Source of the DNA: Sphingobium sp.
Lineage (GTDB): Bacteria > Pseudomonadota > Alphaproteobacteria > Sphingomonadales > Sphingomonadaceae
NCBI GenBank assembly: GCA_023266575.1
Contig: JAHFPV010000006.1
Coordinates: forward strand, 116,909 to 180,908
DNA: 64,000 nt
Direction of reading: 5' to 3'
How positions within the stretch are numbered: position 1 is the first letter of the stretch; each line of letters opens with the position of its first letter. The position numbers and the translations under genes are program-made. The notes under the pieces were generated by a model, which was not told the origin of the DNA, searched no databases, and saw only the letters and a program-made list of their open reading frames with translations. Positions 1-64,000 of this stretch are shown in pieces.

Positions 1-352
1 TGTCGCTGTTACCGCCAGTCGAGCTGGTATCGCTGGCCGACAGACCGCGCATCACGATGTTTCCCGCGCCATAGGGACCGGTATCGGTGATGGTGATGCC
101 CGGCGTGAAGGCCGCGATGTCGCGAATATCGTCGATCCGTTCGTTCGCCAGCTGCTCCGCCCCGATGGCGGCAATATTGATCGGCGTTTCCATCAGCGTG
201 GTGCTGCGGCGGGTGCCGGTGACGACGATGACGTCGCTGTCGGCCTCGGCGGCGGCAGGTGTGTCCTGCGCCAGCGCGGGTGCGGCAAGGGCCGCACTGG
301 TCATCATCGTGGCGGACAGCAGTCCCAGCCTCAGCGTCTTGCGATATGACAT
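1..352 (-). CDS. TonB-dependent receptor, N-terminal part (cut by window edge)
   Basis: Only the first 117 codons lie in the window; the gene runs off the left edge. The reverse-strand ATG at 352 gives a signal peptide (MSYRKTLRLGLLSATMM..., cleavage probably after ALAQ near residue 29). A TonB-box-like segment SDVIVVTGTRR follows near residues 40-49, then the start of a plug domain (ETPINIAAIGAEQL, DIRDIAAFTPGITI, GNIVMRGLSASDTSS). This is the usual order for an outer-membrane siderophore, metal or nutrient receptor. The substrate cannot be read from this part. It diverges from the ureohydrolase pair, and a copy of the shared TACGTC...CATAGC promoter architecture points towards it at 530-487. 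Because it shares that box with the amine dehydrogenase and urea transport genes, I infer that it imports the substrate or a metal for that pathway. Confidence 0.9.
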   Translation of the reverse strand, partial: MSYRKTLRLGLLSATMMTSAALAAPALAQDTPAAAEADSDVIVVTGTRRSTTLMETPINIAAIGAEQLANERIDDIRDIAAFTPGITITDTGPYGAGNIVMRGLSASDTSSTGGNSD

Positions 353-486
353 GCTATTCCCCTTTTGTATCCAATAGCTCCCTGACATCAGCCCCTCCCG
401 GTGTGCGTCTGGCCGCCTCTTCGTGGAGGCCATAGCGCTGCGGGCGACCGCGATGCCGCCTCGTGCTTTTCTGCAATGCTGGGAAG

Positions 487-530
487 GCTATGGACTGCGC
501 AGGCAGTCAGACATGGGGCATTTGACGTAG
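487..530 (-). promoter_or_regulatory. Promoter box reading towards the TonB receptor
   Basis: Read on the reverse strand, TACGTCAAATGCCCCATG starts at 529, and CATAGCCTT starts exactly 37 bases after the T of TACGTC. The same spacing and nearly the same two elements occur at 562-604, 3570-3614 and 13468-13510. The first element is probably an activator site; the second may be the -10 region. No experimental support is available here. Confidence 0.55.
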
Positions 531-579
531 CCTGTTCGTCTGCTCCTATGGCGCGCCATCCTACGTCAAATGCCCCATG
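512..579. repeat. 68-bp inverted repeat with nested palindrome between divergent genes
   Basis: CATGGGGCATTTGACGTAG at 512-530 is the perfect reverse complement of 561-579. The 30-base centre contains a perfect 12-bp palindrome, ATGGCGCGCCAT, at 548-559. The two arms are two copies of the activator-like box facing the two divergent transcripts. The structure therefore looks like a shared divergent operator, although it could also fold as a cruciform or RNA hairpin. Confidence 0.8.
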
Positions 580-604
580 GGGAGTGGCGGGCTGGCCGCA
601 TAGC
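561..604 (+). promoter_or_regulatory. Promoter box for the ureohydrolase pair
   Basis: TACGTCAAATGCCCCATG starts at 562 and CATAGC lies at 599-604, 37 bases after the T. The first gene starts about 75 bases further on. The element pair and spacing match those before urtA. Confidence 0.6.
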
Positions 605-675
605 TTGTCGGGATTGGGGCAGCTGTTCCCTTTCCCTGCCCACAGCCTTTGCCTGCGCCGCGCGGGCCGGAGACG

Positions 676-2145
676 ATGATGCCTTCTTTGACCGCCGTTA
701 CAGGATGGAGCATGGCCGGGATCGCGGCGATCGGGGCCGTGCTGGCAGGCGACCTGCCCAACGCGGCCACGCCCGCGCCGCAAATGCCGGCCGAAGATGA
801 TATGGGCAAGCCCAAGCCGCTGGAACTGCCCAAGGATGTCGAGGCGAAGCTGGCCGGCATCGACAAGGCGAAGATCGACTTTCTCAAGAGCGGCGTCACC
901 GGGCGCTATGTTGAGAAGGACGCGCTGTTCGATCGTATCCGCACCAGTAAGCCGGAAGAGATCAGTGCCTATATCGACGCGATGCAGGCGCTGCACGCGC
1001 AGGTCGAATTCAAGGCCGGGCGCGATGTCGCGGCGATCCCGCTCGACACATCATCGCCCTGGTTCAACGCCTGGAAGGCGAAACGCCCCGCGACGATGGA
1101 CCCACGGCGTGAGGCCGGGCCGATGGAGTTGACCCGTTACATTGGTGGCTTTGGCGGGGGCTTTGCAACCTTTGCCGGTGCGCCGCTGGCGATGACGCCG
1201 GAGGATCTGAAAGCGGGCAAGGTCGATGTCGCCATCGTCGGCGCGCCGCTCGATATGGGGTCAGGCTGGCGCAACGCAATCGATGGGCCGCGCGCGATGC
1301 GGATGACCGGCGGGGCTGGCGGCAATGACATGTATTCGATGATCAACCCCAATGCGGCGCTGAAAGTCGTCGATTATGGCGACATCGCCATCGACCAGAA
1401 TTCGACCGAACGCAGCGTCGATCATGTCCGCGCGATGGTGGCGGAAATCGCCCGCACCGGCGCGATCCCGATCGTCATCGGGGGCGACCACAGCCTGGAA
1501 TATCCCAATGTCGCCGCCGCCGCCGATGTCCATGGCAAGGGCAATGTCGGGGTCATCCATTTCGACAGCCATTATGACATTGGCCGGGGCCGCGTGCATC
1601 TGCTCGATCATGGCCAGCCGGTCTATCGCGTCATCAATGAAGGCCATGTCCGGGGCAGCGACTATATCCAGGTAGGCCTGCGCGCGCGGGGTCCCGATCT
1701 CGAAACCTTCGGCTGGATGCGCAACAAGGGCATGAAATATCACACGATGGTCGAGGTCGAAAAATGGGGCTGGGACAAGGTTATGGCCCGTGCGCTGAAA
1801 GAAGCGCGGACCAGCACCAAGAAGCTCTGGATCAGTTTCGACGTCGATGTGCTCGACCCCGCCTTCATGCCGGGCACCGGCACCCCGGTTCCCGGTGGCC
1901 TTACCATGCGGGAGGCGCAGCCGATCATGCGCAACCTGTGCGCGGAAAATGACATTGCCGGCATCGATATCGTCGAAGTCGCGCCCTATCTCGACACCAG
2001 TTACAAGACCGCGCTCAACAGCAATTTCCTGCTGAACGCCTGTCTCGCGGGTATCGCCATGCGCAAGAAAGGGTTGAAGCCCGGCTATCTCAACCCGGTG
2101 TCGGTCGATCATGGGCTGGACGCTTATTATGGGAAGAAGAACTGA
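676..2145 (+). CDS. Agmatinase/arginase-superfamily ureohydrolase with long N-terminal extension
   Basis: 489 residues. The C-terminal two thirds (about 150-489) is a ureohydrolase fold with every metal ligand present, counting from 676: GGDHS (H272), DSHYD (D297, H299, D301) and SFDVDVLDP (D389, D391), followed by GTGTPVPGG. The family hydrolyses guanidino groups to urea plus an amine at a binuclear Mn or Ni centre. The extra 150 N-terminal residues are not found in ordinary agmatinases and start with a hydrophobic stretch (MAGIAAIGAVLAG) that may be an atypical export signal. The start is uncertain: a GGAG at 669-672 fits ATG 679 best, ATG 676 is adjacent, and TTG 649 would add nine residues including an arginine. 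Its stop overlaps the next start (TGATG). Family membership is sure; substrate and location are inferred. Confidence 0.85.
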   Translation: MMPSLTAVTGWSMAGIAAIGAVLAGDLPNAATPAPQMPAEDDMGKPKPLELPKDVEAKLAGIDKAKIDFLKSGVTGRYVEKDALFDRIRTSKPEEISAYIDAMQALHAQVEFKAGRDVAAIPLDTSSPWFNAWKAKRPATMDPRREAGPMELTRYIGGFGGGFATFAGAPLAMTPEDLKAGKVDVAIVGAPLDMGSGWRNAIDGPRAMRMTGGAGGNDMYSMINPNAALKVVDYGDIAIDQNSTERSVDHVRAMVAEIARTGAIPIVIGGDHSLEYPNVAAAADVHGKGNVGVIHFDSHYDIGRGRVHLLDHGQPVYRVINEGHVRGSDYIQVGLRARGPDLETFGWMRNKGMKYHTMVEVEKWGWDKVMARALKEARTSTKKLWISFDVDVLDPAFMPGTGTPVPGGLTMREAQPIMRNLCAENDIAGIDIVEVAPYLDTSYKTALNSNFLLNACLAGIAMRKKGLKPGYLNPVSVDHGLDAYYGKKN

Positions 2146-3530
2146 TGGCGCGCACCGCTTTGCTGGCGCGTGGCGCCGCTCTTGCCCTGGCCCTTGCAGC
2201 CCTGTCCGCGCCCGCCATGGCGCAGGGCAGCGATCCGCTGGCCAGCCTGTCGCCGGAGAAGAAGGCCTTTCTGTCCGACCCGGCAGTGCTGGCCCGCTTC
2301 GGCCTGACGGACGAGAAATTGCAGGTAGCGCTGGCGGGGCGCTCCGCCGCCGATGTCGACGCCTATGCCAGCGCGTTGATGGCGGTGGTGGAGGATAGCA
2401 AATATATGGCCGGTCGCGATCCGTCGGAGATTGCGCTCAACCCGCAGGCGCGCGGCTGGAACGCCAGCACGACGTTGCGCCCCAAGCTGTTCGACAAGCG
2501 AAAGCGCGACGATGGCCCGTTCAGCCTGAAACGCTATCTGTTCCAGCGCGGCGGGGTGCCGACCTTTGCCGACGCGCCGGTCGCGCTGCGCAAGGAAGAT
2601 CTGGTCGCGGGCAGGGTGGAGGTCGCCTTTGTCGGCGTGCCGCTCGATTTCTCGTCGGGCTGGCGCGATTCCAAACATGCACCGATGGCGTTGCGCGGGA
2701 TGGACGGGCTGGTCGGCGCAGATGCCGATGGCGGGGTAGATCCGGGCCTGCTGCTGTCGATCGCCGACTATGGCGATCTGGCGATCGACCCGATGGCGCC
2801 CGAACGCGGGCTGCCCCATGTCCGCATGATGATCGCCGAGATGGCGAGCGTCGGCGTGGTGCCGTTCATCGTCGGGGGCGATCATGCGGTGATGTTTGCC
2901 GATGTCGCGGCGATGGTCGATACCTATGGCGCGGGCAAGGTCGCGCTGGTCCAGTTCGATGCCCATGCCGGGGCGGAGCTGAACGGCGATCATCTGATCT
3001 CCGACACGCAGACTCTGACCCGATTGATGCAGCAAAATTTGTTGCGCGGCAGCGACGTGACGCTGGTCGGCCTGCACGGGCGCGACGCTGATCCGGCGAC
3101 GCAGAAGCGGTTGACCGACAGCGGCGCACGCATCCTGCCCACGGCCGCGATACAGGAACGCGGCTGGCAGGCGGTAACCAAGGAGATATTGGCGGGCCTG
3201 AAGCAGGGACCGGACAATGTCTTTATCTCGTTCGACATGAGCGTCCTTGATCCGGGCGATGCGCCAGCGTCAGGCCGTCCGGTGCCCGGCGGCATCACCA
3301 TGCGGGAGGCGATCCCGATGGTGCGGCAACTCTGCGCGCAGACCAAGGTGGTCGGCTTCGACCTGCTTGATGCAGCGCCGATCCTGGACCCCACCTATGT
3401 CAGCCGGATGAGCGCCAACTATATATTGCACGCCTGCCTGAGCGGCATTGCGCTGCGCAAGAAGGGGGCTGCGACGCCCATTTCGGCCGAGCAAGAAGGG
3501 GCGGTTAAGTCCGCCCGCAAAAAATCTTGA
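2145..3530 (+). CDS. Exported ureohydrolase paralogue lacking two metal ligands
   Basis: 461 residues with a clear Sec signal peptide (MARTALLARGAALALALAALS..., cleavage after AMA at residue 26). It has the same layout as its upstream neighbour, including the N-terminal extension, so the two look like tandem duplicates. Metal-site motifs are partly lost: GGDHA keeps H247, but DAHAG has Gly at 276 where an Asp ligand belongs, and FDMSVLDP has Ser at 366 in place of Asp. Two of six ligands are therefore gone, while the fold and the PVPGG loop remain. It may be a non-catalytic partner, regulator or binding protein for the intact paralogue, or it may use a single metal. Translational coupling (TGATG) suggests equal amounts and perhaps a hetero-oligomer. 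The reading frame is intact, so it is not a pseudogene. Confidence 0.85.
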   Translation: MARTALLARGAALALALAALSAPAMAQGSDPLASLSPEKKAFLSDPAVLARFGLTDEKLQVALAGRSAADVDAYASALMAVVEDSKYMAGRDPSEIALNPQARGWNASTTLRPKLFDKRKRDDGPFSLKRYLFQRGGVPTFADAPVALRKEDLVAGRVEVAFVGVPLDFSSGWRDSKHAPMALRGMDGLVGADADGGVDPGLLLSIADYGDLAIDPMAPERGLPHVRMMIAEMASVGVVPFIVGGDHAVMFADVAAMVDTYGAGKVALVQFDAHAGAELNGDHLISDTQTLTRLMQQNLLRGSDVTLVGLHGRDADPATQKRLTDSGARILPTAAIQERGWQAVTKEILAGLKQGPDNVFISFDMSVLDPGDAPASGRPVPGGITMREAIPMVRQLCAQTKVVGFDLLDAAPILDPTYVSRMSANYILHACLSGIALRKKGAATPISAEQEGAVKSARKKS

Positions 3531-3569
3531 TGCCTGTCCAGTTGCCTATGGCGGATTGTCGCGGGGCCA

Positions 3570-3614
3570 TACGTCATTTGGGCAATGGCGCAGATGGAGC
3601 GCCTGCCTAGGCTT
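3570..3614 (+). promoter_or_regulatory. Promoter box for the qhp operon
   Basis: TACGTCATTTG starts at 3570 and CTAGGCTT starts 37 bases later at 3607, where other copies have CATAGCCTT. The qhpA GTG start lies 40 bases downstream. This suggests that the qhp operon has its own promoter despite following the ureohydrolase pair closely. Confidence 0.5.
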
Positions 3615-3653
3615 GGATTTCGCGCACCGGACGGTGCTTGAGGGGGAAACAGG

Positions 3654-5384
3654 GTGAAGCGGGTAACACTCTCGAAATTCGGGTTGCTGGCGCTGTTTTC
3701 CACCTCGATCCTGTTCGCGCAGGCCGATGGCGGGCCGGACGGCGCGACGATGAAGGAAAGCGATCCGGGCATCCCGGTTGCCGACGCGCTGGTCAAGGAA
3801 AAATGCGGCACCTGCCACACCCCCGATGCCAAGGGGAATTTGTCGCGGATCAGCTGGGTTCGGACCACGCCGGAGGGCTGGTCGCAGGCGATCAAGCGGA
3901 TGGTGCGGCTGAATGGCCTGGCGATCACGCCCGATGAATCGCGGGCTATCGTCAAATCGCTGTCCGCATCGCATGGCCTGGCCCCGCAAGAGGCGCTGCC
4001 GGTCATGTATCTGGCCGAAAAGCGGACGATCGACGAAACCAATATCCCCAACGAAACCATGCGCGGCGCGTGCGCGGCCTGCCACAGTTTTGCCCAGCCT
4101 TTGTCCTGGCGTCGGTCGAAGCTGGAATGGAAGCAGTTGCAGGATCTGCATGTCGCCATGTATTCGCAGGCGGACGCGCAATATCGCCGTCCAGCCGAGG
4201 ATAGCGAACAGCCAGCGGGCCGCGACCCCAAGGACAAGATGCTGCGCGGGGAATATGCGCTGACCTACATGGCCAAGGCCGCGCCGCTGCACACGCCCGA
4301 ATGGGCGGCATGGCGATCACGCCAGAGTGTGCCGCGTCTGGCAGGCGAATGGCTGGTCGTGGCATCCGCGCCGGGGCAGGGGCGGTTCGTAGGCAATTTC
4401 ATCGTCAAGCCGGGCAAATCGGCGGACGAATTTGTGACCAGCAGCACGCTGCGGTCGTTGACCAATGGCGGCACGGTAAGCCGCAGCGGCGCTGGCATCG
4501 TCTATGCCGGCTATAGCTGGCGCGGATCGTCGAGGGGGGCGGTAGCCGCTGGCAAACCCGATGATCTGGCAAGCGCTGCGCGAGAGACGATGTGGTTCGC
4601 TCCCGACCAGCAGAGCGCGATCGGCCGCTGGTATTGGGGCGATTATCAGGAATTCGGGCTGGACGTGAAACTGATCCGCGCGACAGCCGCGCCCGCCGTG
4701 CTGGCCGTTATACCCGGCCCGGTCAAGGCGGGGACAAAGGGCGCGCAATTCCGCATCGTGGGGCATAATCTGCCCGCATCGCTCACTCCCGCAGACATTG
4801 ATCTGGGTGTCGGCGTGACTGCAACCAAGATCGTATCGGCCAGCCCGCAGGAACTGGTGGTGACCGCCGATGTCGCCGCCGGGGCGGCATCTGGACAGCG
4901 CAACGTGGCGATCGGCGGCGCAGTGCTGGAGCAGGCTTTCCCGGTCTATAGCAAGATCGACTATATCAAGGTGACACCCGAAACCGCTGTGTCGCGGCTG
5001 GGCGGGATCAAATTTCCCAAAGGCTATGCGCAGTTCGAGGCGACCGGATTCGAAAATGGCATCGACGGGAAGCAGGGTACGGCGGATGACATTGCGGTCG
5101 GGCCAGTCGATGTCACCTGGTCGACGCAGGAATATCTGGCGGTCTATTATGATGATGACGCCAAATATGTCGGGGCGCTCAGCCCGGCTGCGCTCTTTAC
5201 CCCCAATAGCGAAGGGCCGAACCCGGCCCGCCGCTTTGGCCGCAACAATTATGGTGATGTCTGGGTCGTCGCCACGGCCAAGGCCGAGAAGGACAAGTTC
5301 GGCAAGCCGCTGACCGCCCGTTCCTACATGGTCGTCACCGTACCTGCCTATCAGAAATGGGATCAACCGGAGGTGTCGCAATGA
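3654..5384 (+). CDS. qhpA: Quinohemoprotein amine dehydrogenase alpha subunit (diheme)
   Basis: 576 residues. The alpha subunit carries the two hemes c that take electrons from the CTQ cofactor of the gamma subunit during periplasmic oxidation of primary amines. A signal peptide (MKRVTLSKFGLLALFSTSILFAQA) precedes two CxxCH motifs, CGTCH at 51-55 and CAACH at 140-144, in the N-terminal cytochrome region. The remaining roughly 400 residues are beta-rich, as in known QHNDH alpha subunits. The start is GTG 3654 behind AGGGGG at 3641-3646. The stop overlaps qhpD (ATGA). The identity rests on the diheme pattern, the length and the unmistakable neighbours. Electrons probably leave to a cytochrome c or cupredoxin; none is encoded in this operon. 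Confidence 0.93.
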   Translation: MKRVTLSKFGLLALFSTSILFAQADGGPDGATMKESDPGIPVADALVKEKCGTCHTPDAKGNLSRISWVRTTPEGWSQAIKRMVRLNGLAITPDESRAIVKSLSASHGLAPQEALPVMYLAEKRTIDETNIPNETMRGACAACHSFAQPLSWRRSKLEWKQLQDLHVAMYSQADAQYRRPAEDSEQPAGRDPKDKMLRGEYALTYMAKAAPLHTPEWAAWRSRQSVPRLAGEWLVVASAPGQGRFVGNFIVKPGKSADEFVTSSTLRSLTNGGTVSRSGAGIVYAGYSWRGSSRGAVAAGKPDDLASAARETMWFAPDQQSAIGRWYWGDYQEFGLDVKLIRATAAPAVLAVIPGPVKAGTKGAQFRIVGHNLPASLTPADIDLGVGVTATKIVSASPQELVVTADVAAGAASGQRNVAIGGAVLEQAFPVYSKIDYIKVTPETAVSRLGGIKFPKGYAQFEATGFENGIDGKQGTADDIAVGPVDVTWSTQEYLAVYYDDDAKYVGALSPAALFTPNSEGPNPARRFGRNNYGDVWVVATAKAEKDKFGKPLTARSYMVVTVPAYQKWDQPEVSQ

Positions 5385-6835
5385 CCGTGATGCAGGCACC
5401 CACCTATCGCCGGGCGGAATATCATGGCTTTGACGCCGGGGGCAGCGACTTTGTCTATCTGGTGAGCGCAGGCGCGATCTTCGAGATCGACCCCGATGTG
5501 CGCGCGGTTCTGGACCGGCTCGACGGGCAGGAACTGACCCATGCGGCGCTGGTGCGTGAACTGGTCGCCGATGGACGCGCGGCGGAAGAAGCCGATGGCC
5601 TGGTGCGCGAATTGCGGCAGGCGCGGCTCATCCATCTGGGCCATGCCATGCCGGTGGCGCAGGTGCCGCAAGCACCCCCGGCGGACTTCCCGTTGCAGGC
5701 GCTGGTGCTGAACGTCACCAACCAGTGCAATCTGGCCTGCACTTACTGCTACGAATTTGGCGCGGACAAGATCGCGACGCCGGCGGGCAAGCCCAAATAT
5801 ATGACGCTCGACACGGCGATGGCGTCGGTCGATCTGCTGATCGCCGAGGCGGTCGGCCGTAAGTCGGTGCATATCACCTTCTTCGGCGGCGAAACGCTGA
5901 TGAATTTCAAGCTGCTGCGCGACGTGGTGGCCTATGCCAATCATGCGACCGCGGCGGCGGGCAAGGCGATCACCTACAGCCTGACCACCAACGCCACGCT
6001 GCTGACGCCGGAGATCGTCACCTTCCTGTCGGACAACCGGGTCGGGGTGACCGTGTCCATGGATGGCCCGCCGGAATTGCAGGACAAGCATCGCGTCTAT
6101 AAAAATGGCAAGGGCAGCTATGCGGTGATCGAGCCGCGGCTGCGGACCTTGATCGCCCATCACAAGACGCGGGCCATCACCGCGCGCGTGACGCTGACCG
6201 AAGGCGTGACCGATGTGGTGCGTATCTTCCGCCATCTGAAGGATGATCTGGGCTTCCACGAGGTCGGCTTTGCGCCGGTGACTACGGGCGAAGAACGCGC
6301 CTATTCGCTGGATGGCAATGGCATGGACAGCGTGCTGGCGCAGTTCAACAGCCTAGCGGACGAATGGCTGGAATATGCGCTGCGCGGGGAGTCGCACGGC
6401 TTCACCAATGTCAGCGAAACGATCAGCGAGCTGATTTCGGGCGTAAACAAATCGCATCCCTGCGGCGCTGGCCTTGGGCTGATGGGGGTCAGCCCATCGG
6501 GCGACCTGTCGCCCTGCCATCGCTTCACAGACGCCGACACGCACACGATGGGGCATGTCTCCAGCGGCATCGACCGGGCCAAGCAGGGCGAGTTCCTGGC
6601 CAAGGGGCATGTCGAGGCCAAATATGACTGTCAGAGCTGCTGGGCGCGACCGCTGTGCGCAGGCGGATGCCATCATGAGGCGTTCGTCCGCTATGGCGAC
6701 ACCGGCCACGCCAACCTCCATTATTGCGACTGGATACGCCAGTGGACCGACACCTGCCTGCGTATCTACGGCGTGCTGTCGGTGCGTAATCCCGGTTTCC
6801 TCGAACGCTTCGCCGAAAGAAAGGGGCTGTCATGA
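5381..6835 (+). CDS. qhpD: Radical SAM/SPASM thioether-forming enzyme for the gamma subunit
   Basis: 484 residues. Residues 1-90 resemble a PqqD-like winged-helix peptide recognition domain. The radical SAM cluster motif CNLACTYC is at 116-123. A C-terminal SPASM region has cysteines in CGAGLGLMG..SPC, CQSCW, CAGGC and HYCDW for auxiliary Fe-S clusters. The family joins Cys sulfur to Asp/Glu side-chain carbons in QhpC in the cytoplasm. Start ATG 5381 has GGAGG seven bases upstream and overlaps the qhpA stop as ATGA; an in-frame ATG at 5357 lacks such a site. Its own stop overlaps qhpC in the same way, so enzyme and substrate peptide are translationally coupled. Confidence 0.95.
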   Translation: MTVMQAPTYRRAEYHGFDAGGSDFVYLVSAGAIFEIDPDVRAVLDRLDGQELTHAALVRELVADGRAAEEADGLVRELRQARLIHLGHAMPVAQVPQAPPADFPLQALVLNVTNQCNLACTYCYEFGADKIATPAGKPKYMTLDTAMASVDLLIAEAVGRKSVHITFFGGETLMNFKLLRDVVAYANHATAAAGKAITYSLTTNATLLTPEIVTFLSDNRVGVTVSMDGPPELQDKHRVYKNGKGSYAVIEPRLRTLIAHHKTRAITARVTLTEGVTDVVRIFRHLKDDLGFHEVGFAPVTTGEERAYSLDGNGMDSVLAQFNSLADEWLEYALRGESHGFTNVSETISELISGVNKSHPCGAGLGLMGVSPSGDLSPCHRFTDADTHTMGHVSSGIDRAKQGEFLAKGHVEAKYDCQSCWARPLCAGGCHHEAFVRYGDTGHANLHYCDWIRQWTDTCLRIYGVLSVRNPGFLERFAERKGLS

Positions 6836-7191
6836 AGCATCTTCGTGCCATCAATAAAAAGGCGCAGCGGATCGACGAAGCCGTGACGCAGATGGAAGCG
6901 GCAGCATCGCCGAATGCGGACATGGAGGAGGATGTGGTCGCCCTCCAGCAGGTCCCGCGCCCGCATGTGCCGATGGGCTGTTCGCTCTCTTTCTCCCCCG
7001 GCTGGGAAGTCGATGCGAGCGGCGGCACGGCGGGGCTGTGCCAGCCGGTCGAGCGCGACATTTACGACTGCTATGTCACCTGTTTCTGGCCGGTGCAGGT
7101 GCCCGATCATGTCAACTATTCGCCCGACTGGGCCAGCAACTGCGCCACCGCGACCAAGGACTGGCGCAGTCTCGATCTTATTTTCCCATGA
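6832..7191 (+). CDS. qhpC: Quinohemoprotein amine dehydrogenase gamma subunit (CTQ carrier)
   Basis: 119-residue precursor of the catalytic subunit. Aligning by spacing to the Paracoccus gamma subunit (Cys7-Glu16, Cys27-Asp33, Cys41-Asp49, CTQ Cys37-Trp43), every partner is present with identical spacing: C50-E59, C70-D76 and C84-D92 for the three thioether cross-links, and C80-W86 for cysteine tryptophylquinone. Conserved GWEVD, LCQPVE and FWPVQVPD surround them. The peptide before the mature region is about 40 residues, longer than the 28-residue leader known from Paracoccus, and rich in charged residues (KKAQRIDEAV, NADMEED). It is not a Sec signal, which fits export by QhpF and trimming by QhpE. 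C104 is an extra cysteine with no assigned partner. It overlaps the qhpD stop (ATGA), and its stop lies inside the qhpB start region. Confidence 0.96.
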   Translation: MKHLRAINKKAQRIDEAVTQMEAAASPNADMEEDVVALQQVPRPHVPMGCSLSFSPGWEVDASGGTAGLCQPVERDIYDCYVTCFWPVQVPDHVNYSPDWASNCATATKDWRSLDLIFP

Positions 7192-7199
7192 GGGCCGCC

Positions 7200-8288
7200 A
7201 TGCCGAAATATCGTCTGATGCTGGGCGCTGGCCTGGCGATGCTGAGCGCCATGCCCTTGAATGCGGCGACGTTGTTCATGGGCTCCTATCCAGACCGCCT
7301 GCTGGTGTTCGAGGAAAGCAAGGGCGCGGTCACCGGCACGATCAAGCTGGACACCGGCCTGCCGACATCGATGCAATTGTCCGATGATGGCAAGCGCATC
7401 TATGTGACGACCATCACCACCAGCGGGATCGAGGTGATCGACACCGCGACGCGCAAGGTGATCAACAAGTTCAGCCTGAATGACGGCACGACCCGCTACC
7501 GTTTCTGGGGCGGCGTGCCCGATCCGACCGGGCGCTATTTCTACACCGTCATCTCGAAATTCGAGAAGGGGATCGACCGCTATACCGTCAGCAAGCCCAT
7601 GTATGGCGTCATCGACCTGAAGCTGCAAAAGGTCGTCCGCACTGCCGAGATCGACAAGGAGGATGAGCGTTCTGGCGGCTGGCGCGCGGGCTATAAAGTG
7701 TCGCCCGACGGAAAGACGCTCTACGCCTTTGGCGAAAAGGTCGCGATTATCGATGTTGCGACATTGAAGGTCACCGACCGGATAGACCTCGCCAAGCCTG
7801 AAGGCACCGGCATGGAGAATGTCGGCTTTGGCGGCACGTTGGATGCGATCCGCACGCCGGGCCAATATGTGTCGCTGTTCAATGCCGCTGACGCCTATGT
7901 CCATAACAAGATGTTCGGCATGGCGCGTTTCGACCTGTCCACCCGGCAGTTTGATTTTACCCCCATCGGCCCCGCGCCCGACGCTATGGCCGGGTTGCAG
8001 GTCACGCCCGACGGCAAGCAGGCCTATACCGTCGTTACCAACGGCAAATATGGCAATAAGCGCTGCGAATTCTGGCATATGGACATGGCCAGCAACGCCG
8101 TGGTCGACAAGGCGGAATTTCCCTGCCGATCGCGTTTCCGTCTGGGCATGTCGACCGATGGGGCGAAGCTCTACATCTATGGCGCGAGCTATGATCTGGA
8201 AGTCTATGACGCCAAGACATTGAAGCATGAGGTGACGCTGGACCTGGGCTATGACACCACTGGCGCAGGCATGGTCGCGGTGGAATGA
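7200..8288 (+). CDS. qhpB: Quinohemoprotein amine dehydrogenase beta subunit (beta propeller)
   Basis: 362 residues. A signal peptide (MPKYRLMLGAGLAMLSAMPLNAA) precedes a protein built of repeated blades: QLSDDGKRIYVTT, GGVPDPTGRYFYTV, KVSPDGKTLYAFG, QVTPDGKQAYTVV and GMSTDGAKLYIYG. This is the seven-bladed propeller that packs against QhpC and QhpA in the periplasm. Start ATG 7200 has AGGG at 7191-7194; ATG 7188, overlapping the qhpC stop, is an alternative that adds four residues. The stop overlaps qhpG (ATGA). Confidence 0.94.
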   Translation: MPKYRLMLGAGLAMLSAMPLNAATLFMGSYPDRLLVFEESKGAVTGTIKLDTGLPTSMQLSDDGKRIYVTTITTSGIEVIDTATRKVINKFSLNDGTTRYRFWGGVPDPTGRYFYTVISKFEKGIDRYTVSKPMYGVIDLKLQKVVRTAEIDKEDERSGGWRAGYKVSPDGKTLYAFGEKVAIIDVATLKVTDRIDLAKPEGTGMENVGFGGTLDAIRTPGQYVSLFNAADAYVHNKMFGMARFDLSTRQFDFTPIGPAPDAMAGLQVTPDGKQAYTVVTNGKYGNKRCEFWHMDMASNAVVDKAEFPCRSRFRLGMSTDGAKLYIYGASYDLEVYDAKTLKHEVTLDLGYDTTGAGMVAVE

Positions 8289-9292
8289 CCGAACCGCGCA
8301 TGATCGTCGGCATAAGGGGCAGCGGGATTGCCGCGACGACATGCGCACATCTGCTGAACGGAGCGGGCCTTCGGGTCGCAAGCGAAGCCGCCCATCGCGC
8401 GCCAGTGCCGACGATCATGCTCAGCGATCCGGCCCTGGCGCTACTGCGCGACATATTCGGGCGGCCCGACCTGTTTGCCGACAGTCCCCGGATCAAGCGC
8501 CGTGTGGTCGCCTGGGGTGGCGCGCCGGTGGTGGTGCCGCATGGCGCGGCGCTGGCGTCGGAAGATCAGGTACAGGCGGCTTTGGCGGGGGAACAGCCTG
8601 TCGCAGGGGATCAGCCGGTTGATTTCATGATCAACGCCGCGCCGCCTCTGCCGCTGGGCGAAATGCGGATTTTTGGCGATCGCAATGCCGTGGCGACGGA
8701 GGTGCGGCTGCGCGACCCGGCGTGCAACGAAGAAGGCCGGGTCGAGGCGGTGCCGAACGGCTGGTTGTTTCTGGTGCCAGCCGGTCCGGGGGAAGGCTGG
8801 TTGCTGGCAGTGGGGGGATCGCTCGACGATCTGCTGGCGGAAAGCTCACTGATCGCGCCGGTCATTGATGCCGTGGGGGCGGTGTCGATGCCGTTCCTCG
8901 CCGCGCCGCGTCTGCATCTGCCCCTGTGCGGTGACGACTGGCTGGCCTGCGGCACGGCGGCGCTGGGCTTCGATCCGATCTGCGGCGATGGCACGGCGCA
9001 GTCGGTGCGGGAGGCGATACTGGCGTCCGCCGTTTTGATCGGCATAGCGGAGGGCGGTGATGCGGCGGCGCTGCTGACCCATTATCAGTCCATGCTGATC
9101 GCGGCGATGCGGCGGCATCTGCTGCTCTGCGCGCAATTTTACGCCAGCGGCGGGATCGGCGAGTGGTGGCGGGCGCAGCATGACGCGCTGATGGACGGGC
9201 ATCGTTGGTGTACCTGCCTGCTGGCCAAGATGCCGGAGCCTGCCTTTGTCTTGGACGGTGTGCGGCTGCGGCCCCGGCGACAGGCGGCGTGA
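8285..9292 (+). CDS. qhpG: FAD-dependent monooxygenase for CTQ tryptophan hydroxylation
   Basis: 335 residues. An N-terminal nucleotide-binding stretch (IVGIRGSGIAATTCAHLL) fits the GxGxxx dinucleotide fold of single-component flavin monooxygenases, and a later GDGTAQSVREAI matches the GD motif that contacts FAD ribityl. In QHNDH systems this protein adds the two oxygens to the gamma-subunit tryptophan that becomes the quinone, before export. It is placed between qhpB and qhpF here, whereas in Paracoccus it follows qhpE. There is no signal peptide, so it is cytoplasmic. Start ATGA overlaps qhpB; the stop overlaps qhpF (GTGA). The assignment depends on family plus context. Confidence 0.88.
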   Translation: MTEPRMIVGIRGSGIAATTCAHLLNGAGLRVASEAAHRAPVPTIMLSDPALALLRDIFGRPDLFADSPRIKRRVVAWGGAPVVVPHGAALASEDQVQAALAGEQPVAGDQPVDFMINAAPPLPLGEMRIFGDRNAVATEVRLRDPACNEEGRVEAVPNGWLFLVPAGPGEGWLLAVGGSLDDLLAESSLIAPVIDAVGAVSMPFLAAPRLHLPLCGDDWLACGTAALGFDPICGDGTAQSVREAILASAVLIGIAEGGDAAALLTHYQSMLIAAMRRHLLLCAQFYASGGIGEWWRAQHDALMDGHRWCTCLLAKMPEPAFVLDGVRLRPRRQAA

Positions 9293-10992
9293 ATGGTGTA
9301 ACGCCTGCGCCAGTCGCCGACTGGAGCGCCTACAAGCGGCTGACGCCCTTCCTGCGCCCTTATCGCGGCGCGCTCATCATGGTGCTGGCGATCAGCCTGA
9401 TCTCTACCGCGCTGGGGCTGGCCCAACCCTATCTGTCGAAGCTGATGATCGACGAGGCACTCTTGCGCCGGGATATGGGCGCGCTTGTGCGGATCGCGGC
9501 GATCATGATCGGCGTGACCATCGCCGGGTTCGCGGTCAATATCCTGGCGAGCTATCGCTATGTTTCGCTATCGGCAGCGATGCTCTACGATATTCGCGCG
9601 GCCTTGCTACGCCATCTCCAGACGCTCTCGCCGCGTTTCTATGGCAGCTTCCGCCTGGGCGATCTCGTTTCGCGGATGAACAGCGATGTGAGTGACGTGC
9701 AACGGATTGCGTCTGATACTTTGCTGTCCGTGGTCAGCAACCTGCTATTCTTCGTTGGCTGTGTAGCAATGATGCTGTGGCTCGACTGGCGGTTGTTTCT
9801 GGTCAGCGTGGTGCTGGTCCCGGCAAGCCTTGCGACCTTTGCCTATTATCAGCGGCGGCTGACTGCGCTGACCCGCGACATGCGGGAAAAGGGCGCGGAT
9901 CTGGGCAGCCTGCTGGTCGATACGGTGATGGGGATGCGTGTCGTTGCCTCGCTGCGGGCGGGCGAGCATGAGGTCGGGCGCTTCCGGCAGAAGAATGACG
10001 CTTTTGTAGGCGCGATGCTGCGGATGCAGGTCGCCTCCTATATGACCGGGGCGCTGCCCGGCACGCTGATGACGGCGGCGACGTCCGCGGTGATCCTCTA
10101 TGGCGGCTGGCGCATCATTGAGGACGGCATGAGCATCGGCACGCTGGTCGCGTTCATGACCTATCATATGCGGCTGCTCTCGCCGATTCAGACGCTGATG
10201 GGGCTGACGTCGGGGCTGGCGTCGGCGCGGGTATCGTTGGGCCGGATATTTGAGCTGTTCGATACCAAGGCGGAAGTGATCGAACGCGCCGATGCCGTGC
10301 CGCTGGAACGGGCGGGGGTGATGCGGTTCGATCGGGTGGCGATGCGCTATGATCGCGATGCCGTGCTGCGCGACATGGACCTGACGATCCCGGCGGGCAG
10401 CCTATGTGCGATTTTGGGGCCGAGCGGCGTCGGCAAATCGACCATGGCCGACCTGATGGTCCGCTATCTCGATCCCGATAGCGGGCAGGTCCTGGTCAAT
10501 GGCCGGGACCTGCGCAACTACCGCCTTGACGATGTGCGGCGGGAGATCATCCTGGTCGACCAGTCGCCCTATTTGTTCAACGATACAATCGCGGCGAATA
10601 TCGGCTTTGCCCTGCCCGATGTACGGCAGGCCCAGATCGAGGCAGCAGCCCATGCGGCGGGGCTGGACGAGTTTCTCGCGCGCTTGCCCTTGGGCTATGA
10701 GACCCGAGCCGGGGAGCGAGGCATGGCGCTGTCAGCGGGGGAGCGACAGCGCATCGTCCTGGCGCGGGCGCTGCTGCGCTCGCCCAGCATATTGATATTG
10801 GACGAGCCGACGTCGGCGCTCGACGGAGAGACAGAGCAACTGGTCGCCGGGCGGCTGCGTGGCGCGCTGCCCGACGCGACCATCATCATCATCACCCACA
10901 AGCCCGCCATGGCGCAGATGGCCGACATGATCGTGACGCTGGCCGACGGACGCGCGCAGGTAGAGCGGCGGGGCGAGCCGGTTCATGCCTGA
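9289..10992 (+). CDS. qhpF: ABC exporter (fused TM and ATPase) for the modified gamma subunit
   Basis: 567 residues. The N-terminal half holds about six membrane segments of an ABC type-1 exporter (GALIMVLAISLISTALGLA and onwards). The C-terminal half is the ATPase with Walker A GPSGVGKST, signature LSAGERQR and Walker B ILILDEPTSALD. In the QHNDH family it carries the cross-linked QhpC to the periplasm, since QhpC has no Sec signal. The start is GTG 9289, overlapping the qhpG stop as GTGA; the open frame extends 28 codons upstream into qhpG but without a better start. It overlaps qhpE by eight bases. Confidence 0.9.
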   Translation: MNGVTPAPVADWSAYKRLTPFLRPYRGALIMVLAISLISTALGLAQPYLSKLMIDEALLRRDMGALVRIAAIMIGVTIAGFAVNILASYRYVSLSAAMLYDIRAALLRHLQTLSPRFYGSFRLGDLVSRMNSDVSDVQRIASDTLLSVVSNLLFFVGCVAMMLWLDWRLFLVSVVLVPASLATFAYYQRRLTALTRDMREKGADLGSLLVDTVMGMRVVASLRAGEHEVGRFRQKNDAFVGAMLRMQVASYMTGALPGTLMTAATSAVILYGGWRIIEDGMSIGTLVAFMTYHMRLLSPIQTLMGLTSGLASARVSLGRIFELFDTKAEVIERADAVPLERAGVMRFDRVAMRYDRDAVLRDMDLTIPAGSLCAILGPSGVGKSTMADLMVRYLDPDSGQVLVNGRDLRNYRLDDVRREIILVDQSPYLFNDTIAANIGFALPDVRQAQIEAAAHAAGLDEFLARLPLGYETRAGERGMALSAGERQRIVLARALLRSPSILILDEPTSALDGETEQLVAGRLRGALPDATIIIITHKPAMAQMADMIVTLADGRAQVERRGEPVHA

Positions 10993-11659
10993 TCCACTGC
11001 GCATCGCCATCATCGACAGCGGGGTACATCCCGACCATCCGCATATCGACGCCGCGCGTCTGCTGCCGGGCTGTGCCGTGGCGCGCGATGGCTGCGTAAG
11101 CAAAGGCGATACGCTGGACAGTTTGGGCCATGGCACGGCGGTGACTGCCGCGATCATGGAGCAGGCACCCGATACGCTGTGCCTGCCGATCCGGGTCTTT
11201 CACGAAGCCCTGCGTGCCAGCGCGCGGGCCTTGGTCAGCGCGATCGAGCGGGCGGTTGAGGCGCGGGTCGATATGATCAACCTCAGCCTTGGCACCGTCA
11301 ATCCGGCGCATAGCGAAGCCTTTGCGGCGGCAGTGGCACGGGCCGAGGCGGCGGGGGTGCTGATCGTCGCGGCGCGCGATGTGGACGGGCAGCTTTGCTT
11401 TCCGGGCAGTCTGGATGGCGTAGTGGGCGTCAGCCTCGACTGGGACTGTCCCCGTGAAACCTATGTTGAGCGGGGCGGAATCATCCATGCCTCTGGCCAC
11501 CCCCGCCCAATCCCCGGTGTCGAACAGCGGCGCAATCTTTACGGGGTGAGCTTCGCGGTCGCCAATGTCAGCGGGATCATCGCGCGGGCGCGTCAGGCGA
11601 TGCCGAACCCCGCGACCCGCTCGACCATCCAGAAACAACCAATCGCGCCGACCGCATAG
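10985..11659 (+). CDS. qhpE: Subtilisin-like protease that trims the gamma-subunit leader
   Basis: 224 residues, a minimal subtilase. The catalytic triad is visible: D11 in IIDSGV, H49 in LGHGTAV and S189 in GVSFAVANVSG. There is no signal peptide or propeptide, fitting the cytoplasmic leader peptidase of the qhp system. The segment that carries the oxyanion Asn in subtilisin (AAGNEG) reads AARDVDG here, so the Asn is replaced, probably by Asp132; this may reduce turnover. Its last 67 bases overlap, tail to tail, the 3' end of the HupE-like gene on the other strand, an unusually long convergent coding overlap. Confidence 0.9.
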   Translation: MPDPLRIAIIDSGVHPDHPHIDAARLLPGCAVARDGCVSKGDTLDSLGHGTAVTAAIMEQAPDTLCLPIRVFHEALRASARALVSAIERAVEARVDMINLSLGTVNPAHSEAFAAAVARAEAAGVLIVAARDVDGQLCFPGSLDGVVGVSLDWDCPRETYVERGGIIHASGHPRPIPGVEQRRNLYGVSFAVANVSGIIARARQAMPNPATRSTIQKQPIAPTA

Positions 11660-12591
11660 AGCGCGGCGACCCGCACCGGCGTGGCCAGCGAGATAGCGCG
11701 CAGGCCCGCCAGTGCCGCGATGATCGCACCGACGAACAGCAATTGCCCGGTTTCGACGCCGATGTTGAAGAAGATCAGCGCGGGCAATTTCTCGCCCGCC
11801 TGCACGCCCAGTTCGCCGAGCGCGGTGGCAAAGCCAAGGCCATGGAGCAGGCCGAACAGCGAGACGACAGTCAGTTGTCGGCGGAACGCGAACCCCTGTT
11901 CTCCCTTCCCGACCAGCAGCGCCTCGCGGGCCATGAAGGCGATCGACAGGGCGATAGCGGCCTCGACCGGGGGGACGGGGACGCGCACCAGTTCAAAAAA
12001 GGCGACAGCGAGTGAGACAGAGTGACCGGCAGTGAAGGCACTGACAAGCCACAATAATTCCCGGCCCCGCGCAAGCAGGGCAAGGCACAGCACGAAGGCG
12101 AGATGGTCCCAGCCCAGCCAGATATGCCAGACCCCCTGCGCCAGGAATTCGGGCGCGATCCGGGTCAGGGGTCGCTGGGCCGCTGCGGTTTCACCAACGG
12201 GTATTGCAATACCGTTCGTATCCCCGGTCAAGCTGCGATCGACCTGGCTGCCCATGACATTGGTGACGAAGCGACCGCCATCGGCGCGCCAGGGTGTCTG
12301 GATCATGTCACCGGCAACAAAGGGACGTTCGCAGACAAATTCAAAGGCATATTGCGCCCGCCCGCCGCTGGACTGGCGTGTCATGCCGGTCTGGCTGCAC
12401 CCGTCTGGCCAGACGACCGGCGCGGGCTGGCCGACCGTTTCCGGCACGGCGGCGGTGAACTCATATGTATTGGCGTCCTCACCCTGCGTCAGGGCGAAAT
12501 CGGCGGACAGGAAGATGTCGGCCATCGCCGTCGCCGGCAGCAGCGCGGCGAACGACAGCAGGAGCGCGGCCAGACTATTCTTCCACATCAT
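11593..12591 (-). CDS. HupE/UreJ-family permease with N-terminal periplasmic domain
   Basis: 332 residues. A signal-like start (MMWKNSLAALLLSFAALLPATAMA) is followed by about 120 soluble residues, then the membrane domain. That domain has histidine-rich motifs typical of HupE/UreJ nickel/cobalt permeases: QGVWHIWLGWDHLAFVLCL, FTAGHSVSLA and LFGLLHGLGFA. Start ATG 12591 (or 12588) follows AGGAG. It overlaps the upstream PPIase-like gene by 17 bases, so the two form an operon that diverges from urtA. No urease or hydrogenase is in the window. Metal supply to the ureohydrolases is a reasonable guess, since some members of that superfamily use nickel. Family is sure, cargo is not. Confidence 0.82.
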   Translation of the reverse strand: MMWKNSLAALLLSFAALLPATAMADIFLSADFALTQGEDANTYEFTAAVPETVGQPAPVVWPDGCSQTGMTRQSSGGRAQYAFEFVCERPFVAGDMIQTPWRADGGRFVTNVMGSQVDRSLTGDTNGIAIPVGETAAAQRPLTRIAPEFLAQGVWHIWLGWDHLAFVLCLALLARGRELLWLVSAFTAGHSVSLAVAFFELVRVPVPPVEAAIALSIAFMAREALLVGKGEQGFAFRRQLTVVSLFGLLHGLGFATALGELGVQAGEKLPALIFFNIGVETGQLLFVGAIIAALAGLRAISLATPVRVAALYAVGAIGCFWMVERVAGFGIA

Positions 12592-13432
12592 ATTTCTCCT
12601 TGAGGCCTGACAGCGCCTTGTCGATGGCGGCATTGCTGTGGGCGATCATATAATCCTGCCGCACCTGATCGCGGATGGCGGGGAAGGGGATCATGGCGCT
12701 GGCGATGCTCTCGCTCTTGCGCACGAAATGCCAGCCGCGGGGAGATCGGACCGGGCCGAACCAGCGGCCTTCCGGTGCGGCTTTCAGCGTGGCGACGAAG
12801 GGCTGGCCGAAAATGCCGCGCACCATCGAATCGCCATAGCGTGGGAAGCTGCGCCCCAGCCAGAAATCGTCGCCGGCTATGGTTTCACCGGCGTTGAGCT
12901 GCGTCAGTAACAATGCGGCGTCGGCGGGCTTCTGCGCCAAGTAGATCTGGGTGAAGCTGGTGCGCGGTTCTGCGCGATATTGCGCCAGATTGTCGGCATA
13001 ATGATTGACCAGTTGCTCCTCGCTTGGTTCGGGCGGTGCACCCGCGATCAGGTAGCGGACCTTGTCCACCAGCCGCTTGCGGGTTTCCCCGTCGGTCAAA
13101 TGCATGTTGCGGTCGATCGCCTCGCGAAACAGCAGCTCCTCTGCCAGATAATCGCGCTTGATCCGCGCCTTGTCTGCTGCAGTGGCGGGGCGACCGACCA
13201 GCGTTTCATATTCCCCGACCATCGCCTGTTCGACTTGCGGGGTGAAAACGACCGGCGGCTTTTGCGCCTGTTCGATAGCGTAATAGCCGCCGAACAGCGC
13301 CACCCCGGCAGCCATGAAAGCCACCAGCGGATCGCGGATGGCCTTGCGCGCCATGGCAAGGATATGGGGTGGCGAGACTGAAGATTTCGCCACCATCGCG
13401 TCCGTCGCCATCTGTCCCGCCCCGTCTGCCAT
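12575..13432 (-). CDS. Membrane-anchored parvulin-like peptidyl-prolyl isomerase
   Basis: 285 residues. There is one N-terminal membrane segment (LVAFMAAGVALFGGYYAI) and a long helical chaperone-like region with LAEELLFREAIDRNM. A parvulin-like C-terminal part follows (TSFTQIYLAQ, GETIAGDDFWLGRSFPRYGDS, GRWFGPVRSPRGWHFVRKSE), as in PpiC/SurA proteins. It probably acts in the periplasm as a folding factor and is coupled to the HupE-like gene by a 17-base overlap. The start may instead be ATG 13411, which has GGGGCGGG upstream; if the reverse promoter element at 13446-13441 is real, 13432 would be almost leaderless. Confidence 0.75.
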   Translation of the reverse strand: MADGAGQMATDAMVAKSSVSPPHILAMARKAIRDPLVAFMAAGVALFGGYYAIEQAQKPPVVFTPQVEQAMVGEYETLVGRPATAADKARIKRDYLAEELLFREAIDRNMHLTDGETRKRLVDKVRYLIAGAPPEPSEEQLVNHYADNLAQYRAEPRTSFTQIYLAQKPADAALLLTQLNAGETIAGDDFWLGRSFPRYGDSMVRGIFGQPFVATLKAAPEGRWFGPVRSPRGWHFVRKSESIASAMIPFPAIRDQVRQDYMIAHSNAAIDKALSGLKEKYDVEE

Positions 13433-13440
13433 GGCGCAAT

Positions 13441-13510
13441 ATTAGGGTGAGCCTGCGCACGGGTGCCTACGTCAAATGACGCATACGGGGGATAGGCGGC
13501 TTTCCATAGC
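13441..13510. promoter_or_regulatory. Bidirectional promoter box between the PPIase/HupE pair and urtA
   Basis: TACGTCAAATGACGCA at 13468-13483 is an almost perfect palindrome and looks like the full dimer site behind the half-conserved copies elsewhere. Forward, CATAGCCTT begins 37 bases after the T, at 13505. In reverse, CCTAAT sits at 13446-13441, the same distance from the other arm. The site could therefore drive both urtA and the PPIase/HupE pair. Confidence 0.6.
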
Positions 13511-13571
13511 CTTAAGCGGTCCAGATTGCTGCAGCGCCACAACCGGCCTGCCAGGGGGAGACCTACACATC

Positions 13572-14783
13572 ATGATCCGATCCAGGCTGCTCATGCTTGC
13601 CACCTCTGCCTGCGCGCTGGCGCTGGCTTCCTGTTCCGGCGGGGACAAGGCGAGCGCGCCTGCGGGCGACAGCGTGGCGGTGGGCGTGCTGCAATCGCTG
13701 ACCGGCACGATGGCGATCAGCGAGATCACGGTGAAAAACGCCGAGATGCTGGCGATTGAGGAGATCAACGCCACCGGCGGCGTGCTGGGCAAGCAGATCA
13801 ACGCGCTGGTCGAGGATGGCGCGTCCGATCCCTCCACCTTCGCGCAAAAAGCGTCCAAGCTGATCGAGAGCGACAAGGTCGCCACCGTGTTCGGCGGCTG
13901 GACGTCGGCCAGCCGCAAGGCGATGCTGCCGGTGTTCGAGCGGACGAAGAACCTGCTCTGGTATCCGGTGCAGTTTGAGGGCAATGAATGTTCGCCCAAT
14001 ATCATGTATTCGGGCGCGCAGCCCAACCAGCAGGCTCTGCCCGCGCTCGAATGGGCGGTGAAACAGGGCTATAAGAGCTTCTTCCTGGTCGGGTCCGACT
14101 ATGTCTATCCCCGCACCGCCAACCTGATCCTGAAAAAGCATATCGAAAAGGGCGGGATGCAGGTGCTGGGCGAAGCCTATGTGCCGCTGGGCGGCACCGA
14201 TTTTTCGGGCGTCATCGCCAAGATTGCGCAGGCCAAACCCGCGATCATCATCAACACGCTGAATGGCGACAGCAATGTCGCTTTCTTCAAGCAGATGCAG
14301 GCCGCCGGGATCAGCCCCAAGACGATGCCGGTCATGTCCTTTTCCATCGGCGAACAGGAAGCGCAGGCGATGGGCGCCGGTCTGGTCGAGGGCAGCTATG
14401 CCGCCTGGAATTATTTTCAGAGCCTGACCGGCGACGCCAATGCCAAATTCATCGCCGCCTACAAGGCCAAGTTTGGCAAGGATGCGGCGATCACCGACCC
14501 GATGGTCCATGGCTATCTGGATGTCTATGCGTGGAAGGCGGCGGTGGAGAAGGCCAAGAGCTTTGACCCCGACGCGGTGCGCAAGGCGGCGGCTGCGCTG
14601 GGCGGTTTCGCGACGCCAATGGGGACGGTCAGCTTTGCGGCCAACCAAAGCCTGGTGCAGAAAGCCTATATCGGCAAGCTGAAGGCCGACGGCCAGTTCG
14701 AGATCATCGCCGACAGCGGCAATGACATCGTGCCCGAACCCTATGACGCGCTGGCCTTCCCCGGCAAGACTTGCAAGCTTTGA
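13572..14783 (+). CDS. urtA: Urea/amide ABC transporter substrate-binding lipoprotein
   Basis: 403 residues. A lipoprotein signal ends in LALASC (lipidated C21). The mature protein is a type-1 periplasmic binding protein of the UrtA/FmdD/AmiC group (VAVGVLQSLTGTMAISE, MLAIEEINATGGVLGK, SDKVATVFGGWTSASRKA, WYPVQFEGNE). UrtA binds urea; relatives bind short amides. The start is ATG 13572 behind GGGGGAG; the open frame extends to 13476, but that ATG lies inside the promoter box. It is followed by a REP-like element and then urtB-E. Context next to ureohydrolases supports urea or a urea derivative as ligand. Confidence 0.88.
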   Translation: MIRSRLLMLATSACALALASCSGGDKASAPAGDSVAVGVLQSLTGTMAISEITVKNAEMLAIEEINATGGVLGKQINALVEDGASDPSTFAQKASKLIESDKVATVFGGWTSASRKAMLPVFERTKNLLWYPVQFEGNECSPNIMYSGAQPNQQALPALEWAVKQGYKSFFLVGSDYVYPRTANLILKKHIEKGGMQVLGEAYVPLGGTDFSGVIAKIAQAKPAIIINTLNGDSNVAFFKQMQAAGISPKTMPVMSFSIGEQEAQAMGAGLVEGSYAAWNYFQSLTGDANAKFIAAYKAKFGKDAAITDPMVHGYLDVYAWKAAVEKAKSFDPDAVRKAAAALGGFATPMGTVSFAANQSLVQKAYIGKLKADGQFEIIADSGNDIVPEPYDALAFPGKTCKL

Positions 14784-14798
14784 GGGAGTTTCACAACG

Positions 14799-14894
14799 CC
14801 GTTCGCCCTGAGCGAAGTCGAAGGGTTCGCCTGAGCGAACCGAAGGCACTTCACTCCGTTCAGTGGAAGGCTTCGACAAGCTCAGCCCGAACGG
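14799..14894. repeat. REP-like palindromic element between urtA and urtB
   Basis: The ends are imperfect inverted repeats of about 26 bases: CCGTTCGCCCTGAGCGAAG at the left against GCTCAGCCCGAACGG at the right. An inner palindrome GTTCGCCTGAGCGAAC also occurs. The same design is scattered through sphingomonad genomes. Within an operon it may stabilise or partly terminate the message, leaving more UrtA than permease. Confidence 0.8.
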
Positions 14895-14904
14895 ATGTTG
14901 GATA

Positions 14905-15792
14905 ATGGACGCCCTTTTCCTAAACCAGCTGTTCAATGGCGCGTCGCTCGCCTCGCTCTATCTGTTGGCCGCGCTTGGCTTGGCCCTATCCTTCGGGCTG
15001 ATGCGCGTCATCAACATGGCGCATGGCGAAATGCTGATGCTGGGCGGCTATCTCGCCTGGATGACATTGCTGGTGGTGCCGGGCGCGCTGGGGATTTTGC
15101 TCGCCATCCCCGTCGCGTTCATCGGCGCAGCGGCGATGGGCGGGTTCATCCAGTCGACCCTCATCCGCCACCTGTCCGCGCGCCCGCTCGACACGTTGCT
15201 GGCGACATGGGGCGTCAGCCTGATCCTGCAACAGGGCGCGCGCGACCTGTTCGGCGCGATCGGGGTGGAGGTGCGCGCGCCCGAATGGCTGACGGGCAGC
15301 TTTGTCGCGTTCGGCGTCACGCTGCCGTCGGCGCGGCTGTTCATCATCGCGATTGCGGCACTGGTGCTGGGCGGGCTGGCATTGCTGCTGCTCAAGACGC
15401 GGATCGGCCTGCTCGTACGGGCCGTCAATCAGGACCGGATGATGGCGTCGGCCAGCGGCATCGACGTCAAGCGCGTCGATTTCACCATCTTCTGCCTTGG
15501 CTCCGGGGTCGCGGGACTGGCGGGCGTCATGTTGGCGCTGCTGGGTCCGGTGACGCCCAATGTCGGGCAGAGCTATATCATCCCCGCCTTCCTGGTCGTG
15601 GTGATGGGCGGGCTTGGCAGCATCATCGGCACGACCGCATCGGCGATCATATTGGGGCTGTTTGCCGCGCTCGCGCAGATTTTCGTCGATGTCAGCGTCG
15701 CGCAGATGCTGCTGCTGGTGTTCGTCATTCTCTTCATCCAGGTGCGCCCGCAAGGCGTCGTCGCCGTAAAGACCCGCCAGCTCGATGCCTGA
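14905..15792 (+). CDS. urtB: Urea ABC transporter permease
   Basis: 295 residues, almost entirely hydrophobic, of the LivH/UrtB branched-chain permease family. Family landmarks are FNGASLASLYLLAALGLALSFGLMRVINMAHGEMLMLGGY at the N-terminus and the cytoplasmic loop LVRAVNQDRMMASASGIDVKRVDF that contacts the ATPase. It lacks the N-terminal periplasmic extension of some UrtB proteins. Start ATG 14905 directly follows the REP-like element and has no strong ribosome site. It overlaps urtC by eight bases. Confidence 0.88.
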   Translation: MDALFLNQLFNGASLASLYLLAALGLALSFGLMRVINMAHGEMLMLGGYLAWMTLLVVPGALGILLAIPVAFIGAAAMGGFIQSTLIRHLSARPLDTLLATWGVSLILQQGARDLFGAIGVEVRAPEWLTGSFVAFGVTLPSARLFIIAIAALVLGGLALLLLKTRIGLLVRAVNQDRMMASASGIDVKRVDFTIFCLGSGVAGLAGVMLALLGPVTPNVGQSYIIPAFLVVVMGGLGSIIGTTASAIILGLFAALAQIFVDVSVAQMLLLVFVILFIQVRPQGVVAVKTRQLDA

Positions 15793-16813
15793 TCTCTCCC
15801 GCCTTTCGCCGCTCAAGCCGGTGCTGCCCTGGGCTTTGCTGGCGCTGGGTGTCGCCGCGCCCTTCGCGCTGTCCAGCTATGATCTCAACCTGCTCGCCCG
15901 CTTCATGGCGATGGGCATCCTGGCCCTCGGCCTTGTCCTCATTTGGGGCCATGGTGGCATATTGAGCCTGGGGCAGGGGGTGTTTTTTGGCCTTGGCGGC
16001 TATGCCATCGCGCTGCACATGAAGCTGGCCGATCTGCCTGCGGGCGAATTGCCCGACTTCATGGTGTGGAGCGGGCGCGAGAGCCTGCCCTTCTGGTGGA
16101 CACCCTTCGCCAGTCCGGCCTTCACGCTGGCGGCGATCATCCTTTTGCCCACACTGGCAGGCGCGTTGTTCGCATGGGCCGTGTTCCACCGGCGGGTGGG
16201 CGGCACCTATTTTGCGCTGATCACGCAGGCATTGAGCCTTGCCTTCGCCACGCTCATCATCAGCCGGCAGGACGTGACCGGGGGCTTTAACGGCCTCACT
16301 GATTTCTACTCCATCTTTGGCGTGGGGCTGGCCAGCCCCGGCACCGGGTCGATGCTCTACTGGATCACGCTGACCATATTGTGCGTGGCGTTCGTTGCGC
16401 TGCGTTGGCTGCTGGCGTCGCGCTTTGGCATATTGCTGCGGGCAGCACGCGACGGCGAAAATCGCGTGCGGTTCCTGGGCTATAACCCAACGCCCTTCAA
16501 GGTCGCGGCCTTTGCCATCGCGGCGATGCTGGCGGGGATTGGCGGCGCGCTTTTTACGCTGCACGCAGGCGTGGTGTCACCTGCGCTGATCGGCGTCGTC
16601 CCCTCGATCGAGATGGTCGTGTGGGTCGCGATTGGCGGGCGCTACAGTCTGGCGGGTGCGATCGTCGGTGCTTTGCTCGTCAATCTGGCGCGCGATGCGG
16701 TGTCGAGCGCCTTCCCCGAATTGTGGCTCTATCTGATGGGCGCGCTGTTCATCTTCGTCGTCACCCTGCTGCCACGCGGGCTGGCTGGCATCGCCAAAGG
16801 CAAGGCAGCATGA
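15785..16813 (+). CDS. urtC: Urea ABC transporter permease
   Basis: 342 residues, a LivM/UrtC-type permease with roughly eight to ten membrane segments. Recognisable parts are GHGGILSLGQGVFFGLGGYAIALHMKL near residues 57-80, the coupling loop LLRAARDGENRVRFLGYN and IEMVVWVAIGGRYSLAGAIVGA. It starts inside urtB (eight-base overlap) and ends in an ATGA overlap with urtD. Confidence 0.88.
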   Translation: MPDLSRLSPLKPVLPWALLALGVAAPFALSSYDLNLLARFMAMGILALGLVLIWGHGGILSLGQGVFFGLGGYAIALHMKLADLPAGELPDFMVWSGRESLPFWWTPFASPAFTLAAIILLPTLAGALFAWAVFHRRVGGTYFALITQALSLAFATLIISRQDVTGGFNGLTDFYSIFGVGLASPGTGSMLYWITLTILCVAFVALRWLLASRFGILLRAARDGENRVRFLGYNPTPFKVAAFAIAAMLAGIGGALFTLHAGVVSPALIGVVPSIEMVVWVAIGGRYSLAGAIVGALLVNLARDAVSSAFPELWLYLMGALFIFVVTLLPRGLAGIAKGKAA

Positions 16814-17568
16814 GCGGGTCGGCGATATCCGACCTGATTCTGAGCGTCGATGGCGTGACCATCGACTATAGCGGGTTCAAGGCGCTGGACGGATTTTCGA
16901 TGACGCTCAACCGGGGTGAAACCCGCGTCGTCATCGGTCCCAATGGCGCGGGCAAATCGACCCTGTGCGACACGATCATCGGCCGGGTGCGGCCCAGCAC
17001 GGGCCGGGTGATCTTCAAGGGCGAGGAAATCCACCGCTTGCCCGAACAGGCGATCGTGGCGCGGGGCATATGCCGCAAATTTCAGGCGCCCGGCGTACTG
17101 CCGACATTGAGCGTGCGCGACAATCTGGCGCTCGCCGCCCGCCGCGACCGGCGCTGGTGGAAGAGCCTTGGCAGCGGCATCCCGGCGGACGAGCGCGCAG
17201 CGGTGGACGAGGCGCTGGAGAGCGTCGGCCTGACCCATCGCGCCACGGTGGAGGCAGGGACGCTGGCGCATGGCGAGAAGCAATGGCTGGAAATCGCGAT
17301 GGTGATGGCGACGGGCGCGGAACTGCTGCTGCTGGACGAGCCGACCGCTGGCATGGGGCCGGCGGAAACCAGCCGCACGGCTGAGCTGATATTGGGACTG
17401 GGCGACACACGCACCGTGCTGGTGATCGACCATGATATGAGCTTTGTCGAACAATTGGCCGCGCCCGTCACGGTGATGCATCAGGGCAAATTCCTGAAAC
17501 AGGGTAGCGTCGCCGAAGTGCGCGCCGACCCGGAAGTCGCCGCCGTCTATCTGGGCCACACCGCATGA
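16810..17568 (+). CDS. urtD: Urea ABC transporter ATPase
   Basis: 252 residues. Walker A is GPNGAGKST, the Q-loop region is KFQAPGVLPTLSVRDNL, the signature-like segment LAHGEKQWLEIA is the variant seen in UrtD, and Walker B is LLLLDEPTAGMGPAE, followed by VIDHDMSFV. It pairs with UrtE under the UrtBC membrane dimer. ATGA overlaps join it to urtC and urtE. An open frame continues upstream into urtC, but ATG 16810 is the natural start. Confidence 0.9.
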   Translation: MSGSAISDLILSVDGVTIDYSGFKALDGFSMTLNRGETRVVIGPNGAGKSTLCDTIIGRVRPSTGRVIFKGEEIHRLPEQAIVARGICRKFQAPGVLPTLSVRDNLALAARRDRRWWKSLGSGIPADERAAVDEALESVGLTHRATVEAGTLAHGEKQWLEIAMVMATGAELLLLDEPTAGMGPAETSRTAELILGLGDTRTVLVIDHDMSFVEQLAAPVTVMHQGKFLKQGSVAEVRADPEVAAVYLGHTA

Positions 17569-18278
17569 GCGCGCTGCTGGAACTGGACGGCCTGTCAAGC
17601 GCCTATGGCCAGAGCGAGGTCTTGTGGGACGTGGAGCTGACGCTGGCGCGGGGGCAGGTGATGGCGCTGATCGGCCGCAACGGCGTGGGCAAGACGACGT
17701 TGCTGCACACGATCATGGGGACGCGGCCGGTGACGGGCGGGACGATCCGCTTCGACGGGCAGGACATCACCGCGCTGTCTGCGCACAAACGGTCGCGTGC
17801 GGGGATCGGCTTCGTGCCGCAGGGACGGCATGTGTTTCCGCAACTGACCGTCATGGAAAATCTGGAAACCGGCCTGTCGGCGCTGACCGGGCGGGGCAGG
17901 GGTGCAGCCAAGGTGCCGTCGCATATTTTCGACCTGTTCCCCAAACTCTACGACATTCGCACCCGCGCGGCGGGATTTCTGTCGGGTGGCGAGCAGCAGC
18001 AACTGGCGATCGGTCGCGCTCTGGCTGGGGAACCCAGCCTGCTGCTGCTGGACGAACCGACCGAGGGCATCCAGCCCAATGTGGTGCAGCAGATCGAGGC
18101 GGCTTTGGTCCATGTCCGCGACCAGCTGGGTATGACAGTGCTGGTGGTCGAACAATATCTCGATTTCGTCTGGCGCTTTGCCGATCGCTATTGCGCGATG
18201 CAGAACGGACGGATCATCCGGCAAGGCGCGATTGCCGAGGAAAGCGCGAAGGATGTCGCGCATCTGGTGCAAATTTAG
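17565..18278 (+). CDS. urtE: Urea ABC transporter ATPase
   Basis: 237 residues, the typical LivF/UrtE length. Walker A is GRNGVGKTT, the signature FLSGGEQQQLAIGRAL, and Walker B LLLLDEPTEGIQPNVV, followed by VVEQYLDFV. The ending FADRYCAMQNGRIIRQG is also characteristic. It is the last gene of the five-gene importer. Confidence 0.9.
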   Translation: MSALLELDGLSSAYGQSEVLWDVELTLARGQVMALIGRNGVGKTTLLHTIMGTRPVTGGTIRFDGQDITALSAHKRSRAGIGFVPQGRHVFPQLTVMENLETGLSALTGRGRGAAKVPSHIFDLFPKLYDIRTRAAGFLSGGEQQQLAIGRALAGEPSLLLLDEPTEGIQPNVVQQIEAALVHVRDQLGMTVLVVEQYLDFVWRFADRYCAMQNGRIIRQGAIAEESAKDVAHLVQI

Positions 18279-18296
18279 GGCGAGATGAGGTTAGAG

Positions 18297-18343
18297 TAAA
18301 ACTCCCAACCTTCGCTCGAAACGAACGGGCCAAGGTGAGTTTA
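18297..18343. terminator. Possible bidirectional terminator between converging genes
   Basis: TAAAACTCCCAACCTT at 18297-18312 and AAGGTGAGTTTA at 18332-18343 form an imperfect stem, with TTCG/CGAA pairing inside the loop. Short A and T runs border it on both sides. It lies between urtE and the converging dehydrogenase gene, where a shared terminator is expected. Confidence 0.35.
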
Positions 18344-18350
18344 TCGCTCT

Positions 18351-19358
18351 CTATGCCGTGGTCAGCGCCTCCAACTGGCGCAGCATGTCCGCGCTGACCG
18401 GGATGCCCTCACGCATGGCTTTTTCGCGCACGGCGAAGCGGCGGTCGCCGGGCATACGCGCCTGCCCGGCATCGTGGAGTGCCGTGACCATTTGCTCCAC
18501 CCGGTTGGCAAAACCCACCGCCGATCCGCTCCGGCCGGGATCGATCAGGATCAGGCACTCGCCAGTACAGGGCGTCTGCGCGCCGAGATGGGCGGACCAG
18601 TCCACCTCCGACGAAAACAACCCGCCGGTCAGCGCGGCGGCCATGATTTCGATCATCAGCGCAATGGCCGCGCCCTTATGCCCGCCAAAGGGCAGGAGCG
18701 CGCCGCCGTCCAGCACAGCTTGCGGATCGCGCGTGGGCTGCCCCGCTGCATCGACGCCAGCATCGGCGGGCAACATATGGCCGTCGCGCGCGGCGATCTG
18801 CACATCGCCATGAGCCAGCACGCTGACTGCCTGATCGAACACGACAATGCGTCCATCCGCGCGCGGCGCGGCGAAGGCCAGCGGGTTGGTGCCATAGACC
18901 GGGTGCCGTGCGCCCGGCGGCGCGACATAGGCCATGCTGTTGACCATCGCGATGGCGACCAGCCCCTGTAGCGCGAACGGCTCGACATCGGGCCACAGCG
19001 CGGCGAAATGATGCGATCGCCGGATGGCGACGACGCAGGCACCGGTCGCGCGCGCCTTGTCGATCGCCAGCCGCGTGGCGGCGGCCAGGGCAGGCTGGGC
19101 AAAACCGTTGGCGGCATCCACCCGCAGAAAAGACGCGCCACCATCCTCCAGCCGGGGTTGCGCCCGCCCATCGACCCAGCCGCTGCGCAGGGTGGAGACA
19201 TAGCCTGCCATGCGGAACAGGCCATGGCTCATCGCGCCGTCCCGTTCGGCGCTGGCGCAGTTGCGGGCCAATATGTCGGCCACCGCGTCGGACGTGCCAT
19301 TGGCCAGGAAGATGCGGCGGAGCAGCGCGACCAGCGCGTCGAAATCCATATGGGTCAT
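18351..19358 (-). CDS. Ldh2/MDH-family NAD(P)-dependent oxidoreductase
   Basis: 335 residues of the malate/lactate/ureidoglycolate dehydrogenase (Ldh2) family, which also includes delta1-piperideine/pyrroline-2-carboxylate reductases. Family features are CASAERDGAMSHGLFRMAGYV, the conserved RRSHHFAALW, VAIAMVNSMAYVAPPGA, VYGTNPLAFAAP and LPFGGHKGAAIALMIEIM. The start is ATG 19358; the open frame extends to 19415 without support. It diverges from the cytosolic ureohydrolase gene 107 bases away. With arginine-derived or ureido compounds as the local theme, a cyclic imino acid or ureidoglycolate-like substrate is plausible, but the sequence does not decide. Confidence 0.8.
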   Translation of the reverse strand: MTHMDFDALVALLRRIFLANGTSDAVADILARNCASAERDGAMSHGLFRMAGYVSTLRSGWVDGRAQPRLEDGGASFLRVDAANGFAQPALAAATRLAIDKARATGACVVAIRRSHHFAALWPDVEPFALQGLVAIAMVNSMAYVAPPGARHPVYGTNPLAFAAPRADGRIVVFDQAVSVLAHGDVQIAARDGHMLPADAGVDAAGQPTRDPQAVLDGGALLPFGGHKGAAIALMIEIMAAALTGGLFSSEVDWSAHLGAQTPCTGECLILIDPGRSGSAVGFANRVEQMVTALHDAGQARMPGDRRFAVREKAMREGIPVSADMLRQLEALTTA

Positions 19359-19465
19359 GACACTACCCTTTCCTGCTTTGCACCGGGGCGCAACGCTTCG
19401 TGCGTGCGAAGCCATACGTTCTTTGCCCCATTGCCGCCCTTTCGCCGCCGTCCAGACTGGACGCC

Positions 19466-20509
19466 ATGTCCGATGAACCGATCGATCTTGACGACCTTCG
19501 CCGCCTTTATGCCGGTGGCGGCGGGGCCGACATTCATGACCCGCATTTTCGCGAGGTGGCGGGGCTTCAGTTCAAGAGCGGGGACAAAAGGCGCTGGCCC
19601 TTTGCCGAGCCTTCGACGCTGCTGGACGCACCCTATATCGCGGGCGGGCTGACGGCGGAAACGCTTGATACACTGGACGTGGCGCTGATCGGCGTGCCGA
19701 TGGACCTGGGCGTCACCAATCGACCCGGTGCACGCTATGGCCCGCGCGCCGTCCGCGCGATCGACCGGATCGGACCCTATGAACATGCGCTGCGGGTCGC
19801 GCCGATGAACCATCTGGCGGTCGCTGATGTCGGTGATGTCGCGATGCAGAGCCGCTATGATCTTGCGCTGTGCCATGCCGATATAGAGGCCTGCTATGCG
19901 ATGATCGGCGCGACCAAAGCGATCCCGCTGTCGGTCGGTGGCGATCACAGCATCACCGGGTCGATCATGAAGGGGCTGGCGGCCACGCGCGGGCCGATGG
20001 GCATGGTCCATTTCGATGCCCATTGCGACACGGGCGGCATTTATGAAGGCTCCAAATTCCACCATGGCGCGCCCTTCCGTGAAGCGGTGCTGGCCGGGGT
20101 ATTGGACGCCAAACGCTCGATCCAGATCGGCATCAGGGGCGGCGCGGAGTATCTGTGGGAATTTTCCTATGCCAGCGGCATGACCGTGATCCATGCCGAG
20201 GATGTCGCGACCATGGGCATGGACGCGGTGGTGGCGAAGGCGCTGGAGGTGGTCGGCGATGGTCCCACCTATGTCACTTTCGACGTCGATGGTCTCGATC
20301 CGGTGTTCGCGCCCGGCACGGGTACGCCGGAAGTCGGCGGGCTATCTACGCGGGAGGCATTGCAACTGCTGCGCGGGCTGGCCGGTATCGACATTATCGG
20401 CGGCGATGTGGTGGAGGTCGCGCCCGAATATGATCCCGGCACGGTGACGGCCCAGGCCGCCGCGCAAATGCTGTTTCAATTGCTCTGCCTGGTCCATCTG
20501 CGCCAATGA
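19466..20509 (+). CDS. Cytosolic agmatinase/guanidino-acid ureohydrolase
   Basis: 347 residues, the length of guanidinobutyrase/guanidinopropionase-type enzymes, with no signal peptide. All metal ligands are present: GGDHS (H161), DAHCD (D184, H186, D188) and TFDVDGLDP (D273, D275). The substrate-loop histidines FHHG lie at 198-201, and GTGTPEVGG follows. It should release urea from a guanidino substrate in the cytoplasm; whether that is agmatine, guanidinobutyrate or guanidine cannot be told. Start ATG 19466 is preferred over the upstream GTG at 19400. The stop overlaps the APC permease start (ATGA), so the permease probably supplies its substrate. It is the third ureohydrolase in 20 kb. Confidence 0.88.
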   Translation: MSDEPIDLDDLRRLYAGGGGADIHDPHFREVAGLQFKSGDKRRWPFAEPSTLLDAPYIAGGLTAETLDTLDVALIGVPMDLGVTNRPGARYGPRAVRAIDRIGPYEHALRVAPMNHLAVADVGDVAMQSRYDLALCHADIEACYAMIGATKAIPLSVGGDHSITGSIMKGLAATRGPMGMVHFDAHCDTGGIYEGSKFHHGAPFREAVLAGVLDAKRSIQIGIRGGAEYLWEFSYASGMTVIHAEDVATMGMDAVVAKALEVVGDGPTYVTFDVDGLDPVFAPGTGTPEVGGLSTREALQLLRGLAGIDIIGGDVVEVAPEYDPGTVTAQAAAQMLFQLLCLVHLRQ

Positions 20510-21933
20510 GCGACCCCGGCGTCCCGCCCGAACCGGCGCTGCGGCGCGGCGTTACCGGTCCCGGCTTCTTTGCCCTCGCCTTCGGCACCATTGTCGGGTC
20601 GGCTTGGATGGTCTTGATGGGCGAGTGGGTGACGCCTGCGGGGCCGGGCGGGGCGGTGCTGGCCTTTCTGGGCATGACGCTGCTGATGGTGCCGGTCGCC
20701 GCCGCCTATGCCGAGCTGGTCGCGCGAGTGCCGCGCGCGGGGGCGGAGTTCGTCTTTGTGGAAAAGGCGTTCGGGCCATGGCCGGGCTTTGTCACTGGCT
20801 GGTTCCTTACCCTCTATTTTGTGGGCATCTGCGCCTTTGAAGGACTGGCTTTGTCCTGGTTCCTTGAAAATCTGGTGTCGGCGATGGCCGGGTGGCCGCC
20901 GCTCTACAGCGTTCTGGGCAAGTCGATCACCGCGCTGGATCTGGCTATTGGATTGACCGGTGCGGTCGTGATGACGCTGCTCAATGCGGCGGGGGCTAAG
21001 GTCGCGGTGGGCTTCCAGAAGCTGGTGACTTTCGCCTTTCTGGCGGCATCCGCCCTGCTGGTGCTGATCGGCTTCGTTCAGGGCGATCCCGCCAACTGGC
21101 AGCCCCTGTTCGAGCCTGCCCATGGCGGCAGCTTCGCTGGCGGCATGTTCGTGATGCTGGGCGTGGCGGGCATGTGGCTTTCGGGATTCCAGACGGCAGC
21201 GTCGGCCGTCGAGGAACGCGCGCCCGGCACCAGTTTTCATACGGTCGCCAAGGCGATGATGCTGGCGGTGGTAGTCGCCGCAATTTTCTACAGCCTGATC
21301 ATCATCGCCTCCGCCTCGCTCATTCCTTGGCGTGACCTGACATCGGGCGCGTTGCCCGTTGCGGCTGCGTTCGACCATGCGCTCGCCGGGGGTGTCGCGA
21401 CCAAGGGCATATTGCTGGTCGCAATGGCGTCCCTGCTCAAAACCTGGAACGCGATGCACCTGTCGGCGACGCGGGTGATATTGGCGCAGGCGCGCGCTGG
21501 TTTCCTGCCTGCGGGGCTTGCCCATGTCGATGCCAAGAGCGGCGCACCTCGGCGCGCGGCGTTGCTGGTCGGCGGATGGACCTGCCTTGGCGTGCTGGCC
21601 GGGCGCGGCGCGATCGGCCCGATCATCGCGATGGGGACGATTTGCACCACGGCGATCGCAGCGGTCGCGCTATTTGCGCTGATACGGTTGCGCACGGTCG
21701 ATGGGGGAGAGACCCGCCCAGCTTTCATTCTGCCGGGCGGGCAGGCGCTGCTCTTGCCTGTCGCGATCGGCGCGACGATCGTGGCAAGTGCGGCTGTCGT
21801 CGCGCCCTTTGGCATGGCAACGGGCATACCGCTGGAAATCTGGCTGATGCTGGGCTGGCTCGTGCTGGGCATCGCGCTGGTGATGGGGCAACGGCGCTGG
21901 CACCTGTCGCCAGCGTCTCTTCAGGCCGGATAG
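20506..21933 (+). CDS. APC-family amino acid/amine permease
   Basis: 475 residues with about twelve membrane segments. The N-terminal GPGFFALAFGTIVGSAWMVLMGEW and PGGAVLAFLGMTLLMVPVAAAYAELVARVPRAGAEFVFVEKAFG are diagnostic of APC amino acid/polyamine transporters. It is translationally coupled to the ureohydrolase upstream, so I infer uptake of a guanidino or amine compound. The 3' end overlaps the converging sulfotransferase gene by 13 bases. Confidence 0.85.
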   Translation: MSDPGVPPEPALRRGVTGPGFFALAFGTIVGSAWMVLMGEWVTPAGPGGAVLAFLGMTLLMVPVAAAYAELVARVPRAGAEFVFVEKAFGPWPGFVTGWFLTLYFVGICAFEGLALSWFLENLVSAMAGWPPLYSVLGKSITALDLAIGLTGAVVMTLLNAAGAKVAVGFQKLVTFAFLAASALLVLIGFVQGDPANWQPLFEPAHGGSFAGGMFVMLGVAGMWLSGFQTAASAVEERAPGTSFHTVAKAMMLAVVVAAIFYSLIIIASASLIPWRDLTSGALPVAAAFDHALAGGVATKGILLVAMASLLKTWNAMHLSATRVILAQARAGFLPAGLAHVDAKSGAPRRAALLVGGWTCLGVLAGRGAIGPIIAMGTICTTAIAAVALFALIRLRTVDGGETRPAFILPGGQALLLPVAIGATIVASAAVVAPFGMATGIPLEIWLMLGWLVLGIALVMGQRRWHLSPASLQAG

Positions 21934-23951
21934 GCCGCGATCACCGGTCCCAATGCCTGCTCCAGCGGGCCGAGCCATGGCGCAAAATGCCGCCAATGAT
22001 CGACGCCGTCGGTGAAGATCGGCTGGCGCACCTGTTCCGAACTGGCGGTGCGCACCGCTCGCTCCGTCCGCCAGAAGGCAAGGCAGGCTTCCTCGAACGG
22101 CAGGCCGAGATACTCCAATAGCCGCGCGACTTCGCCCGGCGTGTCGGCGACCATATGTTCATAATGGACGCGGTGGGCATGACCGGGCGCGGCGGCATCG
22201 AACGCCGCCATCAGCGCGACATAATCGCTATAATAGCGGCCGATTTCGTTCAGATCATAGGTAAAAGCCTGACCGCGCGCGAAATGCTGTTTCCAGCCCG
22301 AAAAACAGCAGCCCATCGGATGACGCCGCGCGTCGATGATTTTCGCGTTGGGCAGGATCAGCCGGATCAGGCCGACATGCTGCCAATTATTAGGCATTTT
22401 GTCGATGAAGTGGGGCCGGTCGCTCTGGCGGTGGACGCGGGTGCGATCGACATATTCCTCGCCCAGCCGTTGCCGGTCGGCGGGGGTGAGCGACGCGATC
22501 ATCGTGGCGAAATCGGGAAATTCACCCTCGTCGACGCGCGATTGCAGGCGGCTGGCGATGATCATCATCTCCGGCAATTCCATCGTCCCTTCGACCTTGC
22601 TGTGGCTGGAGAGGATTTGTTCGACCAATGTGGAGCCTGACCGTGGCAGTCCGACGATGAAGATCGGGTCGGGCGCAGGGCAGCCGCCCTCCCCGCAATT
22701 TGTGATAAAGGCGCTGGTGAAGCAGTCCGCGGCGGCCCTCACTTCTGCGGCAAACTCATCGGCGTCATAGGATAGCAAAGTGCGGCGCATGCGGTTGCCG
22801 CGATCATAATGGCCAAAGGATGCTGCATAATCGGGCGCATCCTCCAGCGCCTTGCCCAGCGAGAAATGGAGGTGGAAAATATCCTCGCCTTTCGTCGCTG
22901 CGTCTGGCGCCAGCGTCGTCAGCGCCTGCTCCATTGCGGCAACGTCCTGCGCGTCGAGCTTCACCGTCTTGAGGTTGGCCAGGCTCCACCAGGCTTCGCC
23001 CATGGTCGGTTGATAATGCACCGCCTGACGATAGGCGTGGATGGCATCGGCCTGCCGCCCCAGCGTCTTGAGCGCATGGCCCAGATTCTGCCACAGTTGC
23101 GGCTGGTCCGGCTTTTGCGCCAGCAATCCTTCGTAAATGGCCGCCGCCTGCGCCTGATCGCCCAGCCGCACCAGCACCGACGCCCGCAGCAGCGCATAGC
23201 CCGGATTGTCGAGCGGCGACTGCGCCAATATCTCGGCATGGGCAAGCGCGTCGGTCAGCCGGTTATTCTGGAGCAAAAGGCGGATCAGAAAATCGCGCGC
23301 CAGATCGAAACCGGGTGCGGTGGCGACCGCGCGTTCGACCAGCGTCAGCGCCGCGCTCATGTCTCCCTGCCGCCAGTATATTTCGCCCAGCAACCGGGTG
23401 GCGGCGGGATCGTCGGGCAGCCGGGCGAGTCGCGTATCAAGGATCGTCGCTGCATCCTCCAGACGACCCTCATTCATCGCCATCGCCGCTTCGAGCAGGT
23501 CGCGATCGCGCGAGGAAGCATGGATGCCTGACAGGTCGGCGCGCCACGCATGGTCGGTGCGGCCGACCTTCCGCAATTCACTTGCCAACAAAAACCAGCC
23601 GCTTGCCACGCCGGGTTGCTGGCGGGTCAGGCTTTCCAGCGCCGCGATGGCCTGTGCGCTGTCGCCCGTTTCGTTGGCGGCCTGCGCCAGTTCCCAGAAC
23701 AACGCAGGCACGTTCGGTTGGCGACGGGCCAGCGCGGCAAGGCGTGACAGGGCGGTTTCGGCCTGACCCAGCCGACGCAGCGCCTGTGCCGCCAGCAGCT
23801 CTGCTGGCGGGAGTCCGGGGGCTTGTTTCAGTATCGCTTCGGCCTGCGCCAGCGCCTCGGTCGGCTGCGTATCCAGCAGGGTGGCAGCATGGCCAAGCGC
23901 CTCCCTTAGCGCAAGGGAAGGGGGGACGGCAGGGCGCGAGGCAGCTTCCAT
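21921..23951 (-). CDS. TPR-repeat sulfotransferase
   Basis: 676 residues. About 370 N-terminal residues are tandem TPR units (for example LWQNLGHALKTLGRQADAIHAYRQAVHYQP and AWWSLANLKTVKLD). The C-terminal domain is a sulfotransferase with the PAPS 5'-phosphosulfate loop FIVGLPRSGSTLVEQIL and the later DKMPNNWQHVGLIRLILPNAKIIDARRHPMGCC. Such fused proteins commonly sit next to TonB receptors in sphingomonads, as here (divergent, 370 bases away). Start ATG 23951 has AAAGGAAG upstream; the frame extends to a TTG at 24011. The sulfated target is unknown. Confidence 0.85.
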   Translation of the reverse strand: MEAASRPAVPPSLALREALGHAATLLDTQPTEALAQAEAILKQAPGLPPAELLAAQALRRLGQAETALSRLAALARRQPNVPALFWELAQAANETGDSAQAIAALESLTRQQPGVASGWFLLASELRKVGRTDHAWRADLSGIHASSRDRDLLEAAMAMNEGRLEDAATILDTRLARLPDDPAATRLLGEIYWRQGDMSAALTLVERAVATAPGFDLARDFLIRLLLQNNRLTDALAHAEILAQSPLDNPGYALLRASVLVRLGDQAQAAAIYEGLLAQKPDQPQLWQNLGHALKTLGRQADAIHAYRQAVHYQPTMGEAWWSLANLKTVKLDAQDVAAMEQALTTLAPDAATKGEDIFHLHFSLGKALEDAPDYAASFGHYDRGNRMRRTLLSYDADEFAAEVRAAADCFTSAFITNCGEGGCPAPDPIFIVGLPRSGSTLVEQILSSHSKVEGTMELPEMMIIASRLQSRVDEGEFPDFATMIASLTPADRQRLGEEYVDRTRVHRQSDRPHFIDKMPNNWQHVGLIRLILPNAKIIDARRHPMGCCFSGWKQHFARGQAFTYDLNEIGRYYSDYVALMAAFDAAAPGHAHRVHYEHMVADTPGEVARLLEYLGLPFEEACLAFWRTERAVRTASSEQVRQPIFTDGVDHWRHFAPWLGPLEQALGPVIAAYPA

Positions 23952-24320
23952 GGCGGGTTTTGCTTCCTTTCTCGTCTGCACAATGAACAGGATATTGCAG
24001 TTGCGCAACAACAGGAGCGATTGGAGCGCAGGAACAGCAAAATTAGGCTGTTGACTCCTGCAATCGTTACAGCATTATCAAAGTTGGACAAACGTACGAA
24101 ATGACGAAAGTCCAAGGGGAATACAGGTAAATTATGATGCCGTGCCGTTGTACGGCAGGTCTGGAGGCGTGCGCCGTTTCCGGTCGCGGGGCTGTTTTGC
24201 CTTTGCGAAATGCGGGCTGCGACGTGTCGTCTGACAATGTGCTGCAATGCGTCATAATCACGCGGGGAAACCGCGATTTGGGAGAGTGGAGGGCATCTTT
24301 TCAAGGGGGAGTCCAACACC
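23952..24320. other. Intergenic region before the TonB receptor
   Basis: 369 bases without a convincing gene. It holds a tight inverted repeat TGCCGTTGTACGGCA at 24143-24157 and a small GC hairpin (CGCGGGGAAACCGCG, near 24261-24275). A good ribosome site (AAGGGGGAG) lies before ATG 24321. An AAATGACG at 24099 resembles part of the shared promoter box, but the spacing and the second element are missing. Confidence 0.5.
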
Positions 24321-27053
24321 ATGAAGATTCAGTCTCGCCGCCGGTCGAAGTTTGTGAAGATATTGGGGGTGACAACCATATTGGCCGGGCTGGGCGCAAC
24401 GGGCATGGCGCGCGCCGCCGATGCCGTTGCAGACCCAACCGCCGATCCGGCCATGGCCCTACCAGCCGAAGAGGCGGGCGGTGGTCTCACTGAAATCGTC
24501 GTCACCGCGACGCGCAGCGCGCAGAGCATCCAGAAGGTGCCGATCTCCATGCAGGCGCTGGGTGCCGAGACGCTGGCGGAACGGCAGGTCAAGGGCTTGA
24601 GCGATTTTGCCGCGCTGCTGCCGTCGGTCTCGTTCGAGGGGATCGGGCCGGGCCGCAACACCGCCTTTTTCCGCGGCATCGTGCCTGCGGGCGGCGCCTA
24701 TGCCTCGGTCGGCTATTATCTCAACGACATTCCCATCACCGGCACCGAAGTGCCCGATATCCACGCTTATGATCTGGAGCGGGTCGAGGCGCTGGCCGGG
24801 CCGCAAGGCACGCTTTATGGCGCGGGATCGCTGGCCGGCACCATCCGCATCATCACCAACAAGCCCAATATGGACAAGTTCGAGTTCGGTTACGACGTCG
24901 AGGCCAATAAATATGGCAAGGGCGACTTTGGCGGCCAGCTGGAATCCTACATCAACGTGCCGCTGAGCGACACATTGGCGGTCCGTGCCATGGGCTATTA
25001 CCGGCGCGATGGCGGCTATATCGACAATACGCCCAATAACGGCTTGCTCAACAATGGCGCGCCAGCGGTTTACACGCTGGGCGACAATAATCCTGCCACC
25101 TTCTTCAACCTCGACAATTCCGATATTGCCAAGGATGATTATAACACGATCAAGGAATTTGGCGGTCGCGTGCAACTGTTGTGGGAACCGGTCGATGGCT
25201 GGTCGGTCGCGCCCGAAATCACCGCGCAAAAGCAGGTTGCCAACGGCTATTTCGGCTTCGATCACCGTGTCGGCGATTTGGAATTGCATGATTATGACCA
25301 GACCAAAAATGATGATCGCTGGTATCAGGCGGCGCTTAGCATCCATGGCCATATCGGCGACTGGGATCTGGTTTCCGCCACCGGTTTCTTCAAACGGCGG
25401 ACCCGCACACTCAACGATTATACTTATTACACCGTCACCTATGATGGCTTTGGGCCGGGCTATGAAAGCTATCTGCAATTTTTCGACAATTGCACCGGGT
25501 CAGGCGCTGCGCAGAAATGTTCGCTGATCGACCCGACACAATTCTATCATGCCGACACGCACCGCAACAAATTCACCCAGGAATTGCGCCTGTCGACGCC
25601 CAAGGACTGGCCGTTCGACGTTACGATCGGCGGCTTTTATCAGCGGCAGAAGAACAAGACGAACACCTATTATTCCATTCGCGGGCTGGACACGATCACC
25701 GGCTATACCCAGACTGGCGGCGGCGATGTGCCGGGCGGCCTGATCGGTGTCCCGGCCATGTACGGGATTGATTATGACGAGGATGGCAACCCCTTCTTCG
25801 ACACCGGCAACGTCATCAACCCCAACGGCAATCCGCTTGGCACGATGCTGCTGGGGACACAGGCGGTAAAGGGCGATGGCTTCTATATCACGGAGCAGAA
25901 CCAGCTCTATCATGACAAGGCGATCTTCGCCGAAGGCCATTATAATATCACGCCGACATTGAAGCTCACCGGCGGCATCCGCTATTTCTGGACCGATTAT
26001 GCGGTGAAGGGCTTTGCCGGTGTCGCGGGATCTGCGGCCAATACGGTCACGTCGGTCTTTGTCCCGACCGGGGAAATGGGCTGCCCCACGCCGCTTCCTG
26101 CCGAGCGCCTGCAATGCCTCAACACCAATTTCCGCGCACCCGACCAGACCGGGCGATACAAGGAAAAGGGCGAGACGCATAAGGTGGCGCTCGACTGGCA
26201 GTTCCAGCCCGACAAGATGGTCTATTTCAACTATTCCACCGGCTTCCGTCCCGGCGGATTCAACCGTCCACTGCGCATTCGTAACTTCGGCCCGGTCGAT
26301 GTCGCCCCGTTCAAGTCCGAAACGCTCACCAATTTCGAACTGGGCGTCAAAACGACCTGGAACAATATCTTCCGCTTCAATGCGGCGGTCTATTATGAGA
26401 AATGGAACAATATCCAATATGGTGTCGTCGTGTCGGGCGCGCAGGGTGCGGGCATGACCGGCAATGCGGGCAAGGCGGTGGTCAAGGGTATCGAATATGA
26501 TGCCGACCTGAAGCTGGGCAAGGTGACGATCTCCACCTCCGGCGCCTATAATGACGGCAAGTTGAAGGGCAATTTCTGTAACTTCGCGTTGGACCGCGAC
26601 ACCTCGTCCATTTCCCAACTGTCCAGCTGTACGCTGGGTGAGGATGTGCCGGAATCCAGTCCGCCAACACCGCAGGTCGCTGCCGCAAACGGCACCCGCC
26701 TGCCGCGCCAGCCCAAGTTCAAGGGCACGACCTCAATCCGCTACGACACCTATCTGGGTGACTATAGCGCCTATGTGCAGGGCGCAGCACTCTACCAGAC
26801 CGGGGCGACGCAGGATCTGAACGTCGATAATAATGCGCTGCTCGGCAACACGAAGGGCTTTGTCAGCTTCGATTTTTCCGGCGGCGTCAAGAAGGACAAT
26901 TGGAGCCTCACGCTGTTCATCCAGAACGCTTTTGACAAGCGCGGTCAGCTGACCAAAAATACCTTCTGTTCGATCGACTTCTGTTCCGGCTCGTCGCGCA
27001 CCTTTACCATTAAGCCGCAATTTTTCGGTATCCGCTTCGGCCAGAAATTCTGA
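24321..27053 (+). CDS. TonB-dependent receptor
   Basis: 910 residues. A signal peptide (cleavage after ARAA near residue 33) is followed by a TonB-box segment LTEIVVTATRSAQSIQKVPISM, a plug domain (GLSDFAALLPSVSFEG, RVEALAGPQGTLYGAGSLAGTIRIITNKP) and a 22-strand barrel ending in FFGIRFGQKF with the C-terminal Phe of outer-membrane proteins. The GTIRIITNKP form is typical of the large sphingomonad family that takes up small organic molecules. It lies between the ureohydrolase/permease pair and the aromatic-amine dehydrogenase cluster; an amine-related cargo is a guess. A strong terminator follows. Confidence 0.92.
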   Translation: MKIQSRRRSKFVKILGVTTILAGLGATGMARAADAVADPTADPAMALPAEEAGGGLTEIVVTATRSAQSIQKVPISMQALGAETLAERQVKGLSDFAALLPSVSFEGIGPGRNTAFFRGIVPAGGAYASVGYYLNDIPITGTEVPDIHAYDLERVEALAGPQGTLYGAGSLAGTIRIITNKPNMDKFEFGYDVEANKYGKGDFGGQLESYINVPLSDTLAVRAMGYYRRDGGYIDNTPNNGLLNNGAPAVYTLGDNNPATFFNLDNSDIAKDDYNTIKEFGGRVQLLWEPVDGWSVAPEITAQKQVANGYFGFDHRVGDLELHDYDQTKNDDRWYQAALSIHGHIGDWDLVSATGFFKRRTRTLNDYTYYTVTYDGFGPGYESYLQFFDNCTGSGAAQKCSLIDPTQFYHADTHRNKFTQELRLSTPKDWPFDVTIGGFYQRQKNKTNTYYSIRGLDTITGYTQTGGGDVPGGLIGVPAMYGIDYDEDGNPFFDTGNVINPNGNPLGTMLLGTQAVKGDGFYITEQNQLYHDKAIFAEGHYNITPTLKLTGGIRYFWTDYAVKGFAGVAGSAANTVTSVFVPTGEMGCPTPLPAERLQCLNTNFRAPDQTGRYKEKGETHKVALDWQFQPDKMVYFNYSTGFRPGGFNRPLRIRNFGPVDVAPFKSETLTNFELGVKTTWNNIFRFNAAVYYEKWNNIQYGVVVSGAQGAGMTGNAGKAVVKGIEYDADLKLGKVTISTSGAYNDGKLKGNFCNFALDRDTSSISQLSSCTLGEDVPESSPPTPQVAAANGTRLPRQPKFKGTTSIRYDTYLGDYSAYVQGAALYQTGATQDLNVDNNALLGNTKGFVSFDFSGGVKKDNWSLTLFIQNAFDKRGQLTKNTFCSIDFCSGSSRTFTIKPQFFGIRFGQKF

Positions 27054-27075
27054 CGGGCGAGGCACCAACATGAAA

Positions 27076-27110
27076 ATGCCGCCGGGTCAGCGATCCGGCG
27101 GCATTATTTT
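27076..27110 (+). terminator. Rho-independent terminator after the TonB receptor
   Basis: A perfect ten-base stem, ATGCCGCCGG (27076-27085) with CCGGCGGCAT (27095-27104), encloses a nine-base loop and is followed by TATTTTA. It stops forward transcription before the converging cytochrome gene. Confidence 0.85.
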
Positions 27111-27132
27111 ACCCATTTGGTTTTAGAGCTGT

Positions 27133-27639
27133 CTATTTCTGCCCCGGATAAAGCAGTCGCATGGTCACCGGCGCGCCGCATTGGCGGATCGCGACATCGA
27201 CATAGCGGGCGCGTTCAGCCTTGAGCGAAGCCGATGTCAGGGCGAATTTCCGTTCATGCGCGACCTCATCGGCCGTGAAAGGCTTTGAACCCTTGGGGAC
27301 ACTCGCCCCGCCCAGGCCAAAGACCATATAATTGACCAGATCGGCGAGCTGTTGATTGTCGCTGATCCGGCTGTGCGCGATATTGGGCAGGCGGATGAGA
27401 TAGGCACGCGACTGGGGCGTACATAGGAACCAGCCGACCCGCCCACGCAGTTCGGGCAATTGCGCGGGCGCGGCGCTACCCTGTATGCCATGGCAGCCGC
27501 CGCAATGTTCGGCATAGTCGGTCCGCGCCATATCCGGGTCGGTGATCGCGGCGGGCAGCACACCCAAAGGCGGCAGCGCGGCGCGGCCAATGCCGACCGC
27601 GCCGATCAGGAGCAGGGAGCCGAATAATAGCTTGCGCAT
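27133..27639 (-). CDS. Monoheme c-type cytochrome of the aromatic amine dehydrogenase cluster
   Basis: 168 residues. A signal peptide (MRKLLFGSLLLIGAVGIGRA) precedes one heme motif, CGGCH, in YAEHCGGCHGIQGSAAP. Start ATG 27639 lies five bases after the aauA stop, so it ends the aauBEDA operon. The Alcaligenes faecalis aau cluster also carries a small periplasmic monoheme cytochrome gene directly after aauA. Probable role: electron acceptor for, or maturation helper of, the TTQ enzyme. A conserved C-terminal Cys (IRQCGAP) is unexplained. Confidence 0.85.
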   Translation of the reverse strand: MRKLLFGSLLLIGAVGIGRAALPPLGVLPAAITDPDMARTDYAEHCGGCHGIQGSAAPAQLPELRGRVGWFLCTPQSRAYLIRLPNIAHSRISDNQQLADLVNYMVFGLGGASVPKGSKPFTADEVAHERKFALTSASLKAERARYVDVAIRQCGAPVTMRLLYPGQK

Positions 27640-27644
27640 AAGCC

Positions 27645-28190
27645 CTAGCTGGCGGAACCCACCAGCACCGCGGTCGAACAATGATATTCCATGCTGGTCG
27701 TGCCGAAGCACCAGATCACATCATTATTGAGCTGTGGCATATAGAGCTGGGTTTCGCGGTCGGTATTGTCGCAACCGCATTGGCCGCAGGCCGGTTTGCC
27801 GCAACAGTCGCGATAGGCGATCAGATAGGCTTTGCCATCGTCCGGGTTGATGCAGGTGCCGACCCAGGAAACAGGCGATGGCTCGGCCCCCGGCGGGCAG
27901 CTATGGATGCCGCCGCCGCAGCAGGTGCAAAGCGCACCGTCAATGGCGCAGTAACGCCAATAATCGCATTTGGTGTCATCCTTGGTCTGGGCGTTGCGCG
28001 CGAAACCGGTCTTGCCCTCTGGCGACCGGTCGGGCTTCGCCGCTTCGGCGCGGCTGACCGGCAAGAGCGGGAAGGCGGGCGCCGCCACTAGCGCCGCCCC
28101 CAGCCGCGAGAGCATGGAACGGCGCGATGTGCCGCCCGCCAGCTTGCGCAACAGGCGTTCCCCCATGGCGTCGGCGTCAAATTTCTTCAT
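27645..28190 (-). CDS. aauA: Aromatic amine dehydrogenase light chain (TTQ subunit)
   Basis: 181 residues. A twin-arginine signal (TSRRSMLSRLGAALVA) is followed by a cysteine-rich catalytic chain with 14 cysteines from residue 75 on, most of which should form disulfides. The two tryptophans that form tryptophan tryptophylquinone are W109 (SPVSWVGTC) and W160 (NDVIWCFG), 51 apart as in methylamine dehydrogenase (57 and 108). The catalytic base corresponds to D128 in AYRDCCG. The motifs LCTCCGG and DCCGKPACGQC resemble aromatic rather than methylamine dehydrogenase. Ser172 stands where those enzymes have an active-site Thr. It is exported folded by Tat, and matured with AauD and AauE. Confidence 0.93.
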   Translation of the reverse strand: MKKFDADAMGERLLRKLAGGTSRRSMLSRLGAALVAAPAFPLLPVSRAEAAKPDRSPEGKTGFARNAQTKDDTKCDYWRYCAIDGALCTCCGGGIHSCPPGAEPSPVSWVGTCINPDDGKAYLIAYRDCCGKPACGQCGCDNTDRETQLYMPQLNNDVIWCFGTTSMEYHCSTAVLVGSAS

Positions 28191-28213
28191 GTCACTGACC
28201 CCCTATATGCCGT

Positions 28214-28816
28214 TCAGGCTGCCTGCGCCTTTAACGATCCGATATAATCCTGCACGGTCTTGATCCCCATTTCATGGGCCACAACCAGGCTTTCGAGATG
28301 TTCGCGGCTGTTGACCAGTCCCTTGGACAGGATCGTCCCTTCCGCGTCTAGCAACACCGCATAGGGCAGCTTGGCGACGCCAAAGGCCTGGCCGACTTCG
28401 GGACCATTGACGAAGGGATAGGCCTCCAGCCCGTGCTGCGCGATCATCGCCCGCTGGGCGGCGGCGTCATCATCACCGACGAAGCTGAGCGCAACCCGCT
28501 CGTCGCGGGCGAAGGATTTGGCCATCGGAATGATCGACTTGCACAACGGGCATTGTGCCGACACGAACATAAGCAGGCGCAGCGGCACGTCATGCGCATG
28601 GCCGCCAATCGTCACCGGTGCGCCGTCCAGCAGGCGCGCATCCACGTTGACCGTGCCGTCGCCGACCGCCGGGCCACCGCTGGTGGTCAGCGCTCCGGCG
28701 GGCGCAACCCGAATGTGCAACACACCGACCTGCCGCGCGACCGCCAGCAATGCCACGCCAAGGCCCAGGATCACGATCCATGACAGGATTTGCGAGAGAA
28801 TGAGCGATGTCATCAT
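28214..28816 (-). CDS. aauD: Thioredoxin-like disulfide protein for light-chain maturation
   Basis: 200 residues. One N-terminal membrane anchor (LILSQILSWIVILGLGVALLAVA) is followed by a periplasmic thioredoxin-like domain with the redox motif CPLC (SAQCPLCKSIIP) and the cis-proline region AKLPYAVLLD. MauD/AauD proteins are needed for correct disulfides in the cysteine-rich TTQ subunit. It starts six bases after the aauE stop, with CGGAG upstream. Confidence 0.9.
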   Translation of the reverse strand: MMTSLILSQILSWIVILGLGVALLAVARQVGVLHIRVAPAGALTTSGGPAVGDGTVNVDARLLDGAPVTIGGHAHDVPLRLLMFVSAQCPLCKSIIPMAKSFARDERVALSFVGDDDAAAQRAMIAQHGLEAYPFVNGPEVGQAFGVAKLPYAVLLDAEGTILSKGLVNSREHLESLVVAHEMGIKTVQDYIGSLKAQAA

Positions 28817-28822
28817 GAATGC

Positions 28823-29353
28823 TTATCTCCGGTAGGCGGCGGGCGACGCGATCAGCGCGCCGATGGAATTGCAGAGCAGATAGGCCAGATAGAGCGCGAC
28901 ACCACCGACCATGGCCGTGCCGATATCTATCGCACTAAACGACGGTGCGGGCCACAGGCGCGGCACCAACAGCAGGGCCAGCACGATGTTGCGGGCAACC
29001 AGCGGCCAGCCGATCGGATGGCGCAGTTGCGACCGGCCACAGCCGCAATCAATCTGGGTGCGACCGCGCCGGATATTGATCGCTATCGCCACCCCGAACA
29101 ACATCAGGAGCAGGATAGCCATCATCACCGGCAAGGGCGCAATACCCGCGATCAGCGCGCCACCGATCCCGATTTCAGCGATCGGCAGGATTTTCGCGGC
29201 GGGCCCGACCAACCCTGCGGGGAGCAGCCGATAATTGGCGATCACGCCGGGCAGCAATATGCGATGCCGCAGCTTTTCCAAACCCGCGATCAGCAAGATC
29301 AGGCCAACCCCCACCGATGCGGCCAATCCCATGATCGCCAGCCCCAGCGCCAT
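28823..29353 (-). CDS. aauE: MauE/AauE-type membrane protein for amine dehydrogenase maturation
   Basis: 176 residues with four to five membrane segments, and a cytoplasmic-type basic loop NIRRGRTQIDCGCGRSQLRHP containing a CxC pair. This matches MauE, which works with MauD in delivery of disulfide-forming capacity for the light chain. It begins two bases after the aauB stop. Positive-inside loops and the GLEKLRHR segment agree with the family. Confidence 0.88.
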   Translation of the reverse strand: MALGLAIMGLAASVGVGLILLIAGLEKLRHRILLPGVIANYRLLPAGLVGPAAKILPIAEIGIGGALIAGIAPLPVMMAILLLMLFGVAIAINIRRGRTQIDCGCGRSQLRHPIGWPLVARNIVLALLLVPRLWPAPSFSAIDIGTAMVGGVALYLAYLLCNSIGALIASPAAYRR

Positions 29354-29355
29354 GG

Positions 29356-30531
29356 TCAGGACGGGTCCACAACCGTGATGGTGCTGCCCCCGGCCTTTTC
29401 GATCTTGTGCTTTTCCTCGCCAGTCGCGACGTCGATGACGATGGCGCTGCCCTCTTCGCCATTCATGAACAAGAGCGGCTTGTCGGTCTGCGACACTTCG
29501 ATATTGTTCATCGGCTCCTTGAGCGCGCGGCGCTTGACGACCTTTTGCGTGGCCAGGTCAACTTCCCACACTTCGGTGCCGGACGCCTTGTGCGACCAAT
29601 ATTCGCCCATATGCATCAGCACGAACAGATGGCCGGACGGACGGTGAAGCGCCATGGGCTGGCGACCGCCCGGATACCAGTTCAGCTCCAGCGGCTTGGT
29701 TTCGCCCGGACGAATGCCCGCTGCTGCCTGGATCGAGAAGGGCGTTGATATGGTCGGCGTCGCACCCAGCTTGGCCTGATAAATCTGGCCGGTATAGGTC
29801 AGGAAGGTCGTTTCCTTCTTACGCCTGTCATAGGTGAAATTGTCGAAGATCGGATCATCGGTGGCCGAAAAGAAGGGCGCGCTATGGCTGATATCCGCCT
29901 TGGTCCCCTTGATCGCTACCGTGGCGAGCGAACCGTCCGAGCAGAGCGCGGAAAAGCCAATGCCGGGATTGGGCATCAGGCTGGCGCAGCCGGGCAGTTC
30001 CACCGCAGTCACGAATTTGCGCTTGACCAGATCGACGATATTCACCCCGGATATGGGACTGAAATCATAGACATAGGCGGTCTTGCCATCGTCGCTGACG
30101 ATGAAGTTATTTTTGCGCGACCCGATCAAGATGCGGCCGGGCAGGGGGACTTCGGTGATCAGGTTCAATGTCTGGCTGTCATAGACCGACACCATGTCCT
30201 GCCGCGTGCCGCGATCGCCCTTCGACCAGATAGTTTCGGCGACATAATAAAATTTGCCCGCCGGATCGATCGCGAAATCGGCCAGGCGGCGGGTTTCGAC
30301 CATGCCCTTCATCTTGCCGGTTTCGCCGTCGAAGATGCTGGTGCCGGGCATATCCCATCCGCCATCGACAAAGAACCAGGTCGGTTTGGGCGGGGTAATG
30401 GTCAGGACGTCGGACGTCTCCATTTCCAGCACAGCGCCGGTATCGGCGGGCGCGGCCTGAACCGGACTGGCAAGCAACGCCCAGCCCCATGCAGCGGCGG
30501 CGAACAATCCCCTGGCGGCGGTCCTCGGCAT
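29356..30531 (-). CDS. aauB: Aromatic amine dehydrogenase heavy chain (beta propeller)
   Basis: 391 residues. A signal peptide (MPRTAARGLFAAAAWGWALLASPVQA) precedes a seven-bladed propeller of the MauB/AauB family (WFFVDGGWDMPGTSIFDGETGKMKG, RRLADFAIDPAGKFYYVAETIWSKGDRGTRQDMVSVYD, HLFVLMHMGEYWSHKASGTEVWEVD). The heavy chains form the scaffold of the alpha2beta2 periplasmic enzyme that deaminates aromatic amines or methylamine. Start ATG 30531 has GGGGGAT upstream. It is the first gene of the aauB-E-D-A-cytochrome operon and lies 174 bases downstream of a TetR gene on the same strand. Confidence 0.92.
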   Translation of the reverse strand: MPRTAARGLFAAAAWGWALLASPVQAAPADTGAVLEMETSDVLTITPPKPTWFFVDGGWDMPGTSIFDGETGKMKGMVETRRLADFAIDPAGKFYYVAETIWSKGDRGTRQDMVSVYDSQTLNLITEVPLPGRILIGSRKNNFIVSDDGKTAYVYDFSPISGVNIVDLVKRKFVTAVELPGCASLMPNPGIGFSALCSDGSLATVAIKGTKADISHSAPFFSATDDPIFDNFTYDRRKKETTFLTYTGQIYQAKLGATPTISTPFSIQAAAGIRPGETKPLELNWYPGGRQPMALHRPSGHLFVLMHMGEYWSHKASGTEVWEVDLATQKVVKRRALKEPMNNIEVSQTDKPLLFMNGEEGSAIVIDVATGEEKHKIEKAGGSTITVVDPS

Positions 30532-30603
30532 CTGGCGTGATCCCCCTTGATCGTGCGGACGGACAGATGGACTCAATGGGCCATATATCAGCGTCTGCGC
30601 AAA

Positions 30604-30620
30604 GATTGGACAGCTGTCCG
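30604..30620. promoter_or_regulatory. Candidate TetR operator before aauB
   Basis: GGACAGCTGTCC at 30608-30619 is a perfect 12-bp palindrome, preceded by ATT, about 80 bases upstream of the aauB start. The half-site ATTGGAC recurs in the promoter region of the adjacent TetR gene. Confidence 0.45.
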
Positions 30621-30705
30621 GTATTGGTCAAGCGCTTTGGCGGGCAGTAGGCAAATATATTTTGCATTGCAGCAATGCGGCGTAAAACCGGATTATCGGC
30701 AGGCC

Positions 30706-31359
30706 TCAGGCGACCTGTGCCATCAATCCTGCAAGGTCGCGCGATGTCACCGTTTTGGCAAGATGAACAAATGACGTAGCGGCAATCGCGGTGAAAGCCG
30801 GCATCTTGTGCGCCCAGGGCTTGCCATGGCCTAGAAACGGGGTCGATCCTTCCATCGACGCGCTGATGAACAGGGCGACGCTATGCACTTCATCGGCGGT
30901 CAGCGCCGGATTCAGCTCGGCGACATATTCGCCTATGGCACCATGCACCCGCTCGTAAAAGGCGCGGACCCGATCGGCGACGAAATCGCTATGATTGGCC
31001 AGCGCCCATAATTCAGTGAACAAATGGGTGGTGCGCTTGGTCTGGATATCGTCCAGGCACAAGATGATGACGCGCTTCAGTCGCTCTTCGGCGGTCAGGC
31101 CGGGCTTGCGAACCGTCTGGTCCATCATCGCGCCATAGGAATCGACCAGTTCGTCCAGCATCACCTGGATCAGCATTTCCTTGCGCGGGAAATGATAGCT
31201 GACATTGCCGACCTTCATGTCGCAACGCGCGGCGATGCGACGCAAGGTGAAGGCATCGGAACCTTCATCGATCAACACCGCCAGCGCGGCTTTCAGGATC
31301 TGGTCGACCGTTTCGGTCCCGCGTGCATAGATGCCGGGACGGGAGGGTGAGAATATCAT
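30706..31359 (-). CDS. TetR/AcrR-family regulator
   Basis: 217 residues. The N-terminal helix-turn-helix is clear (VDQILKAALAVLIDEGSDAFTLRRIAARCDMKVGNVSYHFPRKEMLIQVML); the C-terminal half is an all-helical ligand domain of no evident specificity. It lies directly upstream of aauB on the same strand and probably controls the aau operon and itself. A divergent dehydratase gene starts 412 bases away. Confidence 0.87.
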   Translation of the reverse strand: MIFSPSRPGIYARGTETVDQILKAALAVLIDEGSDAFTLRRIAARCDMKVGNVSYHFPRKEMLIQVMLDELVDSYGAMMDQTVRKPGLTAEERLKRVIILCLDDIQTKRTTHLFTELWALANHSDFVADRVRAFYERVHGAIGEYVAELNPALTADEVHSVALFISASMEGSTPFLGHGKPWAHKMPAFTAIAATSFVHLAKTVTSRDLAGLMAQVA

Positions 31360-31771
31360 GTCACTATCTGCCTTGCACCGCTCCTACCATCCAATTGGAC
31401 GTGCCGCCACCCTTTGCCGCCATTTCGGGGCAAAGAGGCGTGGTGGCCGAAATGCCCCAATGACCGCACAGCGTCTGTGCGATTCGTGCCATCAGCCAAG
31501 AAGGTCGTGCTGGTGGGCAAGCGCAGTGTCAGATTGCTGCATTTGCCATCGCGATACCATTCAGATGCAAAGATCGGCACGACGATAAAGCCGGAAAATC
31601 CGCGCAAATCCGCCGAAAAATCGCCTTGCGGAACGCCAGGCACGGGTCTTGCCCGATCCGCCGCTCTTGGCAGATGCGCCGCGCCCGACTGTTATGCGCG
31701 TCCATGCCATGCGCCCCGATGACGGAATGTGCAGGCGACCGCCATGATTGCGTAAGAGAGGCATCTGACCT
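31360..31771. promoter_or_regulatory. 412-base divergent intergenic region with a palindromic site
   Basis: No convincing gene; short open frames here lack ribosome sites and family resemblance. TCCAATTGGA at 31390-31399 is a perfect palindrome whose extended half ATTGGAC equals that in the aauB upstream site, so it may be the TetR autoregulatory operator. The rest shows GC-poor patches near 31540-31620 but nothing I can name. Confidence 0.4.
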
Positions 31772-32947
31772 GTGAGCGAGACCATCTTCGACTGTTCGGA
31801 CATCGACCAATATCTCGGCAAGCCGATGCAGCCTGCCCGGATGCGCGAGCCGATCCACAATAATGACATTCGCCGCTGGGCGCAGGCGATGCATTATCCC
31901 AATCTGCTCCACTATGATGCCGACTATGCGGAGGAAAGCCGCTGGGGCAAGCTGGTCGCGCCGCAGAGCTTTGCCGTGACGATGGACGATGGCCATGGCG
32001 CCGGTCCGGCCTGCGTCGGCAGCATCCCCAATTCGCATCTGCTGTTCGGTGGTGACGAATGGTGGTTCTATGGCCCCCGCATCCAGGGCGGGGATATGGT
32101 TCATAATGAGCGGGTGCCGTTCGACTATGTCGTCAAGGATACGAAATTTGCTGGCCCCACCTGTTTCCAGCGCGGCGACAATAATTATTACAACCAGAAT
32201 GGCGAACTGATCGCCAAGCAACGATCCACCGCGATCCGCTATTCGGCGGAAGCGGGCCGGGAAAAGACATCGGCTGAGGTTGTCGAAAATACCGACGATC
32301 CGGTCTGGACCGACCAGGAGCTGGTCGAGATTCAGGAACGCAAGTTTCGCTGGGTCCAGATGCTGCACGATCTGGGCCATGGCAAACGCTATCTGGAGGA
32401 TGTCGCGGTGGGCGACGTCCTGCCCGAACGGGTGTTCGGTCCGCACAGCATCGCCAGCTTCACCACCGAATGGCGCGCCTATCTGTTCACCATCTGGGGC
32501 GGCACGCATCGTCGTACCGATCTGGATTTGGCCGCGCTAGGCTTTGTCGATGAAATGGCGGGCCATGAAAATGATCCGGTGATGGAGCGGATCAATCCAG
32601 AGCTGACAGACGGCGCCTATTTCGGTCCGTCGCGCGGGCATCTTTTCCCCCGCTGGGCGCGCTTTATCGGAATGCCGCGCGCCTATGGCTATGGCGCGTC
32701 GATGGGGGCGTGGGTGGTCGATTATCTGTCGGGCTGGGCAGGTGAATGGGGCATGGTGACCCATTCGGTCGCCTCCTATCGCGGTCCCGCTTTCACCGGC
32801 GACATCACGATCATGACCGGCACGATCGTTGACAAATTCGTCGATGATGAAGGCCGCGAAGTCGTGCAGGTGGACGTGCGGATGGCCAATCAGTCCGGCA
32901 CCGTGCTGGCAACGGCCAAGGCGGAGGTCCTGCTGCCACGCAAGTGA
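31772..32947 (+). CDS. Double-hotdog MaoC-like acyl dehydratase/hydratase
   Basis: 391 residues. The N-terminal half resembles FAS1-like dehydratase domains (HNNDIRRWAQAMHYPNLLHYDADYAEESRWGKLVAPQSF). The C-terminal half has the MaoC-type pattern MGAWVVDYLSGWAGEWGMVTHSVASYRGPAFTGDI and an ending typical of hotdog acyl hydratases. It probably acts on a CoA-bound intermediate, perhaps from aromatic or branched acids. The GTG start follows GAGAGG. A GC-rich hairpin separates it from the converging TetR gene. Confidence 0.8.
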   Translation: MSETIFDCSDIDQYLGKPMQPARMREPIHNNDIRRWAQAMHYPNLLHYDADYAEESRWGKLVAPQSFAVTMDDGHGAGPACVGSIPNSHLLFGGDEWWFYGPRIQGGDMVHNERVPFDYVVKDTKFAGPTCFQRGDNNYYNQNGELIAKQRSTAIRYSAEAGREKTSAEVVENTDDPVWTDQELVEIQERKFRWVQMLHDLGHGKRYLEDVAVGDVLPERVFGPHSIASFTTEWRAYLFTIWGGTHRRTDLDLAALGFVDEMAGHENDPVMERINPELTDGAYFGPSRGHLFPRWARFIGMPRAYGYGASMGAWVVDYLSGWAGEWGMVTHSVASYRGPAFTGDITIMTGTIVDKFVDDEGREVVQVDVRMANQSGTVLATAKAEVLLPRK

Positions 32948-32953
32948 TTGGAA

Positions 32954-32988
32954 CGGCGGGGCTGGCGACAGGCTTGCCCGCCCCGCCG
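32954..32988. terminator. GC-rich hairpin between converging genes
   Basis: CGGCGGGGC (32954-32962) pairs with GCCCCGCCG (32980-32988) around a 17-base loop. There is no T-run, so it may be a weak or Rho-assisted stop for the dehydratase gene and the converging TetR gene. Confidence 0.35.
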
Positions 32989-33014
32989 ACCGCATCGGAC
33001 AGAGGCAAACCGGC

Positions 33015-33668
33015 CTATCCTGTCGCCCGTTGCGCGTCGATGATCGTCACGATCGCGCTGATCACCTTGCGGCAATAGGCATCGGTTTCCTGTTCGCTGA
33101 CCTTGCCGATCGCGCTTTGATGATTGTACCAGCCCGATATGCCGTGCAGAAACAGGTTGGCCAGCATTGTCCAGTCCGGGCCAGTGCCCGGTGGCAGGCG
33201 ACTGGCAACGGCCATGTCGGTCGCCATGAAATCGATATAGCGCCGGGTGCCCAATTCTTCCCAGACGATGGCGACTTCCGGGAAAGTGCGGGATGCGTCC
33301 GCAATCATCCGCGTCGCCAGCCGATAGTCTTTCCAGCCATAGACCGATATCAGAACCCGCGCGTGATGGTGCAGACGTTGTTCCAGATCGTCGCTGAGCA
33401 GATGATCCTGCCGTGCCGCGCGCCGCGACATGGCACCCAGCACATCTTCAACGATGATACGGAATAGCGCTTCCTTGCTGCCATAGCGCGTATAGACAGT
33501 GCCTTTGGAAACGCCCGCTGCGATCGCGATGTCATCCATCCGCGTCGCGCCAAAGCCCTTGTCCAGAAAGCGCAGCCGTGCCGCCCGACGGATTGTGGCA
33601 TCGATCGTTTCTGCGCGCGCAGCCGTGGGGCGACCGGGACGGTTTGGCGTTTTGCTAAGCTGCATCAT
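33015..33668 (-). CDS. TetR/AcrR-family regulator
   Basis: 217 residues. The DNA-binding domain reads GRPTAARAETIDATIRRAARLRFLDKGFGATRMDDIAIAAGVSKGTVYTRYGSKEALFRIIVEDVL, with a C-terminal helical domain of the AcrR_C type. It converges on the dehydratase gene and lies just beyond the 3' end of the sugar cluster, so either could be its target. ATG 33668 and 33665 are both possible starts. Confidence 0.87.
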   Translation of the reverse strand: MMQLSKTPNRPGRPTAARAETIDATIRRAARLRFLDKGFGATRMDDIAIAAGVSKGTVYTRYGSKEALFRIIVEDVLGAMSRRAARQDHLLSDDLEQRLHHHARVLISVYGWKDYRLATRMIADASRTFPEVAIVWEELGTRRYIDFMATDMAVASRLPPGTGPDWTMLANLFLHGISGWYNHQSAIGKVSEQETDAYCRKVISAIVTIIDAQRATG

Positions 33669-33698
33669 GCCATTTCATGCCCCGGTCGCCTTATCGGC

Positions 33699-34817
33699 TC
33701 AACCCTTGGTCTTGCACGCCGCGCGACGATTGGCCGCCCAGCCGATCGCCGATTCCAGCAAGGCGACATGCTGTGGCTGGCTGTAGGTTTCGGGTACGTG
33801 GCCGATGGCGGAATAGAACATCCGGCCCTTGCCCACGCAGTTGGTCCAGGCCAGCGGATGGTCGCCCATGCGCAAATCCTGGTTCATCATCCCGTCCGGC
33901 TGGTAAGTGCTTTCATCCAGCGTCAGTAGCACATCGGCGCCAGCCGTGCGGGGGTTGGTGCGGAAAGAATACCATTCGTCGGTCATCCGCCATTCGGCGG
34001 GCAGGGCGGTTGCCAACGGATGCGCCTTGTTCACGGCGATACGCGCTTCCTGAAATTGCGGCTTGGATGGATGTCCCTTGAACCGCGCGCCGATCAGCGT
34101 GTCGGCGTACCAGTCCCAGAAATAGACCGGATCGCCAGCAGAGCCATGCATCCCTACAAAGCCGCCGCCCCGCCCCAGATAGTCTTGGAGCGCGCGACGC
34201 TGTGACAGGGTCAGCACGTCGCCACTGATATTGTTCCAGATGACCGCGTCGAACTTGCGCAGCGTGGCGGGATTGATCGCGCCGCCCTTGTCGGTGACGA
34301 CCATCGACCAGCCCTTGCGCTTGGCCATGGCCAGCAAGGCTTCGCGCGCGGCATTGACCGATGGCACGTCGCGAAAGCCGTTGATCTTTTCGAACAGCAG
34401 CAATCGGGGGCGGCCAGTGGGCAGCGTGAATGTGGGCATGTCATTGTCGTAGCGGGCGCAGCGCGCAACCTTGTCTGCGGCGGTCACGGGCAGTGCCTTG
34501 AGTTCGGCCTCAATGGTCGCGAGCGTGTCCGGCTTGATCTGGAGAAAACCGGCGGCTTCGCGCAGCGCGAGAATGGCGGCAAAAGTCGGTGGCGTCGTCC
34601 CCGCAAATTGCGGCGGCAGCTTGTCAAACCGGCCGGGGACCGCCTTGTCCAGTACGCCCCGCGCCGCAGGGCTGAGCAATATGTCGATCAGCGGCGTAGC
34701 AGCCGAAAACGGCATGTCTCGCAATGGGCAGTCAGTCACGGGTTTGGCGATGGCAGGGACCGCCATTGTTGATACGAGCGCTGCAATACAGCCCATAATA
34801 GCCTGTTTTATCGCCAT
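33699..34817 (-). CDS. Exported ThuA-like (trehalose-utilisation type) protein
   Basis: 372 residues. A signal peptide (MAIKQAIMGCIAALVSTMAVPAIAKP) and a helical N-terminal segment of about 110 residues precede a ThuA-like, class I glutamine amidotransferase-fold domain. Landmarks are RPRLLLFEKINGFRD, GGFVGMHGSAGDP, TDEWYSFRTNP and HPLAWTNCVGKGRMFYSAIGH. ThuA relatives act on 3-keto sugars or related carbohydrates. The start is ATG 34817 with AAAGGA upstream; the frame extends falsely to 35147 inside the next gene. It is the last gene of a reverse-strand sugar cluster. Confidence 0.8.
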   Translation of the reverse strand: MAIKQAIMGCIAALVSTMAVPAIAKPVTDCPLRDMPFSAATPLIDILLSPAARGVLDKAVPGRFDKLPPQFAGTTPPTFAAILALREAAGFLQIKPDTLATIEAELKALPVTAADKVARCARYDNDMPTFTLPTGRPRLLLFEKINGFRDVPSVNAAREALLAMAKRKGWSMVVTDKGGAINPATLRKFDAVIWNNISGDVLTLSQRRALQDYLGRGGGFVGMHGSAGDPVYFWDWYADTLIGARFKGHPSKPQFQEARIAVNKAHPLATALPAEWRMTDEWYSFRTNPRTAGADVLLTLDESTYQPDGMMNQDLRMGDHPLAWTNCVGKGRMFYSAIGHVPETYSQPQHVALLESAIGWAANRRAACKTKG

Positions 34818-34851
34818 GATCTTTGATCCTTTGGAGTGAATATTGCGCATG

Positions 34852-36537
34852 TCAGATCTTGCCTTCGCGCAGAAATTCGGTGGCGTGATGGGCGGCCCGC
34901 GCCGACAGCGCCATATAGGTGAGCGAGGGGTTCTGGCATCCGCTCGACGCCATGGCCGACCCGTCGGTGATGAACAGGTTGGGAATGTCGTGCGCCTGAT
35001 TGAAGCCATTAAGGACCGACTTGGCGGGATCCTTGCCCATGCAGGCGGTGCCCATTTCATGGATGCCCAGACCCGGTGTGCTGGGCGTCGTATTTGTGTT
35101 GACCACCATGCCTCCAGCGGCCTCGACCATTGCCTTGCCATCGGCAATGATCTGCTTGGTCATCGCCTGCTCGTTGCTGCCAAAGGCACATTCGACATGG
35201 ACGATCGGGATGCCCCATTTGTCGGTGCGGGTGGGGTGCAGCGTGACGCGGTTGTCAGGGTTGGGCAGCATTTCGCCAAAGCCGGAAATGTACAGCATCC
35301 ATGGTCCCAACTTCCGGGTGCGTTCTTTAAGGTCGGCGCCAAGCCCCGGCTTACCCAGTGCCGCCGATCGCCAGCCCATGCGCGACGCACCACCCTGATA
35401 GCCATAGCCGCGCAGGAAGGAACCGGGTTCGGACACATTGCGGAAGCGTGGTATGTAAAGGCCGGTCGGGCGACGACCCTTGTAAAATGTATTCGGTCCC
35501 TTGGGCAGAACGCCTACGACCGACAGGCCATAAAGATGGTCCATCAGATTGCGCCCGACCATGTCGGACCTGTTGGCCAAGCCGTTGGGGAAGGCTTCCG
35601 ATGTCGATCCGAGCAGGATTTGGGTCGTGCCGATGGTCGATGCGCAGCTGAAGATGATCTTCGCCTCGTAGAGCTGGCCCTGCTTGGTGTTGGCATCGAT
35701 GACCCGCACGCCAGTGACCTTGCCGGTTTTGGGATCATGCACGATGGAATGGACGATGGCGTCGGTCACGATCGTCAGGTTGCCTGTACGTTCCGCGGCG
35801 GGCAGCGATGAGCTGAGGCTGGAATGATAGGCGCCATAGCTGCACCCGCGTTCGCACAGCGACCGCACCTGGCAACTGACGCGGCCCAATTCCTCATGAT
35901 GGGGTTGCGCCTTGGACAGGTTGGCAACGCGACCGGGGATGACGTTGCGACCGGGGAATTTGCTTTCCACTGCCTGCTTGAACTGGACTTCGGCGTCGTT
36001 GAGCGCGAAGGGCGGCAGAAATTCGCCGTCGGGCAATTGCGCCAGACCTTCCTTCGATCCTGCGACGCCAATGAAGCGTTCGATATGGTCATACCAGGGG
36101 GCCAGGTCATCATAACGGATCGGCCAGTCGGACCCATGGCCGTCCTTGGCATTGGCCTCAAAATCCATGGGTGACAGGCGATAGGATTGCCGTCCCCACA
36201 TCAGCGAGCGGCCACCCAGATGATTGCCGCGAATCCAGTCAAAGGGCTTGTCGGCCGGCGTCGAATAGGGCTGTTCGCTATCCTTGACCCAAAAGTCCTT
36301 GTTGGCCGATGTCATGGCATAGCAATGGCTCTGCACCGGATAATCGCGCAGGGCTTCCTCTTCGGGCACCATGCCCGCATTGGGCAACTCCCAGGGTTGC
36401 AGCGAGTCGGTGTAGGACACGCCATGCTCGATCTTGCGGCCCCGCTCGATCACCAGCGTCTTGAGGCCGCGTTCGCATAATTCCTTGGCGGCGATGGCAC
36501 CGCTCATGCCCGAACCGATTACGATTGCATCAAACAT
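34852..36537 (-). CDS. GMC-family oxidoreductase, likely glycoside/sugar dehydrogenase large subunit
   Basis: 561 residues. The FAD fold is at the N-terminus (FDAIVIGSGMSGAIAAKELCERGLKTLVIERG), followed by GGRSLMWGRQSYRL. The C-terminal GMC signature includes HEMGTACMGKDPAKSVLNGFNQAHDIPNLFITDGSAMASSGCQNPSLTYMALSARAAHH. Directly upstream in the operon is a Tat-exported Gluconate_2-dh3 protein, the small-subunit partner in FAD-dependent glucoside 3-dehydrogenases and gluconate dehydrogenases. I infer periplasmic oxidation of a glycoside or sugar carried out by the pair, with this subunit exported by hitchhiking because it has no signal of its own. Confidence 0.87.
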   Translation of the reverse strand: MFDAIVIGSGMSGAIAAKELCERGLKTLVIERGRKIEHGVSYTDSLQPWELPNAGMVPEEEALRDYPVQSHCYAMTSANKDFWVKDSEQPYSTPADKPFDWIRGNHLGGRSLMWGRQSYRLSPMDFEANAKDGHGSDWPIRYDDLAPWYDHIERFIGVAGSKEGLAQLPDGEFLPPFALNDAEVQFKQAVESKFPGRNVIPGRVANLSKAQPHHEELGRVSCQVRSLCERGCSYGAYHSSLSSSLPAAERTGNLTIVTDAIVHSIVHDPKTGKVTGVRVIDANTKQGQLYEAKIIFSCASTIGTTQILLGSTSEAFPNGLANRSDMVGRNLMDHLYGLSVVGVLPKGPNTFYKGRRPTGLYIPRFRNVSEPGSFLRGYGYQGGASRMGWRSAALGKPGLGADLKERTRKLGPWMLYISGFGEMLPNPDNRVTLHPTRTDKWGIPIVHVECAFGSNEQAMTKQIIADGKAMVEAAGGMVVNTNTTPSTPGLGIHEMGTACMGKDPAKSVLNGFNQAHDIPNLFITDGSAMASSGCQNPSLTYMALSARAAHHATEFLREGKI

Positions 36538-36552
36538 TGTCGAACACTCCGT

Positions 36553-37176
36553 TCAAAACAGGCCGGCGCCGCCAGTAGGGCGCGTATCGGGGGTCACAGG
36601 AATGGAAGGCAGCCATTCGCCGGGCGTATGGTCATAGGTCAGCTCATGCGTCAGCCCGGTTTCCGAGATATAATAGAGGATGACGATCAGCTCCTTGAGC
36701 TTGCCATAGCCAGGGTTGGCGAATGTGGGGCCACGCATCATGGAAAGGCCGCGGCCACCCGCCGGACTCGGCACGACCTGTAAGGCTTCGACATCATAGG
36801 GGGTCAGCAACGCCAGCCGCTCGGTGGCGGACAATTGCGCGAAGCCCATGCCCTTCTTCTCGTGCGCCAGTGCGTCGATCTCGCTCAGCGCTTGGCTTAG
36901 CTGTTGGCGCCGGTCCGGCGATGCCCAGTTGGCGATCAGCGCGTCGAATGTCGCCGGCACGCCGGCATCGATCGCACCGGGCGTATCCGTGCGCGGGATG
37001 ATGGTATCGGCAACCGCAGTCACCAGCGCAAAATGCGTCGGCGACAGATAAGGCTTGGCGCGCGCAGCCGCTTTTGCCAGCGCGGCCGGACTGAACCCAA
37101 CGGCGGCGCCAGCGCCCGCCAGCGCGAGCATCTGCTGGATCAGGGAACGGCGATCAAGGGACAATAGATCGTTCAT
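36553..37176 (-). CDS. Gluconate 2-dehydrogenase subunit 3 family protein, Tat-exported
   Basis: 207 residues. A twin-arginine-type signal (LDRRSLIQQMLALAGAGAAVGF) precedes the Gluconate_2-dh3 domain (LSPTHFALVTAVADTIIPRTDTPGAIDAGVPATFDALI, TFANPGYGKLKELIVILYYISETGLT). In relatives this subunit carries the GMC partner through the Tat system. ATG 37176 has AAGGAG eight bases upstream; the frame opens at a GTG 9 bases earlier. Sixteen bases separate it from the GMC gene. Confidence 0.85.
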   Translation of the reverse strand: MNDLLSLDRRSLIQQMLALAGAGAAVGFSPAALAKAAARAKPYLSPTHFALVTAVADTIIPRTDTPGAIDAGVPATFDALIANWASPDRRQQLSQALSEIDALAHEKKGMGFAQLSATERLALLTPYDVEALQVVPSPAGGRGLSMMRGPTFANPGYGKLKELIVILYYISETGLTHELTYDHTPGEWLPSIPVTPDTRPTGGAGLF

Positions 37177-37231
37177 CAGCTTCACTCCTTGTCGTCGTTT
37201 GATGGGGTTTGGGCGGGATGTGATGGTCGCA

Positions 37232-38092
37232 TCATGACGGCTGCGCCCAGCAGTCGCGGATCAGGGCATGGCCCTCGACATAAACCTCGCTAGGATCGGC
37301 GAAGAAATCGCGCCACACGCGGGTTGCCGCCGCCAGTTCGGGCACGCCCCGGCCAAAGGCTTCGATCGTGAGCCATTCGTCATATTCCAGCGCCTTGAGC
37401 GTCGCGATCGTCTCGCGGATCTTGGCATGGCCACGCCCCGGCGTACCCCGGTCATTTTCGGAAATGTGGACATGGGTCAGCGTGCCTGACGCATGAACCG
37501 CGTGCAGCGCCGCGATCGGGGCCTTCTCCTCAATATGGGCGTGGAATGTGTCGTAGAGGATGCCAAAGCCGGGTTCCGCCAGCCGTTCGCCATAGGCGAT
37601 CGCCTGTTCGCATGTGTTGAGCAGATGCGCCTCGAACCGGTTGAGCGGCTCCAGCGCCCCGGTGATCCCCGCAGCGCGCGCCAGCGGCAGGATCTGGCGA
37701 TGCACATCGGCGCAATGGTTGAGTTCAGTGTCGCTGGGCCGTTCTCCGGTGAATACACCGAGTGGCTGGAACCACGGCCCGGCCAGCACTGTGCCGCCAA
37801 GCGCCGCCGAACAATCAATGACCCGCGTCAAATGCTCCACGGCGCGAACGCGGTCCGCTGCATCGGGCGAAATTGGGCTGTGCGCCGCATCGGGGATGAT
37901 GGCGACGACGGTGCGTTCCAGCCCAATGTCGTCCAGCACACCGCCCAGCCAGCGATAATGCGCTGCGTCGCTGACGTCGAACACCGGTATTTCGACGCCG
38001 TCAAAGCCGGTGTCCTTGATCGCCTGGAGTACCGGGATGTGCGCGTCCGTCACATGGCCGGTCCATAGCAGCATGTTGATGCCGACTTTCAT
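37232..38092 (-). CDS. TIM-barrel sugar epimerase/isomerase (tagatose 3-epimerase-like)
   Basis: 286 residues of the xylose-isomerase-like AP endonuclease 2 fold. Metal ligands typical of ketose 3-epimerases can be placed: ALEPLNRFE (Glu), ILYDTFHAHIEEK (Asp and His), HVHISENDRGTPGRGH (His) and WLTIEAFG (Glu). It should be cytoplasmic and act on a keto sugar produced in this pathway. It is co-oriented and closely spaced with its neighbours. Confidence 0.82.
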   Translation of the reverse strand: MKVGINMLLWTGHVTDAHIPVLQAIKDTGFDGVEIPVFDVSDAAHYRWLGGVLDDIGLERTVVAIIPDAAHSPISPDAADRVRAVEHLTRVIDCSAALGGTVLAGPWFQPLGVFTGERPSDTELNHCADVHRQILPLARAAGITGALEPLNRFEAHLLNTCEQAIAYGERLAEPGFGILYDTFHAHIEEKAPIAALHAVHASGTLTHVHISENDRGTPGRGHAKIRETIATLKALEYDEWLTIEAFGRGVPELAAATRVWRDFFADPSEVYVEGHALIRDCWAQPS

Positions 38093-38097
38093 GGGGT

Positions 38098-39387
38098 TCA
38101 GCCTTTCCGCCTGCGTTCGGCCAGCCAGACCGCGCCAAAGATGAAGAACAGGGCGATCGGCACCAGGGCGATCACCTGAAAGGATTGTTGCGCGGCAAAG
38201 CCCAGAACCTGTTGCAGTTCCGGTCCCGGCTGCAACGCCTCGAACGCGGCCTGACCGCCAGCCTTGGCCAGCTTGGCCTCGTCATAGATTTTGCCGATTT
38301 GGGGCAGCACGAAATAGATCGCCATCGCCCCGGCAAAACCGACAATGCCGATGCTCCACGGGCCACCGCGCGGGAAACGGCGTGCTGATGCGGCTAGCAT
38401 GGTTGGCCACATGAAACAGACGCCAAAGGCCCAGAGCGTCGCGGCCACGATCGCGGTAAAGGGCGACGAGGCGAGACTGAGCAGATACAGCCCCGCCGCC
38501 GCTGGTATCGTGCAGATGCACAGCAGGCCCATGTCCGAAAAGCGGTGTTCCAGCGCGCCTGCAAAATGGCGCATGACGAACATGATCGCCGAAACATAGA
38601 CCAGCACCAATATGCCCGGCATCCCCACGCTTTGCGTCAGCGCAATGTCGACCCATGAACCGGGTGCCAGCTCTGCCGACGCGGTCAGGAACATGATCGC
38701 GGGGAAGATCCAGAAGGTCGGCCGCTTGAACGGTTCGGCCAGCATGTCGCGGAACGGCACGCCCAGCGCGGTGCTTTCGGTCTTGGGGAAGGTCTGGGTC
38801 ATCGCCCAAAGCCCAAAGACGATGCCCGGCACCGCGATCAGCGCGATCAGCGCCTGCCAGCCCAGCTGCAGCTGCTCGAAGAACAGGATGCTGGTCAGGC
38901 CACCGACCACGATTCCCGCAGGCCACCAAGCGTGCAATATATTGAGACGCCCGGTCTTGTCATCGGGATAGAGGGCGGTCGTAACCGGGTTGATCGACGC
39001 TTCGGTCGCGCCCCAGCCGAAGCCGCACACGACCATGCCCATGGTCAGCAGCCGATAGATGGCGTCGATGCCGTCCATGCGCGGCGACAGCAAAATCAGC
39101 AGCGGCCCGACGATGAAGCAGGCCGACGCGAACAATATGACCCGCTTCGCCCCGAAAATGTCGAGCAGCGGGCTGATGACGAGCAGGCTGAGCGCGAAGC
39201 CAAGGAAGCTGTTGCCCAGCGCCGCGGCAATCATCTCGCCCGAATGGAGCGGCACCGCTGAATCGAGCAGCGCCGCCTTGATCGCGCCCGACGCGCCAGT
39301 GCGGATCGAAAAGGACAAAGCCGCCGTGAACAGCGCCAATACGCATATCCAGAATATCGCCCTGCGGTTATGCGTATCGCCTTCCAT
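38098..39387 (-). CDS. MFS transporter, probably for sugar or sugar derivative
   Basis: 429 residues with twelve membrane segments (IFWICVLALFTAALSFSIRTGASGAIKA, GNSFLGFALSLLVISPLLDIFGAKRVILF and others). The loop DIFGAKRVI between segments 2 and 3 is the major facilitator motif. It lies five bases downstream of the second TIM-barrel gene's spacer and six before the epimerase gene, so its cargo is probably the oxidised sugar. The start is ATG 39387, with a TTG at 39396 in frame. Confidence 0.82.
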   Translation of the reverse strand: MEGDTHNRRAIFWICVLALFTAALSFSIRTGASGAIKAALLDSAVPLHSGEMIAAALGNSFLGFALSLLVISPLLDIFGAKRVILFASACFIVGPLLILLSPRMDGIDAIYRLLTMGMVVCGFGWGATEASINPVTTALYPDDKTGRLNILHAWWPAGIVVGGLTSILFFEQLQLGWQALIALIAVPGIVFGLWAMTQTFPKTESTALGVPFRDMLAEPFKRPTFWIFPAIMFLTASAELAPGSWVDIALTQSVGMPGILVLVYVSAIMFVMRHFAGALEHRFSDMGLLCICTIPAAAGLYLLSLASSPFTAIVAATLWAFGVCFMWPTMLAASARRFPRGGPWSIGIVGFAGAMAIYFVLPQIGKIYDEAKLAKAGGQAAFEALQPGPELQQVLGFAAQQSFQVIALVPIALFFIFGAVWLAERRRKG

Positions 39388-39412
39388 GTCCCTCAATCCC
39401 TATTCTGCTTTT

Positions 39413-40465
39413 TTAGTCGGCGCTCAGGCCCAAAGCGGCGCGGATGACGGCTTCGTCCGCACCCGTGCCTGCAAAATCGTCAAAGGCCTTTTCCGCCTTG
39501 CGGATCATGTGCCGCGCGATGAAGGGCGCGCCTTCGGCCGCCCCCTGTTCGGGATGTTTGAGCGCACATTCCCATTCCAGCACGGCCCATCCGGCATAGC
39601 CATATTGGGTGAATTTGGAGAAGATCGCGCCAAAATCGATCTGCCCGTCGCCCAGCGATCGGAAGCGGCCGGGGCGATCGACCCAGCCCGAATAGGAACC
39701 ATAGACACCCGCGCGGCCATTGGGGCGGAACTCCGCATCCTTCACATGGAATGCTTTGATGCGTTCATGATAAATGTCGATGAACGCCAGATAATCGAGT
39801 TGCTGCAACAGGAAGTGCGACGGATCGTAGAGAATGTTGGCACGGGCATGGCCGTCCACCGCGTCCAGAAACCGCTCGAACGTCACGCCATCGTGCAGAT
39901 CCTCACCCGGATGCAGCTCGAAACAGGCGTCGATGCCTTCCTCCTCGAACACGTCCAGTATCGGCTTCCAGCGCCTACCCAGTTCGGCAAAGCCCGCCTC
40001 GACCAGCCCAGCGGGGCGTTGCGGCCAGGGATAGACCATGTGCCACATCAGCGCGCCGGAAAAGGTTGCGTGGCTGGAAAGGCCGAAGCGGCGGCTGGCA
40101 CGGGCGGCCATCTTCACCTGCTCGACCGCCCAGGCCTGTCGCGCAACCGGATCGCCATGCAGCGCAGCGGGCGCAAAGCCGTCAAACTGCGCGTCATAGG
40201 CTGGGTGGGTGGCGACCAGTTGTCCCTGCAAATGGGTGGACAGTTCGGAAATCTCGACACCGTTGGCGGCGCAGATGCCCTTGATCTCGTCGACATAATC
40301 CTGGCTCTCGGCTGCCAGTTTCAAATCGAACAGGCGCGCGTCCCAGGTCGGGATCTGCACGCCCTTGTAACCAAGATCGGCCACCCAGCGGGTAATCGCA
40401 TCAAGCGAGTTGAACGGTGCCGTATCGCCCGCAAATTGGGCGAGGAAGATAGCCGGTCCCTTCAT
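39413..40465 (-). CDS. TIM-barrel sugar phosphate isomerase/epimerase-like protein
   Basis: 350 residues, the second xylose-isomerase-like TIM barrel of the cluster. Visible ligand motifs are CFELHPGEDLHDG (Glu), ANILYDPSHFLLQQLD (Asp, His), KAFHVKDAEF (His) and AVLEWECA (Glu). Its length and the N-terminal MKGPAIFLAQFAGDTAPFNSLDAITRWVADLGYKGVQIP match proteins that pair with Gfo/Idh dehydrogenases in sugar and inositol-like pathways. The reaction is not decided by sequence. Confidence 0.82.
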   Translation of the reverse strand: MKGPAIFLAQFAGDTAPFNSLDAITRWVADLGYKGVQIPTWDARLFDLKLAAESQDYVDEIKGICAANGVEISELSTHLQGQLVATHPAYDAQFDGFAPAALHGDPVARQAWAVEQVKMAARASRRFGLSSHATFSGALMWHMVYPWPQRPAGLVEAGFAELGRRWKPILDVFEEEGIDACFELHPGEDLHDGVTFERFLDAVDGHARANILYDPSHFLLQQLDYLAFIDIYHERIKAFHVKDAEFRPNGRAGVYGSYSGWVDRPGRFRSLGDGQIDFGAIFSKFTQYGYAGWAVLEWECALKHPEQGAAEGAPFIARHMIRKAEKAFDDFAGTGADEAVIRAALGLSAD

Positions 40466-40478
40466 CCTCTTATGTCCT

Positions 40479-41630
40479 TCAGATTATGGTGGAAAGATCG
40501 ACCCAGACAGCACCCTTGCTGCTGGAATCAAGACTGGCGCGGATGAAGGTCATGCCCGCAATCGCATCGGCCATCGTGGCAAAGCCCGGTTCGCCATCCT
40601 CGCTGGCGATGCCGCGAATGGACCGCCCGAATGCCGCATAAATATTGGCGAAGGCTTCCAGATAACCTTCCGGGTGGCCGCCCGGCGTGCGCTGGATCGC
40701 CTGGAGGGCAGCGGGCAGATAGGCGCGGTTGGCGCCCGCGTGCCAGGTTTGCGTCGGCTGGTCGCGCCGCCCGACGGTCAGGCTATTGGGCTGTTCCTGC
40801 CGCCAGTGCAGGCTCGCTTGCTCACCATAGACCGAAATGGCCAGGTCATTGGCGTCGCCCACGCAAATCTGGCTGGCGGTCAGCGTCCCTCTGCCGCCGC
40901 CCGACAGGCGAAACAAAGCCGCGCCATCATCGTCGATCCGGCGGCCGGGCAGCATGGCGAGTTCAGCGCAGATCGCGGTGATGCGCTCGCCGGTGATAAA
41001 CTCGACCAGATTGGCGGCATGGGTGCCGATATCGCCAAACGCCCCGGCTTCCCCCGATCGCGCCGGATCGACCCGCCATTCGGCCTGCTTGTTGCCGATC
41101 AGGTCGTCGGGCCGCGACAGCCAGTCCTGGGTATATTTGACCATGACGCGGCGGATCGCGCCCAATTCGCCGCTCGCCACCATGGCGCGCGCCTGCTTGA
41201 CCAGCGGATAGCCAGTATAGGTGTGCGTGACCGCGATTTTGCGCCCCGTGCGCGCGGCGGCGTCGGCAATCGCCTGCGCATTGGCCAGCGTGTCCGCCAG
41301 CGGCTTGTCGATGATGACGTCGAAACCGGCCTCCAGCGCGGCAATGGCGGGCGGGGCGTGCATATGGTTGGGGGTAACGATGGCCACGACCTCGATCCGC
41401 TGATCGTCGGGCAGCGCCTTTTCGCGCTCCAGCATCTCGACCCATGAACCATAGGTGCGGTCTGCCGCTACCCCGATCTGTGCGCCGGATGCGCGCGATT
41501 TTTCGGGCGTGGATGAAAAGGCACCGGCGACCAGTTGCCAATTGCCCGCGATCGCCGCAGCCGTGCGATGGACACCGCCGATGAACGCGCCTTGCCCGCC
41601 GCCGATCATGCCATACCGGACAGCTTTCAT
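40479..41630 (-). CDS. Gfo/Idh/MocA-family NAD(P)-dependent oxidoreductase
   Basis: 383 residues. The N-terminal Rossmann motif is YGMIGGGQGAFIGGVHR; the family lysine occurs in DVIIDKPLADT (EKP variant DKP); HTYTGYPLVKQAR follows. The C-terminal half is the substrate domain (GAFGDIGTHAANLVEFITGERI). It oxidises or reduces a sugar or keto sugar in the cytoplasm. It is the first gene of the seven-gene reverse cluster, and ThuB-like enzymes of this family work with ThuA proteins elsewhere, which supports a 3-keto-glycoside pathway. Confidence 0.87.
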   Translation of the reverse strand: MKAVRYGMIGGGQGAFIGGVHRTAAAIAGNWQLVAGAFSSTPEKSRASGAQIGVAADRTYGSWVEMLEREKALPDDQRIEVVAIVTPNHMHAPPAIAALEAGFDVIIDKPLADTLANAQAIADAAARTGRKIAVTHTYTGYPLVKQARAMVASGELGAIRRVMVKYTQDWLSRPDDLIGNKQAEWRVDPARSGEAGAFGDIGTHAANLVEFITGERITAICAELAMLPGRRIDDDGAALFRLSGGGRGTLTASQICVGDANDLAISVYGEQASLHWRQEQPNSLTVGRRDQPTQTWHAGANRAYLPAALQAIQRTPGGHPEGYLEAFANIYAAFGRSIRGIASEDGEPGFATMADAIAGMTFIRASLDSSSKGAVWVDLSTII

Positions 41631-41932
41631 GCCCGGCCTCCATCAATGCAGCCAATGCCGAGTGCCGCCAGCGACGATTGCGCTAACAATAGCAGCTTCA
41701 TCATCGCGTCAATCGCAGGATCTACGGACAGGGCTACTGTCTGGCTCGGACATAGACGGCACATCTTCCTCTCCCGGCGCTTTCGCCGCAGCCTTAACCG
41801 CCGAGCGCCATTATCGAACTTGTTGGTTCGAATATGCCCGTGTAGAAGCCAAGGTCAAGCTGCATAATGGTAGCGCTACATTAAAGCCGCCCGTTTCTAT
41901 GATCCGGGTTCGCGTGCAGGGGAGGATTGTCC
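41631..41932. promoter_or_regulatory. Divergent promoter region of the sugar genes with LacI-type operator
   Basis: 302 bases without a gene. AATGGTAGCGCTACATT at 41866-41882 is a near-perfect palindrome around GTAGCGCTAC, the form typical of LacI-family repressor sites beside sugar genes in alphaproteobacteria. A second inverted repeat, CGAAC-N6-GTTCG, lies at 41815-41830. The site may control the forward secreted gene and perhaps the reverse cluster. No LacI regulator gene is in the window. Confidence 0.6.
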
Positions 41933-42901
41933 ATGGAAATGCTATCAAATCGCCGGTCTTTCACCACCGGCCTTGGTGCCATCATCGCCGCAGCGATGAT
42001 CGAGACGAGCGTGCACGCCGCCAGCCGGAAGCCCTTCTTCGAGCGGATCGGGCGGCCGATGGGCCTGCAACTTTACACGCTGGGCGATGAAGCAGGGCGG
42101 GACATCGACGCAACCTTCGCGCGGGTCGCCGCTCTGGGATATCGGGACATCGAACTGCCCGGACTTTATGGCCGCAAGCCTGCCGATATACGCGCGGCTG
42201 CCGATCGCGCAGGTGTCGCGATCAGCAGCCTGCATCTTTCCGCCAGCTCGTTCGGCACCGCCACTGGCCTGATGCTGACCAGTCCCGCCGAAACCATCGC
42301 GCAAAGCGTCAAGGCACTGGGCGCGGACAAGGTGGTGATGCCGATCATGATCTTCCCGCCCAATATGAAACCGCAGCCTGGCGAAACATTCCAGTCAGCC
42401 ATCAGCCGGGGCATGGCGGAGGCGGGGCCGGACCTGTGGAAACGGACAGCCGCGATGCTCAACGAACGCGCGGCGGCGCTCAAGCCGTTTGGAATCCGGC
42501 TGGGTTACCACAATCATAATCTGGAATTCGCGCCCACCGGCGGTACGACCGGCTGGGACATATTGCTGGCCGAATGTGATCCACGCCTGGTCCATTTCGA
42601 AATTGACGCAGGCTGGATCGCCACGGCGGGGCTTGATCCGGTCGCCTTCCTGCAAAAGCTCAAGGGCCGCGTTCTGCAAATGCACGTCAAGGATGTCGCG
42701 GCCAGCAATAGCCAGAATTTCGCACTGTCGATGAAGCCTGCCGAAGTGGGCAGCGGCGTGCTGGACTGGGGCAAGATTCTGCCCGCTGCCTATAAGGCCG
42801 GGGTGCGGCATTTCTATGTCGAGCAGGAACCGCCCTTCACAATACCGCGCCTGGAAGCAATCGGGCGGTCAGCGGAGTATCTGCACGCCTTGAAGGGGTG
42901 A
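41933..42901 (+). CDS. Exported TIM-barrel sugar isomerase/epimerase-like protein
   Basis: 322 residues. A Tat-type leader (SNRRSFTTGLGAIIAAAMI) precedes a xylose-isomerase-like TIM barrel (MGLQLYTLGDEAGRDIDATFARVAALGYRDIELPG, IRLGYHNHNLEF, VHFEIDAGWIA, RVLQMHVKDV, FYVEQEPPF). Export of this fold suggests work on a periplasmic keto-glycoside, for example one made by the GMC/Gluconate_2-dh3 enzyme. Start ATG 41933 has GGGGAGGA six bases upstream. It is divergent from the sugar cluster and convergent, 12 bases apart, with the efflux operon. Confidence 0.83.
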   Translation: MEMLSNRRSFTTGLGAIIAAAMIETSVHAASRKPFFERIGRPMGLQLYTLGDEAGRDIDATFARVAALGYRDIELPGLYGRKPADIRAAADRAGVAISSLHLSASSFGTATGLMLTSPAETIAQSVKALGADKVVMPIMIFPPNMKPQPGETFQSAISRGMAEAGPDLWKRTAAMLNERAAALKPFGIRLGYHNHNLEFAPTGGTTGWDILLAECDPRLVHFEIDAGWIATAGLDPVAFLQKLKGRVLQMHVKDVAASNSQNFALSMKPAEVGSGVLDWGKILPAAYKAGVRHFYVEQEPPFTIPRLEAIGRSAEYLHALKG

Positions 42902-42913
42902 GCAGCGGCGACT

Positions 42914-44269
42914 CTACTGGTCGGCGGCAATCACCCGGTAGAGCAGCAGCCTGTTACTGACGAGGGCAAGGTCGGTCGCGATGGCCGACCGGCGCGCAGA
43001 ATAAAGCGATCTTTGGTTGACCAGCGTGTTCAGAAACGTGTCGATCCCCGACCGGTAGCGCTGCTCCGACAGGTCATAGGCGCGCTGGCTGGCAGTGACG
43101 AGGCGGCGTTGCGCCGCCTGCTGCGCATCGATCGTGCCATCCCGCGCCAATGCATCGGCAACTTCGCGAAATGCCGTCTGGATCGCCTTCTCATATTGCG
43201 CCAGCGCGAGGTCGCGTTGCGCCTTGCTATAGTCCAGATTGCCACGCGCGGGGCCGCCGAAGATCGGCAGGCTGGCGGACGGGCTGACCGACCAGGTGAA
43301 GGCGTCACCGGTAAAGAGCGATGACAGGGCGGAACTCGCGACGCCGATCGCCGATGTCAGGCTGATCTTCGGGAACATCGCCGCGCGCGCCGCGCCAATA
43401 TCGGCATTGGCGGCCTTGAGCTGATGTTCGGCCTGTAACACATCGGGACGCTGGAGCAGCATGTCGGATGACAGACCGGCAGGCACTCTGGCAACCCCGG
43501 CGATCAGGCTGTCGAGCGAGGTGGGGAGTAGAGCATCCTCGATCGGCGCGCCGACCAGCAGGTTCAGCGCATTGCGGTCCTGCGCCACCTGCGTCACATT
43601 GGCGGCGACGTCGGACGCAGCCTGTTCCACCGTCGTTTGCGCCTGATAGACGTCCAGTCCGCCGCTCAGCCCCGCGCCCTTGAGCGATTGGGTCAGCGTC
43701 AGGCTGCGCTGCGCACTGGCCAAAGTCTGCCGCGACACCGCCAACAATTCTCGGTCCGCCGCCAGCGTGGCATAGGCAGTCGCGGTTTCGGCGATCAGGG
43801 TGATGCGCGTCGCCCGTGCACCCTCCTGCGTCGCCAGATAGGTTTCCAGCGCGGCCTCGCTGAGGTTGCGGACCCGGCCAAACAGGTCGATCTCGAACGC
43901 GCTGATGCCGATATCCGCGCTATAGCTTTCATTCTGCCGCGTCACATTCGCGCCCGCGTCCCCGCTCAGCGTCGGCAATTGCGCCGCGCGCTGCACCCGA
44001 TATTGCGCGCGCGCAGACAGGATGTTCGCCAGCGCCGCGCGCAGGTCGCGATTATTGGCCAGCGCCCGCTCGATCACCGTGCGCAGCGCCGGATCGCTCA
44101 CCAACTGCGTCCAGGCCAGCCCCGGCTGCACGCCAGGCTGCGTCGGTGCATAGGCCTCACCCGTCGGCAGCGTCGCAGGCACTGCCGGGGCAGGGCGAAC
44201 ATAGGCCGGGGCCATATTGCACCCCGCCAGCAGCAGCACGGGGATCAGCGGAAGGACGGCGCGGCTCAT
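42914..44269 (-). CDS. RND efflux outer-membrane factor (NodT/OprM family lipoprotein)
   Basis: 451 residues. The lipoprotein signal MSRAVLPLIPVLLLAGC is followed by two outer-membrane efflux protein repeats (SDPALRTVIERALANNRDLRAALANI, TAYATLAADRELLAVSRQTLASAQRSLTL, FREVADALARDGTIDAQ). It forms the TolC-like channel of the tripartite pump. Its ATG overlaps the RND transporter stop (ATGA), so it is the last gene of an MFP-RND-OMF operon. Confidence 0.92.
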   Translation of the reverse strand: MSRAVLPLIPVLLLAGCNMAPAYVRPAPAVPATLPTGEAYAPTQPGVQPGLAWTQLVSDPALRTVIERALANNRDLRAALANILSARAQYRVQRAAQLPTLSGDAGANVTRQNESYSADIGISAFEIDLFGRVRNLSEAALETYLATQEGARATRITLIAETATAYATLAADRELLAVSRQTLASAQRSLTLTQSLKGAGLSGGLDVYQAQTTVEQAASDVAANVTQVAQDRNALNLLVGAPIEDALLPTSLDSLIAGVARVPAGLSSDMLLQRPDVLQAEHQLKAANADIGAARAAMFPKISLTSAIGVASSALSSLFTGDAFTWSVSPSASLPIFGGPARGNLDYSKAQRDLALAQYEKAIQTAFREVADALARDGTIDAQQAAQRRLVTASQRAYDLSEQRYRSGIDTFLNTLVNQRSLYSARRSAIATDLALVSNRLLLYRVIAADQ

Positions 44270-47200
44270 GCGGGCACTCCTGCGCCGGGCGGTGTCGGTT
44301 CCGGCCCAGGGTCTGGCCGCACGGGCCGGTCATTGCCGAACAGTCGGGCGATGGTGACGAAGAAGAGCGGCACGTAGAAAATCGCCAGCACCGTCGCCGT
44401 CACCATACCGCCCACCACCGCCGTGCCGATCGCGATGCGGCTCTGCGCGCCAGCACCCGTGGCGATGGCGAGCGGAATGACGCCCGCGATAAAGGCCAGG
44501 CTGGTCATCAGGATCGGCCGGAACCGCAGCCGCGCCGCCTCCAGCGCCGACGACAGTGCATCCTTGCCCTGCCGGTGGGCCAGCTCGGCAAATTCCACGA
44601 TCAGGATCGCATTTTTCGCCGCCAGTCCCATGGTGGTGAGCAGCCCGACCTGAAAATAGATATTATTCTCCAGCCCGCGCGCCCACACAGCAATCACCGC
44701 GCCGACCAGCCCCAGCGGGATCACCAGCAGCACCGCGAACGGGATCGACCAGCTTTCATACAGCGCGGCCAGGCACAGAAACACGATCAGCACCGACAGC
44801 GCATAAAGCAACGGCGCCTGCCCGCCCGACAATTGCTCCTGATAGGACAGGCCGCTCCAGGCATAGCTGGTCCCGGTCGGCAGCTGCTTTTGCAACGCCA
44901 CGATCCGGTCCATCGCCTCGCCGGAACTCGCGCCGGGTCCAGCCTGCCCTTGAATCTCATAGGCCGACTGGCCGTTGAAGCGCGCAACCGTCGTCGGTCC
45001 CATCGTCCAATGCGTCGTGGCAAAGGCGGAGAAGGGAACCATCTCGCCGGTTGCGCCCGACCGCACCATCCATTTGTCGAGATCGGTGGGCAGCGCACGA
45101 TAGGGCGCGTCGGCCTGCATATAGACCCGCTTCACCCGCCCGCGATCCACAAAGTCGTTGACGTACCGGCTGCCCCAGGCGGACGTCAGCACATTGTCGA
45201 CATCGCCCTGGGTCAGCCCCAGCACGGCCAGCTTCTCGGAATCGACATCGACCTTGAGCTGCGGCGTATCCTCCAGCGTCGCGGCGCGCACCCCGGCCAG
45301 CATCGGGTCTTTCTGCGCGGCGGCGAGCAGCTGGTTGCGCAGCTCCAGAAAGCGCGCGCGAGACAGCCCGCCAGTGTTGAGCAGCTCAAAGGTAAAGCCG
45401 TTCGACTGGCCCAGCCCGCGAATGGCAGGCGGTGTCATCGCCAGCACCCGCGCGTCGCGGATGGCGGCCAGTTGCTTGTTGGCGCGCCCGACAATCGCAT
45501 TGGCGCTGTTCACAGCCCCCGGTCGATCACCCCATGGTGCCAGATTGATGAAGCCCTGCGCGGTATTTTCGCCTTGCCCGGCAAAACTGAAACCGGTCAT
45601 CACGAAAGCGAAGGAAATATTGTCCTTCTCGTCACTCAGGAAATAATTTTGCATCTGCTCGACCGCATGGGCGGTCCGGCTGGATTTCGCACCGGCGGGC
45701 AGGGTCATCTGCACCATCACCTGCCCCTGATCCTCGACCGGCAGGAAGCTGGACGGCAGCCGCACGAACAGCAGCACCAGAAGGACGATGATGACGCCAT
45801 AGCCACCCCAGAACAAAGCGCGCTTGCCCAGCATCTGCGTCGTGCGGCGGACATAGCCGTTCGTCAGCCGTTCAAACCAGCGGTTGAACTTGCCCGACCA
45901 GCCCTGCGTCCGCCGTTCCTCCGCAATGGGTTTCAGGATCGTGGCGCACAAAGCAGGCGACAGGATCAGCGCTACCAGCACCGACAGCAGCATCGACGAC
46001 ACGATCGTGATCGAAAATTGCCGGTAGATCACCCCGGTCGACCCGCCAAAAAAGGCCATCGGCAACAGCACGGCGGACAGGACCAGAGCGATGCCGACCA
46101 GCGCGCTGCCAATCTCCTCCATCGACTTGATCGTCGCCTCGCGCGCCGACAGGCCTTCCTCCTCCATGATGCGCTCGACATTTTCGACCACAACGATGGC
46201 ATCGTCCACCAGCAGGCCGATCGACAGCACCATCCCGAACAGGGTCAGCGTGTTGATCGAATAGCCAAACAGCGCCAATATGCCGAATGTCCCCAGCAGC
46301 ACCACCGGCACCGCGATCGCCGGAATCAGTGTCGCGCGCCAGCTTTGCAGGAACAGGAACATCACGACGACGACCAGCAGCACCGCCTCGATCAGCGTCT
46401 TGATGACCTCCTCGACCGACAATTTGATGAACGGCGTGGTGTCGCGCGGGAACACGATCCTGTAGCCGTCGGGCAGGTTGGTCGAAAGCTCCGCCACCCG
46501 CGCCTTGACCAGTTCGGCGGTCTTGAGCGCATCGGCCCCCGGTGCCAGCTGCAACGCCATGCCCGACGCCGGATGGCCGTTCAGCCGCGCGGCGGTGGTA
46601 TAGCTTTCATTGCCCAGCTCCACCCGCGCCACGTCGGACAGATGGACGATAGACCCGTCGCTCTGCGTCTTGACGATGATGTTGCGGAATTGCTCCGGCG
46701 TTTCGAGCCGCGCGCGCGCCGTGACCGTAGCGTTGAGCTGTTGCCCGGCAGGGGCGGGATCGGCCCCGATCTGACCGGCGGACACTTCGACATTCTGCGC
46801 GCTGATCGCGCTCTGCACGTCGGACGGCATCAGCTTGACGGCGGCGAGCTTATAGGGGTCCAGCCAGATCCGCATCGCATATTGCGATCCAAAAATCTGC
46901 GATGATCCGATGCCGCTGATCCGCGCGATCGAATCCTGGAAATTATTGACCAGATAGTCGGAAATGTCGGACTGCGACGCCCGGTTGGTCTCGTCATAAA
47001 TGCCGACCAGCATCAAAAAGTCGGTTTGCGACTTGGTGACGGTCAGCCCCTGCTGCTGCACCGCATTGGGCAGACGACTGAGCGCCTGCTGCACCTTATT
47101 CTGCACCTGCACCTGCGCGGTGTCGGGATCGGTCCCCTTCTCGAACGTCACGGTGATCGACGAACGCCCGGTCGCCGAGGAAGATGACGAGAAATACATG

Positions 47201-47427
47201 AGGCCATCGACGCCGGTCAGCTGCTGTTCGATAACCTGCGTCACGCTGGTTTCAACCGTCTCCGCCGACGCGCCCGGATAGGTCGCATTGATGCCGACCG
47301 AAGGCGGCGCGATGTCGGGATATTGCGCGATCGGCAGCGACAGCATGGAGCCTGCACCCGCGATCATCACGCCGATGGCGATGACCCAGGCGAAAATCGG
47401 CCTTTCGATGAAAAAGCGACTGAGCAA
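44266..47427 (-). CDS. HAE1-type RND efflux transporter
   Basis: 1053 residues, full length for a hydrophobe/amphiphile RND pump. It starts MLSRFFIERPIFAWVIAIGVMIAGAGS and contains SITVTFEKGTDPDTAQVQVQNKVQQALSRLP, the proton-relay region GLLVDDAIVVVENVERIM in segment 4, and a matching C-terminal segment GLAAKNAILIVEFAELA. It exports drugs, solvents or other hydrophobic compounds across both membranes with the neighbouring MFP and OMF. Confidence 0.95.
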   Translation of the reverse strand: MLSRFFIERPIFAWVIAIGVMIAGAGSMLSLPIAQYPDIAPPSVGINATYPGASAETVETSVTQVIEQQLTGVDGLMYFSSSSSATGRSSITVTFEKGTDPDTAQVQVQNKVQQALSRLPNAVQQQGLTVTKSQTDFLMLVGIYDETNRASQSDISDYLVNNFQDSIARISGIGSSQIFGSQYAMRIWLDPYKLAAVKLMPSDVQSAISAQNVEVSAGQIGADPAPAGQQLNATVTARARLETPEQFRNIIVKTQSDGSIVHLSDVARVELGNESYTTAARLNGHPASGMALQLAPGADALKTAELVKARVAELSTNLPDGYRIVFPRDTTPFIKLSVEEVIKTLIEAVLLVVVVMFLFLQSWRATLIPAIAVPVVLLGTFGILALFGYSINTLTLFGMVLSIGLLVDDAIVVVENVERIMEEEGLSAREATIKSMEEIGSALVGIALVLSAVLLPMAFFGGSTGVIYRQFSITIVSSMLLSVLVALILSPALCATILKPIAEERRTQGWSGKFNRWFERLTNGYVRRTTQMLGKRALFWGGYGVIIVLLVLLFVRLPSSFLPVEDQGQVMVQMTLPAGAKSSRTAHAVEQMQNYFLSDEKDNISFAFVMTGFSFAGQGENTAQGFINLAPWGDRPGAVNSANAIVGRANKQLAAIRDARVLAMTPPAIRGLGQSNGFTFELLNTGGLSRARFLELRNQLLAAAQKDPMLAGVRAATLEDTPQLKVDVDSEKLAVLGLTQGDVDNVLTSAWGSRYVNDFVDRGRVKRVYMQADAPYRALPTDLDKWMVRSGATGEMVPFSAFATTHWTMGPTTVARFNGQSAYEIQGQAGPGASSGEAMDRIVALQKQLPTGTSYAWSGLSYQEQLSGGQAPLLYALSVLIVFLCLAALYESWSIPFAVLLVIPLGLVGAVIAVWARGLENNIYFQVGLLTTMGLAAKNAILIVEFAELAHRQGKDALSSALEAARLRFRPILMTSLAFIAGVIPLAIATGAGAQSRIAIGTAVVGGMVTATVLAIFYVPLFFVTIARLFGNDRPVRPDPGPEPTPPGAGVPA

Positions 47428-47437
47428 GATCCGGTCC

Positions 47438-48565
47438 CTACTTCTTCGTCGCGATGGTCACGGGCTTCACTGTGTCGTCGGGCTTCACCTTGTCGGTGCC
47501 CTCGACGATCAGCCGGTCGCCCGCCTTCAGCCCGTCGGTGATCAGCCATGCGTCGCCGATCGCCTGACCGGCTGTCACGATCCGCCGCTCGACTTTGTTA
47601 TCTTTCGTCACTACCAGCGCGGTCGCATTGCCCTTGGGATCGCGGCTGATACCCATTTGCGGCGCAAGAATGGCGCTCGGCACCACGGCCTGCGGCGCGA
47701 CCACGCGCACGAACATGCCGGGCAGCAACAGCCCGTCGGGATTGGGGAAGCGGGCGCGCAAAGTCACCGTGCCGCTGTTGACGTCCACGATCGGCTCGGC
47801 AAATTCAATGCGGCCTTCCTGCGGATAGTCGCTGCCATCGTCCAGCTTCAGCCGGATCGTCGCGCTGGCCGGCAGCGTCTTGCCCGCCGCCAGCGACCGG
47901 CGCAGCTGCAACAGCTGCGCGCTCGACTGGGTGATATCGACATAGATGGGGTCAAGCTGCTGGATCGTCGTCAGCGGATCGGCCTGACTGGCGGTCACCA
48001 GCGCGCCCTGCGTGAACAATGTGCGCCCTATCCGGCCACTGATCGGCGCACGAACCAGCGTGAATTGCAGATTGACGTTGCTGGTCGCAAGGGAAGCGCG
48101 CGCCTGCTGGACAGCGGCGGCGGCCTGCCGCGCGGTCGCGGTCACATCATCGCGATCCTGCGCGCTGACTGCTTCATTATCCGACAAGGTAGCGTAGCGC
48201 CGTGCCTTGGCCTGCGCCGCCGCAGCCGTCGCCTGCGCACTGGCCAGCGCGGCCATCGCCTCGTCGCGCGACGCCCGGTAGAGCCGCTGGTCGATCTCAT
48301 AAAGGGGCTGGCCCGCGCTCACCAGCGATCCTTCGGTGAACAGCCGCTTCTGGATGACGCCCGCCACTTGCGGCCGGACTTCCGACATCATGGTGGACAC
48401 GGTGCGGCCCGGCAATTCGCTTGCCACCGTGACATTGCGCGCCGTCAGCGTGACCACGCCCACCTCGACCGGCCCCTTTTGCGGCGGCGGCTTGTCGCCA
48501 CAGGCCGCGACGGCCAGGCACAGCGCCAGCAAGGGAAGGGAACGGGCAGAGAAAGGCGCTAACAT
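47438..48565 (-). CDS. RND efflux periplasmic adaptor (MFP) lipoprotein
   Basis: 375 residues. The lipoprotein signal ends in LAVAAC, then come barrel-sandwich and hairpin segments (GVIQKRLFTEGSLVSAGQPLYEIDQRLY, LVRAPISGRIGRTLFTQGALVTA) and MVARG-like beta-barrel parts. ATG 48565 is preferred; a long frame extends upstream to 48715 but lacks the signal at its start. It is the first gene of the efflux operon, divergent from the two-component genes. Confidence 0.92.
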   Translation of the reverse strand: MLAPFSARSLPLLALCLAVAACGDKPPPQKGPVEVGVVTLTARNVTVASELPGRTVSTMMSEVRPQVAGVIQKRLFTEGSLVSAGQPLYEIDQRLYRASRDEAMAALASAQATAAAAQAKARRYATLSDNEAVSAQDRDDVTATARQAAAAVQQARASLATSNVNLQFTLVRAPISGRIGRTLFTQGALVTASQADPLTTIQQLDPIYVDITQSSAQLLQLRRSLAAGKTLPASATIRLKLDDGSDYPQEGRIEFAEPIVDVNSGTVTLRARFPNPDGLLLPGMFVRVVAPQAVVPSAILAPQMGISRDPKGNATALVVTKDNKVERRIVTAGQAIGDAWLITDGLKAGDRLIVEGTDKVKPDDTVKPVTIATKK

Positions 48566-48907
48566 CGTCGGGCAGGTTCCTTGTTGACCAGGCGGAGCCT
48601 TGCGATGCGCTTTCGCGCGGGGTTCGACCTGCCGGGGCGCACGAGGGGGAGGGGGACGCACGCTGACGGCCGGATCGATCGCGGCGATCGTCCGTCCCGG
48701 TGGACGGACAGGCATCGCAAGGACTCCGCATGGTGTCGGCGAGGGGGGCAGCCGACCTCAGCCTCTTGGCTATTTCGGCGGCTGCAGCATAGCGGAATTT
48801 GGCTTCCATCTGTGGCACTGTGCGACATAGCGTATCGCTTTGTATCAGCCTGTATCATCACTGGCCGCCGGGCAGACTTTCGCCACGCGACGCGCTAGGG
48901 AAGGGGG
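48566..48907. promoter_or_regulatory. Divergent promoter region with three phased direct repeats
   Basis: 342 bases without a gene. CGTATCG (48831), TGTATCA (48841) and TGTATCA (48851) form three direct repeats exactly ten bases apart, about 50 bases before the response-regulator start. Phased direct repeats are the usual site of OmpR/PhoB-family dimers, so autoregulation and control of the efflux operon are likely. Confidence 0.6.
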
Positions 48908-49642
48908 ATGCCTGATACCGTTCCCGCCCGTGCTGCTACCGTGCTGGTCGTCGATGACGATGCGGACATTCGGGAATTGATCGTGGGCCAACTGGCGCAG
49001 GAAAATTACCGGCTGTTGTCGGCGGCGAACCTTGGCGAATTGCGGCAAATGCTGCGCGATCACCCGGTCGACCTCATCGTCCTTGACCTCAACCTGCCCG
49101 ATGGCGACGGCCTGTCGCTGTGCCGCGAATTGCGCGGAGAAGGATCGGACGTGCAGATCATCATGGTGACGGCGCGGGGCAGCGCGATCGATCGGGTGCT
49201 GGGGCTGGAACTGGGTGCCGATGATTATCTGACCAAGCCGTTCGAGCCGCGCGAATTGCTGGTGCGCATCCGCAACCTGCTGCGCCGGGGCCGGGGCGAC
49301 ACCGGAACGCAGGGCAGGGCAAGCACGATGCGCTACGCCCATTTCGGCCCGTGGCGGCTCGACCTGGTGCAGCGACGTCTGATCGCGCCCGACGATCGGC
49401 TGGTGATGCTATCCTCCGCCGAATATCGGCTGCTGTGCCACTTTATCGAGCAACCCAATATCGTGCTGGGTCGGGAGGCATTGCTGCCCGAACGGCGCGC
49501 CACCGCCGCGTTCGACCGCTCGATCGACCTTCAGATCAGCCGCCTGCGCCAGAAGCTGGCCGACGTGGCGGGCGGCAGCGAACTGATCCTGACCGTGCGG
49601 GGCGAAGGCTATGTGCTGGCGAGCGCAGTGGACTATTCATGA
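48908..49642 (+). CDS. OmpR/PhoB-family response regulator
   Basis: 244 residues. Receiver domain: VLVVDDDAD (acidic pocket), phospho-acceptor D60 in LIVLDLNLPDGDG, and K110 in LTKPF. C-terminal winged helix: VMLSSAEYRLLCHFIEQPNIVLGREALLPE and RSIDLQISRLRQKL. It is coupled to the kinase gene by an ATGA overlap and divergent from the RND operon it probably controls. Confidence 0.93.
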   Translation: MPDTVPARAATVLVVDDDADIRELIVGQLAQENYRLLSAANLGELRQMLRDHPVDLIVLDLNLPDGDGLSLCRELRGEGSDVQIIMVTARGSAIDRVLGLELGADDYLTKPFEPRELLVRIRNLLRRGRGDTGTQGRASTMRYAHFGPWRLDLVQRRLIAPDDRLVMLSSAEYRLLCHFIEQPNIVLGREALLPERRATAAFDRSIDLQISRLRQKLADVAGGSELILTVRGEGYVLASAVDYS

Positions 49643-51006
49643 TCAGGCGGGTGGGCGGCCGGGTCCGCACTTTCTTCCGCTCCATGGCGGGGCAGATTTT
49701 CGTCATCCTGACGCTGGGGATGACGATCGCCGCCATCATTGCGCTATTGGTCGCCGAACAGACCCGCCGTCATGATTTTGAACGGGTGCGGCGGCAGCGT
49801 GTGGTGGCCAGCGCTGCCGATATAGCCGACCGTCTGCGGCGCGATCCCGCTCGGATCGAATCGATGATGGCCGATCACAGCATCATGGGCGCTGCGCCGG
49901 TGCCGCCCGGCATCTCGCTGACCGAACCGGATACGGCCCTGCAACAGTCGCTTGTCGAACGCTTTGGTCCGCGGTCGCAGCCCGAAGCCGGGGAGGTGCC
50001 GACCGGCCTTTGCTTTGCCACCTATACCGGTCGCTGGGAACGGGCGGCAGGCCTGGTCGATGCGCCGCGTCCCGACTGCTGGATCGTCCGCTTCACCGAC
50101 CATGCCGGGCAACGCCGCGAAATGGCGCTCAGCTTCCCGCGCCTGGCCAAACCGCCCAGCACCATCTTCAATCCGCTCTATTTGCTGGTCATCGTCGCCG
50201 CATCGGCCGGGCTTGCGATATTCGTCGCCCGCTTCGTGTCCAAGCCATTGCGGCGGCTGGAGCAGGCGGCGGAGGCCTTTTCGGTCTCGCTCGACCCGGA
50301 GGAAATTCCCGAACGCGGGCCGGAGGAGGTGCGCGCCGCGCTCTCCACCTTCAACCTGATGCAGCGGCGCGCGCGGGCGGGCTTTGCCGAGCGGACCCAA
50401 CTGCTCGCCGCGATCAGCCATGACATCCAGACACCGCTCACCCGGTTGCGGCTGCGGCTGGAACTGGTCGAGAATGAGGAGCTACGCGCGCGCCTGCTGG
50501 CCGATCATGAAGCGATGCAGCGGCTGGTGCGCGAGGGGCTGGACCTGGCCAGCAGCACGGAAGCGCGGGAGGAGTGGTCGGTTCTCGACATCGACTCGCT
50601 GCTCGCCAGCATGGCCGAGGATGCGGAGGAACTGGGCGCGCCAGTCCGCTTCCTGACCGGCTGCGGCGGCACCGTCCGGGTCAAGCCGAATGCGTTGACC
50701 CGCTGCATCGCCAATCTGGTCGACAATGCGGTGCGCTATGGCGGCAGCGCCGACATCAGCTGCGCGCGGGCAGGGGGGCGGGTGCTCATCCATATCCGCG
50801 ACCGGGGACCGGGCATCCCCGCCGACCGGCTCGACCAGATGTTCGAACCGTTCACGCGCGGCGCGACCAGTCAGCCGGGCGGGCGCACCGGCACCGGCAT
50901 TGGCCTCACCATCGCCCGCTCGCTTGCCATGAGCTTCGAGGCATCCGTGCGGCTACACAATGCCGATGATGGCGGCCTGATCGCCACCATCGACATGAAG
51001 GCATAA
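49639..51006 (+). CDS. Sensor histidine kinase
   Basis: 455 residues. Two membrane segments (about 18-40 and 175-195) flank a periplasmic sensor of about 130 residues. Then come a HAMP domain (SKPLRRLEQAAEAFSVSLDPEEIPERGP), H-box AAISHDIQTPLTRLRLRLE, N-box NLVDNAVRYGG and G-box DRGPGIPADRL, GTGIGLTIA. The start is ATG 49639 within the regulator stop; the open frame running to 49351 is an overlap artefact. The sensor cysteines (GLCFATY, DCWIV) might respond to redox or metals, which is speculation. Confidence 0.92.
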   Translation: MIRRVGGRVRTFFRSMAGQIFVILTLGMTIAAIIALLVAEQTRRHDFERVRRQRVVASAADIADRLRRDPARIESMMADHSIMGAAPVPPGISLTEPDTALQQSLVERFGPRSQPEAGEVPTGLCFATYTGRWERAAGLVDAPRPDCWIVRFTDHAGQRREMALSFPRLAKPPSTIFNPLYLLVIVAASAGLAIFVARFVSKPLRRLEQAAEAFSVSLDPEEIPERGPEEVRAALSTFNLMQRRARAGFAERTQLLAAISHDIQTPLTRLRLRLELVENEELRARLLADHEAMQRLVREGLDLASSTEAREEWSVLDIDSLLASMAEDAEELGAPVRFLTGCGGTVRVKPNALTRCIANLVDNAVRYGGSADISCARAGGRVLIHIRDRGPGIPADRLDQMFEPFTRGATSQPGGRTGTGIGLTIARSLAMSFEASVRLHNADDGGLIATIDMKA

Positions 51007-51009
51007 CGC

Positions 51010-51393
51010 CTATTTCGCTTCGGCCTTGAGATAGGCAATCAAATTGGCACGATCCGCCGCCTGCGGCACACCGGCAAAAGCCATGCGGTTACCCGGAACA
51101 ACGCCGCTCGGCTTCGTCAAAAACGCGTCGAGCGTCTTGGCATCCCAGCGGATCTTCGCCTTCTGCATCGCGGGCGAATAAGTGAAACCCGCCACCGTAC
51201 CCGACGTGCGGCCGAACAGGCCCGCCAGGTTCGGCCCCATCTTCTTTGGACCAGCCTTGACATCATGACACAGCGCGCAGCGCGCAAAGACAATCTTGCC
51301 CTTGGCGGCATCGCCAGCCTGCGCCAGCACAGGCGTAGCGGCCATGGCGACCACAGCGATTGTCAGTCCAGCGAAATTACGCACGATCGTCAT
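51010..51393 (-). CDS. Class I cytochrome c (c2/c550-like)
   Basis: 127 residues. The signal peptide ends in VLAQA, the heme motif is CALCH in VFARCALCHDVKAGPKKMGPNLAGLFGR, and the distal methionine probably lies in VVPGNRMAFAG. It is a soluble periplasmic electron carrier of the c2 type. The start is ATG 51393 behind AAGGGAC; a longer frame reaches 51534 without signal. It is a candidate acceptor for the amine dehydrogenases in the window, but it lies 24 kb from the nearer one. Confidence 0.9.
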   Translation of the reverse strand: MTIVRNFAGLTIAVVAMAATPVLAQAGDAAKGKIVFARCALCHDVKAGPKKMGPNLAGLFGRTSGTVAGFTYSPAMQKAKIRWDAKTLDAFLTKPSGVVPGNRMAFAGVPQAADRANLIAYLKAEAK

Positions 51394-51568
51394 GCTCGAA
51401 TTTGTCCCTTCACCATGTCCTGAATGCAGATTCAGTGACCGATTCCATCCATATGGCATTCCGAATCTGAACGGGGATTGACGCAAAACCCGCCATTTCG
51501 CTTCGCCACTTATCAGGAAGTTGCCACAGGGCAACTACCGCCGTGAGGGCCGTCGCCAGTCTCCAACC

Positions 51569-51597
51569 AAAAAGGCCGCGCGAACAATCGCGCGGCC
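51569..51597 (-). terminator. Rho-independent terminator downstream of mmsA
   Basis: A perfect nine-base stem GGCCGCGCG/CGCGCGGCC has a six-base loop. On the reverse strand it is followed by TTTTTGG. It lies 86 bases past the mmsA stop. Confidence 0.8.
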
Positions 51598-51682
51598 CTT
51601 CGTTACAAGCATGGAAACAGATATAAGTTCGATAACAAGGATTATGTTAAATACCATCCCCTATCAAAACGCTCACATATGT

Positions 51683-53182
51683 TCAGCTCATCGTCGGGAT
51701 AACGAAACTCTGGTCCATCACCGCGCCGCCGTTGGGCCAGCGCTGGGTGATCGTCTTGACCCGCGTATAGAAACGCACGCCGTCCATGCCATATTGGTTC
51801 ATGTCGCCAAAGCCAGACCGCTTCCAGCCGCCAAAGCTGTGGTAGCTGACCGGCACCGGGATCGGCACGTTGATGCCGACCATGCCGACCTCGACATTGG
51901 CGCAGAATTTCCGGGCATAATCGCCGTTGCGGGTGAAGATCGCCACGCCATTGCCATATTGATGCCTGGTCGGATAGCTCAGCGCCTCCTCGAACGTCTC
52001 TGCCCGCACCATCTGCAAGACCGGCCCGAAAATCTCTTCATTATAGCTTTTCATGTCCGGCTTCACATGGTCGAGCAAGGTCGGAGCCAGGAAGAAACCC
52101 TCCTCATAGCCCTGCAACGCAAAGCCGCGCCCGTCGATGACGAGTTCAGACCCTTCGTCAACCGCCATCTGAATATAGTTTTCAATCCGTGCCTTATGCG
52201 CCGAACTGACTACCGGACCATAATGGGCGTCGGGGTCGCTCGGCACGCCGACGCGCAGCCCCGCAATGCCGCTCTCCAGCTTGGCGCGCAGCGCCACCGC
52301 GGTCGCTTCGCCCACCGGCACCACCACCGGCAGCGCCATGCAGCGCTCACCCGCTGATCCATAGGCCGCGCCAAGAATGTCCGCGACCGCCTGGTCCAGG
52401 TCGGCGTCAGGCATGACGATACCATGGTTCTTGGCCCCGCCCATGCACTGCATCCGCTTGCCGTTCGAAGCACCGCGGCCATAGACATATTGGGCAATGT
52501 CGGACGATCCGACAAAGCTGACCGCCCGGATCGCCGGATTGTCGAGGATCGCGTCCACCACCTGCTTGTCGCCATGCACGACGTTCAGGATGCCCGCAGG
52601 CAACCCCGCCTCCATCGCCAGTTCCGCCAGCCGCACCGGCACCGACGGGTTCCGCTCCGACGGCTTGAGAATGAACGCATTGCCGCACGCAATCGCGGGC
52701 GCGAACATCCACATCGGGATCATCGCCGGGAAGTTGAACGGGGTGATCCCTGCCGCAATGCCGATCGGCTGACGCATCGAATAGACGTCGATCCCCGGTC
52801 CTGCGCCTTCGGTATATTCGCCCTTCAGCAGATGCGGGATGCCACAGGCAAATTCCACCACGTCCAGCCCGCGCTGGATATCGCCCTTGGAATCCGAATG
52901 AACCTTGCCATGTTCGGCCGACAGCATTTCGGCCAGCTCGTCCATGTGGCTCTCGATCAGCGCCTTCAGATTGAACATCACCCGCGCCCGGCGCTGCGGG
53001 TTCATCGCCGCCCACGCGGGTTGCGCCGCCTGCGCATTGGCGACGGCCGCGTCCAGCTCGGTCGTATCGGACAGGCGGACCTGCGCCTGCACCTTGCCCG
53101 TCGCCGGATCGAACACGTCGCCCAGCCGGGTGGAGGTCGATGCCTGATGTTGGCCGCCGATGAAATTGTCGATGATGCGCAT
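51683..53182 (-). CDS. mmsA: CoA-acylating methylmalonate-semialdehyde dehydrogenase
   Basis: 499 residues, the family's usual length. It converts methylmalonate or malonate semialdehyde with NAD and CoA to propionyl- or acetyl-CoA, in valine, beta-alanine and inositol breakdown. Visible features are PFNFPAMIPMWMFAPAIACGNAFILKPSE, the NAD region FVGSSDIAQYVYGRG, catalytic Cys in SAGERCMALPV, and the C-terminal GGWKRSGFGDMNQYGMDGVRFYTRVKT. It is divergent from a LysR gene 94 bases away, its probable regulator. Confidence 0.93.
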   Translation of the reverse strand: MRIIDNFIGGQHQASTSTRLGDVFDPATGKVQAQVRLSDTTELDAAVANAQAAQPAWAAMNPQRRARVMFNLKALIESHMDELAEMLSAEHGKVHSDSKGDIQRGLDVVEFACGIPHLLKGEYTEGAGPGIDVYSMRQPIGIAAGITPFNFPAMIPMWMFAPAIACGNAFILKPSERNPSVPVRLAELAMEAGLPAGILNVVHGDKQVVDAILDNPAIRAVSFVGSSDIAQYVYGRGASNGKRMQCMGGAKNHGIVMPDADLDQAVADILGAAYGSAGERCMALPVVVPVGEATAVALRAKLESGIAGLRVGVPSDPDAHYGPVVSSAHKARIENYIQMAVDEGSELVIDGRGFALQGYEEGFFLAPTLLDHVKPDMKSYNEEIFGPVLQMVRAETFEEALSYPTRHQYGNGVAIFTRNGDYARKFCANVEVGMVGINVPIPVPVSYHSFGGWKRSGFGDMNQYGMDGVRFYTRVKTITQRWPNGGAVMDQSFVIPTMS

Positions 53183-53276
53183 GATGCCCTCGCGTTAAAT
53201 GCCTGACGCGGCCAATAGCCTATGGCGTTACGCGCAAAAATGATCATATCTGCGTATCTGTTGTGCATGGGTGCAT

Positions 53277-54161
53277 ATGCTTCACTGGGATGATCTTCGC
53301 CTGTTCCTCGCCGTCGCGCGCGCCGGACGCCTTACCAGCGCGGGGCAGGCGCTGGGCGTCAACCACACCACCGTCGCCCGCCGCCTGACCGCGTTGGAGG
53401 AGGCGCTCGGCGCGCGCCTGTTCGATCGCACCTCGCGCGGGGTGGCGATGACTGCGGCAGGCGCACTGCTGCTCGACCATGCCGAACGCGCCGAACGCGA
53501 ATTTGACGCCGCCGCCGCCGCGCTATCGGGCCGGGCCGAAGCGATCGCGGGCGAAGTCCGCCTCGCCACGCCCGAAGCGTTCGGCACCTATATCGTCGCG
53601 CCCAACATCGCCGATTTCCACGCCCGCTATCCCGACCTGTTGCTGGAGCTGATGCCGGAGTCCCGCGCCGTCAGCCTCGCCAATCGCGAAGCCGACATCG
53701 CCATCACCGTCGATCGCCCGCCGCGCGGCAAGCTGGTCGTGCGCAAACTGTGCGACTATCAGCTCGGCCTCTACGCCTCGGCCGACTATCTCGCCAGCCA
53801 CCCGCCGATCCGCACCGCGCAGGATGTCGCCGCCCAGCCCTTCGTCGCCTATATCGACCAGATGATCGACATGCGCGGCCTGCGCTATTTGTCCGAAGTC
53901 GCCGGCGAAGCGCGCCCGGTATTCCGCTCCAGCTCGATCGTTGCCCAGCAAAAGGCCGTGGCGTCAGGCGTCGGCCTTGGCCTGCTCCATCGCTTTTCCG
54001 CCGATAGCGAACCGGGCCTTGTCCGCATCCTCCCCGAAGAGGTCGAAATCACCCGCAGCTATTGGCTGGTCCTGCGCCCCGAACATCAAAAATCCCCCCG
54101 CACCCGCGCCGTCATCGCCTTCATCGACGATCTGCTGGCGCGATACCGGGCGCTGCTCTGA
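53277..54161 (+). CDS. LysR-family transcriptional regulator
   Basis: 294 residues. The N-terminal helix-turn-helix is MLHWDDLRLFLAVARAGRLTSAGQALGVNHTTVARRLTALEEALGARLFDRT; the rest is the LysR effector domain (GEVRLATPEAFGTYIVAPNIADFHARYPDLLLELMP). ATG 53277 is chosen over GTG 53271 two codons earlier because LysR proteins of this branch begin MLHWDDLRL. The divergent position suggests control of mmsA. Confidence 0.9.
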   Translation: MLHWDDLRLFLAVARAGRLTSAGQALGVNHTTVARRLTALEEALGARLFDRTSRGVAMTAAGALLLDHAERAEREFDAAAAALSGRAEAIAGEVRLATPEAFGTYIVAPNIADFHARYPDLLLELMPESRAVSLANREADIAITVDRPPRGKLVVRKLCDYQLGLYASADYLASHPPIRTAQDVAAQPFVAYIDQMIDMRGLRYLSEVAGEARPVFRSSSIVAQQKAVASGVGLGLLHRFSADSEPGLVRILPEEVEITRSYWLVLRPEHQKSPRTRAVIAFIDDLLARYRALL

Positions 54162-54233
54162 CGCTCGCCATCGCCAGAGCGCTGGATTGCCGCCCGGCTT
54201 GCCCGTGCCGCCATACTCCCGCATTTCTGCGCC

Positions 54234-55841
54234 ATGTCCGACATAGCTTCACCCCGGCGCACGACGCCCACCGGCTGGTCCGTCCGCCGTGACGATGCCC
54301 TCGCGGCACAGGCTTATAAGGACGGCTGGTGGCAGGCAGAGACCGCCGCCGACGCTCTGATCCAGGCTGCCCGCGATACGCCCGACCGCGTCCTGCTGAT
54401 CGAGGGCGACGCCAGCCTGACCGCCGCCGCTCTCCACGCGCAGGCCAGCCGCCTTGGCCAGGCCATGCTCGCCCGCTTCGCGCCGGGCAGCGCCATCTCC
54501 TTCATGCTGCCCAACTGGCATGAAGCCGCGATCATCTATATGGGCGCAACGCTGGCGGGTATGGTCGCCAACCCCATCCTGCCTTCGCTGCGCGACCATG
54601 ACCTGCGCTTCATTTTGGCCGATCTCGACAGCGCGATGATCTTCATCCCCGCCAGCTTTCGCGGCCATGATTATGCCGCGATGCTCGCCCGCGTCACGCC
54701 AGCGCTTGAAAACCCGCCCGCCGTCATCGTCCTGCGCGGCGATGCTGGCCCGCACATCGCCTTTGCCGACCTGCTGGCAGAAAGCGGCGACGCCCCGCTC
54801 CCCACGGTCGATCCCGACGATGTCCGCATGGTCATGTACACCAGCGGCACCACCGGACGGCCCAAGGGCGTCCTTCACAGCCATAACAGCATCAATGCGC
54901 TGATCCGCCAGATTGGCCGTCACTGGCTGGTCGAACTGGGCGATCGTTTCCTCGTTCCCTCTCCGGTCAGCCATATTGGCGGGTCGATCTACGCCTTTGA
55001 AACCCCGCTGCTGCTGGGCGCGACCGCGATCCTGATGGAACATTGGAACCCCGATGAGGCCGTCGCGATCATGGTCGATCAGCGCTGCACCCATATGGCC
55101 GGGGCCACCCCCTTCCTCCAGCATCTGCTGGCCTCCGCCCGCGCCGCAGGCACCCGTCTGCCTGACCTTAAACTCTTCATCTGCGGCGGCGCATCGGTCC
55201 CGCCCAGCCTGATCCGCGACGCCGCCGCCTATTTCGACAAAGCGATCGTCAGCCGCGTCTATGGATCGACCGAACTGCCGGTCACCACCGTCGGCGTCAT
55301 CGACCCTGCCGACCGCAATCATGCCGCCGATACCGATGGCCGCGCCGGCATCGCCACCATCCGCATTGCCCCGGACGGCGAAATCCGCGCGCGCGGGCCA
55401 CAGATGATGGTCGGCTATCTCCACCCGGAGGATGAGGAAAGCAGCTTCGACGCCGACGGCTATTACCGTAGCGGCGATCAGGGCGCCTGGGTCGATGGCG
55501 ACCATCTCGTCGTCACTGGCCGGATCAAGGATCTCATCATCCGCAACGGCGAAAATATCGCGCCCAAGGAGATTGAGAATTTACTGGTCGGCCACCCCGA
55601 CATCGCCGAAATCGCCATCGTCGGCATTCCCGACGCGCGCACCGGGGAGCGCGCCGTCGCCGTCATCGTGCCGCGCGGCGAGGCAGCCCCGGACGTCCCC
55701 GCCATCGCCGATTTTCTGGGTCGCCACGGCGTTGCCCGTTTCAAATATCCCGAAACCGTGCTGCTCTGGGATGCCCTGCCCAAAAATGATGCGGGCAAGG
55801 TATTGAAAGCCGCCATTCGCGCGACGCTGACGGCCAGCTAG
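54234..55841 (+). CDS. AMP-forming acyl-CoA synthetase
   Basis: 535 residues of the ANL superfamily. The P-loop is VMYTSGTTGRPKGVLHSH, followed by RVYGSTELPVTT (A5), YYRSGDQGAW and VVTGRIKDLIIRNGENIAPKEIE (A8). The C-terminal catalytic lysine is in PKNDAGKVLKAAI. It activates a carboxylic acid to its CoA thioester, with overall resemblance to medium-chain or alicyclic acid ligases. Its stop overlaps the converging GH43 stop by four bases (CTAG). Confidence 0.9.
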   Translation: MSDIASPRRTTPTGWSVRRDDALAAQAYKDGWWQAETAADALIQAARDTPDRVLLIEGDASLTAAALHAQASRLGQAMLARFAPGSAISFMLPNWHEAAIIYMGATLAGMVANPILPSLRDHDLRFILADLDSAMIFIPASFRGHDYAAMLARVTPALENPPAVIVLRGDAGPHIAFADLLAESGDAPLPTVDPDDVRMVMYTSGTTGRPKGVLHSHNSINALIRQIGRHWLVELGDRFLVPSPVSHIGGSIYAFETPLLLGATAILMEHWNPDEAVAIMVDQRCTHMAGATPFLQHLLASARAAGTRLPDLKLFICGGASVPPSLIRDAAAYFDKAIVSRVYGSTELPVTTVGVIDPADRNHAADTDGRAGIATIRIAPDGEIRARGPQMMVGYLHPEDEESSFDADGYYRSGDQGAWVDGDHLVVTGRIKDLIIRNGENIAPKEIENLLVGHPDIAEIAIVGIPDARTGERAVAVIVPRGEAAPDVPAIADFLGRHGVARFKYPETVLLWDALPKNDAGKVLKAAIRATLTAS

Positions 55842-57424
55842 AGCGCGCGAAACCGGAAATTCCGAAACCGCGCCTCGCCCGGACCCGCCGTATAAAGGCC
55901 GGGCCGCAGCATCAGAAATCCGCCGCGCACATTATGGTGATAGCCCGACACTTCCATCCCCCGGTCGAACCGGCTCCAAGTCCGCCCGCCGTCGCCACTT
56001 AAATGATAGGCGATGATATGGTGGCGGTTGGTCACCCTCATCGTCAACTTGCGACCATAGGGGTTGGCGGGTCGGCCCCGCTCCGTGCCATATTGGTGGG
56101 TGACGAAACGGGTCTCGTCAAAACTCAGCCCGCAATAGAGCTTGTCATCGTAAAAGAGCAGCAAGCCCGCCGTCCCGCCCGGCGCAATCTCAATATCGCA
56201 CTGAAATTCATAAGACGGGTCGCCCGCGATCAGCAGCAGCGGCGATGAATTGACCGGCGCGGTGCCGCGCCCTTTCAGGACCAGCGCGCCTTTCTCCACC
56301 CGCGCCCGGCTGGCCTCGTCCGGGCCTGGCCGAAAGAAATTCCATTTCGCGCCCAGATTGAGCGTCGCAAAGTCATCCGACAGCGCCATGCCGTGGGGGA
56401 CCGCCTTGCCCCCGCGCGGCTTGGCGATCGGCTGCGACAGATCGCCCCCGGTCATGCGGAACCAGCCATCCGCCGTCCACTCGATAGGATCGAGCAAAGT
56501 CTGCCGCCCCAGCGTCCACAACCCATTTTCAAAACCATGATAGACCGCCCACCAGCTGCCGTCCGGCGCCTCCACCAGACTGGCATGGCCCCGCGACCAC
56601 CAGCGTTCGGACAGGCTTTCCGTCCGCACCAGCGGATTGCCCGGATGCTGCTCCCACGGCCCATGGATGGAGCGAGATCGCGCCGCGATCACCATATGCC
56701 CGGTCGGCGGCCCCGCCGTCCCGCCCACGGCAGTCAGCATATAGAACCAGCCGCCATGACGGTGAATCTTCGGCCCTTCGGGCGAAAAGCCCTCGACATC
56801 CCATGTGTCGGGATAGCGCCAGGGATCATAGACATGCTCGACCGCGCCGACCGTGGACAGCCCGTCCGCGCTCAGCCGGATGCGGTCCCCGCCCGACAGG
56901 AACAGCCAGCGGCTGCCATCCTCCCCCACCGCATGGCACGGGTCGATATGATCGTGCAGTTGCAGGTCGATGGGGTCGCTCCACGGCCCGTCGATGCTGT
57001 CGGCATGGATCACGAAGATGCTGTTCGGGCTGGCCTTGACCGGAATATAGATGAAGTAGCGGCCCTCATGCTTCTCCAGGCTGACCGCCCATACCGACCC
57101 GATATTCTTGGTGAGCGCCGCCCCGCGCGGCTGCCAGTTGATAAGGTCGCGGCTATGCCAGATGGTGACGCCCGGATAGCTGTCGAACGTCGAAAAGCTC
57201 ATATAATAGTCCGCCCCATCCTTCAGGATGGCCGGATCGGGCCGATCGCCCGAAATCAGCGGATTAAGGAAACGCCCGTCGCCAAGGTCCGCGATACGCT
57301 GATTGTCGAAACCCCGTTTCCAGTCGGTCGCTGCCGCAGGGGCCGCAACCGCCTGCGTGCCGATCAACGCCAGCGCACTCCCGACCAACCCGCCCGTCAT
57401 AGCATCGCGTCGGCTGATCGTCAT
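55838..57424 (-). CDS. Exported glycoside hydrolase family 43 enzyme
   Basis: 528 residues. A Tat-like signal (TISRRDAMTGGLVGSALALIG) precedes a five-bladed GH43 domain: NPLISGDRPDPAILKDGADYYMSFSTFDSYPGVTIWHSRDL supplies the Asp base, HIDPCHAVGEDGSRWLFLSGG the second Asp, and VEGFSPEGPKIHRHGGWFYM the Glu acid. The C-terminal 190 residues are a concanavalin-type beta-sandwich. It probably removes xylose or arabinose from plant polysaccharide. Start ATG 57424 has AAGGAG upstream; a terminator separates it from the TonB gene. Confidence 0.88.
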   Translation of the reverse strand: MTISRRDAMTGGLVGSALALIGTQAVAAPAAATDWKRGFDNQRIADLGDGRFLNPLISGDRPDPAILKDGADYYMSFSTFDSYPGVTIWHSRDLINWQPRGAALTKNIGSVWAVSLEKHEGRYFIYIPVKASPNSIFVIHADSIDGPWSDPIDLQLHDHIDPCHAVGEDGSRWLFLSGGDRIRLSADGLSTVGAVEHVYDPWRYPDTWDVEGFSPEGPKIHRHGGWFYMLTAVGGTAGPPTGHMVIAARSRSIHGPWEQHPGNPLVRTESLSERWWSRGHASLVEAPDGSWWAVYHGFENGLWTLGRQTLLDPIEWTADGWFRMTGGDLSQPIAKPRGGKAVPHGMALSDDFATLNLGAKWNFFRPGPDEASRARVEKGALVLKGRGTAPVNSSPLLLIAGDPSYEFQCDIEIAPGGTAGLLLFYDDKLYCGLSFDETRFVTHQYGTERGRPANPYGRKLTMRVTNRHHIIAYHLSGDGGRTWSRFDRGMEVSGYHHNVRGGFLMLRPGLYTAGPGEARFRNFRFRAL

Positions 57425-57442
57425 GGGGCGCTCCTTGTCATA

Positions 57443-57479
57443 CAGAAAAAACCGGGCCGCCCGTGCAGAGGCGGCCCGG
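57443..57479 (-). terminator. Rho-independent terminator after the TonB receptor gene
   Basis: A perfect ten-base stem CCGGGCCGCC/GGCGGCCCGG (57452-57461 with 57470-57479) has an eight-base loop. On the reverse strand it is followed by TTTTTTCTG. It lies between the TonB receptor and the co-oriented GH43 gene, so GH43 is made by read-through or from its own promoter. Confidence 0.88.
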
Positions 57480-57488
57480 CCATGAGCC

Positions 57489-60335
57489 TTACATCTTGAA
57501 CCGCGCGCCCACCTGGAACGTGCGCCCGTAATGCAGCTGCTCATAATTGCGATTGGCATCCAGATCGGTGTAGCGATCGCGATATTCGTCGGTCAGGTTG
57601 ATGCCCTCCAGCGACAGCTCGATCCAGTCGGTCAACTTGTACCGCATCGACGCATCGACATTGATCGTGCTGTTATAGCCCTCGAACACGTTACCCGTGC
57701 CGCTATTCTGGTCGATATAACCGCTGCGATAGCTGGCCGAAACGCGCGCGCTGAACTTTGCGTCCTCATAATAGAGCGTGCCGTTGAAGGCGCGCTTGGA
57801 CAGGCCGAACAGGGTTGCGCTCCGCACCGCGGCGATATTGCCACCGCCCGGCACGATCGCTGGACCCGATACCGTGTAGCTGGCGCTCGACTGGACGAAG
57901 GTCGCGTTCACGATCCCGCCGAAATGCGACAGGAAGCCGGGCAGGAAGGTGAAGGGCGCCTGCACCGACAATTCGATGCCCTTCAGGCTCGCGCCGCTGC
58001 CATTGACGATCGTGCTGATCGCCCAGCCTTCGGCCCGTTCGGGCTGCCCCGCGGCAGGCGAGCTTGGCGGAATGACCGACAGCGGCAGGCCGGTGGAGGC
58101 GAAGGTGCCGGTGATGGTCTGGCCGATCGGGAAGCTCTGCACATCCTTTTTGAACACAGCGACCGATGCGATCGACTGCGGCGCAAAATACCATTCCAGC
58201 GCCAGATCATAGGCGGTCGCGCGGAACGGGTTGAGGTTGGGATTGCCGAAATTGACCCGATAGTTGAACCCGTCGACCGAACCGCCCGGCGTCAGATTGC
58301 CCAGCGATGGCCGCGTCATCACGTCCGCTGCCGACGCGCGCACCACAAAGTCGGGGTGCGGGAAGAAGGCGATGTTCATCGCGGGCAGCCAGTCCTCATA
58401 GGACCGCGACACGCCAACTAGCGCGCCATTGTTCAGACCCGTCGAACTCTGGTCGGTCTTGACGTAGCGGATGCCGGCATTGGCCGCATATTCCAGCCCG
58501 AAAATGTCGCCCTTGGCATCGAACTGGAGATAGCCGCCGGTCGTCTTTTCCACCACGCCGCGCGTATTGCCCGCATCGATCGCCGGGGTGCGCTGGTACA
58601 GCTTGGTAAAGTCGGTTCCCGTCGCCAGATTGGGCACCAGCCACTGCGTCGTCGTCCCCGCAGGCGCATCCGCCCCTTTCAGCGTGAACATTTCCGCCAG
58701 GGCCGCCGTCACCGGGAAGCCATAGACCGCGCTCGGACCAAAGGCCGACGTCGGCGAACAGGCCAGCGTCCCCAGCACGCGATCGACGCCGCCATTGCCG
58801 CACACCACCGTATCGCGGGTAAAGCCCTCGGTATCGAAGGAGAAGCGGCGATAGACAGCACCCGCCTTGACCGTGAAGCCCTCCGTCACGTCCCATTCGG
58901 TGCGCAGCTGCATCGTGCGGAACTTGTTGACCGTGGATGACGGCCGGTCGCGAATTTCGGCCAGCTGGAAATTGGCCGGATCGGTGACGCTGGTGCCGAA
59001 TGTCAGCACCGGGCGGCTCATATTGCTATAATCATATTTATAGCTCTGCGCATCGCGATCGTCGAACACCAAAGTCGTCTCGACGGGGATCGACGCATCC
59101 GACTTGGAAAAGCCGCCCAGCAGGGTGAAGCGGAACTTGTCGCCCACATCCTGGTCCCAGGTGCCGCCCAGCTGGTAGAATTTCGTCTGCGACTTGCGCA
59201 GATAATGTTCCGTCCGCACCCACGCATCGTTCAGCGTCGCGGAAATCATATTATTGTTGCTGTCATAGACCGGGTTGACGACATTGATCGACCGCTCGTT
59301 CGACCGCAGCAGCACCTCGCCCCATTTCTCCTCGCGCGTCTCGCGGAAGCGGGAGAACAGCCCGTCGATCGAAACCTTGGTCGCTTCCGAAGGCGACCAT
59401 TGGATCGACCCCGTCACGCCCAGACGCTCGCGCTCCTGCGCGATTTCGCCATAGCGCGGAATACGCGGATGAAACGCGAGCGCCGCCTTGTCGCAACCGG
59501 CGCTCGGCAAATAGGTGCCGCCGCTATTGGCCGCGGTAAAGCAGTTCGTGCCATCGACACTGTCGAACCGCGCCTGCGACCAGCGCACCGTATTATTGCC
59601 CATCTGCAGCGTATCGAGCTTGGAATAGGCCGCAGACAGCGCCACACCCCATTGCCCGTCCGGCGATTTCCACGACAGCAGACCGGCGGCGCGCGGCCCC
59701 CATTTCTTGGAGAGGTCATTATAGGAACCCGTCGCCGATCCGACGAAGGTGAAACCATCCTTGCCCGCAAGCGGATTGCCGGTGTTCAAATCCACGACCG
59801 CGCCCAGCGACCCTTCGTCGAGCGAGGCTTCGGCGGTCTTGTGGACCACCAGCGAGCTGAACAGTTCGGACGCGAACACGTTGAAATCGAACGCGCGATC
59901 GCGGTTGGCGCTGGCACCGTCGGTCGATGTCGCGACCGTCTCCATGCCATTGACGCGCACGCGGGTAAATTGCGCGCCCAGACCGCGCACCGTGATCGCC
60001 CGGCCTTCGCCGCCGTCACGCTGGATCGAGATGCCCGGAATACGCTGCAACGATTCCGCCAGATTCTGATCGGGAAATTTCGCAATATCTTCCGCCACGA
60101 TCGCGTCGACCGACCCGACCGACTGGCGTTTCAGATTGATCGCCGCGCCCAACGACTGGCGAAAGCCGGTGACGACGATATCGGCGGCGTCGCCTTCCTC
60201 TGCGCTTTGTACCGGAGCCTGCGGCGCATCCTGCGCCAGCGCGGCCACCGGCATCGCCAGCATGATCGCCGCGACGCTCGCCCCGGCCAGCCAGCGCTGC
60301 GCCCCGGTCTGAGTATTGCCCTTCCGAATCTGCAC
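57489..60335 (-). CDS. TonB-dependent receptor, oligosaccharide type
   Basis: 948 residues. A signal peptide (MQIRKGNTQTGAQRWLAGASVAAIMLAMPVAALAQ) precedes a TonB box ADIVVTGFRQSLGAAINLKR, the plug (DAIVAEDIAKFPDQNLAESLQRIPGISIQRDGGEGRAITVRGLG) and a barrel ending YGRTFQVGARFKM. The KFPDQNLAESLQRIPG form marks the Xanthomonas/Caulobacter carbohydrate receptors. GTG 60335 has AAGGAG six bases upstream; the frame runs on to 60509 without signal-peptide logic. With GH43 and pectate lyase beside it, pectin or arabinoxylan oligomers are likely cargo. Confidence 0.92.
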   Translation of the reverse strand: MQIRKGNTQTGAQRWLAGASVAAIMLAMPVAALAQDAPQAPVQSAEEGDAADIVVTGFRQSLGAAINLKRQSVGSVDAIVAEDIAKFPDQNLAESLQRIPGISIQRDGGEGRAITVRGLGAQFTRVRVNGMETVATSTDGASANRDRAFDFNVFASELFSSLVVHKTAEASLDEGSLGAVVDLNTGNPLAGKDGFTFVGSATGSYNDLSKKWGPRAAGLLSWKSPDGQWGVALSAAYSKLDTLQMGNNTVRWSQARFDSVDGTNCFTAANSGGTYLPSAGCDKAALAFHPRIPRYGEIAQERERLGVTGSIQWSPSEATKVSIDGLFSRFRETREEKWGEVLLRSNERSINVVNPVYDSNNNMISATLNDAWVRTEHYLRKSQTKFYQLGGTWDQDVGDKFRFTLLGGFSKSDASIPVETTLVFDDRDAQSYKYDYSNMSRPVLTFGTSVTDPANFQLAEIRDRPSSTVNKFRTMQLRTEWDVTEGFTVKAGAVYRRFSFDTEGFTRDTVVCGNGGVDRVLGTLACSPTSAFGPSAVYGFPVTAALAEMFTLKGADAPAGTTTQWLVPNLATGTDFTKLYQRTPAIDAGNTRGVVEKTTGGYLQFDAKGDIFGLEYAANAGIRYVKTDQSSTGLNNGALVGVSRSYEDWLPAMNIAFFPHPDFVVRASAADVMTRPSLGNLTPGGSVDGFNYRVNFGNPNLNPFRATAYDLALEWYFAPQSIASVAVFKKDVQSFPIGQTITGTFASTGLPLSVIPPSSPAAGQPERAEGWAISTIVNGSGASLKGIELSVQAPFTFLPGFLSHFGGIVNATFVQSSASYTVSGPAIVPGGGNIAAVRSATLFGLSKRAFNGTLYYEDAKFSARVSASYRSGYIDQNSGTGNVFEGYNSTINVDASMRYKLTDWIELSLEGINLTDEYRDRYTDLDANRNYEQLHYGRTFQVGARFKM

Positions 60336-60740
60336 GTTCCGCTCCTTCCCTGTTGTCGATACCCGCCCGACCAGATCGGCGAACGGGGCATGGTCTATCG
60401 GCAGGATCAGGGGCGATTCGTCTCGCTTGCGCCCTCTCCTGCCCGTGCCGCCGCCAGCTGTTGCTGGTCCGTTGGCGTCACTGGAAACCGGTGTCATAAC
60501 CGAAGCCATAAATGCGCGCCGCGTTTCCGGCTGTCAATATAGCGTGATGATTATTGTTCGCAGATGGCCTGAATGCCACAGTTGGCAATGCTTCGCCTGC
60601 CCGGTTGCGACACAAAACCCCCTGATCGACCAGCGCTGGCACCCTCATATCGCGATTATCAGACACCGGTGTCACAACAGACTTGCGGCCCATGCCACAC
60701 AATGGCACACCCATGGCCAAAGAGAGGAGCCACCGTCACC
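60336..60740. promoter_or_regulatory. Divergent promoter region with two ACCGGTGTCA operators
   Basis: 405 bases without a gene. The ten-mer ACCGGTGTCA occurs at 60487-60496 and 60665-60674; the second copy lies in the perfect palindrome GACACCGGTGTC (60662-60673), the first in an imperfect one. Palindromes centred on CCGG of this size suit a LacI-type repressor. One copy is near each divergent gene (TonB receptor and pectate lyase). Confidence 0.55.
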
Positions 60741-62162
60741 ATGCCCATCCCCCGGTCCCGCCCACACTGGATGCTGCTTGGCGTCGCGATGGCCCAATGC
60801 CTGCTGGTCCAGCCCATAGCCGCCCAACCCGCGCCGCAACGCGCCGCCGTCGCCCAAGCCGCCTTCCCCGGCGCGGTCGGCTGGGCCGCCGCCACGCCCG
60901 GCGGCCGGGGCGGCCGCATCCTGCGCGTCACCACCCTCGCCCCCGATGGTCCCGGCAGTTTCAAGGCCGCGCTGGAGACGAAGGGGCCGCGCATCATCGT
61001 GTTCGAAGTCGGCGGCATCATCGACATGGCCCGCCAGACGCTGAAAATCAGCGAACCCTATGTCACCATCGCGGGTCAGACTGCGCCCTCGCCCGGCATC
61101 ACCCTGATCAAGACCGGCATCGACATCGCCACCCATGATGTGGTGATGCGCCACATCCGCATCCGCACCGGGGTGGATGGCCAACCGAAAATGAGCGGCT
61201 GGGAAGCCGATTCCCTCTCCACCGTCGCGGCCCATAATGTCTTGATCGACCATTGCAGCTTCACCTGGGCGATTGACGAGAATATGTCCGCCTCCGGCCC
61301 GCGCTTCACCGGCAAGACTCCCGACGACTGGCGCAAAGGCACCAGCCACGCCATCACCTTTTCCTACAATATCGCCGCCGAAGGGCTGGCCAACGCCAGC
61401 CATCCCAAGGGCGAACATAGCAAGGGGACGCTGATCCACGACAATGCCAGCGAGATACTGATCTATCGCAACGTCTATGCCCATAACAAGGAACGCAACC
61501 CGCTGCTGAAGGGCGGGGCGCAGGTCCAGATGGTCAATAATATCCTCTATGATCCGGGCGAACGCGCGGTCCATTATAATCTCATGGCGCTCGAATGGGG
61601 CGATCATCCCTATCAGACCGGCAAGCTGTCCGCCGTTGGCAATGTGTTGCGCGGCGGCGTGTCGACCGCGCCCGGCCTGCCCTTCCTGACGCTCGGCGGC
61701 GATGGCGATCTGGACTATCACGGCAAGGATAATATCGCGGTCGACCGCTTCGGCGTCGCCCTGCCGATGTTCGGTCGCTACGGCGAAACCCGCGCGAAAA
61801 TCAATCAGGTCGCCGCCCCGCCCATCTGGTGGCCCGGCACCCAGGTCCTGCCAGTGCGCGACGTGGAAACCCATGTCCTCGCCCATGCCGGTGCGCGCCC
61901 ATGGGATCGCGACGCCGACGATCTGCGCGTCCTCTTCTTCGTGGCCGAAGGACGCGGCGAGATCATCGACGATGAACGCCAGGTCGGCGGTTACCCGAAA
62001 ATGGCGCAGACCCGCGCGCCCTTCGTCGCGGCCGACTGGAATCTCGACACGATGGAACCCAAATCGGGCCGCTATCCCGGCCAGACGGCGGAGATTGCCG
62101 AACATCTGTCCGACCGCGACAAGATGATGCGGCAGGGTGAAAAATCGGGAGAAACGAAATGA
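60741..62162 (+). CDS. Pectate lyase-like exported protein (right-handed beta helix)
   Basis: 473 residues. A signal peptide (MPIPRSRPHWMLLGVAMAQCLLVQPIAAQ) is followed by a parallel beta-helix of the polysaccharide lyase 1 type: GAVGWAAATPGGRGGRILRVTTLAPDGPGSFKAAL, PRIIVFEVGGIIDM, YVTIAGQTAPSPGITLIKTGI, VVMRHIRIRTG and NVLIDHCSFTWAIDENMS. It should cleave pectate outside the cytoplasm or in the periplasm. The start is ATG 60741; earlier in-frame ATGs (60573, 60702) would displace the signal. The stop overlaps the cupin gene (ATGA). Confidence 0.88.
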   Translation: MPIPRSRPHWMLLGVAMAQCLLVQPIAAQPAPQRAAVAQAAFPGAVGWAAATPGGRGGRILRVTTLAPDGPGSFKAALETKGPRIIVFEVGGIIDMARQTLKISEPYVTIAGQTAPSPGITLIKTGIDIATHDVVMRHIRIRTGVDGQPKMSGWEADSLSTVAAHNVLIDHCSFTWAIDENMSASGPRFTGKTPDDWRKGTSHAITFSYNIAAEGLANASHPKGEHSKGTLIHDNASEILIYRNVYAHNKERNPLLKGGAQVQMVNNILYDPGERAVHYNLMALEWGDHPYQTGKLSAVGNVLRGGVSTAPGLPFLTLGGDGDLDYHGKDNIAVDRFGVALPMFGRYGETRAKINQVAAPPIWWPGTQVLPVRDVETHVLAHAGARPWDRDADDLRVLFFVAEGRGEIIDDERQVGGYPKMAQTRAPFVAADWNLDTMEPKSGRYPGQTAEIAEHLSDRDKMMRQGEKSGETK

Positions 62163-62593
62163 TCCTCGCCCTCCTCCTCCTCGCCGCCGCACCCGCAGCA
62201 TCGCCTACACCGCCCCCCGCGCCGCCCATGGCCGTGATCGACGAACAGAGCGTCCGCCGCGAGGAACCCACCCCCCATGGCAAGATCGGCCTCAGCACCG
62301 CCTACCGCATCAGCGACGCCGCCCCCCAGCCCCGCACGATGGAGTTCCGCAAACGCATCCTCCATGTCGGTTCCGCCATCGGCCTCCACCCGATCGCCCA
62401 TGACGAAGTCTATTATGTCCTGTCCGGCACCGGCGACGTCACCTCCGACGGCAAAACCCAAAGCCTCACCCCCGGCATGGCCGCCTATCTCTACGACGGC
62501 GCAGTGGTCGGCATCCGCCAGACCGGCAAGGAACCGCTGGTGCTGATCATCAGCTATCCGGTGAAGCACCCGGTCGGCGGAAAGGCAAAATAG
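62159..62593 (+). CDS. Exported single-domain cupin
   Basis: 144 residues. A signal-like start (MILALLLLAAAPAASPTPPPAPP) precedes a cupin barrel with partial metal motif GSAIGLHPIAHDEVYYVLSGTGDVTSDGKTQSLTPGMAAYLYDG (His and Glu ligands in HPIAHDE). It is translationally coupled to the pectate lyase, so it may act on unsaturated uronates, as KdgF-like cupins do. Confidence 0.78.
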   Translation: MILALLLLAAAPAASPTPPPAPPMAVIDEQSVRREEPTPHGKIGLSTAYRISDAAPQPRTMEFRKRILHVGSAIGLHPIAHDEVYYVLSGTGDVTSDGKTQSLTPGMAAYLYDGAVVGIRQTGKEPLVLIISYPVKHPVGGKAK

Positions 62594-63010
62594 CCGACGC
62601 GATCGCCCACCCCCGCGCGGCCACACCGGCTATTGCGGCACATATGCGGGACACGACCCATATGTGCGGGAAAGAAGATCCCACCCAAATCCCCCAACCC
62701 CCGTCGTTCCCGCGCAGGCGGGAACCCATCTCTCGCCACACGCCTTGCGACAGTGCACGCACAAACATCGCCACCGACAATCAAGCCACCCAATGCATCA
62801 CCGCCCAAACAGCCCCACCCACCACCGTCACCCCGGACCTGATCCGGGTCCATAGGCGCAACGCCTGAGCGATCCACAACCCTGGCGCCATAGATGCCGG
62901 GTCAAGCCCGGCATGACGGAATGGGTGGGTGGCGGTCGGTCTGCTTCCGAGGGCGTAAGGCATGAAAAGAGACGATTGCTTGTCGGTTTGCTCCGATCCA
63001 AGATGGCACC
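62594..63010. repeat. Intergenic stretch with several REP-like palindromes
   Basis: No gene is supported. TTCCCGCGCAGGCGGGAA lies at 62706-62723, CCCGGACCTGATCCGGGTC at 62832-62850 and TGCCGGGTCAAGCCCGGCA at 62895-62913, the last flanked by CCGTCA/TGACGG. These are common dispersed palindromes of sphingomonads and may also end transcription from the cupin gene. Confidence 0.7.
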
Positions 63011-63154
63011 ATGGAAATGTTCTTCGAAACTCTTTTCGAGTGGCTTGTTACCAAGACTGGCGACCGTTTCGGAGCGTGGGGCATTGCCGCCGTCATATTG
63101 ATGTTTTTTGGCGCTTTAGCAGCGGTTTTGTGGTGGGTGTTTGCGCGCCCATAG
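63011..63154 (+). CDS. Possible 47-residue single-span membrane protein
   Basis: MEMFFETLFEWLVTKTGD is followed by a hydrophobic span IAAVILMFFGALAAVLWWVF and a short ARP end. The amphipathic start plus one helix is a coherent small membrane protein, but there is no clear ribosome site and I recognise no family. It lies in the less GC-rich right end. Confidence 0.4.
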   Translation: MEMFFETLFEWLVTKTGDRFGAWGIAAVILMFFGALAAVLWWVFARP

Positions 63155-63222
63155 GCCCAAGGCGGATTTGGGTGGGAAGCGGAATGTCGGCTGTTGAGTG
63201 GCATTCAGTAGAAAGCTGCCTA

Positions 63223-63543
63223 TTAGACCCGAAAGAATCCCCAACCGTCCGCCCGCCCTTCGTATGCTTGGGCGAGAGTATCGAAGCGTTCCTCCCATGA
63301 TGTGACGTTAGCGGCTGAAGGCTCGATTTCTACCGTAACTGTGACATCCCATGGGCATTCAACTCGATCGGTCTCGATCACGTCGATCTTGAACCCATCC
63401 CTTTCACACTGGGCGGCAAAATCTGTTGCGGATGCCTGATTGGGGAAAACATGCGAGAAATCGACTGGGCGCGAAGGGCCAAGGTCACTGCCATCCCGTT
63501 CCATCCCTGCAAGGATTTCGGCATTTTCTTCGAGCAGTGACAT
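63223..63543 (-). CDS. RraB-family (ribonuclease E inhibitor-like) protein
   Basis: 106 residues. The pattern fits RraB: FSHVFPNQASATDFAAQCERDGFKIDVIE, WDVTVTVEIEPSAANVTSWEERFDTLAQAYEGRADGWG. Family members bind RNase E or are toxin-antitoxin-like small acidic proteins of unknown role. ATG 63543 has AGAGG upstream and is preferred to the GTG two codons earlier. Confidence 0.75.
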   Translation of the reverse strand: MSLLEENAEILAGMERDGSDLGPSRPVDFSHVFPNQASATDFAAQCERDGFKIDVIETDRVECPWDVTVTVEIEPSAANVTSWEERFDTLAQAYEGRADGWGFFRV

Positions 63544-63630
63544 AGGCACCTCTAATGGATGACCCTATGTGAATGGCCTCTTTTAGGCAAGCGAACTGCT
63601 CGCGCGAACGGCAACACGTCGTCGACTCGA

Positions 63631-63810
63631 TCAGTCCGCTTTCTTAGCCACTCTATCGGCATCGCGCCTTTGCATCTCAGCGATTTTTAGTCGCCCTTTT
63701 TCAACCCACTCCATCGCGTCGTGATCACCCTCAGCGAACATGGCATCAACCTCGCTTTTGGACTGATTGCCTGAGATGCTCTTGAGAGTTTGGTGCTTGC
63801 TTCTGCTCAT
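63631..63810 (-). CDS. Small hypothetical protein (59 residues)
   Basis: The frame reads MSRSKHQTLKSISGNQSKSE, then VDAMFAEGDHDAMEWVEKGRL, ending in the charged IAEMQRRDADRVAKKAD. It is highly charged and mostly helical, with no signal or cysteine. I do not recognise a family. There is no strong ribosome site, and it sits just beside the insertion sequence. Confidence 0.45.
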   Translation of the reverse strand: MSRSKHQTLKSISGNQSKSEVDAMFAEGDHDAMEWVEKGRLKIAEMQRRDADRVAKKAD

Positions 63811-63946
63811 TGCGGCTGATCGTGCCAGAGCGAAAACATGTCTGCAATCGGTAAACTCGTGAGCCGTCTGGAACGGCCACCAATGGTCCAGCCTGTGTGA
63901 AAAGGCGATAATTATGGTATGATGCTCTGACGGTTTGGAGGGTCAT

Positions 63947-64000
63947 ATGGGTCGCTTCATTGCTGGTGCTGATCGCAGCCAGACGACATTATTCCCACCG
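63947..64000 (+). mobile_element. 5' end of an IS1182-type transposase gene (cut by window edge)
   Basis: ATG 63947 follows GGAGG and encodes MGRFIAGADRSQTTLFPP, the usual beginning of IS1182-family transposases in sphingomonads. Only 18 codons are inside the window. The element's left end probably lies at about 63890-63900 (near CCTGTGTGAAAAGG), but the terminal repeat cannot be confirmed without the right end. Confidence 0.7.

Follow-up and report, generated by a model that had tools for sequence, protein, structure and literature searches.

A promoter element built on TACGTC and followed by a CATAGC-like hexamer recurs in front of genes for a TonB-dependent receptor, ureohydrolases, an amine dehydrogenase and a urea transporter, and the question raised by this locus is whether one regulator reads all of these copies and which protein that could be. 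The window, i.e. the whole stretch of 64,000 nucleotides of Sphingobium sp. that was analysed, had initially been annotated as holding five promoters with a fixed spacing of exactly 37 bases, linked probably by one dimeric activator, for which no candidate gene lies there. The sites and hexamers quoted in that annotation are all present and its five promoters stand, while a fifth copy of the 11-mer in the window, at 30778(-), had been overlooked, and further boxes lie at the urease genes, a third ureohydrolase gene and a second PPIase/HupE pair (Table 1).

The box and its genomic distribution

The 11-mer TACGTCAWWTG occurs five times in the window, against 0.03 expected from dinucleotide shuffles, and eight times in the whole 3.6 Mb (3.62 Mb) genome, with seven of the eight copies inside about 41 kb. 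The composite TACGTCAWWTG-N26-CATAGC, with up to two mismatches allowed, gave three matches in the window, each with 0 mismatches (0.00 expected). The box is longer than initially described: it covers about 17 bp (TACGTCAAAYGMCSCAT) and is a 7-2-7 inverted repeat. All six perfect genomic copies of the 17-mer TACGTCAWNYGMSSCAT fall inside the same cluster; the box is clustered and does not show the random scatter that had been named as refuting a common response. A scan with two mismatches to the 17-mer was dominated by noise (55 matches versus 14 for the reversed control) and we therefore relied on perfect matches.

Two 11-mers were set aside. The eighth genomic copy, at C8:48275(-), was left out of the target set, and the copy at 30778(-), whose second arm is poor and which lacks a -10, is probably a chance occurrence or a half-site and is not counted as a target. 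No riboswitch was found by Rfam in the window or in C11:85001-117000.

Table 1. Box-bearing promoters and associated genes in the window and upstream of it (C11 coordinates)
Feature	Position	Strand	Remarks
TonB-dependent receptor gene, 5' end	1..351	-	start codon at 351 is our choice; continues to about C11:114885
TonB receptor -10-like CATAGC	487..492	-	+37 from box
TonB receptor box TACGTCAAATGCCCCAT, 17 bp	513..529	-	upstream of TonB receptor gene; conserved in four relatives
Ureohydrolase-pair box TACGTCAAATGCCCCAT, 17 bp	562..578	+	one variable base across five genomes
Ureohydrolase -10-like CATAGC	599..604	+	+37 from box
UHa, arginase-family hydrolase	649..2145	+	all metal ligands; probable signal peptide
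UHb, arginase-family protein, signal peptide	2145..3530	+	lacks two of the six metal ligands (partner pseudo-enzyme)
qhpA box TACGTCATTTGGGCAAT	3570..3586	+	2 mismatches to 17-mer; invariant in 3 close relatives
qhpA -10-like CCTAGG	3606..3611	+	in register at +36
qhp genes	3654..11659	+	quinohemoprotein amine dehydrogenase alpha, radical SAM protein, gamma subunit, propeller protein, protein without Pfam match, ABC exporter, S8 protease
HupE/UreJ-like membrane protein and PPIase pair	11593..13432	-	
PPIase/HupE -10-like CCTAAT	13441..13446	-	
urtA/PPIase box TACGTCAAATGACGCAT, near-palindromic	13468..13484	+	common to urtA (+) and PPIase (-)
urtA -10-like CATAGC	13505..13510	+	at +37; five genomes share the block TTCCATAGCCTT unchanged
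urtABCDE, urea ABC transporter	13572..18278	+	NCBIfam UrtA, UrtB, UrtC, UrtE above curated cut-off
Weak UHd box TACGTTCTTTGCCCCAT	19415..19431	+	2 mismatches; related sequence kept in two relatives
UHd, agmatinase-like ureohydrolase	19466..20509	+	no evident signal peptide; amino-acid permease next
Doubtful box TACGTCATTTG	30762..30778	-	3' end of tetR gene, ~200 bp before mau-type amine dehydrogenase operon
Urease box	C11:106636	-	upstream of window
Third ureohydrolase box	C11:108302	-	upstream of window
Second PPIase/HupE pair box	C11:111402	-	upstream of window

We note that the qhp gene names other than those of the alpha and gamma subunits are our assignment by operon order, in which we take the propeller protein to be the beta subunit. 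UrtD, with 303.8 bits, lies just below its NCBIfam curated cut-off of 304.1.

A candidate regulator and its co-occurrence with the box

We likewise saw no activator gene in the window; a strong candidate lies about 19 kb upstream of it, next to the urease genes. The gene at C11:97048-97965 encodes a response regulator (Pfam Response_reg, 1.7e-27) with a C-terminal GerE helix-turn-helix domain (3.1e-16), i.e. the architecture of the NarL/FixJ (LuxR-type) family, and about 120 residues separate the two domains. Beside it, at C11:97962-101321, is a gene for a hybrid histidine kinase (HisKA/HATPase/REC), and the same pairing is found in relatives.

The multi-helix N-terminus of the kinase resembles the cytosine permease model only weakly (E 1.4e-5, 24 bits; curated cut-off 326); no NCS1 family signature was found above the curated cut-off and there was no Pfam match. 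Neither a single-sequence nor a profile search of the PDB with this N-terminus returned a meaningful match (best E 0.79 and 2.3, respectively); such matches came from the fold search only. In that search, run with a structure model of the N-terminus (pLDDT 77, pTM 0.79), CodB (E 1.4e-9) and Mhp1 (4.6e-9) ranked first, and the TM-score to CodB (0.78 by target length, 0.51 by query) suggests an NCS1 fold for the modelled region. NCS1 and SLC5 families have the LeuT-like architecture in common; SLC5-type structures (DUR3, NIS, SiaT) came lower in the search, at E 3e-6 and worse, and no SSF (SLC5) domain was matched in the kinase by Pfam at E 0.001. Between the membrane part and HisKA, where SLC5/STAC kinases carry their STAC domain, there is a Cys-rich segment that matched none of the Pfam models in the library used.

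Of 397 genomes of the family, 47 have the regulator, and 16 of these carry the perfect 17-mer, as do 17 of the 350 that lack the regulator (Fisher 3.3e-8, or 1.4e-7 with genome G000 left out); the other 31 regulator-positive genomes have no perfect copy. Most of the matches in regulator-positive genomes (29/34) lie on the same contig as the regulator gene and at most 35 kb from it. All 32 matches of a 'strict' class of 17-mers are in regulator-positive genomes, but this class was defined after the sites had been seen and is thus not a test.

The association reaches beyond the family. Among 80 kinase loci of proteobacteria 63 have urtA, which in 56 is divergent within 1.5 kb. The kinase-urtA intergenic region carries a palindrome TACGTCA-WW-TGACGTA, a putative binding site of the NarL type with inverted heptamers in 7-2-7 arrangement, that scores at least 14 of 16 in 16 of the 56 divergent loci; 13 of these reach 15 or 16 (16/16 in L205, L219 and L221, 15/16 in ten more). 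In the other 40 the best score is 13 or less, and shuffles often reach 11. Bradyrhizobium-type regions have TACGCAAGATYGCGTA plus a TACGTCG element in place of the palindrome. The gene neighbourhood also varies: in 11 of an initial set of 20 regulator loci the kinase matches only the C-terminal part of the present one and no urease was seen nearby, and G117 has a full-length kinase, yet no ure or urt genes on its 32.6 kb contig.

The palindrome varies together with the recognition helix of the regulator. With an N-type helix (TVNKHL or TANKHL) it scores at least 14 in 16 of 24 loci, with the D type (TVDKHL) in 0 of 30 (Fisher 3.5e-8; L200 and L220, with TVNKHM and scores of 12 and 11, were left unclassed). 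We rejected this covariation as proof of binding and regard it as only suggestive, because most D-type loci are from Bradyrhizobium and because a half-site of the TACGTC or TACGTT type is also present elsewhere in the region in 29 of the 30.

Another factor, e.g. an unlinked global nitrogen regulator, could own the box while the two-component pair merely adjoins it. Several urtA promoters show, by eye, a second TTGTTGCRTCGCACAA-like element beside the box, and additional regulators may therefore act at them. Nevertheless, we consider this explanation unlikely: a global regulator would be expected to have sites genome-wide, whereas all six perfect 17-mers are in one cluster, the box follows the candidate regulator over the 397 genomes, and at some of the distant loci it is found beside the kinase gene.

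Promoter geometry and conservation

A -10-like NTAG is found at offset 36-39 from the box in 19 of 31 sphingomonad promoters, a non-independent set drawn from related genomes, and none of 2000 shuffles matched this count. The set was limited to sites 15-330 bp from a blast-labelled gene, palindromic sites could count once per direction, identical promoters were merged, one row (a far xdhS match) was dropped and the qhpA site was included manually. NTAG starts at +37 in seven promoters, at +38 in eight and at +39 in four, and is absent there in 12; the spacing is therefore 37 +/- 1. In other words, the shared spacing is real but the "exactly 37" of the initial annotation is not. The same applies to the hexamer of qhpA: CTAGGC does literally start at +37, but when its TAG is aligned with that of CATAGC the -10 in register is CCTAGG at +36. 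No -10 could be recognised at the ureA box, and the CATAGC of the ureohydrolase promoter is retained in two of five aligned genomes. On inspection by eye, no clear -35 element was visible at the box promoters.

It is from the position of the box only that we infer activation rather than repression. As a repressor, the regulator would sit as a dimer over the -35 region and be released by urea or a guanidino compound, and the box, at about -49 to -33, would suit this as well. We hold a repressor to be improbable, given the lack of a clear -35 by eye and given the example of CrbR. This closest analogue with a known function is an activator, and its inverted repeat, which in the acs promoter is imperfect and 17 bases long, spans -52 to -36, immediately upstream of the site of RNA polymerase (PMC5715377).

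When four or five genomes of the Sphingobium type are aligned, the boxes of the TonB/ureohydrolase, qhpA, urtA and ureA promoters are near-invariant and the flanks variable; the -10 elements at urtA and qhpA are conserved in the same way. Two relatives carry the cluster split over two contigs, with the box kept on both halves. The qhpA box is confined to close relatives; all six of the other qhpA loci of sphingomonads lack it, including one within the same genus. That the repeats arose by chance or by recent duplication of promoter segments without common regulation has next to no credence and is already contradicted: the 529(-) and 562(+) copies are close and identical over 17 bases, but five copies were found where 0.03 were expected, the boxes are conserved amid varying flanks, and they persist where the cluster is split. 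The genomic scarcity and clustering, the conserved footprints, the retention in split clusters and the co-occurrence with the regulator all support the earlier suggestion that a single box of the dimer type connects these genes.

A predicted guanidino pathway and related systems

UHa, UHc and UHd belong to PF00491 and have GGDHS, DxHxD and DxD, with the six metal ligands of the arginase family. UHb does not keep all six, since DAHAG and DMSVLDP stand where DxHxD and DxDxxDP are expected. UHa and UHb match solved structures of guanidinobutyrase, of metformin hydrolase and of 'probable agmatinase 2' (7esr), which we take for the guanidinase of Synechocystis; the pairing of an active with a degenerate subunit presumably resembles metformin hydrolase A/B. 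Signal peptides recognised by eye would place UHa and UHb in the periplasm, unlike any of these three.

We have observed the box with its scarcity, its geometry, its conservation and its co-occurrence with the regulator. The identity of the binder, the ligand, activation and the substrate are what we infer, and the joint explanation that we consider likely is a regulator and an NCS1-fold kinase controlling the urea/amine cluster by class II activation from the 7-2-7 box. The NCS1-fold part of the kinase would most likely sense urea or a small amide, and the phosphorylated NarL/LuxR-type regulator would bind the repeat TACGTCA-WW-TGMCSCA as a dimer, centred near -41.5 and substituting for the missing -35. 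Binding would induce urease, UrtABCDE, the exported arginase-family hydrolases, the TonB receptor and HupE/PPIase, joined in this lineage by the qhp amine dehydrogenase. The exported ureohydrolases could then convert guanidino compounds to urea and an amine; the amine would be oxidised by the amine dehydrogenases, and the urea taken up via Urt and hydrolysed by urease.

A broader proposal is conceivable, though we stop somewhat short of calling it probable: a proteobacterial family of urea/amide-sensing NCS1 two-component systems, whose Sphingobium-type TACGTCA-WW-TGACGTA regulon has been extended to a periplasmic guanidino pathway (exported ureohydrolase, quinoprotein amine dehydrogenase, molybdo-aldehyde oxidoreductase and re-import of urea by Urt/urease). 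If true, this would provide a widespread and apparently undescribed two-component system with its box and regulon and with a class of ligands that can be tested, NCS1 would be the second transporter fold among transporter-fused sensor kinases, and a periplasmic guanidino route releasing urea outside the cytoplasm would be predicted. In the open literature, with subscription papers mostly outside the search, we found no description of such a pathway, and none of the sensor system beyond a note in PMC13296017, where a neighbourhood of the urt/fmd-kinase kind is mentioned for Ectopseudomonas and no function is given.

The CrbS/CrbR (MxtR/ErdR) acetate system and RpuS/RpuR likewise combine a transporter-like hybrid kinase with an adjacent LuxR-type regulator and with target promoters that bear an imperfect inverted repeat of 17 bases (PMC5715377, PMC9100948). 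The present pair shares with the SLC5/STAC kinases (CrbS, CbrA, RpuS) the HisKA/HATPase/REC hybrid kinase beside a LuxR-type regulator gene. It differs from CrbS/CrbR and RpuS/RpuR in its membrane part, which has a predicted NCS1 fold, not clearly SLC5, and is followed by the Cys-rich segment; it differs from them also in the box, TACGTCA-WW-TGACGTA instead of the ACTU motif, and in its urea, amide and amine gene neighbours. The NarL 7-2-7 site TACCCCTAAAGGGGTA is likewise a 16-bp pair of inverted heptamers with a 2-bp spacer and TAC...GTA ends (PMC4549865). NarL/FixJ regulators have the same REC plus GerE layout; here the heptamer is TACGTCA and about 120 residues lie between the domains. As in urt/fmd operons for uptake of short-chain amides and urea, the urt operon at the two loci checked, L222 and L191, runs on into genes for FmdA formamidase and for a hydrolase of the aliphatic amidase type, which occur in both orders, whereas in the sphingomonad loci the neighbours are urease, exported ureohydrolases and amine dehydrogenases.

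A shared promoter element in the window and the genome

The promoters in question share an inverted repeat of about 17 bp (7-2-7) starting with TACGTCA, here termed the box, with the 11-mer TACGTCAWWTG as its short form. All the sites and hexamers listed in the initial annotation were found in the window sequence at the positions claimed. The window contains 5 copies of the 11-mer (0.03 expected) and 3 mismatch-free copies of the box with CATAGC 26 bases past the 11-mer (0.00 expected). The fifth 11-mer, at window position 30778 on the reverse strand, was absent from that list; it lies inside the 3' end of a tetR gene, its second arm is poor, and it was left out as a target.

The window covers C11:116909-180908. 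In the whole genome (3.62 Mb), the scan of which had been suggested earlier, the 11-mer occurs 8 times and its reversed control 0 times. Seven of the 8 copies fall at C11:106.6-147.7 kb of the contig. The 17-mer TACGTCAWNYGMSSCAT has 6 perfect genomic matches, every one within C11:106620-130392, and 3 of them sit upstream of the window. The weaker box before UHd has a related sequence at the equivalent place in two loci from close relatives (L164 and L166). The cluster includes two PPIase/HupE pairs (fetched locus L010, 7480-9286; window 11593-13432), with a palindromic box ahead of each.

Coordinates of the candidate regulatory pair and of additional boxes
Feature	Location	Strand	Basis
Response regulator, 305 residues, REC + GerE	C11:97048-97965	-	domain search
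Hybrid kinase, HisKA + HATPase + REC	C11:97962-101321	-	domain search
Box before urease ureA	C11:106636	-	perfect 17-mer
Box before UHc, third ureohydrolase	C11:108302	-	perfect 17-mer
Box before second PPIase/HupE pair	C11:111402	-	perfect 17-mer
Weaker box before UHd ureohydrolase	window 19415	+	2 mismatches to 17-mer

NTAG, the core of the CATAGC-like -10 element, was found at offset 36-39 in 19 of 31 promoters; in shuffled sequences the mean best count was 3.6 and none of 2000 reached 19. In the source genome the offset is 38 (hexamer at 37) for the TonB receptor, UHa, UHc and urtA, and 37 (hexamer at 36) for qhpA; NTAG is absent in both PPIase directions and at ureA. In other words, the fixed 37-base spacing first put forward holds for TonB, UHa and urtA, and qhpA departs from it by one base. 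If transcripts start 6-7 bases past the hexamer, the box would cover about -49 to -33 with its centre near -41.5, i.e. the position of a class II activator.

The candidate activator and its linkage to the box

No activator gene had been seen in the window, and the analysis fits this: the candidate pair lies outside it (C11:97048-101321). Both genes follow urease and share its strand; the pair may therefore belong to the urease operon and be autoregulated. The N-terminus of the kinase (640 residues) is rich in hydrophobic helices and shows a weak match to cytosine permease (E 1.4e-5, well under the curated cut-off). An AlphaFold2 model of a homologue that is 93% identical over this region (L163; 24-sequence alignment; pLDDT 77.4, pTM 0.79) had CodB (E 1.4e-9) and Mhp1 (E 4.6e-9) as top fold matches, and this part of the kinase is accordingly modelled as an NCS1 fold. 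It is followed by a cysteine-rich segment (conserved C498-C535).

The regulator was found in 47 of 397 family genomes (E <= 1e-50), and the perfect 17-mer has 53 matches in 33 genomes: 34 in 16 of the 47 regulator-positive genomes and 19 in 17 of the 350 negative ones (Fisher 3.3e-8; 1.4e-7 leaving out the source genome). Within the positive genomes 29 of the 34 matches share a contig with the regulator gene and are at most 35 kb from it. Of the other 5, 3 come from different contigs of the assemblies concerned (G206, G315) and 2 seem to be chance matches. What counts against linkage is that the perfect 17-mer is missing from 31 of the 47 regulator-positive genomes. An earlier scan of 40 genomes found the 11-mer anywhere in 16 of 19 regulator-positive versus 11 of 21 negative genomes, the latter figure indicating the background level of the short pattern; in 10 of the 19 it came as close to the regulator as about 30 kb or less.

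In four close relatives (two Sphingobium genomes and two MAGs, G397-G400) TACGTCAWWYG occurs in 9, 6, 7 and 6 copies, against 5, 1, 3 and 2 for the reversed control. Cluster genes adjoin 26 of these 28 copies; the remaining 2 (L260, L264) have no cluster gene inside their 3 kb loci. In G398 and G400 the cluster is split between contigs, urease on one and the TonB-ureohydrolase-qhp-urt genes on another, so the box marks both halves. When 4-5 genomes are aligned, a block of about 20 bases is invariant at each of the TonB, qhpA, urtA and ureA boxes, and the UHa box varies at a single base. The urtA -10 position is an invariant TTCCATAGCCTT in 5 of 5 genomes; just 2 of 5 retain the CATAGC of UHa.

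In the proposed comparison of promoters in related sphingomonads, the box is kept at TonB, qhpA, urtA and ureA in close relatives (at qhpA in the 3 with available upstream sequence, the gene of G399 being cut by a contig end). The gene qhpA is present in 7 of 397 family genomes, the source genome included, and all 6 of the other loci lack the box in their fetched 1.5 kb flanks; qhpA was therefore probably recruited to the regulon within this lineage. By eye, three of these 6 loci (L244, L245, L249) seem to have a common TTGTGCG / CGCACAA-type element near GGTCAAGC, which suggests a different regulator for these promoters.

Gene neighbourhoods of the regulator and the kinase

Of 20 regulator loci with fetched neighbourhoods, 9 have a full-length kinase, and 8 of these 9 (G000, G057, G094, G099, G030, G133, G011, G031) have urease and urt genes nearby, some adding ureohydrolases, a TonB receptor, PPIase/HupE or mau genes. 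The ninth, G117, shows no ure or urt gene within its 32.6 kb contig. Among the 8, the exact palindrome TACGTCAAATGACGCAT stands before urtA in 6, G099 has a variant and G133 a CCCCAT form; boxes also precede ureA, UHc, TonB and mauB, varying by genome. The mauB box has 0-1 mismatch in G030, G094 and G099, and the window has only a doubtful one; its mau-type amine dehydrogenase operon (27133-30576) shares the region with qhp. Locus L103 has an Rfam 5_ureB_sRNA match (4513-4801, forward strand, 104 bits) antisense to the urease alpha gene, which may merely reflect conserved coding sequence.

In the other 11 loci (G013, G036, G045 and others) the kinases match in the C-terminal part only, no urease was seen nearby, and several are near a TonB receptor and a TPR-sulfotransferase. 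The source genome likewise has two TPR-sulfotransferase genes next to TonB receptors (window 21921-24011; L010 9283-10848), and several others show this pairing close to the regulator. In G045 (L077 606-4989) an ABC ATPase and an NMT1-like binding protein are encoded next to the C-terminal-only kinase, an arrangement that looks as though a transporter had replaced the sensor.

The kinase N-terminus retrieved at least 574 loci, and 80 of these, by their titles from Alpha-, Beta- and Gammaproteobacteria, were analysed. A urtA homologue is present in 63 of the 80, divergent and at most 1.5 kb from the kinase in 56; in two loci checked (L191, L222) the operon goes on with FmdA formamidase and an amidase. 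Intergenic matches to TACGTCA-WW-TGACGTA in the 56 reach 16/16 in 3 (L205, L219, L221), 15 in 10, 14 in 3 and 13 in 7. The remaining 33 score 11-12, and shuffled sequences often reach 11 as well. Most of the low-scoring loci are of the Bradyrhizobium type, in which TACGCAAGATYGCGTA occurs and the recognition helix reads TVDKHL instead of TVNKHL. This covariation is suggestive, but phylogeny confounds it and an additional TACGTCG element complicates the picture. On the urtA side of some promoters (L200, L240, L230) a second inverted element like TTGTTGCRTCGCACAA was seen by eye directly after the box.

Proposed function and comparison with known systems

UHa, UHb and UHc all belong to the arginase family. 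Signal peptides, judged by eye, are clear in UHb and UHc and probable in UHa; the metal ligands are complete in UHa and UHc, and two are lost in UHb. Among solved proteins, UHa comes closest to guanidinobutyrase and 'probable agmatinase 2'. At window 649-3530 UHa, by sequence an active hydrolase, is directly followed by its degenerate copy UHb, both apparently exported; the pairing recalls the two-subunit metformin hydrolase. Taking the ureohydrolases together with qhp, a molybdo-oxidoreductase with a Tat-like N-terminus, Urt, urease and HupE, the simplest reading would be that a guanidino compound is cleaved in the periplasm by the arginase-family hydrolases, the amine is then oxidised by qhp, and urea is imported by Urt and hydrolysed by urease; substrate, location and order are all inferred.

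In the open literature searched, no description of this sensor system or pathway was found apart from a neighbourhood note (PMC13296017). According to PMC5715377 and PMC9100948, CrbS/CrbR and RpuS/RpuR each consist of an SLC5/STAC kinase and a LuxR-type regulator, and CrbR depends on an inverted repeat of 17 bases that spans -52 to -36. The present system resembles these in the way it works, but its membrane part was not recognised as SLC5, and it was therefore set apart from the SLC5/STAC members. The 7-2-7 NarL site TACCCCTAAAGGGGTA, as given in PMC4549865, has the same layout as TACGTCA-WW-TGACGTA.
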